Shown: positions 1 through 37,263 of the stretch, in pieces
Position numbering within the stretch: position 1 is the first letter of the stretch
Layout of the letters: every line of letters starts with the position of its first letter
Source of the DNA: Haladaptatus sp. ZSTT2
GTDB lineage: Archaea; Halobacteriota; Halobacteria; Halobacteriales; Halococcaceae
Reading direction: 5' to 3'
DNA: 37,263 nt
Assembly: GCF_037081775.1 (NCBI RefSeq)
Contig: NZ_JBAMHQ010000004.1
Location: 1-37,263 of the forward strand
The notes under the pieces: generated by a model
The model's input: the letters and a program-made list of their open reading frames with translations, nothing else
Database searches by the model: none
Told to the model about the DNA's origin: nothing
Made by a program: the position numbers and the translations under genes

Positions 1-15
1 TCCCTCCTTTGGCTT
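1..15 (+). repeat. Left attachment-site direct repeat (attL core)
   Basis: TCCCTCCTTTGGCTT is repeated exactly at the right end. Read as a tRNA 3' end it fits position 60 (T), T-stem 3' strand CCCTC, acceptor 3' strand CTTTGGC and discriminator T. This predicts a tRNA starting GCCAAAG. A U73 discriminator is known for archaeal tRNA-Cys. The tRNA body would lie to the left of the window. The repeat is seen; the tRNA assignment is inference. Confidence 0.7.
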
Positions 16-38
16 GGCAAACTTCTTACACTTCTCAG

Positions 39-46
39 CTTAAATA
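39..46 (+). promoter_or_regulatory. Candidate TATA box for the left operon
   Basis: CTTAAATA lies about 90 nt before the first gene. Transcription would start near position 70, leaving a leader of about 60 nt. This agrees with the strong GGAGG ribosome-binding site at 121-125, which a leaderless gene would not need. Confidence 0.4.
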
Positions 47-134
47 GGCCACCCTCCGTCGATTCCAAACCTTCCACAAAACCCACACATAGCGCCGGAT
101 TCACGCCTCACACGGCCACAGGAGGTCGATGCTG

Positions 135-359
135 ATGCCGCTCTCGCTCACACTCAGCGACGAGCGACGCTGCCAACACTGCAACGAACACGTCCCCCAG
201 AACTTCCGCCGCGTCTACGGCGATAAACACGATATCGCCCACCGCTGCTTCGCCTGCGACAGCTACATCCGCATCTCACAAGGCACCGCCGCAGGCCTCA
301 GCGTCCACGTTCCAGACCCAGACGAGTACTCCTACCGCCGCCGGGAGGACCTACGATGA
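135..359 (+). CDS. Small zinc-knuckle protein
   Basis: A 74-aa protein with a CxxC...CxxC zinc-binding pattern: CQHC followed about 25 residues later by CFAC, with an HV...F.RV...HRC core. It resembles the short haloarchaeal zinc-finger proteins common on plasmids and viruses (the DUF7563-type group, from memory). Partner and role are unknown. An in-frame ATG lies at 129, but GGAGG at 121-125 is only 3 nt from it and 9 nt from the ATG at 135, so 135 is preferred. It is the first gene of a seven-gene chain and its stop overlaps the next start (ATGA). Confidence 0.75.
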   Translation: MPLSLTLSDERRCQHCNEHVPQNFRRVYGDKHDIAHRCFACDSYIRISQGTAAGLSVHVPDPDEYSYRRREDLR

Positions 360-511
360 CCCCCGGACAGAACAGCACGTCCGAGGGCACAACCTGCCCG
401 AGCTGTGGCCGCGCGATACAAACCACTTCCATCTCAGGCCCGTCCAAGGCGCACGCGAGCCCATGCGGCTGCACCTTCCCGACTGACCTTCTCGACGGAG
501 GAAGCCAATGA
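356..511 (+). CDS. 51-aa zinc-knuckle protein
   Basis: A short frame opens with ATG overlapping the previous stop (ATGA) and closes with TGA overlapping the next start (ATGA). Two cysteine pairs, CPSCG near residue 14 and CGC near residue 38, suggest a single zinc site of the CPxCG type often found in haloarchaeal microproteins. A GGAGG near its 3' end (about 498) serves the following gene. Function is unknown. The tight coupling on both sides is the main evidence that it is translated. Confidence 0.65.
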   Translation: MTPGQNSTSEGTTCPSCGRAIQTTSISGPSKAHASPCGCTFPTDLLDGGSQ

Positions 512-1083
512 GCACCGGCCTTCGGCCCGACGCGTTCGAGCCGGATGTCGGCCCAGTCGAACACAAAGCAGACGTCAACTGCGAATTCATCGGAACGTGC
601 GACCGAGACGCCGTCTATCGGGTCGCCGTTGGTGGACTCGGGAGAGACGAAGCCTACTGCCCATTCCACCTCGCATGCTGGCGTTTCCTGCACCCGGAGA
701 AAGCCCAGCGCTACGACGATCTCACTGTCGTCGAAAACCTCTCCGACTATCTCCCAGAACGAGCACACACCTCACTCGATGACCTGCCACCGTGGCTCTC
801 GCGACGTGGCCGTCAGGTCTCTCGAATCGGCCTCGACCACCACGGCCACGCCCACTACTACGGACGAGATGACGAGAACCGTCTCATCATCCTCGTGCTG
901 GATGAACAACTCGAACTCGTCGACCAGGAGAACGAGGAGAAGCCAACGCTCGCACGCTACCCCTCAAATATTAGGTGTGGTCATGCGCTCGAACACTGGC
1001 TCAACCAAATCAACTCCCTCATCGGCTGGATACAGGTCGACCCCCACGTAACCGACCAGCGTCCGGAGCGTGATGGCCAGTGA
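508..1083 (+). CDS. Hypothetical protein with N-terminal Cys/His cluster
   Basis: A 191-aa acidic protein, not recognised. Residues 25-57 hold a likely metal site (C, C, then C.FH..C), followed by a charged region and a hydrophobic stretch near residues 123-136 (LIILVLDEQLELVD) that looks like a beta hairpin rather than a membrane span. GGAGG lies 5 nt before the ATG region. It overlaps its neighbours by 4 nt on both sides, so it belongs to the left operon. A structural or DNA-associated role is possible, but nothing in the sequence fixes one. Confidence 0.7.
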   Translation: MSTGLRPDAFEPDVGPVEHKADVNCEFIGTCDRDAVYRVAVGGLGRDEAYCPFHLACWRFLHPEKAQRYDDLTVVENLSDYLPERAHTSLDDLPPWLSRRGRQVSRIGLDHHGHAHYYGRDDENRLIILVLDEQLELVDQENEEKPTLARYPSNIRCGHALEHWLNQINSLIGWIQVDPHVTDQRPERDGQ

Positions 1084-1568
1084 GTTCCATCGACAATGCA
1101 GACTGGGGACTCACCGTTGAGACAGCCGCGTGCGAACGCTGGGGGTTAGAACACGTTGCGCACGAAGCGAGCGAGCCTGACTGGCATGACGCGGTCGCAA
1201 CCGAGGGCGTGCAGACCGGCCCAGAGACGCGCACTCCCGGGCTAGTGGTCCTGCGAGAGGGCGCGCCCATAGAGATCAAAGCGTGCCGCGCACGCATGAC
1301 TGACGGCGCGAGCACGCGACGTGGCCGCTGGTGGATACGTGAACGCTCACATGAGCGCCTCCTCGCCGCTGAAGGTGCGTACGTGCTCGCGGTCTACGAC
1401 CCCGACTGCGTCGATTCAATTCGGAGACTCGCACTCCTTGATGCCCGAACCGTCGATTCACTCATCGAAACCTGGTCTCCGTGTGGAGCCAGTCACCACG
1501 CGGAATACGCCGCACGACTCCCCTGGTCGCGAGTGTTCGACTCACTGGACGTGGAGGCTAAGCCGTGA
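1080..1568 (+). CDS. PD-(D/E)XK nuclease-like protein
   Basis: A 162-aa protein starting at GTG (GTGA overlap with the previous stop). The centre carries the restriction-endonuclease-fold signature: an acidic patch near D34-D37, a beta hairpin at RTPGLVVL, then P-I-E-I-K (E65, K67). After this comes an RGRWWIRERSH helix and a strand (YVLAVYD). Such proteins include Holliday-junction resolvase-like and decay nucleases in haloarchaeal plasmids. It probably acts on element DNA during replication or recombination. The family is inferred from the motif; substrate is unknown. Confidence 0.65.
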   Translation: MSSIDNADWGLTVETAACERWGLEHVAHEASEPDWHDAVATEGVQTGPETRTPGLVVLREGAPIEIKACRARMTDGASTRRGRWWIRERSHERLLAAEGAYVLAVYDPDCVDSIRRLALLDARTVDSLIETWSPCGASHHAEYAARLPWSRVFDSLDVEAKP

Positions 1569-1702
1569 CCCGCTACGCGTGTGACGACTGCAGCGGGGAA
1601 CTCACCTACCTCAAGCAGACCACGAACGTCCGCGGCCAGGTCGTGAGCGTTTATCGGTGCACCGACCCTGTCTGCTCGGTCGACGAGGTCGAGCGACGAT
1701 GA
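1565..1702 (+). CDS. 45-aa zinc-ribbon protein
   Basis: Starts at GTG overlapping the previous stop (GTGA) and ends at TGA overlapping the next ATG. Two cysteine pairs, C6-x2-C9 and C32-x4-C37, flank a short strand region (TNVRGQVVSVYRC), the layout of a minimal zinc ribbon. Role unknown. The two-sided coupling and conserved-looking cysteine spacing argue that it is a real gene. Confidence 0.6.
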   Translation: MTRYACDDCSGELTYLKQTTNVRGQVVSVYRCTDPVCSVDEVERR

Positions 1703-1854
1703 ACGTCTGGCAGCTCCGAAAATGCCAGCGTTGTGGTTCACTCCAAGTTCACAAACACAATCACCGACACCGCGATATCGTCATCACGATTCTCTGCGAG
1801 GCCTGCAATCGCCTCACGAAACATCGCCCACTCTGCAGGGGTGAAGGTGCGTGA
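1699..1854 (+). CDS. 51-aa zinc-ribbon protein
   Basis: An ATG at 1699 overlaps the previous stop (ATGA). A longer frame reaches back to 1657, but that would overlap the previous gene by 46 nt, so the shorter form is chosen. Residues 9-12 are CQRC and residues 33-36 are CEAC, with a basic, histidine-rich linker (HKHNHRHRD) between them. It may bind nucleic acid; this is inference from the basic linker and zinc site. It is coupled by GTGA to the large downstream gene. Confidence 0.65.
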   Translation: MNVWQLRKCQRCGSLQVHKHNHRHRDIVITILCEACNRLTKHRPLCRGEGA

Positions 1855-3821
1855 CCGACCGGCACCATGTAGGCGATGATAGAGACGAGGTCTCGATGGC
1901 GGATATTCGACGCGAAGACCAAGACGCAGAGACGCAAGAGGAGTACCTCTTTGGGGGTAACTACAAGACCAACGAGTGCTCCGAACAACCGTCTCTCCCA
2001 ATCGCTGCCGCAGGCCAGATGGCTTGCCGATTCTGCCACGAAGAATACCAGGGGATTGCAGCAGACTCAAACCACACCTGCGAAGAGCGTGAGAATCGTA
2101 GGCTACGCACTGATTTCTCGACGATTCGACCCGCAACCCACGAACTCAAAAGCTGGCTTCTCTTCCTCGACGACCCAGACAACCCCTACTACGCAACCAC
2201 CCCCAGCGAAGCGATGCTTTCGGCGTACTTCGCGCTTACCAACACCGCCCTCGACACCATTCTGAACGAAGACGTTGTCTTCACTCACCAGGGCGAACTT
2301 TGGCGCGTCAATGACGACGAAAACCAGCCTCGCTACTGGGAGGGTGGCATCGCCGGTCGCGACCAGGACGTCTTCGACCGCTTCATGGAGTTCAAATTCC
2401 GGCTTGAAGCAGTCGAAACCCCCGAACGTGGACTCACTATCACGGTCTCACCTCGATTCCCGGACGCTCGCCATCACAAAGACGAGACGAAATCGCTCGG
2501 TTTCCCAGCTGAAATCCCTCCGGGAGTCGCATTACAGGCTCAATCAGCCAACGTTGACCCCGACGAATACGTTCCCCTCCTGCAAGCTTTCGCTGACGTT
2601 GTCGATGTGAATCCGAAGTACTTCTCAGAGGAGAGACTCGCCGACCAGGTTGAGAACGACGACGGAGAAATCACCTCGTACTGCAATACTTGGGCGCTTG
2701 CTCGCTACGTTCGACTCGACCGTTTCGCCACTCGTACCCTCACCGGCCACGAGGGCGTCTTCCACGACCTCGCGAAAGCATCCATGCAGAACCGAGGTCG
2801 CGGCTCGTTCAAATGGGACGGTGAAAAAGCCGAGGGCTACAACGACCGCGTCGTCCTTTCTGGCCAGGACTGGGGACGACTCATCACTGGCCACGAGTGG
2901 ACTGCACGGGCGAAAGTCTATCACCCACGAAAGGTACGTAGCGAGTTTACGGCACTCGACGGAGACGACCCGCTCGCCCACCAGAAACTCGAAATCAACT
3001 ACGCGAAGCTCTCAGGTGATGGCAACATTCCCTGGCATGCTCTCGACGACGTCATCAGAGAGTTCGATGAGAAGCTTCTCGCCGTTCTCTCGGAAGCCGG
3101 ACTCCCCACCCACGCTCATGCAGACACATTCATCGAGGATCATCACTTCAAACGCATCGAACACGACCCAGACATCCTCGTTCCCGATCTCGGTCTTGAC
3201 ACTGTCAAAGCGGTCGAACAGCAGGTCGCCAGAGACACCCTGCTGAGTGCAAATCTCGGAGAAAAGGAACTCTCAGTCGCACGCATGATGGCTGACGGTG
3301 GCCGCAGTGCCGTCGAGGTGGCGAAAGAAGCGGGTTGTTCGACTTCGACGGTGTATCGAACCATCAGCAAGCTCGGTGATGCAGCCGACACCTTCGGCAA
3401 CGTCGTCGGGTACGTCGATGAGTACATTCGTAGCGAGGTCTCCTCGCTCTTCCAATCGCTTGAACGCACTGCTCAGTACACTGAACGCCGGCTTTCTGAA
3501 GTTGCAGCCGAAGCTGAAGCGTTTGCGAACGATACCGCAATGGGCCGCTGGGTACGAGCCCACGGCGTCAAACTTGTTGAACGGTATAACCAGACCACGT
3601 TCGAACTCTCAGGTGCGCTCACGCGAGCGGACGTCCAGCGCATAATGCGCGAGGGCTACGCGGCCGCGAAACGCACGGGTAGTAAGGCCGTGCTCACGCT
3701 CACGGACGCGCTCGTTCGCTGGCACAACCCGGATGGTGACCTTCGCAACTCAAGGCCATTCAGTGTGCTTAGCAATTCCGTGCTCACCCTCTTCGGCGCA
3801 CGCATTGGGCCCGCCCCCTGA
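1851..3821 (+). CDS. Large conserved-type protein with zinc finger and helix-turn-helix
   Basis: A 656-aa protein starting at GTG in a GTGA overlap; an in-frame ATG at 1896 is an alternative start. Near residues 59-77 there is a C-x2-C...H/C zinc motif, and residues 80-450 form a long mixed domain I do not recognise. Residues about 478-512 form a helix-turn-helix (LSVARMMADGG followed by SAVEVAKEAGCSTSTVYR), followed by a helical C-terminus. Proteins of this layout occur near integrases in haloarchaeal elements and may bind DNA for replication or control. It ends the left operon. Function is not proven; a replication initiator is one possibility, since no other Rep-like gene is visible apart from the MCM. 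Confidence 0.7.
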   Translation: MTDRHHVGDDRDEVSMADIRREDQDAETQEEYLFGGNYKTNECSEQPSLPIAAAGQMACRFCHEEYQGIAADSNHTCEERENRRLRTDFSTIRPATHELKSWLLFLDDPDNPYYATTPSEAMLSAYFALTNTALDTILNEDVVFTHQGELWRVNDDENQPRYWEGGIAGRDQDVFDRFMEFKFRLEAVETPERGLTITVSPRFPDARHHKDETKSLGFPAEIPPGVALQAQSANVDPDEYVPLLQAFADVVDVNPKYFSEERLADQVENDDGEITSYCNTWALARYVRLDRFATRTLTGHEGVFHDLAKASMQNRGRGSFKWDGEKAEGYNDRVVLSGQDWGRLITGHEWTARAKVYHPRKVRSEFTALDGDDPLAHQKLEINYAKLSGDGNIPWHALDDVIREFDEKLLAVLSEAGLPTHAHADTFIEDHHFKRIEHDPDILVPDLGLDTVKAVEQQVARDTLLSANLGEKELSVARMMADGGRSAVEVAKEAGCSTSTVYRTISKLGDAADTFGNVVGYVDEYIRSEVSSLFQSLERTAQYTERRLSEVAAEAEAFANDTAMGRWVRAHGVKLVERYNQTTFELSGALTRADVQRIMREGYAAAKRTGSKAVLTLTDALVRWHNPDGDLRNSRPFSVLSNSVLTLFGARIGPAP

Positions 3822-3944
3822 CGCCCTCCAGCTGAGTGGCGACACTATCCTCACTCCAAACTCGCGGTAATTTCTTCCTCATTCTCGCCCCAAAATTCCG
3901 TGTTTTCTAACATCCATCTCATTCCACGTTGACCAGCGGCAGCT

Positions 3945-4005
3945 CACGGTCGCGTTCGCTCCCGTGGGACGGGACAGCCCCCTTACGGTGTGTGCCTAAA
4001 GGCAC
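3945..4005. repeat. Tandem hairpins, possible IS200/IS605-type end remnant
   Basis: CACGG (3945-3949) pairs with CCGTG (3962-3966). After a run of pyrimidines (CCCCCTTAC), GTGCC (3992-3996) pairs with GGCAC (4001-4005) around a TAAA loop. Short GC-rich subterminal hairpins of this kind mark IS200/IS605-family ends in haloarchaea. No tnpA or tnpB remains, so this is at best a relic. Confidence 0.3.
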
Positions 4006-4389
4006 GGCACAAAAAATACCCCGCAGAGGTTAGCGTAGTTCCACTTGATGCAGTTGAAATGTACCCACAATCTCCCCTCCCTGTAGAATCACTATATCAT
4101 TTTTCCGGTGAGTGTGCTGATTCCACAACGCGTATTCATCATCGACTTGGTAGCAGTGGCGAAAGCAAGACACATCGCAATAGGGTATATTGGCACATAG
4201 ACCGGGAATAGCGCAGAGTGAGTCAATGGCTGGGGCCGTTCTGTTGCTGATGCCAAGCAGATTCGAGGCGAGTTGTGATCTGACTTGTCACTTCCCAAAA
4301 ATTATGATTGTTGGTAATATATTGCATATTTGTGCACAGAATTCGGTAAGTAATCACATGCTACTCTGCGGGTGGATACTGCCTGGCGA

Positions 4390-4418
4390 AATAAGGCCAC
4401 CAAATTCAGGGCCTTATT
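4390..4418. promoter_or_regulatory. Inverted repeat AATAAGGCC / GGCCTTATT
   Basis: A perfect 9-bp inverted repeat (4390-4398 and 4410-4418) with an 11-nt spacer. A third copy of AATAAGGCC lies at 4542-4550, about 30 nt before the TATA box of the GHKL gene. The recurrence suggests protein binding sites controlling that operon; the protein is not known. Confidence 0.45.
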
Positions 4419-4576
4419 CAGCATGATTGGTCGCGGAATAATTGCGAGATAGTCTGACAAGACCACCAATATCTCGTTACTCACCCGGATTAATTAGTAG
4501 ATAAGAAGTCTAAACCCGGCTCGTAAATTTTTACAAGTCAGAATAAGGCCAATTTCATTGAAATTAGCGGCAATTA

Positions 4577-4585
4577 TTTATATAA
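4577..4585 (+). promoter_or_regulatory. TATA box of the GHKL-HNH operon
   Basis: TTTATATAA lies 32 nt before the ATG at 4617, giving a start of transcription within about 10 nt of the start codon. No Shine-Dalgarno sequence is present, in line with a nearly leaderless mRNA. Confidence 0.6.
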
Positions 4586-4616
4586 CGGGGTCGTAGGGTC
4601 GGTACAAACGATTACT

Positions 4617-6536
4617 ATGAGCGAGGAAGAAATCAGTAAATCGATTGACGGAGACGGTATTGAGATTGATGGAGTGCCGACAGTCAGTAATGGCGAGGAA
4701 GAGAGTGGGTTCAATTTCAGTGAACCCATAGACCTGACTCCACAAAAGACAGGGCTGTTAGACCAACTTCGGGCCGACCTTGATATAACAGGGTCGTTCG
4801 ACGAAATCGGTGACAACTCTCTAGATGCCTTCGAACGGGTTCGTGGTGGAATGGGAGCGCTGCGAATCGAAGTCGAACACCGTAAGACAGACGAGGGCGA
4901 AGAGGAACTCGTAATCCGCGACAATGCAGGTGGTGTCCTACCGGCGGACCTGAATGTGTTCTTTTCGATTGGGTCCCGCGCAGGTGAAACCGGTGGTAGG
5001 AGTGTTCAACGGGGTGCTTACGGTATTGGGCTTAAGAAGGCGACACTTCGATTAGCTCAAGAAGTCACCTTCGCAACGCGGCATCAGGACCAGAAAGGGA
5101 AGAACAACCCCGGCTACGGGTTCACCATTTCTGAAGAATGGCTCAAAAGAGAGAGTGACTGGACGGTCAACCCCGAACCGTTCGACATTGAGGCCGGAAC
5201 CACCGAAATTCGACTCAGAGGCCTCCGATTCGACTGGGAGGAGCACGAAGAAGACATCCGAAAGAGTCTCGCATCAACCTACCGCCGGCAACTCGGCGGG
5301 AGCCCCTTCACCGAGAATTTCGACGTCTCCATCGAATTTCAGGGCGAGCCCTTAACACCTCCAAAAGGCATCAACTGGGGGTTCCCTGCCTTCGACGAAC
5401 TCTGGCCTCGGGAATTCGTCATGCAGATTGCTCCAGATGATGTCGACTTCGAACTGGAATCTCCAATCAAAATTCGCCTCGTCGTAGGACTTCTGGCGGA
5501 GAAGGACACAAATGCTACAGGCACCGACCTCTACGTTCAGAACCGGCTCATCCATGAGGCTCGAACCGATGAGCAGGGTGGGTATGATGTCCCTGGGGGA
5601 CTCCCCTCGTTCAACGATGCCCAGCACGGGCGGTTCAAGATGTGCGTCTCTCTGGAATCGGAGGCTGATGCTGCCGATCTGCCCTGGAACACGACCAAGG
5701 ACCGTATCTTCCCCGAGGACGAGAAGATGGTCGCAGTCTGGGAGAAATTGAACAACTTCGTTGACCGGTACTTCGCCGCAAAGTTCAGCAACGTCCCAGC
5801 GGATTACCTCGCGTTCGCGGCCGACGACGAAAAGGCGGCCAACAATGGCGAAATCGACGGGCCACTTGATTATTACGACCGTCAGAGAGTAACAGACAAG
5901 CCCATAAACGGGTTCCCGGACGTGAAACAGGTCGAGACCACGGCCCAGGCGCACGCAAAACTCGGCATCCAGCGGGCCGAATACTTCAACGACGACGACA
6001 CGACCCTCCGGAAGCAGAAGCAGCACGTCTACCTGACCCGGACGGCGACCTTGTTTAAGTCTGAGTTCGAACCGGGGACTGAGTACCTCAATGCTCCGAA
6101 ATCCATTATGGCGATCCTCCCGGACTTCGATGACGAGGATGAGGTCAATTTAACAATCGAGGAGGTGAAATTCGAAGCACGTCACCACGCCAGGATGGGG
6201 GTCCGGTACACGGGCATCGAACCGTGGAAGGAACCGCTCTATGAGGCGTACCTCCGGTTATTCGCGGGTGATGAATCAGAATTCGAGAACCTCACCGCTG
6301 TAGACGAACGGCCGCCCCTTCCCGACGATGGTGATGGTGACGGGCCCGATGGGCCTGACGTCAAGGGCACCAATAAATCCGAGGAGCGGTCGTTCGAGTT
6401 CAGCTCTGAAGGCTTCGAGACGGTCACAAATGTGTTCGGACTAAGTGACGATATGACTGCACAAGAACGCGGTGAGCGTATTGAGACTGCCGCCAAGCGA
6501 CTGAAGGAATTGGGCTTTAGCCTCTCGTTTGAGTGA
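4617..6536 (+). CDS. GHKL-family ATPase (MORC/Hsp90-type), probable defence protein
   Basis: A 639-aa protein. The N-terminal GHKL ATP-binding (Bergerat) fold is clear: N-box E63 followed by DNSLDA (66-71), G1 box RDNAGGV (101-107), and lid box GAYGIGLKKA (133-142). A transducer-like region follows to about residue 370, then a domain I do not recognise, and an acidic linker near residue 570 (repeated GDG/PDGPD). The C-terminal helix is SFEFSSEGFETV onward. It lacks histidine-kinase, MutL and gyrase features and is nearest in design to prokaryotic MORC-like ATPases, which are often linked with nucleases and modification systems. It shares an operon with the HNH gene (4-nt overlap). Likely role: ATP-driven DNA sensing or clamping that controls the nuclease (inference). 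Confidence 0.8.
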   Translation: MSEEEISKSIDGDGIEIDGVPTVSNGEEESGFNFSEPIDLTPQKTGLLDQLRADLDITGSFDEIGDNSLDAFERVRGGMGALRIEVEHRKTDEGEEELVIRDNAGGVLPADLNVFFSIGSRAGETGGRSVQRGAYGIGLKKATLRLAQEVTFATRHQDQKGKNNPGYGFTISEEWLKRESDWTVNPEPFDIEAGTTEIRLRGLRFDWEEHEEDIRKSLASTYRRQLGGSPFTENFDVSIEFQGEPLTPPKGINWGFPAFDELWPREFVMQIAPDDVDFELESPIKIRLVVGLLAEKDTNATGTDLYVQNRLIHEARTDEQGGYDVPGGLPSFNDAQHGRFKMCVSLESEADAADLPWNTTKDRIFPEDEKMVAVWEKLNNFVDRYFAAKFSNVPADYLAFAADDEKAANNGEIDGPLDYYDRQRVTDKPINGFPDVKQVETTAQAHAKLGIQRAEYFNDDDTTLRKQKQHVYLTRTATLFKSEFEPGTEYLNAPKSIMAILPDFDDEDEVNLTIEEVKFEARHHARMGVRYTGIEPWKEPLYEAYLRLFAGDESEFENLTAVDERPPLPDDGDGDGPDGPDVKGTNKSEERSFEFSSEGFETVTNVFGLSDDMTAQERGERIETAAKRLKELGFSLSFE

Positions 6537-7414
6537 TTATGGATTCCGAAAAGGCACTCGAGCTCAACATCACCGTGAACCAAGCTGGGGGTGGAACTGT
6601 GACCGCGACAATGCATGACAGCTCAGTCGAGGAGCGACTCCAACTCCTCAACGCTCGCGGAGCAACGCGTACGGGCGACACTTGGCGCTTGGAGACCGAC
6701 GACATGGGTGCGCACGCCGATGCCGCCCAGTACGTAATAAAAATGGTCTCCGATATTCTGACGCCGAAAGAGACGCCCGGGGAGGCTCGACAGGCGACCT
6801 TTGAGCGAGATGGGAACACTTGCCGCCTCTGTGGGGCAAATTTCGATGCCCCAGCGATCAAGGTGTCACGTGACCGTGTCAATACCCGTGTCCTAGACCA
6901 CGTCTATCCACAACGCGACGCAAAACCCATTCATCGCCCCCATGAGACGTGTAATTTAGTGACTGTCTGCGGTGGGTGTGATGATGTCTTCCTTCAGGGA
7001 GATAAATTCCGTATTGTTACAGACCGCCTGGGCTATCGGCCGCCGCCTACAGACCGACAACTCATCGCCTGCATACAGAAACGAGGTATTATCCGGTCTG
7101 ATTGGGCGTTAGATAAACTCAACGCGTCTCGAGAGGAGCCGGATCGACTGGAGCATGAGTACATCGCCGAGCGCCTCGGGGCATTAGCACAGATAGAGCT
7201 GATGAAGCCGTTACCCGATGTCGCGAAGAATGAGGGATTCGAAGTGTATGCGGTCAATATCTCTCATAGGGCGATCGTGTTTCTGGACCACAAGGCCGTT
7301 GACCGCCATCCGCGGCTACCGCAAGGCTTCGAGTTCGTAAACTCGCTGAACGGAGAAGACTATGTCTCGATGAACGAACAAAAGCGGGGGCGTGGGTCAA
7401 GCACACCCGCCTGA
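6533..7414 (+). CDS. HNH endonuclease paired with the GHKL ATPase
   Basis: A 293-aa protein; the start is GTG at 6533 (4-nt GTGA overlap) or ATG at 6539. The HNH domain spans about residues 88-155: zinc pair C97/C100, LDH (121-123) with the probable catalytic His123, H137, N141, and second zinc pair C146/C149. This is the zinc-stabilised betabetaalpha-metal fold with all key residues present. N-terminal residues 1-60 form a small beta-rich domain, and the C-terminal 140 residues are helical and unrecognised. It probably cuts DNA when licensed by the upstream ATPase. It resembles the logic of ATPase+HNH defence pairs such as Septu, but with a GHKL partner instead of an ABC-type ATPase. Confidence 0.8.
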   Translation: MIMDSEKALELNITVNQAGGGTVTATMHDSSVEERLQLLNARGATRTGDTWRLETDDMGAHADAAQYVIKMVSDILTPKETPGEARQATFERDGNTCRLCGANFDAPAIKVSRDRVNTRVLDHVYPQRDAKPIHRPHETCNLVTVCGGCDDVFLQGDKFRIVTDRLGYRPPPTDRQLIACIQKRGIIRSDWALDKLNASREEPDRLEHEYIAERLGALAQIELMKPLPDVAKNEGFEVYAVNISHRAIVFLDHKAVDRHPRLPQGFEFVNSLNGEDYVSMNEQKRGRGSSTPA

Positions 7415-7638
7415 GCACGTTTTTCCAACGTCTGTGCCAGTAGGGAAGCCGCACGCATCAGAAGGAGTGGAGTCTCGAAGGGGTTGCTGCACTGTTTTCG
7501 AGTCCGTTGAGAGCGCTTATGCACTCGCCTACGATTCCTGTGAATTCGACGTCATGTGAGGGATGTTACATGATAATCCGACGTATCGCTTAATTCTGGG
7601 GTTAGAGGTGTGATGCTGCGTGAATGGCGTTAAAGAAG

Positions 7639-9516
7639 TTAAATCCCAAGTTCTGAGAATTCCAATTCACCATCTGTAGTTCCAAATACTTCGTTTGAAT
7701 CTGGCGCGATACCGATGTCAGCCAACGACCTATCGACGAGCGTCGTCACGACCTCGACGTCTGACCACGTCACCTCACCTGATAACCGAGCGCGAGCGTG
7801 CGCCTCAGCAAGCCGCTGCACCGCATCGAGCATTCGGGCGGTCACCGGCAACGGAGGCCCGTCGAGGTCGGCCTCCTCGTCCTCGCCCTGGTAGCGCGCC
7901 GGAAGGTCGGTCTTCAAATCCGCGAACCACTCGATGAGCCGCTCACGAATCGCCTCGTCCTTGATTACTGGCTGAATCTTCTGCGCCTCGATAACGTAGG
8001 CACGCCACGCCTCTGGCTCGATAGAGGGCTCAACTGCATCCAGTTTCGAACCGTCCACGTCGTCACCACGCGCCAACTCACCCGACGTCTGACGCGACTC
8101 AACCATGTGCTTACCAATCGCCCGCACATGCTCGCGGTCCTCGACCTCGCGCATCGTGAAAATCAAGTCGAACCGTGAGAGTAACGGCGACTGCAACTCC
8201 ACCTCATCGACGAACTCGTTGGCCGGGTCGAAGTGTCCGCCGACCGGATTCGCCGCCGCCAGCAACGCCGTCTTCGCCGGTAAAATCGCGTTCTTCCCGG
8301 CTTTCGTGACGCGCACCTCTTGGGATTCGAGCGCCGTGTGCAGCGCATCAAGGTCGGACGTATCGCCCTTGTCGAGTTCGTCCACCACCGCGACGCCCTT
8401 GTTCGCCCGCACCAGCGTGCCCGCTTCAATCGAGAACTGCTCGTCAGAGAAATCATCCTTCGTGATGGCTGCAGTAAGCCCCGCTGCGGACGAGCCCGTC
8501 CCGTCGGTGAGCGCCGACCGAGGCGAGAGACGCGCCGCCGCTTCCAAGAGATTCGACTTCCCGACGCCCGGATCACCCAAGAGGAAGATATGGCTCTTGC
8601 CGCGATGCAGGGTGCCGTCCGGGGCGTGGCGCGCCCACGAGCCAAGAATCTGCAACACAATAGCGCGTTTCACATGTTCGTCGCCCTTGTGGCCCGGAGC
8701 AAACGACTCGACCAACGTCGCGAGCGGGTCGGGCGTGTTCGCGATACGCTGGATTTCCTCAGCGTGCTCGCTCGTGTCGACCTCGCGCGGGTCTGCGTTC
8801 TCGGGGATGACGTTATTCACCAAAAATCGCTTGCGAAAGCGCGCGCGTCGCTTGTGCGAGTAGGCGACGTACTGACCGACCAACGTCACCCGCTGGCCGC
8901 CCTCGATGGTACCGCAGATGTCGTCGAGCAGGTGGCAGTCAATCGACGCCGTGGCTCCGTCGACCGCTTCCTCGGGTGGCTGCTGCAGGCGAACCTTCTG
9001 GTGGTCTTCGAACTCACTTATCCGCTCGTTCAGCCGGAAGGGGCCTTGTGTGTCACAGCCCATGCACTCGAACGGCTCGCGAATCGTGCCGAACCCTTGC
9101 GAGAGTTTCGAGTCCAAACCGCAGCGCAAGCACTCGAAAACTCCCGTTTGCAAGAGCGGGCCGACGTCGGTGCGTTTCGTTATTTGTCCCTGGAAGGCAA
9201 CGAGCCGGTCTTTGTGCTCGACACGCTCCTCACCCACCGACAGCGTCACGTCCTCGGGCAGTTCGACGAACCGCACATGGGATTGGCTCATCGCGCCATC
9301 GGGGTCGGGATACTGTGCGAGGGCGGCATCGAAGTGGTCAAGCATTATCTCAGGCCGGGTGACGACGTCGTCTGCGAGCCCGGGCGCGACCTCGACGAGC
9401 GCCTCAAAACTCACTTCCAACGAAACCCGCTCAGGGTAATCGTCGAACAGGTCGAGGATTGCTTCGTGGCAGATGTCACGCAACGCGGTCTGGCACCGCG
9501 AAACGACGTCGCTCAT
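7639..9516 (-). CDS. mcm: MCM replicative DNA helicase
   Basis: A 625-aa MCM protein. N-terminal domain: OB fold with zinc pairs near residues 129/132 and 151/154. AAA+ domain: Walker A GDPGVGKS near 314-321, Walker B VAVVDELD near 375-382, sensor 1 AAANP, arginine finger LLSRFDLIF near 445-453, and a C-terminal winged-helix-like tail. It unwinds DNA 3' to 5' as a hexamer at the fork. The ATG at 9516 overlaps the stop of the preceding gene (ATGA); a GTG at 9525 is in frame but less likely. It is the last gene of the long minus-strand train, so replication and particle genes would be co-expressed. It is divergent enough from a host copy to suggest the element brings its own helicase. Confidence 0.92.
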   Translation of the reverse strand: MSDVVSRCQTALRDICHEAILDLFDDYPERVSLEVSFEALVEVAPGLADDVVTRPEIMLDHFDAALAQYPDPDGAMSQSHVRFVELPEDVTLSVGEERVEHKDRLVAFQGQITKRTDVGPLLQTGVFECLRCGLDSKLSQGFGTIREPFECMGCDTQGPFRLNERISEFEDHQKVRLQQPPEEAVDGATASIDCHLLDDICGTIEGGQRVTLVGQYVAYSHKRRARFRKRFLVNNVIPENADPREVDTSEHAEEIQRIANTPDPLATLVESFAPGHKGDEHVKRAIVLQILGSWARHAPDGTLHRGKSHIFLLGDPGVGKSNLLEAAARLSPRSALTDGTGSSAAGLTAAITKDDFSDEQFSIEAGTLVRANKGVAVVDELDKGDTSDLDALHTALESQEVRVTKAGKNAILPAKTALLAAANPVGGHFDPANEFVDEVELQSPLLSRFDLIFTMREVEDREHVRAIGKHMVESRQTSGELARGDDVDGSKLDAVEPSIEPEAWRAYVIEAQKIQPVIKDEAIRERLIEWFADLKTDLPARYQGEDEEADLDGPPLPVTARMLDAVQRLAEAHARARLSGEVTWSDVEVVTTLVDRSLADIGIAPDSNEVFGTTDGELEFSELGI

Positions 9517-9788
9517 ACGAACCACCCGATGAGCGTTTGCACGTCTGGCAGCGCCCGAAGAAGCTCTTGAGCGCGCCCGAGGTCAATCGAGATGAGTCCC
9601 AACAACAACAGGCCCAAGAACACAACCACGACGGTGCGCGCCGTCTGCAAGCCGCTGGCAGCTAGGTGGCCGGCGGTGCGAGCGCGCCCCGACCACGCGA
9701 CGAGCGACACCAACACCAACAGCAGAGAGACGCTCACGCCGCGCACGCCAAGGCGAGAGAGTAGGTCTGCAATCGCCTGCTCGAACAC
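9513..9788 (-). CDS. Small membrane protein (two spans)
   Basis: A 91-aa protein. The start is GTG at 9788, sharing one base with the TAG of the preceding gene and preceded by a purine-rich GGGAGGGAG site. An upstream start at 9860 would overlap the neighbour by 73 nt. Two hydrophobic spans are visible, about residues 17-33 (VSVSLLLVLVSLVAW) and 52-69 (TARTVVVVFLGLLLLGLI). No family recognised. It sits between the large surface protein and the MCM, so a role in the same envelope or membrane complex is likely. Confidence 0.75.
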   Translation of the reverse strand: MFEQAIADLLSRLGVRGVSVSLLLVLVSLVAWSGRARTAGHLAASGLQTARTVVVVFLGLLLLGLISIDLGRAQELLRALPDVQTLIGWFV

Positions 9789-12700
9789 TACTTCTCCCTC
9801 CCGACGAGTTCGAACACCTGTTGCGGCGTAGACGCTCTCTTCTCTTTCTCCTGTCGCCAACTGTAGATGAGGTAGGCGACGAGCAGCACGCCCGCGATGC
9901 CAGCCAATGGAAGGGTCGCAGAAAGCGCCGTCCGCACTGGCCCGAGAATCGCATCCGGCGCGAGTAACATGATACCGAGCACGAACGCCACGCCCACGGC
10001 GAGCAAGACGATAGGTCGCCGGTAGACGGGCAGTCCGTCAGGCGTGCGTCGTTCGGTGTACGCGACCGCGAATCCGATGATGGCGAGCACGAGCACTGCA
10101 ATCAGGCCGGGATTCATCACGGGCATCGCCTCGACGACGGTGTTCGTCGTCTGGCCAATGAACCCGCCCGGCCCAGTTCCGACGGGGCCGGTTGAGGTCG
10201 AGTTGCCCGAGTCGGCGCGAATTTCGAGGGTGCCCTCTCGGTCGCTCCCTTCGAACACGGCTGGCTCGCCCGCCTCTGCCGAGTCGAGTTGGATGCCATC
10301 GCTCTCAGAGTAGAGAATGTAGCTCGTTCCCGAGTCAGCAGCCAAGTGCGTGAACTCGACGTCGTCGCCGTAGTTCGCACCCGGCGCAACCTCAAAGGTT
10401 GGTTCCGTGCTCGATGGCGACGAAACCGAAATCCAGACCTCGCCCGTCAATGGCTCAGCCTTCACAGGAATCGACGACACCCGCGCGGTGCCCCCAACCT
10501 CGGCTGCAGGTAACACAAGCTGCTGGCCGCCGTTACTCGCGATGACCGTGTGCTCGTCCCCGTTCCACGTTTCGTTGTAGAGATAATGCACGCGGTGGGC
10601 GTCTTCGGTGCCGCCCACGGCGATATACGAATTATTGTTCCAGTCGTCGATGCGGATGCCGCTATCGAGCGACTCACCAACGGGCGTCGGGTCGGTCACC
10701 GTTATTGCACCGTTGTTTACACTCACTTTGCTCCCAACCGCACGCACCTCGATAGTGTCGCCTGCCGAAATCTCCCCGAGTTGCGCCGTGAGCGTCGTCC
10801 CCGTGAGCGAATACTCAGACGGCGTGAGCGGGTCCCACGCGCCGCCGTTCGCGCGAACTTCGAGCGAACGAATCGAGTAGACGGTTTGGTCGAATGGAAC
10901 GGTGAGCGTCGCGTTCTGCCGGTCGCTCGAATAGGTCTTGCTCACGTTGTAGCGCTCGCTCCATTTCTCGCCCTGGTAGGCCACCGACTGATTGTCGACG
11001 GCCTCGTGGCGGTAGTTGAATCCAACTTGGCCGGGCGCGGCAGACCCACCCGGCGAGGTTACCGAGATGTTGATTTGGTTGGTGCCCTCGCGTACCCAAC
11101 TCGTGCTCGTGTTGAGCGAGACCGTCTCGCCGTCTGCGAGGGTTCCTGAGTGTGAGACCACGTTGCCGTTGACCTCGACGCTCGGGTCGGTCGTCTCGGT
11201 CACTTCGCGCATCGCGAGCGCGACATCCACGTCCGAGTTGTCGGTCGAGATGTCGAGCGCGTTGTCCGCGAGTGAGAGCGGCGCGTCGTAGGTGACGGTC
11301 TCGCCGGGGTCGAGCACGCCCGAATGCGTGATTTCATCGCTTGCGTCCCCGTCGAGGTCGATGCCGACGTCTTTCGTTTTCTGCACTTCCTGCATCACGA
11401 GGTCGACCGTCACGTCCGAGTTGTCCGTCGAGATGTCGAGGCTCGAATCAGAGGTCGAGAGTGGCGCGGCATAGCTCGCCGTTTCGCCATCGTCGAGCAC
11501 GCCCGAGTGGGTGATTTCGTCGGTCGCATCGCCATCGAGGTCGATACCCACGTCCTTCGTCACCGTTCGCTCGCGCATATCCAGATACCAGTCAACCGAC
11601 CCACCCGAAAACTGGAAGTCGAGGTCGCTGGCGTCTTTCGAGAGGTCGAAATCAACCACCGTTGTCGAATTAATGGCGGTAGTCCCGAAGTTGTGCGTCG
11701 TGCCGTCCGAAGCAACCACTGTGAGGTCGCCCGGTCGCGTCGTCACGCTCGCGTTCACCGCCCGCGAGGTCGTGCCCGTCCCGGTGAACGAACTCCACGT
11801 GCCAGACGGTGAGTTGTCCGTGCGCACTTGGTAGAGGCTATCTCCCGAGACGTGCCGTAACTCAATCGTGACCGTTCCACCCGTCGTCCGATAATCCGAA
11901 ATGTCGACCGTGTGCGTCGTCCAATCTGTCGAACCGGAAAGCGTGATTGTCCCGACTTGCGTCCCACCCGAATAACTCCCATCCGGCGCGCCTTCAACAA
12001 CGAACACGTCGAAATCCTCGCCACCGCCACAGGAGAACGTACAGTCCGCTTCGATAGCGAAATCCGTCAAGATGGCATCCGCGCCAACATCCATGCGAAT
12101 CTCCATGTTGTCGCCATTTCCGAAGCCAGATTCCGTCCCGGTCTGCGACGAGAACGGACTATAGGAGCCTTCCTGTGCTGTGACGCTTAGTCGCGGCTCG
12201 GTTGGCTGGTAGCTCGGACCTATTGGGTCGCTATTCCCGCCGATGCTGATAGCCGTCGCGCCGCCCGTTATCGTCCCCGATTTATCCTCGTCGGTGAGTG
12301 TTTCGATGCCGGTGAGCGTGATTTCTGGATTATTCCCCGCTTCTGGCCCGGTTGGGTCGAGATTCCCACCCACGTCGATAGGAATGCTCTCACCGTCTCC
12401 TTTGGTCGCCGTGTAGTTATCCCACGTCGTTGAGCCCACACCCGTCAGCGTGATTTCGGGCGAGCCACCCGGCCCCGTTGGCGAGGTCGTGCCATCCACC
12501 GCAATCGGAATGGTGCCGCCGTCTGATTCGACCGACGAGTAGTTATCCCAGTTGTAGCCCGTCGAGCCCGTCACGTCCAGCGTGAAGTTCTCGACCGCAT
12601 CCAGGTCGCTCACTGTGTAGCTGTACTGAGCGCCGTCGACCGCAGGCGAGCCCGTCAGTTGGATTTCCCCGCTGAAGGTGACGACGTTCGTCGAGAAATG

Positions 12701-13303
12701 GGGAACGTCAAACAGCAAGAGGTCGCCCTGTCGCGTCACGGGTGCAGTCCACCGATCCCCAGACTCGTGGACGCCATACACAGCAGGCGGCACATAGCCA
12801 AGTGAGTTCTCGACTGCCCCGACTGGCACTGCAATCTGCCGCCCGTCAGCGTTCACATCGTCCGAAAGTACAAGCGCAAATTTCGGATTCGAGCACTGCG
12901 GGTTCTTCTCGGCTGCAGGTCCGTTACAAGCGACTTGGCGACCCATCGCTCGGGCTTCCGTCGAGATTGTCACCTCCAACGTCTCAGCGTGCTTTGAAGA
13001 CATCACCGAACCTCTGAGGTCGTCAACCGTCGGCATCTTCTCTTTCGCGTGGTCCGGCACGTCGGCTTTGACGTTCGAATCTGGAACGCCGACCATTCCG
13101 GGAGCGCTCGCGAGCGCCACGCCCGCACCTGCGCCCACCGCGCTCACGAGTATGAGCATCGCGAGGGCTATTGAGGCGAGCGCGCGCGAGAGGCCGGGGC
13201 CCTCACTGCGCCCACGCCCGGGGGGTGTTTCCATATCAGTCTCAGAGTACGCGCGCGGGAGGGATGACAGAACTCCGAGAAGTTCCGCGAGATTTCGGCT
13301 CAT
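9788..13303 (-). CDS. Large secreted, membrane-anchored surface protein with repeats
   Basis: A 1171-aa protein, the largest in the minus-strand train. Residues 40-66 form a hydrophobic signal/anchor (ALASIALAMLILVSAVGAGAG). A long beta-rich, Thr/Ser/Asp/Gly-rich ectodomain with many NxS/T sites follows, suggesting N-glycosylation. Near residues 250-375 there are about three degenerate repeats of IPI.VGG..DPTGP...PEITLTG, and residues about 582-703 contain two near-identical 61-aa units. After a TGP-rich linker come three C-terminal spans (about 1072-1091, 1103-1122, 1129-1147) and a basic tail. The whole resembles a spike or adhesin exposed on a particle or cell surface. Its start overlaps the preceding stop (ATGA). 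Confidence 0.8.
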   Translation of the reverse strand: MSRNLAELLGVLSSLPRAYSETDMETPPGRGRSEGPGLSRALASIALAMLILVSAVGAGAGVALASAPGMVGVPDSNVKADVPDHAKEKMPTVDDLRGSVMSSKHAETLEVTISTEARAMGRQVACNGPAAEKNPQCSNPKFALVLSDDVNADGRQIAVPVGAVENSLGYVPPAVYGVHESGDRWTAPVTRQGDLLLFDVPHFSTNVVTFSGEIQLTGSPAVDGAQYSYTVSDLDAVENFTLDVTGSTGYNWDNYSSVESDGGTIPIAVDGTTSPTGPGGSPEITLTGVGSTTWDNYTATKGDGESIPIDVGGNLDPTGPEAGNNPEITLTGIETLTDEDKSGTITGGATAISIGGNSDPIGPSYQPTEPRLSVTAQEGSYSPFSSQTGTESGFGNGDNMEIRMDVGADAILTDFAIEADCTFSCGGGEDFDVFVVEGAPDGSYSGGTQVGTITLSGSTDWTTHTVDISDYRTTGGTVTIELRHVSGDSLYQVRTDNSPSGTWSSFTGTGTTSRAVNASVTTRPGDLTVVASDGTTHNFGTTAINSTTVVDFDLSKDASDLDFQFSGGSVDWYLDMRERTVTKDVGIDLDGDATDEITHSGVLDDGETASYAAPLSTSDSSLDISTDNSDVTVDLVMQEVQKTKDVGIDLDGDASDEITHSGVLDPGETVTYDAPLSLADNALDISTDNSDVDVALAMREVTETTDPSVEVNGNVVSHSGTLADGETVSLNTSTSWVREGTNQINISVTSPGGSAAPGQVGFNYRHEAVDNQSVAYQGEKWSERYNVSKTYSSDRQNATLTVPFDQTVYSIRSLEVRANGGAWDPLTPSEYSLTGTTLTAQLGEISAGDTIEVRAVGSKVSVNNGAITVTDPTPVGESLDSGIRIDDWNNNSYIAVGGTEDAHRVHYLYNETWNGDEHTVIASNGGQQLVLPAAEVGGTARVSSIPVKAEPLTGEVWISVSSPSSTEPTFEVAPGANYGDDVEFTHLAADSGTSYILYSESDGIQLDSAEAGEPAVFEGSDREGTLEIRADSGNSTSTGPVGTGPGGFIGQTTNTVVEAMPVMNPGLIAVLVLAIIGFAVAYTERRTPDGLPVYRRPIVLLAVGVAFVLGIMLLAPDAILGPVRTALSATLPLAGIAGVLLVAYLIYSWRQEKEKRASTPQQVFELVGREK
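11195..11560 (-). repeat. Two tandem 183-bp units inside the surface-protein gene
   Basis: Unit 1 (11378-11560) and unit 2 (11195-11377) each encode 61 residues that start TKDVGIDLDGDA and include EITHSGVLD and LDISTDNSDV. A shorter, diverged third unit (HSGTLADGETVSLN) follows. Sharing of codons suggests a recent duplication. Such units could expand or contract by recombination and change the length of the surface protein. Confidence 0.8.
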
Positions 13304-13620
13304 GCCCCCACCTCGCTTCCCTCGGCCCCTGGTCGACGGGGCTTCGAATCGGTTGGAATCCGAGCCACAACGATTTCCGTCGACTCATCGCTCATCACGA
13401 CCTCGACGTGGTCGCCCCGGTCGCGGAGAACGTCGAAGGTGAGTTCCTCCCACGGCGAGACGAGGCCGTCGAGGTCGGGGTTCGTCACCGAGATGAACCC
13501 CTCACCCGGGTCTTTCACATACAGCCGATGATGAGTCTGGTTCTGCCACTCACCAAAGACGTTGTCGTCGAACTCCAAGCTCTGCGACGGCGTCTCGGTC
13601 TGCGTCCGCTGCGGCAGCAC
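13300..13620 (-). CDS. Small acidic hypothetical protein
   Basis: A 106-aa protein beginning at GTG 13620 and ending in a 4-nt ATGA overlap with the surface-protein gene. It has no membrane span; the sequence (LEFDDNVFGEW..., YVKDPGEGFISVTNPDLDGLVSPWEEL, VEVVMSDESTEIVVARIP) suggests a small beta sandwich. No good ribosome site precedes the GTG. The frame stays open back to the TAG of the ATPase gene, 14 codons upstream and in the same frame, so the protein might be made by readthrough of that TAG, or the true start may be missed. Function unknown. Confidence 0.7.
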   Translation of the reverse strand: MLPQRTQTETPSQSLEFDDNVFGEWQNQTHHRLYVKDPGEGFISVTNPDLDGLVSPWEELTFDVLRDRGDHVEVVMSDESTEIVVARIPTDSKPRRPGAEGSEVGA

Positions 13621-13662
13621 GTCCGGCTCGCTGAGGCGAATCCGCAGCCAGCGGTTGGCGTC

Positions 13663-14841
13663 CTAGTCGAGGCCAGGAATATCACCCCACCCAAACAGCG
13701 ACATTTGGGCCTGCGTGTAGCAGAGGCCCTCGCCAATCGACCGACGAGACATGATGTCCGAGTGCATCGGCACGGTTTTGAAGCCGACTGGCACCGTCGA
13801 ACGCGGCACCTTCGTCGGGTTTGGTGTACCATCGGGCATCTGCACGCGCCACTTGTGCTCGCGTCGGATGTCGTTGTGAACGTTCTCCTCGTAGTGACCG
13901 AAGTTGTAAATCGACAACAGCGCACGCCGCGAGTCCGCCCAGATGCCACGAAGCAGACCGATTTTATCGTAGAGCCGTCGGCCCTTCTCGTTCTTTGCGC
14001 GTTCGGGCACCCAGTCACCGATTTCGTCGAAAAACAACGACTGGAATCGGAACGGCCCGTGCTCGACGCGAGCGAGCATGAACGCAAACCACCAGTCGAC
14101 GACGGGCGTCGCGGGCGTCTGTTCGTCGGCCTCCCAGCGAGGAACGAACGGGAGCGAACCCGCCACGCGGTCGCTCTCTGCGGTCAACTCCTCACAGCCC
14201 GAGAAACTCGGGTCGGGGTAGATGACGTGGAACGACCCAGGTGTGCGCTCGCCCAGCTTGCTGACAAGGTCGAGCACGTCGTCGTAGAAGACAACGTCGC
14301 GAACCACGTCGGCCACGTTCTCGACGACGTCCATCGGCTCGTCGCCGGGGTCGTCGTCTTCGCGCATCCAGGCGGCCTCGACGCTTGCGTGCGTTGGCAG
14401 CCACAGCGTCGTCCAGTTTCGGAAGGGCAGCCAGCCCGACCGGCGCGACGAGCCGCGCCAGAGCGCGTCGTTCGGCTCGACCTCGACTTCCTCGCCGTCG
14501 ACGACCACGCGGTCGTCCATGACGCGCACGACGAGGTTGCCCGCGAGCGTGGTCTTCCCGCAGCCACGCTCTCCGAGGAAGAAGCAGTCCGTGCCTTTCG
14601 GTGAGCGCGTCAGCGTCGGATTTCGTTCGTGGACGACCATATCGGGGTAGACGTCCGAGGTGATTTGGCCGTCCTGGCGATTCTTCGCGTCGAACGCCGA
14701 GATGTCGAGTGGCGGGATGCCGTAGCGTTGTCTGATTTCGTAGGCGTCTGTTTTCCAGTATTTCGGTGCAGTGTGCGAGACGGACTGCTGGGTCCGCTCG
14801 CCCCAGTCATGCCCCTTCGGTGGGGTAGCATTATTTGACAT
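13663..14841 (-). CDS. P-loop ATPase, candidate packaging or assembly motor
   Basis: A 392-aa protein. Walker A is GERGCGKTT (residues 90-98) and Walker B is FQSLFFDE (267-273) with the catalytic acid at the end. SIYNFGH (310-316) may be a sensor and WADSRR (301-306) may supply an arginine finger. There is no membrane span. It is similar in size and plan to the AAA/HerA-FtsK-like ATPases encoded among the structural genes of haloarchaeal membrane viruses. It lies inside a train of membrane and surface proteins, so a role in DNA packaging or particle assembly is plausible. Stop TAG; its ATG directly abuts the preceding stop codon. Confidence 0.75.
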   Translation of the reverse strand: MSNNATPPKGHDWGERTQQSVSHTAPKYWKTDAYEIRQRYGIPPLDISAFDAKNRQDGQITSDVYPDMVVHERNPTLTRSPKGTDCFFLGERGCGKTTLAGNLVVRVMDDRVVVDGEEVEVEPNDALWRGSSRRSGWLPFRNWTTLWLPTHASVEAAWMREDDDPGDEPMDVVENVADVVRDVVFYDDVLDLVSKLGERTPGSFHVIYPDPSFSGCEELTAESDRVAGSLPFVPRWEADEQTPATPVVDWWFAFMLARVEHGPFRFQSLFFDEIGDWVPERAKNEKGRRLYDKIGLLRGIWADSRRALLSIYNFGHYEENVHNDIRREHKWRVQMPDGTPNPTKVPRSTVPVGFKTVPMHSDIMSRRSIGEGLCYTQAQMSLFGWGDIPGLD

Positions 14842-15630
14842 TTATCCTCGTGGAGTGGTTGGTTTCGTCGCGTGCGTCTCGGGCACCTCAGTGGTGCGAG
14901 CGGCCAACCGTGCAGCCGCCTTGTTGAAACCGGGAAGCAGATACTCAGCCGCCCACGACTCGCGGAAGAACCTTGCGCGGGCGCTCGTTTTGTCAGTCAA
15001 TCTCGCGCGCACTTCGAGGTCGAAATACGCATCCTCTATCGTCGATGATTCGAGTTCGGAGTAGGTCGCACTCACGGCGTACTGGCCCCAGATGAGGAAC
15101 GCCTCGGGCTCGTCGAAGCCATCGAGCAAGCGCGACAGCGTCCACGCGCCGGCGTCGTCGAGCAGCGACATCCCCGGGCGCATCCCCGGATGGCGTTGCT
15201 TCGTCGGGTCAGGAGTCTCGCCCTGCTCATCTGTGTGGTAGTCTGAGGCTGTCCATCGGAACTCGCGGTTCGCCGCCTGCGTCGCCGGCAGCAGGTCTTT
15301 GGCCGCGATACCGAGGCGAATCTCTCGAATCCGTCCGGGCGAGACCGCCTCGATGGGGCCCCAGGGCGCACCGAGCAGGGCAGAGACGACGTCGGCGTCG
15401 CACGCCAAGCGTGGGAACCAGTCGTCGTCGAGTTGCCCAAGCGTCTGAATCGAGACCGCCTGCATCCACGTGAGGATAGCACAGCGGTCGTCGAAGCCAT
15501 CGAGCAACGCAGAGAAGACGTTGATTTGGTCGGCAGACAGCTTTGCGAGCGCTGGCCGGTCACTGACGGGGGGCGCGTCACCGAGTGCGTCAGCGACGCG
15601 ACTGTGCGCCGAAAGCGCGGCCTCACTCAT
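14842..15630 (-). CDS. Soluble hypothetical protein of the particle operon
   Basis: A 262-aa protein from the ATG at 15630, which overlaps the end of the preceding gene by 8 nt. An in-frame start at 15681 would overlap by 59 nt and is disfavoured. It is largely helical and acidic, with two related-looking blocks: a repeated motif of the form LLDGFDDRCAILTWMQAVSIQT near residue 40 and LLDGFDEPEAFLIWGQYAVSAT near residue 180. This suggests an internal duplication. No known family. Directly upstream of the ATPase, with which it may work. Confidence 0.75.
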   Translation of the reverse strand: MSEAALSAHSRVADALGDAPPVSDRPALAKLSADQINVFSALLDGFDDRCAILTWMQAVSIQTLGQLDDDWFPRLACDADVVSALLGAPWGPIEAVSPGRIREIRLGIAAKDLLPATQAANREFRWTASDYHTDEQGETPDPTKQRHPGMRPGMSLLDDAGAWTLSRLLDGFDEPEAFLIWGQYAVSATYSELESSTIEDAYFDLEVRARLTDKTSARARFFRESWAAEYLLPGFNKAAARLAARTTEVPETHATKPTTPRG

Positions 15631-17356
15631 CGTCGTCCTCCTCTGGCTCTTGGTTTCCGACGTAGCGCTCTGCAATCTCATCCATCTGCGAGGCCGAGGC
15701 CTTCCCGGCGAGCGCCTTGTTGTCGGCCTTGTTCGCGGCCTTCTCGCGGTGGTGCATCTCGAACAGCGAGTCCCACGACTTCACGTCACCAAGCTTGTCG
15801 GCGTGGTTGATGATCGTCGCCAGCGCGTTTCCGTAATGCACGGGCGCGAGCTTCACCCGGAAGAATCCGGGCACGGGCGCTGCGACCTTCCACACGAACA
15901 GGATACCGCCGCCGACGAGCAGGCCAATCACGCCCGAATCAAGCAACAACGACCCGAGCAGATACGAGGCGCTGAGCCCGGCGATGCCGCCGAGAATGGC
16001 CCGCCAGTTCGTCCGCATCGTCCCGTCGTCGTCTTTGTAGCGGAGTTCGGGGAACTCGATAGAGTGGCTCTCAGGCTGGTATGCAGCCGGTGAGTCCGTC
16101 TCTGGGTCGAGTAAGTAGAGTTCGCTGTATGGGCCGCCCTCGACGTCGATGCGCGTGTGCAGGTTGCCCTGCGCTTCGAGGTCGGCGCGAGCGCCCCGGA
16201 ACCGCGCGATGAACTTCCAGAACCCGCTTCGAATCGCAGACCGCGTGCCGTCGCTCCCGCGCACCATGCGTTGGACGAACGCATCTGCAACGAGTCGTCC
16301 GGGCGCTTGTTCCAGATTCACCTTCGTCGAGCCGCCGTCGGTCGCGGGAGAGACATCGACGACGTCCTCGTCCGAGGTCGCGCCGCCGAGTACGGACGGG
16401 TCGGTCGCATCCGACTGTCGAAGCCGGAGGAACAGCGCGAGGTAGGTCTCGTCACCGAACCATTCGACGGCGAGAATCCCGAGCAGGATGCCGCCGAGAA
16501 TCGCGAGCACCCACGGCGCCGTAATCAGGGTGTTGCTGATTTGGTCCCAGAACAGCAACATCGCAATCACGATCCCGATGAGCGCGAGTACCCAGACGAG
16601 CAGCGAAATGTCCGGGCTCGCACGCGCTTTCCGCACGACCTTCCGACCAACGAACAGCGTCGAGGCCGTGAAGCCACTGAACGGCAGTACGATGAACGCG
16701 AACGCCCACGCAAGTCGCCCGCCAGCGGACGTCGTCTGCACGCCCTGTGCCGCTTTCGACGAGTGGTGAACGAAGTGCCATCGCGTCTTCGTCGGATTCG
16801 TCAGACAGTTCGACTCGCTCTCTTCTTGAACGCACATCACGACGTTGACGGGGCCGTCATAGTGCGGTTTGAGGTCGATACGAATCGGGGGCGAGTAGCC
16901 GCCGGGCACGGTGGCCGACACCGACTGCGTCGAAACGTTCGTCGCCACCTGTCGGGTGACCGTTCCGTTCTCGGTTTGCACCGCCCGCTCATCGACCTTG
17001 TAGTAGGCAAGGCGAACGGTGAGGTTCTTCGCGTCGAGGCCGTAGCCGCGCTTTGAGTGCAACTGCAGGTGGTTGCGTTTCACGGTCTCACCAGGGGCCA
17101 TGAACGACCACAACCCCGAGTCCTCGCCTTCAGGGACCCAAATGCCAGTCGGCAAGGTTTGAACGGCGTACTCGCCATATGTCCCACTCGCACGGACTGA
17201 GTCGGGTGCGTTGGCGGGTTTCTCACCACCGGCTTGCAGCTGTTGCAGACTGATCTCTGTCGTCGTCGCCTGCTCGTCGCTCTGTGCGACCGCGGCAGGC
17301 ACGAATAAACCAGCGACCACGAGCGCGAGGCAAAGCGCAACGACAGTTCGCCGCAC
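15623..17356 (-). CDS. Multi-span membrane protein with signal peptide
   Basis: A 577-aa protein. GTG start 2 nt after the preceding stop. A clear signal peptide (VVALCLALVVAGLFVPAAVA, cleavage near AVA-QS) is followed by an exported domain to about residue 210 with several NxT sites and two cysteines (VNVVMCVQEESESNC). Several membrane spans then follow (about 217-240, 255-279, 284-305), then a cytosolic domain and a further hydrophobic block near 465-505. The plan (secreted head, membrane bundle, cytosolic tail) fits an envelope or secretion-type membrane protein. Not assigned to a family. It ends with an acidic EPEEDDDE tail. Confidence 0.75.
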   Translation of the reverse strand: MRRTVVALCLALVVAGLFVPAAVAQSDEQATTTEISLQQLQAGGEKPANAPDSVRASGTYGEYAVQTLPTGIWVPEGEDSGLWSFMAPGETVKRNHLQLHSKRGYGLDAKNLTVRLAYYKVDERAVQTENGTVTRQVATNVSTQSVSATVPGGYSPPIRIDLKPHYDGPVNVVMCVQEESESNCLTNPTKTRWHFVHHSSKAAQGVQTTSAGGRLAWAFAFIVLPFSGFTASTLFVGRKVVRKARASPDISLLVWVLALIGIVIAMLLFWDQISNTLITAPWVLAILGGILLGILAVEWFGDETYLALFLRLRQSDATDPSVLGGATSDEDVVDVSPATDGGSTKVNLEQAPGRLVADAFVQRMVRGSDGTRSAIRSGFWKFIARFRGARADLEAQGNLHTRIDVEGGPYSELYLLDPETDSPAAYQPESHSIEFPELRYKDDDGTMRTNWRAILGGIAGLSASYLLGSLLLDSGVIGLLVGGGILFVWKVAAPVPGFFRVKLAPVHYGNALATIINHADKLGDVKSWDSLFEMHHREKAANKADNKALAGKASASQMDEIAERYVGNQEPEEDDDE

Positions 17357-17358
17357 GA

Positions 17359-17826
17359 CTATCGCGACCTCCGCCCACGCGATTGGCGTGCTTCCTCACG
17401 CTTGCGAGCCCTCTTCGTGCGATTTGCGACGATGGTCGCGCCACCCATGATGATGAGCGTCAGCCCGAGCAGTTGCCCGCCCGAAAGCGCCACCGTCCCT
17501 TCAAGACCGAGCGCGCCGAGTCCGCCAAGGACAATTCCCCCGATCATCTGGGGTGCTGACGCGATGATCTCCCCAAGCAGGTTTCCGAACTCAGAGAGGT
17601 TCATCGACGCTTCCCAGAGTGCGCCGAGCAGGCCGACGCTCGCTGCGGCGAAGAAGCCAGTAATCCCACCCGTCCATTTCCGGGCTTTGCCGCCGACGAT
17701 GATACCGGCGTCGTAGCCGGTGTTTCCGCGTTGATACTCTTGGACTGTCCAGACGCCAAAGACGAATACGACGAGTCCAGCGACCGCCCAGAGCCAATGC
17801 TGAGCAAGCCACGCAAGTACGTTCAT
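17359..17826 (-). CDS. Membrane protein with basic C-terminus
   Basis: A 155-aa protein with four probable spans: about residues 8-28 (LWAVAGLVVFVFGVW), 53-72, 90-108 and 114-135. A strongly basic cytosolic tail follows (NRTKRARKREEARQSRGRRSR) that could touch DNA or lipid head groups. Its ATG overlaps the stop of an 18-codon frame. Basic-tailed membrane proteins are known among the internal membrane proteins of haloarchaeal pleomorphic viruses; the likeness is one of plan only. Confidence 0.75.
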   Translation of the reverse strand: MNVLAWLAQHWLWAVAGLVVFVFGVWTVQEYQRGNTGYDAGIIVGGKARKWTGGITGFFAAASVGLLGALWEASMNLSEFGNLLGEIIASAPQMIGGIVLGGLGALGLEGTVALSGGQLLGLTLIIMGGATIVANRTKRARKREEARQSRGRRSR

Positions 17827-17879
17827 ACGCCCACCTCGCGGGCGTTCTGTTCCGTTGTCTGTCGATTATTCTGTGTCAT
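17823..17879 (-). CDS. Possible 18-aa coupled mini-ORF
   Basis: An 18-codon frame (starts MTQNNRQ) begins with ATG overlapping the preceding stop and ends with TGA overlapping the next ATG, so it bridges exactly what would otherwise be a 49-nt gap. It may be a true microprotein, or simply a device that carries ribosomes to the next gene. Confidence 0.35.
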   Translation of the reverse strand: MTQNNRQTTEQNAREVGV

Positions 17880-18148
17880 GAGTTGTTTCGCTTCTTTCGT
17901 TTTTTGTCTAATCCGACGAGCATTGAGCCGAACATCACCACCGCTGCCATCAGAAAGATGCCGTCCCACGGCACCCCCGGCAGCAGTTTCGGCCCGATGT
18001 ATTTGCTGAACAAGCTAACGGCTGGATAGTACAGGCTCGGGTGTGCCAGAAACGACGGATCGAGCAGACCAGTCAGGAGGAACCACGCGCCCCCACCGAT
18101 GGACAGCAGCGTCCCGCCCACGGTTGCGAGCAGGCGATTCCTTGTCAT
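17876..18148 (-). CDS. Small membrane protein
   Basis: A 90-aa protein with probable spans at residues 8-27 (TVGGTLLSIGGGAWFLLTGLL) and about 60-80 (IFLMAAVVMFGSMLVGL), ending in a basic, cytosolic KKRKKRNNS tail. ATGA overlap with the preceding gene. Family not recognised; part of the membrane-protein series in this operon. Confidence 0.75.
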   Translation of the reverse strand: MTRNRLLATVGGTLLSIGGGAWFLLTGLLDPSFLAHPSLYYPAVSLFSKYIGPKLLPGVPWDGIFLMAAVVMFGSMLVGLDKKRKKRNNS

Positions 18149-18672
18149 CGAATCAACCCTCCGAGACCGGGCACGACGTCTGCCACCACACGCAAGACAA
18201 CGACCACGAGCGCGCCGAAGACGAACGCGACCACGACTGCGGCGAGCGTCCCTGCAAGGGGAGCCCCAAGGCCGAGGTTCACGAGACCGCCGCGCATTGA
18301 GCCGAGAATCATCGACGGAATTGAGGTGACCGCTGTCGCGACGGGCGCAAGACCAAGGCCCACCGAGTCGAGTGACATCCCGATCATGTCCTCGACCTTC
18401 TGAAACGCGAGGTCGATGAACGCGATCGTGTACTGCGTGGGCGTGATGATGAGCGTTTTAACGAGCCAGACGATGACCGTCCCGAGAATGAACGTCTTGG
18501 GGTTCTTCGCGAACTTCTTGAGTTCGCCAGGAACGCCCGCGAGGCTGTCCCAATCGACCGCACTCTCGGTGACAGTCGCCGGTGAGTCGTCGCCGTCGCT
18601 GGTGCCTGCGCCCTGAAAATTCGCGTCGTCGCCGTCCCCGCCGTCGAACGAGCCGTCCGGGCTCGTGCTCAT
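18145..18672 (-). CDS. Membrane protein with acidic N-terminal tail
   Basis: A 175-aa protein. The ATG at 18672 overlaps the preceding stop (ATGA), so the in-frame start at 18693 is rejected. Residues 1-45 are acidic and Gly/Asp-rich, presumably cytosolic or lumenal. Hydrophobic stretches follow at about 60-78 (FILGTVIVWLVKTLIIT), 100-125 (LGLAPVATAVTSIPSMIL) and 138-170 (LAGTLAAVVVAFVFGALVVVVL). Not recognised. Confidence 0.75.
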   Translation of the reverse strand: MSTSPDGSFDGGDGDDANFQGAGTSDGDDSPATVTESAVDWDSLAGVPGELKKFAKNPKTFILGTVIVWLVKTLIITPTQYTIAFIDLAFQKVEDMIGMSLDSVGLGLAPVATAVTSIPSMILGSMRGGLVNLGLGAPLAGTLAAVVVAFVFGALVVVVLRVVADVVPGLGGLIR

Positions 18673-19058
18673 GCGTACGGCCTCCGCTCCCACAGCAATG
18701 CAATCACGGAGAGGATGACGATGGCTTCAGCTGTGAGTACGAGCGGCGCAAACGGACCGGTCTGTGTCGCCTCGACGAAGCCGACTTGCCACGACTCAAT
18801 GACGAGCGCGGCAGAGCCACCGAGTGACTCACGCACGAGCGTCGCGAGGAACTCTCCGAAGCCGGAGACAGCCCACACTTGGACGCCAACAAGCGACTCA
18901 ACAATGCGGATGTAGCCGCCGACGATGACCGCGAGAATGCTGCTCGCAACGGCCGTCGCAATCTTCGCCCACCTGAGTTTTGTTTCGTCCTCGACGAACC
19001 GCTCTGCAAGCGTGGTCTTGTCAATCCCTCCCTGAGCTGCGTCTTGGCTATTGACCAT
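18669..19058 (-). CDS. Small two-span membrane protein
   Basis: A 129-aa protein with a hydrophilic N-terminus, a span at about residues 37-55 (TAVASSILAVIVGGYI), an amphipathic middle, and a C-terminal span starting after GPFAPL and ending in LLWERR. The last span, with its GPF.P start and [LY]..RR end, resembles the C-terminal span of the preceding 149-aa protein, suggesting that the two are paralogues. A 52-nt gap separates the genes. Function unknown; probable envelope component. Confidence 0.72.
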   Translation of the reverse strand: MVNSQDAAQGGIDKTTLAERFVEDETKLRWAKIATAVASSILAVIVGGYIRIVESLVGVQVWAVSGFGEFLATLVRESLGGSAALVIESWQVGFVEATQTGPFAPLVLTAEAIVILSVIALLWERRPYA

Positions 19059-19110
19059 GAGTTACCCCCAAAATCGCAGCGTCGGGCGCGGTTCGCCAGC
19101 CAGCCATGGG

Positions 19111-19560
19111 TTAGTCCTCCTCGCCGTCCGAATCGTTGCCGATGAACGGCAGGTCGATTCCCAATCCTGGGACGTCTGAATCGCGGCGATCCAGGTACCA
19201 GGCGACGATGGAGACGACGCCGATCGAGACAAGCGTGGCAATCCACGGCAGGAACGGGCCGAGTTCCGCGAACGCCCCCGTGTCTATCGACCGTGCCGCG
19301 CTGTCGAATGCTTGCCCGATGAAGCCAGCTGGTGCGGTGGTGATGGCGTTAATCCACGTCACCCCGCCGAGCCCGAAGGCGTCGATGAGGCCCGTGAAAA
19401 AGCCCGTGACTGCGTCGATGCCAGCCGCAAAGCCCGCGCCAACCGCGAGCATGAGGCCGCCGAGAATCCCGACGAACGCCTCGCCAAACGTCTCCCAGCG
19501 GTCGTCCGCTGTGGTGAAGTAGGACAGGGCTTTGTTCAGCCGCGGGTCGTCAGATGCCAT
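19111..19560 (-). CDS. Small multi-span membrane protein
   Basis: A 149-aa protein from the ATG at 19560, 4 nt after the TAG of the 505-aa gene; an in-frame start at 19623 would overlap that gene by 59 nt. Spans at about residues 25-45 (FVGILGGLMLAVGAGFAAGI) and 104-122 (LPWIATLVSIGVVSIVAWYL), with a central Gly/Ala-rich amphipathic part. An acidic tail (GNDSDGEED) closes the protein. The GPF.PW...LDRR end matches the pattern in the next gene. Confidence 0.75.
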   Translation of the reverse strand: MASDDPRLNKALSYFTTADDRWETFGEAFVGILGGLMLAVGAGFAAGIDAVTGFFTGLIDAFGLGGVTWINAITTAPAGFIGQAFDSAARSIDTGAFAELGPFLPWIATLVSIGVVSIVAWYLDRRDSDVPGLGIDLPFIGNDSDGEED

Positions 19561-19564
19561 CGGC

Positions 19565-21082
19565 CTATGCCCCCGTGTCGTCTGATTTGCCGAACTTCGT
19601 GAGCACGGCCAGCGAGCCCGCAATCGTTGCGAATCCGGCCATGATCCAGTTCATGAAGCCCGCCAGCAGGCCACCATCCTCTTGGAAGCCACCCGCAGAC
19701 TGACTCTGCTGCAGCGCCATGAACTGCTCTTCGTCGAGTTTCAGCTCGTACTTCACGACGTGGAGCGAGCCGGGCTGAATCGTCGAGTCGAGCGTGACGT
19801 TCGTTCCTTCGCCCGTGTAGAGCGAGGTCTTGTCCGACCACTCGGAGTCAGAGATGTTTTCGAGTTCAGTGTCCTCGCTCACGCCTTCGGCGAGTTCCAC
19901 CGAGATGATGCGGTCTTCGGTGACCTGTTGTTCTTCGACGAACTCTGCGTTCGCGTAGCTCAGGTCGTAGGAGTCTTCTGGCCCCATCCGCACGTAGATC
20001 GTTGCGGTGCCGTGGTAGCCAGGGTACTTGTCGGTCTGTTCGAACTCGGCCATAATGTCCTCATCTCCGGTGAGGTCGGCGGTGCCGATGGCAGAGAAGG
20101 TGAGGTCGCGGATTTCTGCGTCGTCCGCCCACGAGCCGAGCGTCGACAGCGAGTGAACCGAAATCGCTCCTGCGGTTTTGACCTCGTAGATTTCGCGGGT
20201 TTTGATGTCTTCGTCTGCGTTCTCGTACTTCTCGATGCCCAGCTGGTACTTGCTGAGTTTTTCGAGGTTGAGCAGCGAGACCGAGATGTCTGCGTCGCCG
20301 TCGATGACCCGAACTTCGACACTCTCGATGTTGTCGAAGGTACCGTCGCCGTTCGCCACGGTCGTCATCTCGCCGAGTTGGCGCTGGAAGACGTAGCCGT
20401 CGCCCGTTGCGTTGGCGATGAAGTCCTCGCCACTCGACCGGGAGGTGTTGACTTCACCGACTTTTTCGTCGCCGTCTTCGTCGATGACGGCTACCTCAAC
20501 GATAGTGCCCGAGTCGAGCGTGTCGATGTCCATGCCAACCTGCATGAAGCGCTTGTTCTCGTCACTCGTGACCGAGAAGTTCGAGAACGTGTAGACGACG
20601 GTGTCGCCGCCGGCCATTGCACCGTCGGTCTGGAACCGAATGGCGTCAACGTCGGGGGCGACTTCGACGTTGGCGGCGGCGTTGCCGCTGCCGCTGGTTG
20701 CGCCGGCGTTGTCGACGCTCCATTCGCCTGCGTCGAGCGCGCTCACGTTCTCTTCTTCGTGGGGGAATGCGCCCCAGTCGGAGTCGTTGACGTGTGTGGC
20801 GGTGAAGCTGTAGGGGTTGAGCAGGTCGCTTGATTGGTTGACCTGCGCTTCCATCTTGACGACGTCGCCTTCGTCGTTTTCGTATTTTCGTGCGTCTTCG
20901 TCTGTGACGCCCCAGTCCATTTTGTGGACGGATTTGGTGACGTCGTAGTGGTGTTCGGGTGCGGGTGCTGCGTCTGCGCTCCAGTTGACGCCGCCGACGA
21001 CTGCGCCGGCTACGGGGACGGCGAGCAGGATCGCGGCAAGCAGCACTGCGAGCGCTGTTTGTGAATTGAATTTGAATTTCAT
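19565..21082 (-). CDS. Secreted, C-terminally anchored surface protein (candidate spike)
   Basis: A 505-aa protein, first gene of the minus-strand train. N-terminal signal: a basic MKFKF, then a hydrophobic core to about residue 28 (ALAVLLAAILLAVPVAGAVV). A very acidic beta-rich ectodomain follows with about six NxS/T sites. Near the end there is a single span (about 467-497, FMNWIMAGFATIAGSLAVL) and a short cytosolic tail (KFGKSDDTGA). Type I topology of this size is what pleolipovirus spike proteins show, but no sequence match is claimed. As the first gene it is probably the most strongly expressed product, fitting a main structural protein. Confidence 0.8.
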   Translation of the reverse strand: MKFKFNSQTALAVLLAAILLAVPVAGAVVGGVNWSADAAPAPEHHYDVTKSVHKMDWGVTDEDARKYENDEGDVVKMEAQVNQSSDLLNPYSFTATHVNDSDWGAFPHEEENVSALDAGEWSVDNAGATSGSGNAAANVEVAPDVDAIRFQTDGAMAGGDTVVYTFSNFSVTSDENKRFMQVGMDIDTLDSGTIVEVAVIDEDGDEKVGEVNTSRSSGEDFIANATGDGYVFQRQLGEMTTVANGDGTFDNIESVEVRVIDGDADISVSLLNLEKLSKYQLGIEKYENADEDIKTREIYEVKTAGAISVHSLSTLGSWADDAEIRDLTFSAIGTADLTGDEDIMAEFEQTDKYPGYHGTATIYVRMGPEDSYDLSYANAEFVEEQQVTEDRIISVELAEGVSEDTELENISDSEWSDKTSLYTGEGTNVTLDSTIQPGSLHVVKYELKLDEEQFMALQQSQSAGGFQEDGGLLAGFMNWIMAGFATIAGSLAVLTKFGKSDDTGA

Positions 21083-21376
21083 GAATGAACTCTCGTTTCA
21101 GGCGAGAGCGCTCCTTGATCTGGTGGTGGTGCCTGGTGCCGCGTCTGAACCCTCCCTCGACAATCCCACCATAGTAGTACGTCACTGCTGTGCGGCCTCT
21201 CGGGGCCGTGAGTTTGCTGAGTCATAGTCGATACCGGACGCCTGTTTCGCGCGCGCCCGATACCGACCGCGTCGCTACCTCTCGGGATAACTGTCAGGAA
21301 AATAGCCACTCTGTAGGCGGGTTACCCTACTACTCCACCAAGGCTTATGTAGGGGTGTATCGACGGACTGCTGTCA
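21083..21376. promoter_or_regulatory. Divergent control region of the particle operon and AbrB-like gene
   Basis: A 294-bp gap between the minus-strand train and a plus-strand regulator. Just before the 505-aa gene lies a hairpin (CTCTCG 21090-21095 with CGAGAG 21103-21108). A second hairpin is at 21193-21208 (CGGCC/GGCCG). On the minus strand TACTACTATGG near 21170 may be a TATA region. For the plus gene CTTATGTA (21343-21350) is 27-34 nt before its ATG, and GGGTTACCC (21319-21327) is a palindrome just upstream that may bind a regulator, perhaps the AbrB-like protein itself. Confidence 0.5.
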
Positions 21377-21568
21377 ATGGCGATTCGAAAACTCAGAGCA
21401 ATCGATGGGTCTGGTTACGTGAGTTTGTCAAAAGACGATCTTCGGCTCGAAGGACTCGTCGATGAGGATGGAGAGATTGTGGAGGGACAGTCGGTACATG
21501 TTCGACACGAAGGCGATGGCGAGTGGCGACTGAGATTGTTGGGGCAAGACGACTGTATAATTGGATGA
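21377..21568 (+). CDS. AbrB/SpoVT-like small DNA-binding protein
   Basis: A 63-aa protein with the swapped-hairpin layout: basic N-terminus (MAIRKLRAIDGSGYVSLSKDDL), then EIVEGQSVHVRHEGDGEWRLRLL. Haloarchaea have many near-identical short proteins of this type (DUF8053-like, from memory), thought to be dimeric DNA-binding regulators. It stands alone, divergent from the 13-kb particle operon, which makes it a good candidate for control of that operon (inference). Leaderless: TATA-like CTTATGTA lies about 30 nt upstream. Confidence 0.65.
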   Translation: MAIRKLRAIDGSGYVSLSKDDLRLEGLVDEDGEIVEGQSVHVRHEGDGEWRLRLLGQDDCIIG

Positions 21569-21698
21569 GAATTAAGAAGGGATGGATATCTTCAATTCAG
21601 TAATTCTAATTATTTCAATTAAACTATTACAATATTAATTAGTTGTCGTCACATAACAAACTTATTTAGGCTGAATGAAGGCCCCCACACCCCAAAAC

Positions 21699-21707
21699 CT
21701 TATATAT
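21699..21707 (+). promoter_or_regulatory. TATA box of the zinc-ribbon gene at 21731
   Basis: CTTATATAT lies 24-32 nt before the ATG, the spacing expected for a leaderless haloarchaeal mRNA. The surrounding 21.57-21.73 kb is very AT-rich and holds no other gene. Confidence 0.6.
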
Positions 21708-21730
21708 CTAGAATAGCGGAACCAGTCGTA

Positions 21731-22222
21731 ATGATTCAAAATCATAATCATTATTGCACTAATTGTTCATTGGACATTCCATTTTTAGAAAATCGATGCC
21801 CTGCGTGTGATTGTGAGCAAGGCTGGCCAACCAAAGCAATTTGTTTTGCTTGCATCCAAACTGTTGATACAAAGTACAATGGTTACTGTCCATCTTGCAA
21901 CACTCAGCTAACGGATTGGAATATTGTAGGTTATCAAATCTGGCAAGAGGGCTTTCAGAAAGAATTCTTAGTTAGTGAGAACATCGATCACCCTGAATCA
22001 GCGGGTTTCAATCTTGGTTTAGGATGGCCTGTTGGCCAACGTGCAGACTATCGACTCCCACTTCCTGACAACAGCGAAATTCATGTTAAGGTGTACGAGG
22101 ATCATTACAAGGTTCACAGAGATAAACGAACAGCTAACGACCCCATTGGTCATTTGATTCTGGATGCACCAGTTCAGACAGCTGTAGTCCTAGTAGGAGC
22201 TTACTTCATATTGAAATCATGA
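21731..22222 (+). CDS. Zinc-ribbon protein with C-terminal hydrophobic segment
   Basis: A 163-aa protein with four cysteine pairs in its first 58 residues (CTNC, CPAC-x-C, CFAC, CPSC), giving two zinc ribbons. An aromatic-rich central part follows (IVGYQIWQEGFQKEFLV) and a final hydrophobic stretch (VQTAVVLVGAYFIL) that may anchor it to the membrane. It is AT-rich compared with the flanking train, a sign of separate origin. Family not recognised; metal binding is the only supported property. Confidence 0.7.
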   Translation: MIQNHNHYCTNCSLDIPFLENRCPACDCEQGWPTKAICFACIQTVDTKYNGYCPSCNTQLTDWNIVGYQIWQEGFQKEFLVSENIDHPESAGFNLGLGWPVGQRADYRLPLPDNSEIHVKVYEDHYKVHRDKRTANDPIGHLILDAPVQTAVVLVGAYFILKS

Positions 22223-22283
22223 GGGACTCCCAAATTATTTGATTTCCGGGGAATTGATTTTTCCAGATTCCATTCTCACACCC

Positions 22284-22925
22284 CTATTTCAGATACGACA
22301 AGTATGTCATTGCGTCTCGGGCGATGTGGTCGGGTTCAGGCCCCAGGTAGTTCTCTCTGAATGTCTCTCGACCACTAGCAGTCATCGCCCATCCGCCCCA
22401 ACCCATAGTGAGTTGCTCTGCGATGGGCACGCCAGAGAACGCTAAACTGTAGTAGGTATCCGTGGCCCAGGTTCTCCGGAGATCGTGCATTCCAACGTCG
22501 TGCCAGAGGCCCTGTTCTCGTGGATTAGTTGTTTGCTCAGCGACAGACTCTCGAGCTTCTTGAATCCAGTTCCTGAGAGTCTTGGTGGTGACACCGAGGA
22601 GCGGTTCATCTTTTCGAAGACCAGCTGCATTCGAGAGGAGCGTAGCGGTTCGACGAACGTCGACTGAAACGGGGCATTCTCTCATTCCTGTTTTCCCATC
22701 GGGGATGATGAGCTTCCACTGGTCGGCGTCTTCACCTTCAAGGGACCGGAAGTGTTCACGGGCAACAGTTCGGACTTCGTCGCTGCGAAGTCCATGAAGC
22801 CCAAGTTGGAGCGCAAGGTGTCTTCGGGGGCGTTCGTCTCGATAGACATTGAGGAGTTGGTGTTGGTCGTCGCGTGAGAGCCAGACTCGACGGCCGTCTT
22901 TGGTTGGGTATGGTCTGATTTGCAT
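22284..22925 (-). CDS. Short tyrosine recombinase (second integrase-like gene)
   Basis: A 213-aa protein that matches the catalytic domain of tyrosine recombinases: R47 in GLHGLRSDEVR, a beta hairpin with K78, box II HDLRRTWATD (H147, R150), and a candidate nucleophile Y193 in FRENYLG. The usual second His/Trp motif is only partly kept (TMGWGGW). The N-terminal core-binding domain is almost absent, a form often seen in haloarchaeal plasmids and temperate pleolipoviruses. It may resolve dimers or invert DNA, or be a relic from an earlier element nested here. It is distinct from the integrase at the right end. Confidence 0.75.
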   Translation of the reverse strand: MQIRPYPTKDGRRVWLSRDDQHQLLNVYRDERPRRHLALQLGLHGLRSDEVRTVAREHFRSLEGEDADQWKLIIPDGKTGMRECPVSVDVRRTATLLSNAAGLRKDEPLLGVTTKTLRNWIQEARESVAEQTTNPREQGLWHDVGMHDLRRTWATDTYYSLAFSGVPIAEQLTMGWGGWAMTASGRETFRENYLGPEPDHIARDAMTYLSYLK

Positions 22926-23083
22926 GGGTTTCCGGTTTCTCTGGCTTGTCGGCTATTCCCGGAAACAAAACTGCTTCGGTGGTAGTGAATTGGGTGTGAC
23001 TTAGGACGAGTCAGTTCGGATTTTGGTTTTGAGGGTGCGAGAATAGTTCATTCTCGGAAACACTCATCTCCCCACCATGACAA

Positions 23084-23091
23084 ATATATAA
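23084..23091 (+). promoter_or_regulatory. TATA box of the 46-aa zinc-ribbon gene
   Basis: ATATATAA lies 23-30 nt before the ATG at 23114; the spacing predicts a leaderless mRNA. The gene has no Shine-Dalgarno sequence. Confidence 0.55.
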
Positions 23092-23113
23092 TACTATTTC
23101 AATATACTATTCA

Positions 23114-23254
23114 ATGGCCGAATATGAACTTACTTGTGACAATTGTGGGTCAGCCACGTGGAAAGATAGCTATGAAAAACAATACATGACCACGGGTGTC
23201 CGTTCAATCATCCAATGTGCTGGGTGTGGAGCGACACATCATTTATGGCACTAA
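23114..23254 (+). CDS. 46-aa zinc-ribbon protein
   Basis: A short frame beginning MAEYELTCDNCG with cysteine pairs C8/C11 and C35/C38 (CAGCG), the classic layout of a TFIIS-like minimal zinc ribbon. A TATA box at the right distance supports expression. The AT-rich codons are like those of the gene at 21.7 kb. Role unknown. Confidence 0.65.
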   Translation: MAEYELTCDNCGSATWKDSYEKQYMTTGVRSIIQCAGCGATHHLWH

Positions 23255-23286
23255 TATTGGAGGGGTTTCTGAAATTGAGATACTTT

Positions 23287-23302
23287 CAGTTTCACTCTCC
23301 CC
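23287..23302 (+). promoter_or_regulatory. CAGTTTCAC motif, copy 1 (before the D12 methylase)
   Basis: CAGTTTCACTCTCCCC lies 43-58 nt before the methylase ATG and is followed after about 15 nt by ACTTTTCTAG, which may act as a weak TATA element. It is one of four related copies in the window (23287, 24155, 24485, 35042), all upstream of genes on the plus strand. Confidence 0.45.
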
Positions 23303-23344
23303 TATAGACCGCCACTTTTCTAGTCCCCCAGAAACCAGCAGTCC

Positions 23345-24133
23345 ATGCCACAGGCAGTCTTCCCGTACCCGGGTGGTAAATCGCGCTTCGCATCGTGGAT
23401 ACTCGACTACGTCCCTGAGCACCGCACGTTCGTCGAAGTGTTTGGCGGCGCTGCGGGCGTCCTGGCCAACAAAGACCCCGATTGTTCCGGCGTTGAGGTC
23501 TATAACGACGTCGACGAAGATCTCGTTCAATTCTTCACAGTCCTTCGCGAGCAGCCAGACGAGCTCGTAGAGTGGCTGCATCAGGTTCCCTATTCGCGGC
23601 AACTGCATTCTGAATGGGCGCAATACTACTATCGGGGCTATCGGCCAATCGATGATGTTGAGCGGGCAGGTCGGTTCTTCTATCTCAGATACTCACAGTG
23701 GGGTGCAAGCTACTCCTCCAATAGCGGGTTTGCCACGAGCAAAGTGAATAGTCGGGCACAATCTTACTCGAACAAGATTGACAAGCTCCAGGCGTTCGCT
23801 GGCCGATTTGATGCAGTGATAATCGAAAATTTAGATTGGCGTGACGTGCTTGAGAAGTACGATAGTGCGGAGACAGTGTTCTATCTCGACCCGCCCTACG
23901 TTGGGAAAGAAGATTACTATCCTGCTGGGGTAATCAACCACGATAGGTTGGTCGAATCTCTTTGTGACCTTGAGGGGGACGCGATCTGCTCATACGAAAA
24001 GCTCCCAGACGACATTGATGGACTATTCTCGGTGACTCGCGATGGCGAAAAGCGATTCATCAACAACGGAAAGAGTGGTGAGGCCAAGGACGCGGTTGAG
24101 CGACTACTCTTCAACTTCGACCCAACTGCGTAA
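23345..24133 (+). CDS. D12-class N6-adenine DNA methyltransferase
   Basis: A 262-aa Dam-like (D12) enzyme. Motif X PYPGGKSR (7-14) and motif I FVEVFGGAAGV (29-39) bind S-adenosylmethionine. The catalytic motif IV DPPY is at 182-185, in VFYLDPPYVG. All key residues are present and the length is typical of the family. It methylates adenine N6 in a short target. No cognate nuclease lies beside it, so it may be an orphan that protects the element from host restriction or marks it for regulation; the large type IIG enzyme 4.5 kb away has its own methylase domain. Confidence 0.9.
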   Translation: MPQAVFPYPGGKSRFASWILDYVPEHRTFVEVFGGAAGVLANKDPDCSGVEVYNDVDEDLVQFFTVLREQPDELVEWLHQVPYSRQLHSEWAQYYYRGYRPIDDVERAGRFFYLRYSQWGASYSSNSGFATSKVNSRAQSYSNKIDKLQAFAGRFDAVIIENLDWRDVLEKYDSAETVFYLDPPYVGKEDYYPAGVINHDRLVESLCDLEGDAICSYEKLPDDIDGLFSVTRDGEKRFINNGKSGEAKDAVERLLFNFDPTA

Positions 24134-24154
24134 TTCAGAGATTCACGCGAACTA

Positions 24155-24174
24155 CAGTTTCACTTCCACTCCCC
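24155..24174 (+). promoter_or_regulatory. CAGTTTCAC motif, copy 2
   Basis: CAGTTTCACTTCCACTCCCC lies 48-67 nt before the ATG at 24222 in the short gap after the methylase gene. It shares the TTTCACTT.CACT core with the copy at 35042. Confidence 0.45.
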
Positions 24175-24221
24175 ATGCTTGGATGCGGACTAAGAGGGCC
24201 TCCTCCCTCAGCAATCGAGTG

Positions 24222-24455
24222 ATGACAAAACAGACCGTCAACCTCGAGGATAATCTCGACCGCTGGCGCTACCTGTGTCCTCGCGGACATGCCAGTTGGG
24301 AGCCGACAAACCATCACTTCTGGTGTTCCACGTGTGCGCGAACGTTCGATATTGATGGCGTATTCTACGAACTCCATGATCGGAAGACGCACACGCAGTT
24401 GAAACGGGATGAGGTAAAGCTTCGATACGCATCTGGGGAATACGAATCGCACTAA
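24222..24455 (+). CDS. 77-aa zinc-finger protein
   Basis: Starts at ATG 24222 (GTG at 24219 is also in frame); a much longer frame exists but would overlap the methylase. Metal site: C19-P-R-G-H plus CSTC near residues 35-38 (YLCPRGH...SWEPTNHHFWCSTCAR). Similar short proteins with the words SWEPTNHHFWC are widespread in haloarchaea, mostly without known function. The C-terminal half (YELHDRKTHTQLKRDEVKLR) is charged and probably folds as a hairpin. Confidence 0.7.
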   Translation: MTKQTVNLEDNLDRWRYLCPRGHASWEPTNHHFWCSTCARTFDIDGVFYELHDRKTHTQLKRDEVKLRYASGEYESH

Positions 24456-24484
24456 GAGACCCGATATTCTCTCTGCCTGCTCTA

Positions 24485-24504
24485 CTTTCACTTTCACACT
24501 GCCC
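24485..24504 (+). promoter_or_regulatory. TTTCACTTTCAC motif, copy 3
   Basis: CTTTCACTTTCACACTGCCC lies 42-61 nt before the ATG at 24546. About 14 nt further on, TTTTGTATTACA may serve as the TATA element, about 27 nt before the ATG. Confidence 0.45.
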
Positions 24505-24545
24505 GCGTGGCTGATCTCTTTTGTATTACACTGAGATATTCTGCT

Positions 24546-24902
24546 ATGAGTTCTTCACTCCACCAGGCCGACCGTCGTGATCAGGATGGCCTCGTGAACG
24601 CCCTTGCCAACACTGCAGAGTACACCGGGGTCGTCTCACCGAATCGAGTTGCTAAAGCGTTAATTCGGCCAGCTCGAGAGATTGGGAGTATTGAGTTCCT
24701 TGGACTGGCCACTGGTGGTCTCCGAGCAATCTACTTGCTGTCTGAAACGCAATCTGTGATTGCCGTTCCGTTGGACGCTGTCGAAGAAAGTCGTATTCGA
24801 GAAGAGGCTGAACTTGTTCTGAGTGGTGTTCATTCTTCAGCGGATGGAATTCGGATGCTTGGTGATGAGCAATTTGAATGGAAATATGGGAAAACCAAAT
24901 GA
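24546..24902 (+). CDS. Hypothetical protein
   Basis: A 118-aa protein starting at ATG 24546 (MSSSLHQADRRDQ). An in-frame GTG at 24507 is less likely because it would put the TATA-like TTTTGTATTACA inside the gene. It is a mixed alpha/beta protein with two hydrophobic strands (SIEFLGLATGGLRAIYLL and SVIAVPLDAV) and no membrane span or metal site. Family not recognised. Preceded by the shared TTTCACTTTCAC motif. Confidence 0.6.
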   Translation: MSSSLHQADRRDQDGLVNALANTAEYTGVVSPNRVAKALIRPAREIGSIEFLGLATGGLRAIYLLSETQSVIAVPLDAVEESRIREEAELVLSGVHSSADGIRMLGDEQFEWKYGKTK

Positions 24903-24913
24903 CAGTAGTGGAA

Positions 24914-24923
24914 TTATTAAATA
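24914..24923 (+). promoter_or_regulatory. Candidate TATA box of the AT-rich cassette
   Basis: TTATTAAATA lies 74-83 nt before the ATG at 24997. A leader of about 50 nt would follow, ending in GAGGGAATAGAG just before the ATG, which could act as a ribosome site. A small hairpin (CCTC...GAGG) is in the leader. Confidence 0.35.
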
Positions 24924-24996
24924 TGGATACTATCTACTCCTACAGTAAAACTTACCACGTTCGTAGTTCCTCTCTTAGTTTAGTGAGGGAATAGAG

Positions 24997-25527
24997 ATGG
25001 CTAAAATTGATAACATTGATAGGCCAACTGATGCTGCTTTCATTCTATTCTATCTTTCAGGTGAAATAGCCGGTATTACGAAAGTTCAAAAATTACTATT
25101 CTTAATGGAAAAAGAATCTGCTTTTGGAGAGAAATACAAACAAGACATCTCTTTCGACTTTGATGCCTATAAGATGGGTCCATTCTCTCCAAAGGTATAT
25201 GAAGAGGTGGAGTTTCTCCAAAATATTGGAGCAATTGAGCAGGAGCCATTAGAGCATACTGCAAGCGACTCCTACGAAATTAGCAAATATACTAATTCCG
25301 AAGAAGGATCTGAGGGACTTTCGAACAAACAATTTCGGATGACAGATAAAGGAAAGAAAATCGCACGTGAATTAGTAAATGTTCTTGAAGAAAATGAAGT
25401 AGAAGAATTAAATGAGATGTTGTCCAAGTACAATGAAATGTCTCTAATGCACCTTCTAGAATATGTCTATACTACATATCCGGAAATGACCTCCCGCTCT
25501 GAGATTAAAGAACAAGTACTCGGCTAA
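24997..25527 (+). CDS. Panacea/YwgA-like protein, candidate antitoxin or sensor
   Basis: A 176-aa helical protein, first of a four-gene AT-rich operon. The core K-V-Q-K-L-L-F-L-M-E-K (29-39), followed by FDFDAYKMGPFSPKVYEEVEFL (46-67), follows the pattern of the Panacea (SocA/DUF4065) and archaeal YwgA-like groups, and F-R-M-T-D-K-G (109-115) completes a winged-helix-like domain. Panacea proteins act as antitoxins to many unrelated toxins, so it may restrain one of the next gene products. The family is assigned from pattern only; no catalytic residue is visible. Confidence 0.6.
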   Translation: MAKIDNIDRPTDAAFILFYLSGEIAGITKVQKLLFLMEKESAFGEKYKQDISFDFDAYKMGPFSPKVYEEVEFLQNIGAIEQEPLEHTASDSYEISKYTNSEEGSEGLSNKQFRMTDKGKKIARELVNVLEENEVEELNEMLSKYNEMSLMHLLEYVYTTYPEMTSRSEIKEQVLG

Positions 25528-25530
25528 CGA

Positions 25531-26118
25531 ATGATCCAGCTTCTCGCGACAATTTTGGTTCCAATATCTATACTTGGTATTGGATTGATTATTTTTCCAC
25601 GAAGGGGGATGGAGCACCACAAATCAAATCTGAGAGAGGGAAGGACGTTTGTCTGGAAGAATAATTGTATACCCGAAATTGGTAATCTTGTTTGCGAGTT
25701 AGAGAAAGAAGTGGAATTGAGCAAGTTACTAAGCCAGACTGAGAATGAGGGGAACTCGACGAGGGATGAAGATATCGGAAAAGAGATCCCGTATACGATG
25801 TATATTCGAGAGGCAACAGAAAGAATAGGGGATCAAGCTAGTCTACTCAACCAACTTGAAAGCGATTATAAAAGTATTGTAAAGTATCGTAGGAGGATAG
25901 GTGGTGTAATATTCAGTCTATGTATAGATACAGCTATCATAGGATATCTGTATTCAGGTAGCCCGATTTCCGATGAGAAAATCATCTTTCTTATCATTCT
26001 TTGTTATACTGGAACGATATTTTTTATAATTCTAATCTACTTAGTTATGAAACTTCTTAGAAAGCAGGAACGATTGGGCAAGTATGCTGATGAACATGAA
26101 CGAGTACGAGAAATATGA
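25531..26118 (+). CDS. Three-span membrane protein of the AT-rich cassette
   Basis: A 195-aa protein beginning 3 nt after the previous stop. One span lies at residues 2-22 (LLATILVPISILGIGLIIF). A soluble, partly coiled-coil middle spans about 50-120, and two further spans lie at about 126-143 (GGVIFSLCIDTAIIGYLY) and 151-174 (IIFLIILCYTGTIFFIILIYLV), followed by a charged tail. The plan recalls membrane effectors or anchors of defence operons, but no family is recognised. ATGA overlap links it to the next gene. Confidence 0.65.
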   Translation: MIQLLATILVPISILGIGLIIFPRRGMEHHKSNLREGRTFVWKNNCIPEIGNLVCELEKEVELSKLLSQTENEGNSTRDEDIGKEIPYTMYIREATERIGDQASLLNQLESDYKSIVKYRRRIGGVIFSLCIDTAIIGYLYSGSPISDEKIIFLIILCYTGTIFFIILIYLVMKLLRKQERLGKYADEHERVREI

Positions 26119-26513
26119 CATACATATCTGAAAAATACCAATTGGGAATTATAGTTGAATTTTTGAATGAGAACAAAATTAAATTTGCAACGGAGCAGCT
26201 CGTATACTCAATACCTATCGACATTATTGGCTACGATGGGACAAACGTAATCTCGATTGAGTTGAAAACCAAGGATTTTGGACGAGGATTAGCTCAGGCA
26301 GAACGGAATACCGCCTACGTCGACCACTCATATTTGTCAGTTTGGAAATCAAATCTAACCGAAGGTTTAATAGAACGGGTAGACGAGACTTCAATAGGTC
26401 TACTTGCTATAGATGAGGATGTCGAGGTTGTTTCTACGCCTATGAAAAATACGCCTAACTCATACGCTCGAAAAAAAGTAAAAAATATAGTAGAATCCCA
26501 CAATGAAATTTGA
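26115..26513 (+). CDS. Small PD-(D/E)XK nuclease-like protein
   Basis: A 132-aa protein with a compact restriction-endonuclease-like fold: E27 in the first helix-strand, D36 in PIDIIGY, then SIELKTK with E49 and K51, and a following helix (GLAQAERNTAYVDHSYLSV). This matches archaeal Hjc/VRR-like and small restriction nucleases in core spacing. It may cut DNA, or be a degenerate sensor of DNA ends. It overlaps its partners (4 nt upstream, 11 nt downstream), pointing to co-translation. Confidence 0.65.
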   Translation: MTYISEKYQLGIIVEFLNENKIKFATEQLVYSIPIDIIGYDGTNVISIELKTKDFGRGLAQAERNTAYVDHSYLSVWKSNLTEGLIERVDETSIGLLAIDEDVEVVSTPMKNTPNSYARKKVKNIVESHNEI

Positions 26514-27777
26514 AAATTCACTCCAGTATGTGACCTTTGCAGATAGGACACAAGTCGAAAACAGAACTGATGACTATGACTCATTAATTCTACCCTCTCA
26601 CTTACTTTCTGGAGGCAAAAAAGCGGTCACTGCGTTATTAAAGAATTTAATTGAGGATGATGGGGTAGAATACTACATTGACCCAACAGCATCACAGTTT
26701 AGAAGGGGCCGAAATTTTCGAAATGCAGATGATTCTCTGAAAGCGTGGCATTCAAAACTGGTTGCTGAATTAGGTTACCCGTTTACTCTGTTGCAAGGCG
26801 ACGAGAAGAATATTATTTACCAAGAATTAGACCGAACAGATCGAATTGGAGCAATTGAATCGGTCTGTGATTTCCAACAGTCTTTCGTAGCGAATTCGGT
26901 AGAGGAGAACGTCGGGAAGTATGAAATTATCGACACCTCAAATTTGTATCCTCGTGCCATTATCCCATGGTATACAAAGGTTCATAATTATGAAGAGCTG
27001 GCGATAAACAAGGAGATCATCTCCCATTCTATTGATTATTGTGACTTACCGGTCAAACCATGTATACACATCACAATGGAATTTCTTAGAGATGCAAATG
27101 CTAGAAATGCAATTTCTGAATTGGTAAAAGAATTTGAATTAGCAGAGGTATTCCTGTGGATCGACGATTTCGATAAAACCGAAGCAAACGTTACTGATTA
27201 TTTCAATGCGATAGATTTAGTAGCAAAAGTTTCGACTGGTGGAGTGCGACCTCATTTCCTGTTCGGCAATTATTTTTCAAACTTATTGTTCTTTTTTGGA
27301 CTAAGGGGAACTTCCTACGGGACATATTTCCGTGAATCCAGTGCTGAAAAGACTGAGAATTATTCGGGAGGAGGAGGGAATCTCCAACGATTCTATTTCG
27401 ATCCAGTAAAGGATTTCCTGAGCATTCCTGATGCGATTGACATCGCAAAAGAGGGAGGTGCAGACACACCAACCTTTAGCCAACTCACTAGCTGGGATGA
27501 CCTTTATCGATTAGGCGAAGATCATGATTTTTTGAAAAATCATTTTATTAAAACGAAGAAGGGGCATAAGGAGCTAATTCTCTCAAATGAGTTAGAACCT
27601 CTCCTTGAAGAATTAAATGAGTGCTATGACACATATGATAATTTACTATCAAAAAGAAAGACAAACAAGAATGTCTCTCACCTGAAAAAATGGAGGGATG
27701 GGATACAATTATTTATTAAAAATCACCCCGATGTTTTTGAAGAAAAAATGGAAGAAGCAATCCAATTACAAACCTGA
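26503..27777 (+). CDS. Unknown 424-aa protein, probable effector or enzyme of the cassette
   Basis: Not recognised. It starts 11 nt inside the previous gene. Conserved-looking stretches: YYIDPTASQFRRG near residue 57, IIPWYTKVHNYEELAIN near 153, KPCIHITMEFLRD near 186, FLWIDDFDKTEANV near 216, and GGVRPHFLFGNYFSNLLFFFGLRG near 246. The alternation of strands and helices in residues 50-270, with D/R/H at strand ends, suggests a TIM-barrel-like fold; the C-terminal 110 residues are helical. A nucleotide or base-modifying enzyme is possible, but this is a guess from pattern. Very AT-rich, like the whole cassette. Confidence 0.65.
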   Translation: MKFENSLQYVTFADRTQVENRTDDYDSLILPSHLLSGGKKAVTALLKNLIEDDGVEYYIDPTASQFRRGRNFRNADDSLKAWHSKLVAELGYPFTLLQGDEKNIIYQELDRTDRIGAIESVCDFQQSFVANSVEENVGKYEIIDTSNLYPRAIIPWYTKVHNYEELAINKEIISHSIDYCDLPVKPCIHITMEFLRDANARNAISELVKEFELAEVFLWIDDFDKTEANVTDYFNAIDLVAKVSTGGVRPHFLFGNYFSNLLFFFGLRGTSYGTYFRESSAEKTENYSGGGGNLQRFYFDPVKDFLSIPDAIDIAKEGGADTPTFSQLTSWDDLYRLGEDHDFLKNHFIKTKKGHKELILSNELEPLLEELNECYDTYDNLLSKRKTNKNVSHLKKWRDGIQLFIKNHPDVFEEKMEEAIQLQT

Positions 27778-27842
27778 ATCTAAGTAAACACACAAGTATT
27801 TTATTAGCGAAACTTCACGAGTGCCTCCCAGTTCAGATAATT

Positions 27843-28414
27843 TCAACCCCTAACCACAGACCTATCTCCTTCCAAATTATTCTGAAAAATTACTACTGAC
27901 CTCACTGAAACCGACGGACAAATAGAACACGGCGCAATCACTGGAACCATCATTGCGAATATCGGCCAGATAACACGGTTCGGCTTGTAACTCGCCCCAC
28001 TCTTGTGCTGGTCAAGTGAGTCGAGAAAGACCGCAATAGGCATTGCAATCATCGCGAAGAACAGAATGCCCCCTGCCATCCCCTCGGTAACCGCAGGGAC
28101 GGCAGTCGGGTCAAGCAAGAATAGAAGCCACCAACCTCTGCGAGAAACGCGAGGAATACCGCGCCAATCCAATTTCCGTCGCTGTTGGAAGTCGTCGTCT
28201 TCTTCGTCGAGGTCTTCGAAGCCGTCTTCTCCACAATCTCAGTGAGTTCGGGCGCATACTCGTCGAGCAGCTCTATCTGGTCATGGCGACGAACCATGTC
28301 TGCGAGGACGTCACCTTTACGAGATCCGAAGCAAAGTACAGCACGTGTTTTTGTCTCGGAGTGAGTACCAGCGGCATTGCTGTCAGCCTTGTGAGCGTGC
28401 GATGGACGATGCAA
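27843..28414 (-). pseudogene. Frameshifted membrane-protein gene
   Basis: Two overlapping minus frames read as one broken protein. The upstream part (28414 to about 28125) has DVLADMVRRHDQIELLDEYAPELTEIVE, a Thr/Ser/Lys linker and a first hydrophobic span (WIGAVFLAFLAEVGG). Then WWLLFLLDPTAVPAV and MAGGILFFAMIAMPIAVFLD continue in another frame, with a jump near 28125-28140. A third minus frame (28530-28273) may hold the lost N-terminus. The layout is that of a haloarchaeal soluble-head, two-to-three-span membrane protein. A sequencing error is not excluded. Confidence 0.5.
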
Positions 28415-28634
28415 CTGTCGTTCGGATCAAAACGCCGAGCGAGGAACGAATTTATTGCCGAGTGAACGACTATCGTCGCGCAGAGAAACCGTATGAAATG
28501 TGGCTGGATGATGTCTACTGGGTAGATCAAGTGAGAAGGATGAGCAATTTTGGGATGCGGTCACCGAATCTATAGGGCTGTTCGAGGGTGATATTGGGCC
28601 GGTGACTGTTCTGGACTCGGAGACAGAGACCTGA
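28402..28634 (+). pseudogene. Frameshifted small hypothetical gene
   Basis: From ATG 28402 the frame gives MDDATVVRIKTPSEERIYCRV and an aromatic segment (MWLDDVYW), then runs into an early stop at 28575. The other frame is open from 28512 and gives SSEKDEQFWDAVTESIGLFEGD followed by an acidic end and TGA at 28634, which reads as the natural C-terminus. A one-base change near 28510-28530 would join them. Opposite strand to the other decayed gene. Confidence 0.45.
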
Positions 28635-28698
28635 TCCGACGCTCATAGGGAAAGTATGATAACATCACAATGAGCAGAAAATAACCAATTCAATCAAT

Positions 28699-31600
28699 AT
28701 GTCTGAATCTCCCTCACCGACGGTTGGATCTCGAGATGATTTCGTTGAAACTGTCATCAGTGAGTACAGCGACCTCTACAGCGAAATCGAAGAAGGTGAA
28801 CGTGCAGAACACGACTTGATGCCGCGCGTCGTCGATCACCTCTTTATCGAGGCGCTCGGGTGGGAGAAATCCGACTACCAGCAGGAAGACGACTGGAACG
28901 ACGTCCGGTTCTTCGACGAAGACCGGAACCCTGTCGTAATCGTGGAGGGTAAACGAAGGGGTGTTAATGTTGACAAAGGCATTGACCAGGTATTCCGGTA
29001 TGCTTCCGAGACCCCGTACGCGCGGTACCTGATCAGTACCAATGTCGACTCGATGCACGTCTACGAACGGTGCGACGGGTCGAACCCAGACGCAATCACG
29101 TGCCACGACGTGAGCGCGAAACTCGTCACAAAAATACCGTTTGAAGGGATTTGTAACCGAGTCAGTGGCGGTGCGATCAGCGATGAACTGTCGCTCGACG
29201 AAAAGCAGAGAGTTAAACGGTTGTTCCGGTTGCGGAAAGAGGAAGTCACGCATGCAGATCGGTACAGTGATTTCACCCTCGGCAGTCGCCAGGATGTTGA
29301 CAACGACGACGGGTTCGACAATCTAATCGATACGCTTCGGCTGTGTCTCGAAGACTACCTTTTCCCGTACACTCTATCGGCCTTCGATAAGTTCGAGAGT
29401 CGCTACGAGGAGTTCGAACGCGAACGCTCAGAACTTGAGGAACAGATAGAGCGCCTCGAGGAGAGCGGGCACGATGACACGGAAATCGCGGAGTTAGAGG
29501 ATAAACTGGCCGAGCTGAAGGACGACTACGAGATCTACAATCAGTTCCATTCTGACTACGAAACTTGGGTCAGACTATCGAATCGCCAGGACAACGAGGA
29601 GGACGAAAACAAGGAGGTGTTCTGTCGGGAGAGTGTTTACGTCCAGTTGAACAAAATTCTCCTTATCCGTATTGCTGAGGACAAGGATCTCGTCAACCAG
29701 ATGGTGTCAAACGGCGGAGTACACCGGTATTTCGAGTTCTGGGACGACTACACCAGATACGTCGATCGTGACTACATCGATCTGTTCGAAACTGCGTCTG
29801 AAGAACTTAGCGAGGTCTACGACTATCTGTACTCCCGTCGGTTGTTCGACTGGGGCATTCAGTCCGATTCAGAACTCGACAATGTCCTTCAGCGCACACT
29901 TTGGCACCTAAACCACTACGACTTCGAAAATGTCGATCGGGATGTTCTGGGACACCTGTATCAAGAACACTTGCCGCCAGAAGAACGGAAGGCACTCGGA
30001 GAATTCTACACCCCTGTCGCCGTTGTTGACCTGATACTCGACAGCGTCGGATATACCACGGACAAGCAACTTGAGAAGGAACAATACGACCTCATCGATC
30101 CGGCATGTGGTTCAGGAACGTTCCTCGTCAGAGCAGCGAAGCGCTTGCTTGAACGGCTAGACAAAAAAGGTGTTCCACCGCGAGATGCGATTGAAATCGT
30201 CCAAGAACGCATTCACGGGCTCGACTTGAACCCGTTCGCTTGCCATATCGCAGAGCTGAATCTTCTGTTCCAAGTGATTGACCTTTATAAAGAGGTCAAG
30301 GACGACAACCCAGACTACACGCTCGACCGATTCCACATCTACCGGACAGACAGCCTGCGCGCCGAAACACAAGAAAGCCTGACAGCGATGTACAGCAGTG
30401 AACTGCAACGCCAATACCGTGAAGAGCGCAAGCAGGCGGCGAGCGTGAAAATGCGTGAAGACTACGGGTTTGTTGTTGGAAACCCGCCGTACGTTCGCAT
30501 CCAAAACATCCCGAAAGGCCCCGCGAGAGATGAATACGACGAGTACGACACTGCGCACTACAATTACGACATCTACATCCTGTTCATGGAGCGGGCTGCG
30601 CAGTGGCTGGCCGAAGACGGCACCCTTGGTTTCATTATCAGCAACAAGTTCACCGAGAACCGCTACGGAGCGAAAATCCAGGACTATCTCCTTCAGAATT
30701 ACCACATCAACGAAATCATCAACTTCGGTGATGTGAGCGTATTCGAGGGTGTGCAGTCGTATCCGATGATCTTTATTGGGGATAGAATCAACAAGAACTC
30801 CCCATTCCGGTCGTCGGATGATTTCGAACTCAAGGAAGACTACTCCTTCACATACGCCGGAGTAACCGAGGAACTCCCGGAGATCACTCAAACCGCGTTG
30901 AACGGGGCGAACGGAGATAGGAGTAGTTCTGATGCACGTGAACGTGAGAAAGAAGGTGGGAAGATTGCCGAGCTGATTCGCGCAAGCATGCCAAAGACAC
31001 CCGGGGGCACACCACCCACTAATGAGGAGTTGATGAAGCGCATTACCGAGCTGGCTCCTGATGCGAAAGTATCTCAACCACCCTTACAGGTGTACCCAAT
31101 GAAGGCCTCAATGTTGTTGGCTGCTGATGAGTGGCAATTCATTCCTCAGGATGAGCACGAAGTGATGGAGGCAATGGAAGACGCCGCTCGTGAGTTCGGA
31201 GAATACGACGGGTCTGTCGCGAATAACGGTGTACAGACCGGATCGAACGACATTTTCGTCATCGACGAAGCGACCATCGAGGAATATGGCATCGAAGATG
31301 AGGTCGTCCATCCCACGCTTGGTGGCCGTGACGTTGTTCGTTGGCACACCAACGCGATGAACAAGTACATTCTGTACACTACCCCGGACACAAATCTGGA
31401 CGAACTCGATGGAGCAAGAGAATACCTGGAAGATAACAGAGACGGACTCGAAGAACGCTACTGTGTTACCGACAACCGGCGCAAGTGGTATGAGCTGGCT
31501 GAATACCGCCCTGGCGTTTTCGACAAGAACAAGGTCGTCACGCCGGACATTTGCTACTATAACAACTTCTTCAACGACGAAGACGGCGATTTCTACTCTC

Positions 31601-32325
31601 TGAACAGTACCTATGTAATGTTCAGCGAGGAACTGGCATCTGACTACTTAGTCGGAGTACTGAATAGTGACCCGGTGCAGTTCTATATGCGCCGAACAGC
31701 CCCGCAGTATGGGAACGACTATTTGCGGTACATCACCAGCTATCTGTTCAAAATTCCGATTCCTGACCCGGCTGAGGCTGATGATAGTGTAGTTCAGACG
31801 GTAGTGGATGCTGCGACTGATTTGAAAGAGCTCTCGAAGGGCTATCAGGAGGCCAAAGAGATTGTTGCAACTCCAGAGCTGGTGTTCGAGCTTGAGGACG
31901 TCGACAGGTCATCAATGTCGTTTGCAGGGTACATCGAGTCTATGAATTTAAGTGGTGGAGACGCAGATGTCTCCCCGAATATCGACGGAACGACCATTCG
32001 GTTGAACGTGCAGGATACAATCGAGTTCGTCAACGAAAACGTCGCTGAAGCGTTTGCGACGTTGATACAGTTGCTAGAGGTGAAAGCGGGAAGTGACCTC
32101 AAAGAACTTGATGTTCCGTCCTCTGAGGAAGAGCTGTTCGCCGTTGTGGACGCGCTCGAGGCGGCCGCAGAGCGCACTGAAGCGGATGTCAAGACTGGTG
32201 GGAAGTTGGAGGAGGAGTTGAACGAGGCAGTGTTTGAGCTGTATGGTTTCAGTGAAGAGCATCGCGAGTTAATTCTCGAGCGCGTTGACAAGCCGGAGAA
32301 CCCGTTAGACGCCAAGGTTCGCTAA
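28699..32325 (+). CDS. Type IIG restriction-modification enzyme (Eco57I-like)
   Basis: A 1208-aa single-chain enzyme. N-terminal endonuclease domain: VVIVEGKRRG with E83 and K85 of a PD-(D/E)XK site after an acidic strand. A coiled coil lies at about 225-270. The adenine methyltransferase core carries FYTPVAVVDLIL, motif I DPACGSGTF (467-475) and catalytic NPPY (595-598). C-terminal TaqI-like target-recognition region, about residues 800-1090, and a helical end. It methylates and cuts DNA near a short asymmetric site and needs no partner gene. PglX of BREX has a related methylase but lacks this nuclease, and no BREX genes are nearby. All motifs are intact, so it is probably active. Confidence 0.88.
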   Translation: MSESPSPTVGSRDDFVETVISEYSDLYSEIEEGERAEHDLMPRVVDHLFIEALGWEKSDYQQEDDWNDVRFFDEDRNPVVIVEGKRRGVNVDKGIDQVFRYASETPYARYLISTNVDSMHVYERCDGSNPDAITCHDVSAKLVTKIPFEGICNRVSGGAISDELSLDEKQRVKRLFRLRKEEVTHADRYSDFTLGSRQDVDNDDGFDNLIDTLRLCLEDYLFPYTLSAFDKFESRYEEFERERSELEEQIERLEESGHDDTEIAELEDKLAELKDDYEIYNQFHSDYETWVRLSNRQDNEEDENKEVFCRESVYVQLNKILLIRIAEDKDLVNQMVSNGGVHRYFEFWDDYTRYVDRDYIDLFETASEELSEVYDYLYSRRLFDWGIQSDSELDNVLQRTLWHLNHYDFENVDRDVLGHLYQEHLPPEERKALGEFYTPVAVVDLILDSVGYTTDKQLEKEQYDLIDPACGSGTFLVRAAKRLLERLDKKGVPPRDAIEIVQERIHGLDLNPFACHIAELNLLFQVIDLYKEVKDDNPDYTLDRFHIYRTDSLRAETQESLTAMYSSELQRQYREERKQAASVKMREDYGFVVGNPPYVRIQNIPKGPARDEYDEYDTAHYNYDIYILFMERAAQWLAEDGTLGFIISNKFTENRYGAKIQDYLLQNYHINEIINFGDVSVFEGVQSYPMIFIGDRINKNSPFRSSDDFELKEDYSFTYAGVTEELPEITQTALNGANGDRSSSDAREREKEGGKIAELIRASMPKTPGGTPPTNEELMKRITELAPDAKVSQPPLQVYPMKASMLLAADEWQFIPQDEHEVMEAMEDAAREFGEYDGSVANNGVQTGSNDIFVIDEATIEEYGIEDEVVHPTLGGRDVVRWHTNAMNKYILYTTPDTNLDELDGAREYLEDNRDGLEERYCVTDNRRKWYELAEYRPGVFDKNKVVTPDICYYNNFFNDEDGDFYSLNSTYVMFSEELASDYLVGVLNSDPVQFYMRRTAPQYGNDYLRYITSYLFKIPIPDPAEADDSVVQTVVDAATDLKELSKGYQEAKEIVATPELVFELEDVDRSSMSFAGYIESMNLSGGDADVSPNIDGTTIRLNVQDTIEFVNENVAEAFATLIQLLEVKAGSDLKELDVPSSEEELFAVVDALEAAAERTEADVKTGGKLEEELNEAVFELYGFSEEHRELILERVDKPENPLDAKVR

Positions 32326-32386
32326 AACTGAAGTGTCGATTCAAGCTGGGAATCTAAGGTGAAATGAGCCTCGATATCAATGAACC

Positions 32387-33229
32387 TTAGACAGAGTTCC
32401 ATTCATCGGGAAAGTCTAGCCAATTGCCACTCCAATCAAACCCGTGAAACTCAGGACCTTCGTCAGTCACATCAACCATACCCAGACTGTGGAGAAGACG
32501 AAACATATCCGCATTTGGATTATTGACGAGGAAATGTGAGTCACCTCCAGTAACATCATTTCGCCATGCTTCAACGAATCCGGAGCCGATACCTCGTCGC
32601 CGGAACTCTGGGAGAATATATAATTGTCCGAGTTCAGGATGGTCCTTCTTTAAATTCCAAGTTATATAACCAACACAATAGTCTTCGGTAAAGCAGAGAT
32701 AGGCGTTCGTACTGTCCGGACTATACGCGTTGAAACTGGAATCTTTCGCCCGAGCCTCAAGATTGAGCAAATCGGTTGCAAACTGCTCGCGGTTCGTCTC
32801 TGTTTGCTTCATCCAATAATTATCACCAAATGTGATTGCTATGGACTCCACTGACCGATCATTTAACACCCAGTCGGTGGAAAGCATGTTCTTAATCGAT
32901 TGCGGCCCGTCCTCAGTCTGAACTGCAAGAATTTGGTGGCACTTACTACAATAATACGTTTCCCAGTCAACAATTCGAATGCGATTCTCTTGGATGAAGG
33001 AGATGTCGGTTCCGCACGCATCGCACACCACAGCTGTACACGTCTCTCCGAAATGACCACTAACATGGAAGCTGTTTTCGCAGGTCTCACAAGTCACCTC
33101 GCCGAACGACTCAGTAAAGACAGTCTCCCCGCAATCTGGACACCTAACCGCAGGTACTTGTGTGGTGGTCGGATTACCCGACCCGAATTTCTTGGTTCCA
33201 TTTAGAATTCCCATATAGAACTCATTCAT
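32387..33229 (-). CDS. GNAT acetyltransferase fused to two zinc ribbons
   Basis: A 280-aa protein. Residues 30-50 hold CPDC...CETC and residues 69-97 hold CDAC...CSKC, two zinc ribbons. The C-terminal half is a GNAT domain: strand CVGYITWNLK, motif A GQLYILPEFRRRGIGSGF (201-218), whose R/Q-x-x-G-x-G/S loop binds acetyl-CoA, and a last part with NNPNADMFRLLHSLGM. Zinc ribbons suggest a nucleic-acid or protein target. It is convergent with the restriction-modification gene (61-bp gap). Acetylated substrate unknown; some toxins (TacT, AtaT) are also GNAT enzymes but lack ribbons. Confidence 0.75.
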   Translation of the reverse strand: MNEFYMGILNGTKKFGSGNPTTTQVPAVRCPDCGETVFTESFGEVTCETCENSFHVSGHFGETCTAVVCDACGTDISFIQENRIRIVDWETYYCSKCHQILAVQTEDGPQSIKNMLSTDWVLNDRSVESIAITFGDNYWMKQTETNREQFATDLLNLEARAKDSSFNAYSPDSTNAYLCFTEDYCVGYITWNLKKDHPELGQLYILPEFRRRGIGSGFVEAWRNDVTGGDSHFLVNNPNADMFRLLHSLGMVDVTDEGPEFHGFDWSGNWLDFPDEWNSV

Positions 33230-33291
33230 TGGGCTGGTGTAACTTTTTTGTAGACGAGTAATGTTGTGTCCGCAGATTTATTGAACGGTTA

Positions 33292-33402
33292 GTTCTGAGC
33301 AATGCAAATTGATTTAAAACGCGTCCATGTTAAGGTGGACAGCTGGTTCCTACACCAGACCGAGTTCAACAAACTTTGAACAACGACGTGAAACTCAATC
33401 TT
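33292..33402. terminator. Cluster of short hairpins between two minus-strand genes
   Basis: Three inverted repeats lie downstream of the 276-aa gene: GTCCA/TGGAC near 33326-33343, GTTCAA/TTGAAC (33364-33369, 33376-33381) and ACTCAA/TTGAGT near 33392-33405. No long T-run follows. They may end transcription or stabilise mRNA; no other content is seen in this 218-bp gap. Confidence 0.3.
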
Positions 33403-33447
33403 GAGTAACGCTGGAAAGACAAAGTAACAATTTGCGCGAATGGATGT

Positions 33448-34278
33448 CTATTTTGAAAGTAATTCAGTGAGGTTACTTTCACCTTGACGTTCTAATTTAC
33501 CTGAGAACACGGTCTCAACCTCTGTGTTTCCAAGTATATCATCATGGAATAGTAATATTTTCACAAGCAATGTCTCAGATGGGTCAATCTCATTCAATAT
33601 TTCTTCAGTTGTGGAAGTACCCAATAGAAATATTTCTTTAGATTCGTCGTCGAATTCGTCAATGGCATACTGGAGCTCTGCATTGAACTTTGATGTTTTA
33701 CCTGCCTCCAAAATTGCACCGCTCCCAATTTTGCCACCTGATGAAGGGGGTTGTACTGGTGATTTGAACGGGCGTGGGCCGGTTGGACTGGGATAGCGTA
33801 AATAATCTTTAATTGGCATATAGAATGAGTGTTCTCCCTCATCTATCTCTACCGAAATTTCACATTCGACTTGAATATTTTTTGAAAGTCCATTTCCTTT
33901 ATTCGCTAATTCAATTTCAATAACGTCAACCCCATCAATGTATTCGCACTCCCAGTCAAGAATTTGAATAGCAGGCTTGTGATTTGCATCCATTGAGAGT
34001 TGCTGATTCGTTTGGATACTCACGATCTTTTTCTGCAACTTGTTCTGCTCGCTTATCTCTCCTTTTTGTTCAACCGCAACATCCAGCAGCCGAGTATAAA
34101 CGAAAAGGAGGCCGAGCGATAGAAGAAGTGACATTATTGTACTAGTTACGTCAATCCAAGTATTGGCTGAATACCGCGTGAAATATGGAAGTACAAGCGC
34201 AATTGAGATTCCAACTAAAATAATAAACCCGATAAGAATCACCCACCAACTTTCTCTAAACTCACTTTTTGGGTTCAT
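33448..34278 (-). CDS. Two-span membrane protein with large soluble domain
   Basis: A 276-aa protein. Spans at about residues 10-31 (WWVILIGFIILVGISIALVL) and 43-62 (DVTSTIMSLLLSLGLLFVYT), then a short coiled coil (VEQKGEISEQNKLQKKIVSIQ) and a beta-rich domain to the end. The soluble domain resembles the SMODS-associated or CARF-less membrane sensors in form only; no family is recognised. AT-rich and alone in its transcription unit. The domain faces the cytoplasm if the N-terminus does (two spans). Confidence 0.7.
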   Translation of the reverse strand: MNPKSEFRESWWVILIGFIILVGISIALVLPYFTRYSANTWIDVTSTIMSLLLSLGLLFVYTRLLDVAVEQKGEISEQNKLQKKIVSIQTNQQLSMDANHKPAIQILDWECEYIDGVDVIEIELANKGNGLSKNIQVECEISVEIDEGEHSFYMPIKDYLRYPSPTGPRPFKSPVQPPSSGGKIGSGAILEAGKTSKFNAELQYAIDEFDDESKEIFLLGTSTTEEILNEIDPSETLLVKILLFHDDILGNTEVETVFSGKLERQGESNLTELLSK

Positions 34279-34383
34279 TACCTAACTTGACGAGTTATTG
34301 AACGATAGCTTTGAGCCACATTGCTTCATTTCTCCACTCATCTCAGCCTGAAAAGTAAATGCCAGAAATCTCTAAGTTCAAAT

Positions 34384-34482
34384 CTAAACCTGTGTAAATA
34401 CCAACGTGAAGAACAGCACAGCAAGCACGAGGAATGCCATCACGAAAAGCAACGTCAGTCGAGTCGCCGTCTCAACACGCAT
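34384..34482 (-). CDS. 32-aa single-span membrane microprotein
   Basis: A short frame 7 nt after the repressor gene: MRVETATR followed by a long hydrophobic helix (LTLLFVMAFLVLAVLFF) and a short end. The single span with a basic N-terminus is typical of small haloarchaeal membrane peptides. It is likely co-transcribed with the repressor. It could be a holin-like, toxin or signalling peptide; only the membrane span is supported. Confidence 0.45.
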   Translation of the reverse strand: MRVETATRLTLLFVMAFLVLAVLFFTLVFTQV

Positions 34483-34489
34483 CTAAGAA

Positions 34490-34744
34490 TCACTCATTCA
34501 GCTCGGAGGCGTCGAGGTCGCCAGCAAGATACGCCTCTCCTTTTCCTGAGATTTCGTATTTCCCGCGCTCAATTTTCTCAACCAGCCCGTGAGAAGTTAG
34601 CTCTGATAGACGTTTTGAGACGCCTTCACGAGACCGTTCTAAGTTGAAGGCGATAATTGAGGGTGAGAGAACAAGCTGTGAGGAGTGGAGAACCTCCAGT
34701 ATTTGGTCGTCAAATGGAGTCATCCACTCGGCACGCTTGCGCAT
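34490..34744 (-). CDS. Winged-helix repressor (phiH1-type)
   Basis: An 84-aa protein from ATG 34744; an in-frame GTG at 34756 is the alternative. MRKRAEWMTPFDDQILEVL leads into a helix-turn-helix (LSPSIIAFNLERSREGVSKRLSEL) and a wing (LVEKIERGKYEIS). This is the haloarchaeal winged-helix group that includes the phage phiH repressor. It lies beside two copies of the palindrome ACTAATTAGT, which are its likely operators, and beside a structured leader for genes on the other strand. It probably holds the element in a silent state. Confidence 0.75.
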   Translation of the reverse strand: MRKRAEWMTPFDDQILEVLHSSQLVLSPSIIAFNLERSREGVSKRLSELTSHGLVEKIERGKYEISGKGEAYLAGDLDASELNE

Positions 34745-34799
34745 GAATTTGGCCACTCTGAGTGCATCTTTAACGATACCGATATGTCAATGTAAAACT

Positions 34800-34830
34800 A
34801 CTAATTAGTAATTTGAATTCACTAATTAGT
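34800..34830. promoter_or_regulatory. Two-site palindromic operator (ACTAATTAGT twice)
   Basis: The perfect 10-bp palindrome ACTAATTAGT occurs at 34800-34809 and 34821-34830; starts are 21 bp apart, two turns of the helix, so two dimers would bind on the same face. The spacer carries GAATTC. It lies between the divergent repressor gene and the plus-strand promoter at 34837, only 6 bp from its TATA box, so binding would block that promoter and may autoregulate the repressor. Confidence 0.75.
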
Positions 34831-34836
34831 GGATAG

Positions 34837-34845
34837 TTTTATTAT
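34837..34845 (+). promoter_or_regulatory. TATA box of the structured leader transcript
   Basis: TTTTATTAT; a transcript would begin near 34866-34870, just before the first of three hairpins. Directly next to the operator pair. Confidence 0.5.
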
Positions 34846-34865
34846 CTTACTCTATAGACTGACTG

Positions 34866-34975
34866 TTCACGGAAGCTACACGCGGGCCTAACTGCTTGTT
34901 GGGTCCAGTACGAAAATGCGGACCCGATGTTGCACCATCGGTCCGCGGAAGCCTCCGTAATCACGGTACGGAAGC
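34866..34975 (+). ncRNA. Candidate structured RNA or long leader
   Basis: Three hairpins follow each other: GGGCCTAAC/GTTGGGTCC (34884-34892, 34898-34906, two G-U pairs), GCGGACCCGATG/CATCGGTCCGC (34918-34929, 34936-34946, one bulge) and CCGT/ACGG (34954-34957, 34962-34965). The word GGAAGC appears three times (34871, 34947, 34970), between or beside the stems. No coding sense is seen. It could be a free small RNA or the 5' part of the PadR mRNA. Confidence 0.4.
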
Positions 34976-35041
34976 ATGAATGCCTACCACTACTCGGGGC
35001 ATAAAAGCCTCGGCACGACGACTGCAACGCACCCAACCACC

Positions 35042-35063
35042 CAGTTTCACTTTCACTCACCCC
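35042..35063 (+). promoter_or_regulatory. CAGTTTCAC motif, copy 4 (before the PadR genes)
   Basis: The best copy, CAGTTTCACTTTCACT followed by CACCCC. About 14 nt further on, CTTTTACG (35077-35084) could be a TATA box for a transcript starting near the ATG at 35105. Confidence 0.5.
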
Positions 35064-35104
35064 ACTTGGACGTCTCCTTTTACGGGAAAGTCCATCAGAA
35101 TGGA

Positions 35105-35200
35105 ATGAACATGCCGTCTCTACTGTTGAACGACGACCAAGTGACGACGCACGGGCCACAAACCACTCTCTCCACGATTCTCGGAGGTGTCAACGCATGA
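35105..35200 (+). CDS. Possible 31-aa leader peptide of the PadR operon
   Basis: A short frame MNMPSLLLNDDQ... starts 21-28 nt after CTTTTACG, the spacing of a leaderless gene, and its TGA overlaps the ATG of the PadR gene (ATGA). GGAGG lies within its end for reinitiation. A longer frame starts at 34976 but would run through the promoter motif. It may be only a leader that couples translation. Confidence 0.35.
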   Translation: MNMPSLLLNDDQVTTHGPQTTLSTILGGVNA

Positions 35201-35529
35201 GTGTCGAAACCCCTGACGAACAGACGCCACTTGATATCGCGGTGGCGCTCACGCAGTTCCGCGAACACATCCTCTACGTCGTCGCCGACTACGACGAACC
35301 ACCCCACGGACTCGCCATCAAAGCCGACCTCGAAGCCATCTACCACGCAGAGGTCAACCACGGCCGCCTCTACCCCAACCTCGACCAGCTCGTAGACGAC
35401 GGCCTCCTCGAAAAAGGCGCACTCGACCGGCGCACCAACTACTACGAACTCACCGACCTCGCACGCCGCGTGCTCGCGGCCAAGCACGACTGGGAGGCAA
35501 CCAAACTCCACGGAGTGCAGGTGCCATGA
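35197..35529 (+). CDS. PadR-family winged-helix regulator
   Basis: A 110-aa protein with the PadR signature: helix L-T-Q-F-R-E-H-I-L-Y-V-V-A near residues 18-30, GLAIKADLEAIYHAEVNHGRLYPNLDQLVDDGLLEKG (winged helix, 38-74), a D..RTNYYELT wing and a final helix. PadR proteins are dimeric transcription factors, widespread in haloarchaeal plasmids and viruses. GGAGG precedes the ATG by 7-8 nt. It overlaps the next gene by 4 nt. Likely controls the element's lifecycle with the repressor nearby. Confidence 0.85.
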   Translation: MSVETPDEQTPLDIAVALTQFREHILYVVADYDEPPHGLAIKADLEAIYHAEVNHGRLYPNLDQLVDDGLLEKGALDRRTNYYELTDLARRVLAAKHDWEATKLHGVQVP

Positions 35530-35729
35530 GTGACGTATTTGCGTATCTTGATGAGCGCATCGAGGAAATTGAATCAGATGAGCGACTGAAGTACGAGAAC
35601 GCGGACGTCGTTACGAACGCTCCCCTCGCCTTACACCAGGTCAGTCAAAAGCGGGCTCTGCGCGAACTCCGTTCTGTAAGAGCCCAGCTCGAAACATATC
35701 GCGAGGATTGCGATGGAGGCGATCGATAA
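35526..35729 (+). CDS. 67-aa helical hypothetical protein
   Basis: ATGA overlap with the PadR gene; its TAA shares a base with the next ATG (TAATG). The sequence is an acidic helical hairpin (YLDERIEEIESDERLKY and SQKRALRELRSVRAQLETYRED), probably a coiled-coil or helical bundle adaptor. Short proteins of this shape between PadR and integrase are common in haloarchaeal elements. Function unknown. Confidence 0.7.
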   Translation: MSDVFAYLDERIEEIESDERLKYENADVVTNAPLALHQVSQKRALRELRSVRAQLETYREDCDGGDR

Positions 35730-35920
35730 TGTCCGAGGGCTACGAACGCGGGCGAGCCTACGTCCGCGAAAACAAAGACGACCTCGTCCACATCCTCCGC
35801 CACGGCAGCAACGTGGACGTCCGCGCCTACGCCTACGCAGTTCTCAAACGCTACGGCAGCAAGCGCGATTTCGAAGAAGTCCGCAGAGAACTCGACCGCG
35901 TCGAGGAGGTCGAACTCTAA
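35729..35920 (+). CDS. 63-aa hypothetical protein
   Basis: Begins at ATG 35729 (MSEGYERGRAY), shared with the TAA of the previous gene; a start at 35708 would overlap more. It is helical with a repeated-armadillo look (VHILRHGSNVDVRAYAYAVLKRYGSKRDFEEV) and an acidic end. Its stop overlaps the convergent integrase gene by 4 bp. No known function. Confidence 0.7.
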   Translation: MSEGYERGRAYVRENKDDLVHILRHGSNVDVRAYAYAVLKRYGSKRDFEEVRRELDRVEEVEL

Positions 35921-37191
35921 TGACCGCGACCGCCACTGCCGTCCCACTCGTCCAACGCGGCCCGGAATCGAGACGCATCATCAGCCAAGTCCGGCCGCGC
36001 CTCAAGCACCGTCAACAGGTCTTGGGCACGCTCGACATCATCGAGCAAGCCGGGGTCATCCCTGATGAGCCGCATGACCGCCGTCCGCAGGCGTTCCTCG
36101 CGCTTGCGCATTGTTTCGGCCGCACCCGGCTCGGTCGCCTGACCGCACCACACGCAGAACTCCTCTTCACGGGGCGTCTCGCGACTACACCGCGGGCACT
36201 CGATGGGAGCAATCGGGTCTGGCTCGTCCTTCGACACGTCGATGCCGTGGATGCGAGCGAGTTCGTTGTCTGCGGCCTTCCCGAACACCGAGACGTAGCG
36301 AGAGGCGACCTGACTGCCGCGCTTCCACCCGTGGTGGTCTTCGATGGTCGCCTGATTGATGCCGTGACTCGCCAACCAGCTCGCAGACGACTTCCGGAAG
36401 TTCGTGAACGTCACCGGCTTACGCACCTCTGCCCGGTCTGCTGCACGCTGGAGGATCTTCGCCGCTGCATTGTAGCTGATACCCTCAGCCTTCCCAATCT
36501 TACTCCAGAGCGGGCAGGACGGGTTGTCCTTTCCTGGATGGTCCTGCAGCCAGCGTTGGAGGTACGGAACGGATGGGATGAGCGTGATGGTGCGACGACC
36601 GACTTTGCCATCGACGGTGATCTGCAGGCCGTGTTCGTGGTCTGTGACGTCGCCCACGTCGAGGTTTCTGATTTCGCCACTCCGTGCCCCCGAATCCCAC
36701 GCAACCGCGATGAGCGCCGCGTCACGGCTGTTACGACACTGCTTGACCATGGGGAGCACGTCGGCTTCCCAGTGGAGCATGTCGCCGGGCTTCGGCGCCG
36801 GGTCGTAGTTCTTCGAGGTACCACTCGGAATCCACTCGATGCTCTCGGTTGGTTCAGTGCCGTTCTCGTCGCTCGCTCGACGACCGAACACACGGAGTGC
36901 GACTCGGTAGTCCCGATTGGTCTCTTCGTTGTCGTAGGTTCGATTGATCCAGCGGACGATCTCCTCTGCAGCGTCCTTGTTCTCGAGGGCGTCTGCGAGC
37001 ACGCCGACTTCTTCGGCCATGAGCGTACAGTGGCGGAGGAGTTTGACGTGGCGGTGGTCGCTGTAGACGGTCTTGAGGAGGTACATCTCGTCGCTGAAGG
37101 CGATGAGTGCCTCTCGGTCGGGTTCGTTGATGTCTGGGCTCTTGTCAATGCGGTCTCTGAGGCGCTCAATCTCAGCGGCTGGGTCGGCCAT
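35917..37191 (-). CDS. int: Tyrosine integrase with C-terminal zinc ribbon
   Basis: A 424-aa site-specific recombinase. N-terminal core-binding domain about residues 25-110. Catalytic domain: R170 in GARSGEI, K196 in the beta hairpin, box II NFRKSSASWLASHG with R266 (the usual His is Asn264), H286/H287 in DHHGWK, and the nucleophile Y299 in ASRYVS. A C-terminal zinc ribbon (C332/C335 and C346/C349) is typical of haloarchaeal integrases of this type. It lies directly beside attR with its own promoter, so it should carry out integration and excision at the 15-bp repeat. Transcribed away from the repeat. Confidence 0.9.
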   Translation of the reverse strand: MADPAAEIERLRDRIDKSPDINEPDREALIAFSDEMYLLKTVYSDHRHVKLLRHCTLMAEEVGVLADALENKDAAEEIVRWINRTYDNEETNRDYRVALRVFGRRASDENGTEPTESIEWIPSGTSKNYDPAPKPGDMLHWEADVLPMVKQCRNSRDAALIAVAWDSGARSGEIRNLDVGDVTDHEHGLQITVDGKVGRRTITLIPSVPYLQRWLQDHPGKDNPSCPLWSKIGKAEGISYNAAAKILQRAADRAEVRKPVTFTNFRKSSASWLASHGINQATIEDHHGWKRGSQVASRYVSVFGKAADNELARIHGIDVSKDEPDPIAPIECPRCSRETPREEEFCVWCGQATEPGAAETMRKREERLRTAVMRLIRDDPGLLDDVERAQDLLTVLEARPDLADDASRFRAALDEWDGSGGRGH

Positions 37192-37212
37192 GAGAGTACC
37201 AAGGAAAATGTC

Positions 37213-37224
37213 CCTATTAAATAC
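37213..37224 (-). promoter_or_regulatory. TATA box of the integrase gene
   Basis: On the minus strand GTATTTAATAGG, with its core TTTAATA 24-30 nt before the integrase ATG; a leaderless mRNA is expected. It is inside the element, so integration does not separate promoter and gene. Confidence 0.6.
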
Positions 37225-37248
37225 TCGGATGTGGACAAGTGCTGTTTG

Positions 37249-37263
37249 TCCCTCCTTTGGCTT
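37249..37263 (+). repeat. Right attachment-site direct repeat (attR core)
   Basis: TCCCTCCTTTGGCTT, identical to positions 1-15. It lies 58 bp beyond the integrase start, the usual place for an att site. The window stops exactly at its end, so the extent of any further identity cannot be judged. Confidence 0.75.

Follow-up and report, generated by a model that had tools for sequence, protein, structure and literature searches.

The analyzed window, a stretch of 37,263 bases that makes up the entire contig C4 of a haloarchaeal genome, contains a tandem pair of genes for a MORC-type GHKL ATPase (P0001) and a probable HNH endonuclease (P0002). We give about even chances to the reading that an integrative haloarchaeal element carries this pair as a two-gene restriction or defence cargo, in which a methylase-less MORC-type GHKL protein is combined with an HNH effector. 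The evidence for this reading includes two intact tandem ORFs with their motifs, operator-like sites upstream of them, their location on a mobile element, and the defence genes found around relatives of the ATPase.

The GHKL ATPase and its relatives

P0001 (4617–6536, forward strand) is a protein of 639 amino acids with the start codon ATG4617. It is composed of a GHKL domain (approximately residues 60–175), an S5-like region (approximately residues 195–365), and a family-specific C-terminal region; the S5 assignment is putative and follows the MORC/paraMORC layout given in PMC2292703. Residues 63–172 match the Pfam domain HATPase_c_3 (9.2e-12) above its curated cut-off, and HATPase_c_3 and HATPase_c are the only Pfam domains found in this protein. 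The N-box (E63IGDNSLD70, corresponding to E63xxDN67xxD70), the G1 box (D102NAGG106; DxAGG), and the G2 box (G133AYGIGLK140; GxxGxGxK) are all complete, and the G194TT motif is present as well. In a multiple alignment of P0001 with seven relatives sharing 22–31% identity (alignment A1), the residues E63, D66, N67, D70, D102, G105, G106, G133, G136, G138, and K140, as well as K361 from the S5 region, are invariant. Both the completeness of these boxes and the invariance of their key residues bear out the first-pass annotation, which had described all GHKL boxes as intact.

The label "MORC-like" proposed in the same annotation is backed by the HATPase_c_3 match and by the PDB search with the A1 family profile, where MORC proteins came first: MORC2 (1.2e-7), MORC4 (2.2e-6), and MORC3 (4e-5), followed by weaker matches to MutL (0.006), HtpG (0.0062), and Topo VI-B (0.0067). 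It should be noted that MORC is the nearest of the GHKL families when the A1 profile is used and not when P0001 is searched alone. The top NCBIfam match of P0001 alone is Topo VI-B (1e-5, well under the cut-off), and therefore the MORC placement depends on the family profile. P0001 satisfies six of the eight constrained positions of the MORC S5 motif GhXhhpXXRhl (GTDLYVQNRLI at residue 302), and of the 36 listed ORFs, 6 match this motif strictly. On a GHKL tree of 30 rows built by a quick method, P0001 forms a long unplaced branch (1.69) to which no sister group is assigned. P0001 may belong to MORC proper or to one of the subfamilies paraMORC1–5 described in PMC2292703. A model predicted by AlphaFold for P0001 plus one relative (mean pLDDT 31.8) was too poor for use or for a fold search.

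The A1 profile detected the GHKL family in 30 of the 392 genomes of the order. A second sample, taken at the phylum level, gave 19 of 392 genomes at E <= 1e-8 and added only distant GHKL matches, the weakest of which are probably Topo VI-B proteins, as judged from the length and the neighbours of one of them (L113). No relatives of P0001 were found in the phage search, and the IMG/VR scans, which reach close relatives only, returned none for either query, P0001 or A2. The A2 scan of genome contigs had a single match, the Pseudomonas locus L075.

The probable HNH protein

P0002 (6539–7414, forward strand) has 291 amino acids when translated from ATG6539, or 293 from GTG6533. It has no match in Pfam, NCBIfam, or PADLOC, and none in the PDB up to E 1. 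Among the 11 PHROG families that match it at E <= 0.1, ten are HNH endonucleases, and the top HNH match (2.4e-7) extends across residues 67–148. Numbered from ATG6539, the motif residues are the Zn-knuckle cysteines C95xxC98 and C144xxC147, D120 and H121, N139, and D148; the histidine given earlier as H123 is H121 in this numbering. The earlier statement that all HNH residues are intact holds for D120, H121, N139, and both CxxC pairs and fails at the last canonical position. The residue that follows the second CxxC in canonical HNH proteins is usually His or Asn, and it is Asp148 in P0002 versus His in its relative L064. In the other two of the three distant P0002 relatives identified (L063 and L065), the active site seems to have degenerated. 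The AlphaFold model of P0002 alone, with a mean pLDDT of 35.4, was likewise unsuitable for use or for a fold search.

Gene junction and upstream region

The two genes abut in tandem with either start codon of P0002. The 4-nt overlap noted in the first-pass annotation exists only with GTG6533, whereas ATG6539 leaves a 2-nt gap.

The repeated sites reported previously in the upstream region were confirmed. The motif AATAAGGCC has three copies in the window, at positions 4390 (+), 4410 (−), and 4542 (+), all of them upstream of the ATPase gene, versus a chance expectation of 0.13; none of 100 shuffled sequences reached three copies. The first two copies make up the inverted repeat AATAAGGCC-N11-GGCCTTATT (4390–4418, no strand), a candidate operator, and a genome-wide motif search showed that this 9-N11-9 arrangement is unique in the genome even when two mismatches are allowed. 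The third site (4542–4550, forward strand) precedes the TATA-like box TTTATATAA (approximately 4577–4585, forward strand) by about 27 bp; this box was read from the sequence as a candidate archaeal promoter and sits between this site and ATG4617; a promoter at TTTATATAA would mean a short leader ahead of the start codon. The AATAAGGCC sites resemble operators. Of the upstream genes examined, the nearest (1851–3821) encodes a DUF7845/HTH protein that matches a phage transcription-regulator family, and this protein is a possible candidate regulator of the AATAAGGCC sites.

The carrier element

The 15-base sequence TCCCTCCTTTGGCTT is present at both ends of contig C4 (1–15 and 37249–37263) and at both ends of the chromosome contig C1. 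At the C1 end, it forms the 3' terminus of a gene for tRNA-Thr (CGT), and at the C1 start, it is preceded by the same 104 bases as at the right end of C4. Based on these repeats, the tRNA-Thr 3' end, and the shared 104 bases, we infer that C4 is an element integrated at the tRNA-Thr gene with the 15-base repeats as its borders. An integrase match was found near the right end of C4 (35917–37191). The assembly is split at the TCCCTCCTTTGGCTT repeat, and the integrated and excised forms may both have been present. The GHKL and HNH gene pair is thereby placed as mobile-element cargo. In the 25.9 kb of annotation examined for the plasmid with the nearest MCM, nothing was recognisable as a homologue of the pair.

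The gene that follows P0002 encodes an MCM helicase (7639–9525, reverse strand) and is convergent with the pair. An ORF at 9788–13303 encodes a protein of 1171 amino acids that lacks a PHROG match and, judging from its sequence, is apparently secreted or membrane-bound. The MCM gene brings up the scenario of an element-maintenance or repair module, in which a MutL-like ATPase and a nuclease would act next to MCM on replication or recombination intermediates of the element. Its position as the next gene and the occurrence of MutL and Topo VI-B among the more distant profile matches of the ATPase are in line with this scenario, which we nevertheless consider highly improbable: the convergent MCM gene lies outside the operon, a MutS-like gene is absent among the window proteins scanned, and the GHKL relatives mostly adjoin restriction-modification (R-M) and defence genes rather than replication genes.

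Two methylase genes were found farther along the element, one for a D12/Dam enzyme (23345–24133; Pfam 4.8e-23, and 5.9e-20 for NCBIfam dam, under the cut-off) and one for a PglX/type IIG-like protein of 1208 amino acids with an HSDR_N_2 region (28699–32325). The window has 69 GATC sites versus 166 expected and 17 CTAG sites versus 56 expected, both strongly under-represented. Scarcity of GATC and CTAG is common in haloarchaea and does not discriminate between the readings considered here.

Neighbourhoods of the ATPase relatives

We further analyzed the flanks of 29 other haloarchaeal GHKL loci. This count excludes three duplicates (L048, L066, and L067, which repeat L007, L006, and L008, respectively), the bacterial loci L010 and L075, the loci L063–L065 that have no GHKL gene, and the weak matches L109–L111; the latter three were examined separately and contain neither D12 nor a P0002-like gene. 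In 11 of the 29 loci, the GHKL gene has a D12 adenine methylase gene as its same-strand neighbour, at most 101 bp away, whereas no D12 adjoins it in the other 18. Neighbour genes were predicted mechanically by taking the longest ORF, and 103 of the 114 listed proteins were scanned, the other 11 having been left out by hand with no stated rule. The families listed among these 103 neighbours include 12 D12 methylases, 5 UvrD/PD-(D/E)XK proteins, 3 GmrSD, 3 PycTM, 3 Methyltransf_35, and 2 C5-methylases, in tallies (PADLOC and Pfam) that cover the 25 commonest families and could hide a single HNH neighbour.

A Pycsar-cyclase-like protein (7.9e-16) and PycTM are encoded directly after the ATPase in L073, where profile searches confirmed the tandem order D12, GHKL ATPase, Pycsar-cyclase-like protein, and PycTM (4411–9007). 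The loci L013 (143–4723) and L058 (8595–10992) are similar to L073 by gene order and sequence starts; the GHKL gene of L058 (5077–8552) is split by a probable insertion, an oppositely oriented ORF of 388 amino acids. A profile match to DptF was found near the GHKL gene of L070, and AAA and McrBC genes are located by the GHKL operon of L071. In L070 (5727–11898) and L072 (5531–11684), the GHKL and D12 genes are directly followed by DptF, which was profile-matched in L070, and then by further ORFs. A GHKL ATPase in tight tandem with a profile-tested Methyltransf_35-type protein was observed in L060, L061, and L062, with a C5-methylase also present except in L060; a locus from another family of the phylum, L108, looks similarly arranged. 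Among bacteria, the distant GHKL relative of Pseudomonas (L075, 2589–7551) is divergent from genes that match PtuA (5.2e-261) and PtuB (2.6e-113), and the split GHKL relative of Rhizobium (L010, 2627–7546) is divergent from genes annotated as an AAA ATPase and an endonuclease.

By its neighbourhoods, the GHKL family of P0001 is a restriction/defence lineage. Since its members occur among R-M and defence genes, the defence role suggested by the first-pass annotation is plausible. The same neighbourhoods raise an alternative to the cargo unit, namely a split R-M system in which the pair would restrict DNA and the D12/Dam enzyme or the PglX/type IIG-like protein of the element would modify it. 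The gene most often found beside the GHKL relatives is D12, by both loci (11 of 29) and proteins (12 of 103), and the element does encode a D12/Dam enzyme. However, this enzyme is encoded 15.9 kb away from the pair, and with a profile built from three GHKL-linked D12 proteins it reaches 73.7 bits versus 309–516 bits for ten distinct D12 proteins in nine GHKL loci, although L058 and L050 have D12 neighbours that reach just 20–23 bits. We regard the split R-M system as a rather unlikely explanation.

Co-occurrence of the two genes

P0002 has matches in 4 of the 392 order genomes, one of which is its own; in the remaining three, the match is confined to residues 71–174. These three loci have no GHKL gene within the 10–12 kb fetched. 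Two further samples gave 2 of 125 genomes, the same as before, and none of 146, respectively; there were no matches in the plasmid or phage collections and no relative in IMG/VR, where the search reaches close relatives only. P0002 is nearly an orphan. Conversely, no P0002-like protein passed the inclusion threshold near other GHKL loci; the lone sub-threshold hit (0.012) was a chance match to an ORF of 92 residues in L073. Seven further GHKL loci also have no P0002-like protein. The first-pass annotation had proposed a search for co-occurring homologues as a check of its two-gene system, and this search found no P0002-type HNH protein beside any other GHKL gene examined. GHKL plus HNH as a conserved two-gene system is thus not established, and one instance is not enough to demonstrate a conserved partnership. 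P0001 and P0002 may represent a single young pairing.

The lack of a conserved partnership also bears on the possibility that P0002 has no relation to the ATPase and that its gene, either decayed or a free-standing HNH gene, merely landed behind the ATPase gene, with the GHKL protein working alone or with other genes of the element. In favour of this possibility are the Asp at the third HNH position, the degenerate look of the active sites in L063 and L065, and several GHKL relatives (e.g., L012 and L074) that have no obvious same-strand partner. On the other hand, the two ORFs abut (−4 or +2 nt) and leave no space for a second promoter, and P0002 keeps D120, H121, N139, and both Zn-binding pairs. 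We consider an accidental neighbour unlikely.

Proposed mechanism and significance

Under the preferred reading of the pair as a restriction or defence cargo unit, the predicted ATPase P0001 would dimerise upon ATP binding and clamp or loop DNA, similar to MORC, MutL, and Topo VI-B. The presumed trigger is non-self DNA, which the GHKL protein may sense either as unmethylated or incoming DNA or as an active replication or entry intermediate. It would then license the HNH protein, which would be translated from the same mRNA and may form a complex with it, to nick or cut the sensed DNA, and this putative nuclease activity would exclude viruses or rival elements. Since the host would be harmed by a nuclease acting without licence, the upstream inverted-repeat sites may serve to keep the pair regulated.

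A broader and more speculative proposal, to which we assign a low probability, is that MORC-type GHKL ATPases serve archaeal and bacterial defence as an exchangeable sensing or clamping module for varied effectors, such as HNH alone, D12 with a Pycsar cyclase and effector, D12 with DptF, D12 with McrBC, or the Septu pair. The pair from the window would then be the smallest, methylase-free form, which a mobile element carries to exclude rivals. The association of one GHKL lineage with a D12 methylase, Pycsar, DptF, McrBC, or Septu makes the shared sensor a testable hypothesis. Prokaryotic MORC-type ATPases are relatives of the eukaryotic MORC proteins that silence transposons and viruses, and their cooperation with nucleases is largely untested; the compact haloarchaeal pair, if active, would offer a tractable model.

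Comparison with known systems

Several described systems combine an ATPase with a nuclease or include a GHKL protein. Septu shares the design of an ATPase plus an HNH nuclease, and relatives of P0001 in L075 and L010 (the latter by annotation) are divergent from PtuA/PtuB-type genes; however, PtuA is an SMC/ABC-type ATPase, whereas P0001 is of the GHKL type, and Septu was rejected because neither P0001 nor P0002 has a PtuA or PtuB match in PADLOC. The MzaB component of MZA is a GHKL ATPase with a weak PADLOC match to P0001 (15.2 bits, E 0.0014). MZA was rejected, as P0001 scores 12.2 versus the NCBIfam cut-off of 850 bits and no other Mza component was detected by PADLOC in the five window proteins scanned. 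Tiamat TmtA gave weak matches, within the ATPase domain, with the P0001 relatives from L074 (2.1e-7) and L013 (3.7e-5); the TmtA models are 1302–1655 amino acids long versus 639 in P0001, which itself has no TmtA match.

A GHKL–nuclease fusion, VcSduA (paraMORC3, Shedu type I-D), protects against phage, and its ATPase has been proposed to control the nuclease (PMC12137116). The window pair is similar to VcSduA, for which the anti-phage activity was shown, in joining a GHKL ATPase with a nuclease. It differs in that P0002 is a separate protein of the HNH type, whereas VcSduA is fused with a PD-(D/E)xK nuclease of the DUF4263 family. Shedu was not supported for the pair: P0001 contains only HATPase_c_3 and HATPase_c, P0002 has no Pfam match, and DUF4263 was found in neither.

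The closest parallel is provided by the prokaryotic MORC and paraMORC1–5 families. Iyer, Abhiman and Aravind (2008, PMC2292703) assigned the GHKL ATPases of the MORC and paraMORC families to R-M systems that include both adenine and cytosine methylases, placed HNH nucleases in SNF2-helicase type operons, and predicted operons of paraMORC1 with HNH endonucleases. Other associations of paraMORC with R-M systems are covered in PMC8011034 and PMC3710099, and haloarchaeal methylases in PMC5867850. Among open-licence PMC papers, we found none on a haloarchaeal GHKL and HNH pair. The GHKL partner of an HNH nuclease, called unusual in the first-pass annotation, had thus already been predicted in 2008 (PMC2292703). 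P0001 resembles these families in having a GHKL domain and an S5-like module with intact ATP motifs, and also in its mobile and sporadic occurrence and the R-M and defence neighbourhoods of its lineage; the operons predicted for them contain HNH nucleases and DAM/DCM methylases. In contrast to these operons, the window pair has no adjacent methylase or helicase, and the HNH gene is the only such partner of the ATPase. The pair is a variant of the kind predicted in 2008 rather than a categorically new system.

Follow-up and report, generated by a model that had tools for sequence, protein, structure and literature searches.

A widespread haloarchaeal element family with a conserved membrane-protein and ATPase operon that may build a DNA-carrying membrane particle

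The window analysed here is a stretch of 37,263 nt from Haladaptatus sp. ZSTT2 (GCF_037081775.1, contig NZ_JBAMHQ010000004.1, positions 1 to 37,263) and is a complete integrative element. Its 13.4-kb operon of surface, membrane and ATPase genes forms the core of a family that is large and apparently undescribed, and most members of which are integrated. We consider that the window is probably an excisable, provirus-like element that builds a DNA-carrying membrane particle.

Results

The same 15 bp are found as direct repeats at both ends of the contig. The sequence of the left copy (1..15, TCCCTCCTTTGGCTT) also forms the 3' end of the insertion site, a chromosomal gene for tRNA-Thr(CGT) lying where contig C1 ends, and the right copy occupies 37249..37263. 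The final 119 bp of the element are found again where chromosome contig C1 begins, and there continue into chromosomal DNA. A tyrosine integrase of 424 aa (35917..37191, minus strand; Phage_integrase E 4e-16) adjoins the right end and starts 58 bp from the repeat. A short tyrosine-integrase-like protein of 213 aa (22284..22925, minus strand) is 60% identical to CDS25 of LSV-48N. The contig is more than a 37-kb plasmid: it represents an element inserted into a gene for tRNA-Thr. The element was assembled separately from the chromosome and the assembly breaks exactly at the attachment-site core, as would be expected of a circular form existing beside the integrated one. Contig breaks may also have causes other than excision.

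Near the left end, two small plus-strand genes (508..1568; 191 and 162 aa) belong to families F19 and F35, whose homologues adjoin the operon in other elements. They are followed by a 656-aa Rep-Arvir rolling-circle initiator (F14; 1851..3821, plus strand), which carries both the DUF7845 domain (PF25227, E 3e-71) and a winged helix-turn-helix (HTH matches at 474-510). This protein is related to proteins of HRPV-9, HRPV-10 and LSV-48N, and the Rep-Arvir family profile matches HRPV-9 with E 1.5e-80 and LSV-48N with E 7e-266.

The operon runs on the minus strand from 21082 to 7639, and the series of surface, small membrane, ATPase and MCM genes first read from the sequence was confirmed. It begins with F1, a 505-aa anchored surface protein with a signal peptide and a C-terminal TM (19565..21082); ahead of it lies a small divergent gene of 63 aa (F11; 21377..21568, plus strand), the family of which occurs in 20 of the 41 elements. 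Five small membrane proteins, each with at least one TM, follow F1: a two-TM protein of 149 aa from the start at 19560 (F2; 19111..19623, ORF of 170 aa), a two-TM protein of 129 aa of the F2/F26 type (18669..19058), a two-TM protein of 175-182 aa (F12; 18145..18693), a 90-aa protein of the F13/F15 type (17876..18148) and a 155-aa protein (F10; 17359..17826). The next gene encodes F3 (577 aa; 15623..17356), with a signal peptide, an extracellular domain, about five TM and a cytoplasmic domain. It is followed by the soluble F4 (262-279 aa; 14842..15681), which consists of two similar halves, and by the P-loop ATPase F0 (392 aa; 13663..14841). A 106-aa ORF (13300..13620) corresponds to the C-terminal domain of the ATPase family, here a separate gene. 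F5, a giant surface protein of 1171 aa (9788..13303), has a signal peptide and a C-terminal TM cluster; its earlier description as a repeat protein was overstated, as it has one 183-bp imperfect repeat in 1.8 copies. The operon closes with F7, a small two-TM protein of 91-115 aa (9513..9860; 91 aa by the gene caller's start), and an MCM helicase of 625-628 aa (7639..9525; MCM Pfam E 5e-69), which in other elements lies between F4 and the ATPase or is absent. A 180-aa ORF at 18704-19246 was not accepted as a gene: it overlaps the 129-aa gene in another frame and was skipped by the codon-usage gene caller.

No capsid, terminase, portal or tail gene was convincingly recognised in the operon with Pfam, PHROGs or NCBIfam, in agreement with the sequence-only reading. 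The match of the 182-aa protein to phrog_306, 'Ace-like minor head protein' (E 0.0012), was taken as a match between hydrophobic sequences. The Pfam scan found no peptidase family in the operon, S8 or other.

The ATPase shows the features of the FtsK-HerA superfamily: a RecA-like core, Walker A, hhhhDE, and then a conserved Arg and sensor. Its invariant residues are G95, K96 and T98, D272 and E273, R305 and H316. The predicted fold (mean pLDDT 66) places the protein in the superfamily of packaging ATPases and translocases. In VIA-align the model matched HerA (Z 11.7), the STIV2 packaging ATPase B204 (Z 11.0), TrwB (Z 10.1) and VirB4 (Z 10.0); these lie within about 2 Z units of one another, so the fold cannot separate packaging from conjugation or secretion. 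Weak matches in BFVD were to a corticovirus NTPase and STIV1. In F1, residues about 95-285 are predicted to form a beta-sandwich of the carbohydrate-binding-module type, with matches to CBM11 (Z 10.5), the HFTV1 turret (Z 9.2) and phage tailspikes (about 9); pleolipovirus spikes are absent among the listed matches of this model.

The order of the operon is kept in 40 of the 41 elements compared, and its proteins share 21-60% identity with those of distant genomes. It evolves under purifying selection (dN/dS 0.09-0.33) and is conserved as a unit far beyond chance. F3 was found in 53 of 292 haloarchaeal genomes and the ATPase in 73 of 391 (18-19%). The window is not a lone odd plasmid: it belongs to a family that is widespread and mostly found integrated. 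In some members F1 is swapped for other anchored proteins, as expected of a receptor-binding protein. A scan of IMG/VR with the ATPase and F5 returned no relatives, although the tools that recruit sequences to IMG/VR may not recognise such genes, and no relative of the ATPase was found among 50,697 phage records. All 14 of 14 ATPases match phrog_22963, a family to which no function is assigned.

One member, pNG300 of Haloarcula marismortui ATCC 43049 (NC_006391), is a free circle of 39.5 kb, and family members have been in the databases since it was sequenced. Its gene order is F2, F63, F15, F3, F4, MCM, ATPase, F5 and F7. It differs from the window in having two smaller TM proteins in place of F1 and in the presence of Orc/Cdc6, and no Rep-Arvir gene was seen in the scan that gave this order. 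Lone ATPase genes are present on pNG100 and pNG400 of the same organism (88% and 68% identical to that of pNG300, respectively), which suggests that these lone-ATPase plasmids are hitchhikers. In all, three plasmids of this culture-collection strain carry only the ATPase, with pNG200 as the third.

Discussion

The particle interpretation is supported by the integration of the element, its halovirus replication genes, the conserved operon, the fold of the ATPase, the F1 domain, and the free pNG300 together with the ATPase-only plasmids. It is weakened by the lack of homologues of known virion proteins in the operon and of relatives in IMG/VR. According to the model that we propose, the element would be excised from tRNA-Thr and then replicated as a rolling circle from Rep-Arvir with the help of the MCM helicase. 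The 13.4-kb operon would make the particle, which may be a virion, enveloped or lemon-like, or else a plasmid vesicle encoded by the element itself. Its membrane shell would consist of packed small two-TM proteins, and F3 with its cytoplasmic part, together with the soluble F4, would form an assembly base to which the HerA/FtsK-type ATPase docks to pump or recruit the element DNA. F1 and F5, anchored at the surface, may bind glycans of the host. The particles would leave the cell without lysis, by likeness to pleolipoviruses, LSV-48N and pR1SE.

A bolder proposal, which we put forward tentatively and hold somewhat short of an even chance, is that these elements are a new family of enveloped or lemon-like temperate viruses. 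Their operon would then be the third unrelated virion block on the Rep-Arvir/integrase chassis of pleolipoviruses and LSV-48N. The family might also have its own satellites, namely ATPase-only plasmids packaged by a helper with the full operon (pNG100, pNG400 and possibly pNG200, with pNG300). If this is true, one of the commonest families of integrated haloarchaeal elements is a virus or vesicle lineage that was missed because its particle genes resemble none known. One replication cassette would then accompany three or more blocks for particle building that are unrelated to one another, a direct case of virion blocks being swapped between 'viruses' and 'plasmids'. The sequence-only reading had proposed a new virus or plasmid-vesicle family. 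The part that stands is a coherent set of membrane, surface and ATPase genes on a mobile element, without sequence relationship to the proteins of pleolipoviruses and pR1SE-like plasmids (apHPVs) that were compared; the replication and integration genes are those of known halovirus groups.

A sub-case of the particle interpretation, to which we give about one chance in four, is a plasmid-vesicle system like pR1SE, in which vesicles form from membrane proteins of the element and there is neither a regular capsid nor a true virion. The apHPVs, which are circular or integrated, encode large anchored surface proteins and a HerA/VirB4-like ATPase, often with MCM nearby (PMC10818511). The window has the same kind of gene set, including small TM proteins, and free plasmid members such as pNG300 also fit. 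However, when the operon profiles were compared with the apHPV core of pHTUR05 (ORF6-9 with the S8 peptidase, ORF17/21/23-25), only MCM matched. A candidate equivalence of F3 with the 418-aa apHPV protein was rejected since the profile match is confined to the signal peptide. The window operon also differs in lacking the S8 peptidase, and its chassis is common to bona fide viruses.

Conjugation-like transfer is slightly less probable still, and we regard it as unlikely. F3 would then be a VirB6/CedA-like channel, the two-TM proteins pilin-like subunits, the ATPase a VirB4/TrwB-type motor, Rep-Arvir a relaxase, and F1 and F5 mating adhesins. The ATPase fold, which also matches TrwB and VirB4, agrees with this, and Rep-Arvir resembles the Rep_trans family, including NicK of ICEBs1, and has been reported on integrative/conjugative elements (PMC13107129). 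The pT26-2 family of Thermococcales and Methanococcales, 17-38-kb integrated or free plasmids for which DNA transfer was proposed, likewise has a conserved core of membrane proteins and one AAA+/HerA-like ATPase (PMC6972569); these plasmids belong to other archaeal orders and are likened to the window by their described gene content. Against conjugation, MCM aside, the operon has a single ATPase, of the FtsK-HerA type; scans with Pfam and NCBIfam gave neither VirB4 nor TraG/VirD4 nor any other T4SS family, and related plasmids are classed as non-mobilizable by MOB-suite. The fusexin elements of haloarchaea carry VirB4 and TraG homologues and exceed 50 kb (PMC9259645), and F5, considered as a possible fusexin, has no match to the sequence of any solved structure. 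No homology to a conjugation, pilus or S-layer system, which would have spoken against the first proposal, was found by sequence. It is improbable that the operon has no part in transfer and is cargo of an integrative element, serving the host at its surface or in secretion (adhesion, antagonism): purifying selection and the mostly integrated state would suit this, but the operon is patchy and absent from most genomes, accounts for at least a third of the element, occurs on free plasmids and travels with Rep-Arvir, integrases and, in several cases, tRNA neighbours across many genera.

The betapleolipoviruses (HRPV-9, HRPV-10, SNJ2) are one close comparison. They share the Rep-Arvir initiator with the window, and a single operon holds their spike, membrane proteins and ATPase (PMC13107129). 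HRPV-9 has homologues of the F11 and F27 families, the latter not seen in the window. Their genomes differ in size (7-16 kb), and VP8, the spike, ORF6 and ORF7 have no convincing profile homology to F0, F1, F3 and F5. The profile comparison that had been suggested yielded for these proteins only a short motif of the ATPase (against VP8, E 0.0036 over 37 columns, probability 9%; different PHROG families). In sequence-profile comparisons with hhalign, F1 against eight VP4-type spikes gave E 0.016 over 13 columns and F5 against pleolipovirus spikes gave E 0.097; hits of F3 to ORF6 and ORF7 covered only 13-14 columns.

Among spindle-shaped viruses, none of the hhalign matches of the operon to His1 or SSV1, the MCP (a small two-helix membrane protein) included, rose above reversed-sequence controls, such short hydrophobic proteins being poor test objects, and a relationship of the ATPase to His1 ORF16 was rejected as the match covers only the P-loop. 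LSV-48N (PP151251; PMC12714723), with a genome of 24.9 kb, is a temperate Haloferax virus with lemon-shaped particles. Membership of the same family was rejected for its particle genes: the operon profiles found nothing beyond noise in its genes 11-20, hhalign found no match, and its 199-aa block protein occurs in 9 of 292 genomes, none of them among the 53 with F3. The chassis of Rep-Arvir and short integrase is nevertheless common to both. Like the window, LSV-48N is a circular or integrated element, with Orc/Cdc6 in relatives, and its virion genes similarly encode a large protein, which has a signal peptide and C-terminal TMs, alongside small TM proteins.

Integration site, chassis and cargo

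The window makes up all of C4, one of the contigs of a haloarchaeal assembly of 3.23 Mb, and the same 15 bp, TCCCTCCTTTGGCTT, are found at both of its ends. Across the whole assembly, the only other exact copies are two on the chromosomal contig (C1), one at C1:105-119 and one at its very end, where the 15 bp complete a tRNA-Thr(CGT) gene on its 3' side. C1 opens with 119 bases identical to those that close the window, and chromosomal DNA follows. These end matches, together with the 15 bp of the tRNA-Thr gene, locate the element in that gene between attL and attR. The right repeat is separated by 58 bp from the start of a 424-aa tyrosine integrase. In the assembly the element remained a contig to itself, broken off exactly at the repeat, a hint that circular or empty forms existed alongside the integrated element.

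The Rep-Arvir gene (1851-3821) matches DUF7845 (E 3e-71), the family of the Rep-Arvir proteins, which have been demonstrated to drive the replication of betapleolipovirus SNJ2 (PMC13107129). The family profile recovers the Reps of the betapleolipoviruses HRPV-9 (E 1.5e-80) and HRPV-10 and of LSV-48N, a lemon-shaped temperate virus of Haloferax, all 22-28% identical in pairwise comparison to the window protein. A short integrase (213 aa) shares 60% identity with one from LSV-48N, and HRPV-9 has relatives of two small families, one in the window (F11) and one in sister elements (F27). Judged by these sequence likenesses, the chassis belongs with known haloviruses. It can also be exchanged, since on a Halosegnis marinus plasmid (L002:13129-39930) genes for a family B DNA polymerase and Orc1/Cdc6 come after the block, and the fetched stretch showed no relative of Rep-Arvir.

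The cargo includes a D12-class adenine methyltransferase (23345-24133) and, at 28699-32325, a type IIG restriction-methylation enzyme of 1208 aa that is Eco57I/PglX-like. A 38% GC stretch at 24997-27777, encoding a SocA/Panacea-domain protein, a transmembrane protein and proteins of 132 and 424 aa, resembles a mobile cassette for defence or of toxin-antitoxin type; relatives of three of its proteins are clustered on pNG400 of Haloarcula marismortui (L004:5078-7314; E 3e-43, 2e-29 and 3e-69). At 4617-7414, a 639-aa GHKL-ATPase protein overlaps a 293-aa gene, and PADLOC gave no match for this region. At the far end of the element region of one Haloferax genome, genes share families (F39-F44) with the cas genes of pNG400 (L004:37302-46549); provirus-borne CRISPR is already known in Haloferax (PMC12596717). 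Repeats with a period of about 66 bp on pNG300 (L111:20071-23194) are related to the repeat stretch adjoining the pNG400 cas genes, and both are probably CRISPR arrays.

A conserved block of its own

Minor corrections aside, the minus-strand block (21082-7639) is present as the sequence-only reading described it. A 180-aa ORF overlies the 129-aa gene in a different frame. MCM is the sole block protein recognised by Pfam and NCBIfam. In PHROGs there is one further match, between all 14 ATPases compared and an uncharacterised family.

The block forms a separate family. Its ATPase was found in 73 of 391 haloarchaeal genomes searched and F3, a signal-peptide membrane protein, in 53 of 292 in an independent search; in a set of 345 genomes taken from the phylum, F3 matches were confined to the same order. 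We fetched 41 distinct elements, called their genes and compared the order. The anchored surface protein F1, F2 and the other small transmembrane proteins, F3, the soluble protein F4, the ATPase and usually the giant surface protein F5 and the small F7 keep their order in 40, the single exception being an element without F3, and this holds even at about 30% identity between ATPases. MCM, present in 12 of the 41 fetched stretches, lies at the block end or between F4 and the ATPase. Between Haloferax members, every block gene that yielded a usable estimate had a dN/dS of 0.09-0.33. Among members with a named host, the closest are those in Haloferax gibbonsii ATCC 33959, Natronomonas sp. LN261, Halobellus inordinatus, Halorhabdus amylolytica and the Halosegnis marinus plasmid, and pNG300 of H. 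marismortui is a free circular member (39.5 kb). Neither the block nor any particle from its carriers was found described in the open-access literature searched.

Possible function of the block

The residues invariant in the ATPase are G95, K96 and T98 (Walker A), D272 and E273 (Walker B), R305 and H316. Its model (mean pLDDT 66) aligned best with HerA (Z 11.7), the STIV2 genome-packaging ATPase B204 (11.0), TrwB (10.1) and VirB4 (10.0), which marks the modelled protein as an FtsK-HerA translocase, with Z scores that do not separate packaging from conjugation members. The proposal that the block represents a virus or plasmid-vesicle family is supported in part, and a conjugation-like system is a less likely alternative.

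In the F1 model (mean pLDDT 72), the stretch of residues ~95-285 aligns with carbohydrate-binding modules (CBM11, Z 10.5), with phage tailspike domains and with the Haloferax tailed virus 1 turret (Z 9.2). F1 also has a signal peptide and is anchored at its C-terminus, and it fits a glycan-binding surface protein. Two smaller transmembrane proteins take the place of F1 in pNG300 and two other elements (L067 and L068), the remaining block being unchanged, as expected of a host-recognition part.

Counting the integration site, integrase, Rep-Arvir, conserved block, translocase-type ATPase fold and anchored surface proteins as established, we infer that the block builds a membrane particle. The small transmembrane proteins would form its shell, F3 and F4 the assembly base, and F1 and F5 the receptor binders; the ATPase may pump or recruit DNA, and release would proceed without lysis.

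A hint at the role of the ATPase comes from H. marismortui plasmids that retain it alone of the block. The ATPases of pNG100 and pNG400 are 88% and 68% identical to that of the full-block pNG300 of the same strain, and pNG200 also encodes a relative. Both pNG100 and pNG400 lack F1, F3 and F4, and their other block remnants are fragments or neighbouring small genes; pNG100 has an 81-aa F5 piece and two small genes that come after F7 in pNG300. It is possible that these plasmids are satellites or hitchhikers of pNG300. An ATPase that selects DNA for a pNG300-made particle would account for them.

Comparison with known systems

In profile comparison, the pleolipovirus spike, ORF6, ORF7 and VP8 had nothing in common with the block past a short ATPase motif, and the core of pHTUR05, a pR1SE-like plasmid, shared MCM alone. 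The LSV-48N virion block and the His1 and SSV1 proteins gave no matches above reversed controls, barring P-loop and signal peptide. One block gene of LSV-48N, sought in 292 genomes, occurs in nine, and these do not overlap with the 53 F3 carriers. The same Rep-Arvir/integrase chassis appears from these comparisons to bear at least three unrelated particle-type blocks: that of the pleolipoviruses, that of LSV-48N and, if it is of particle type, the one described here.
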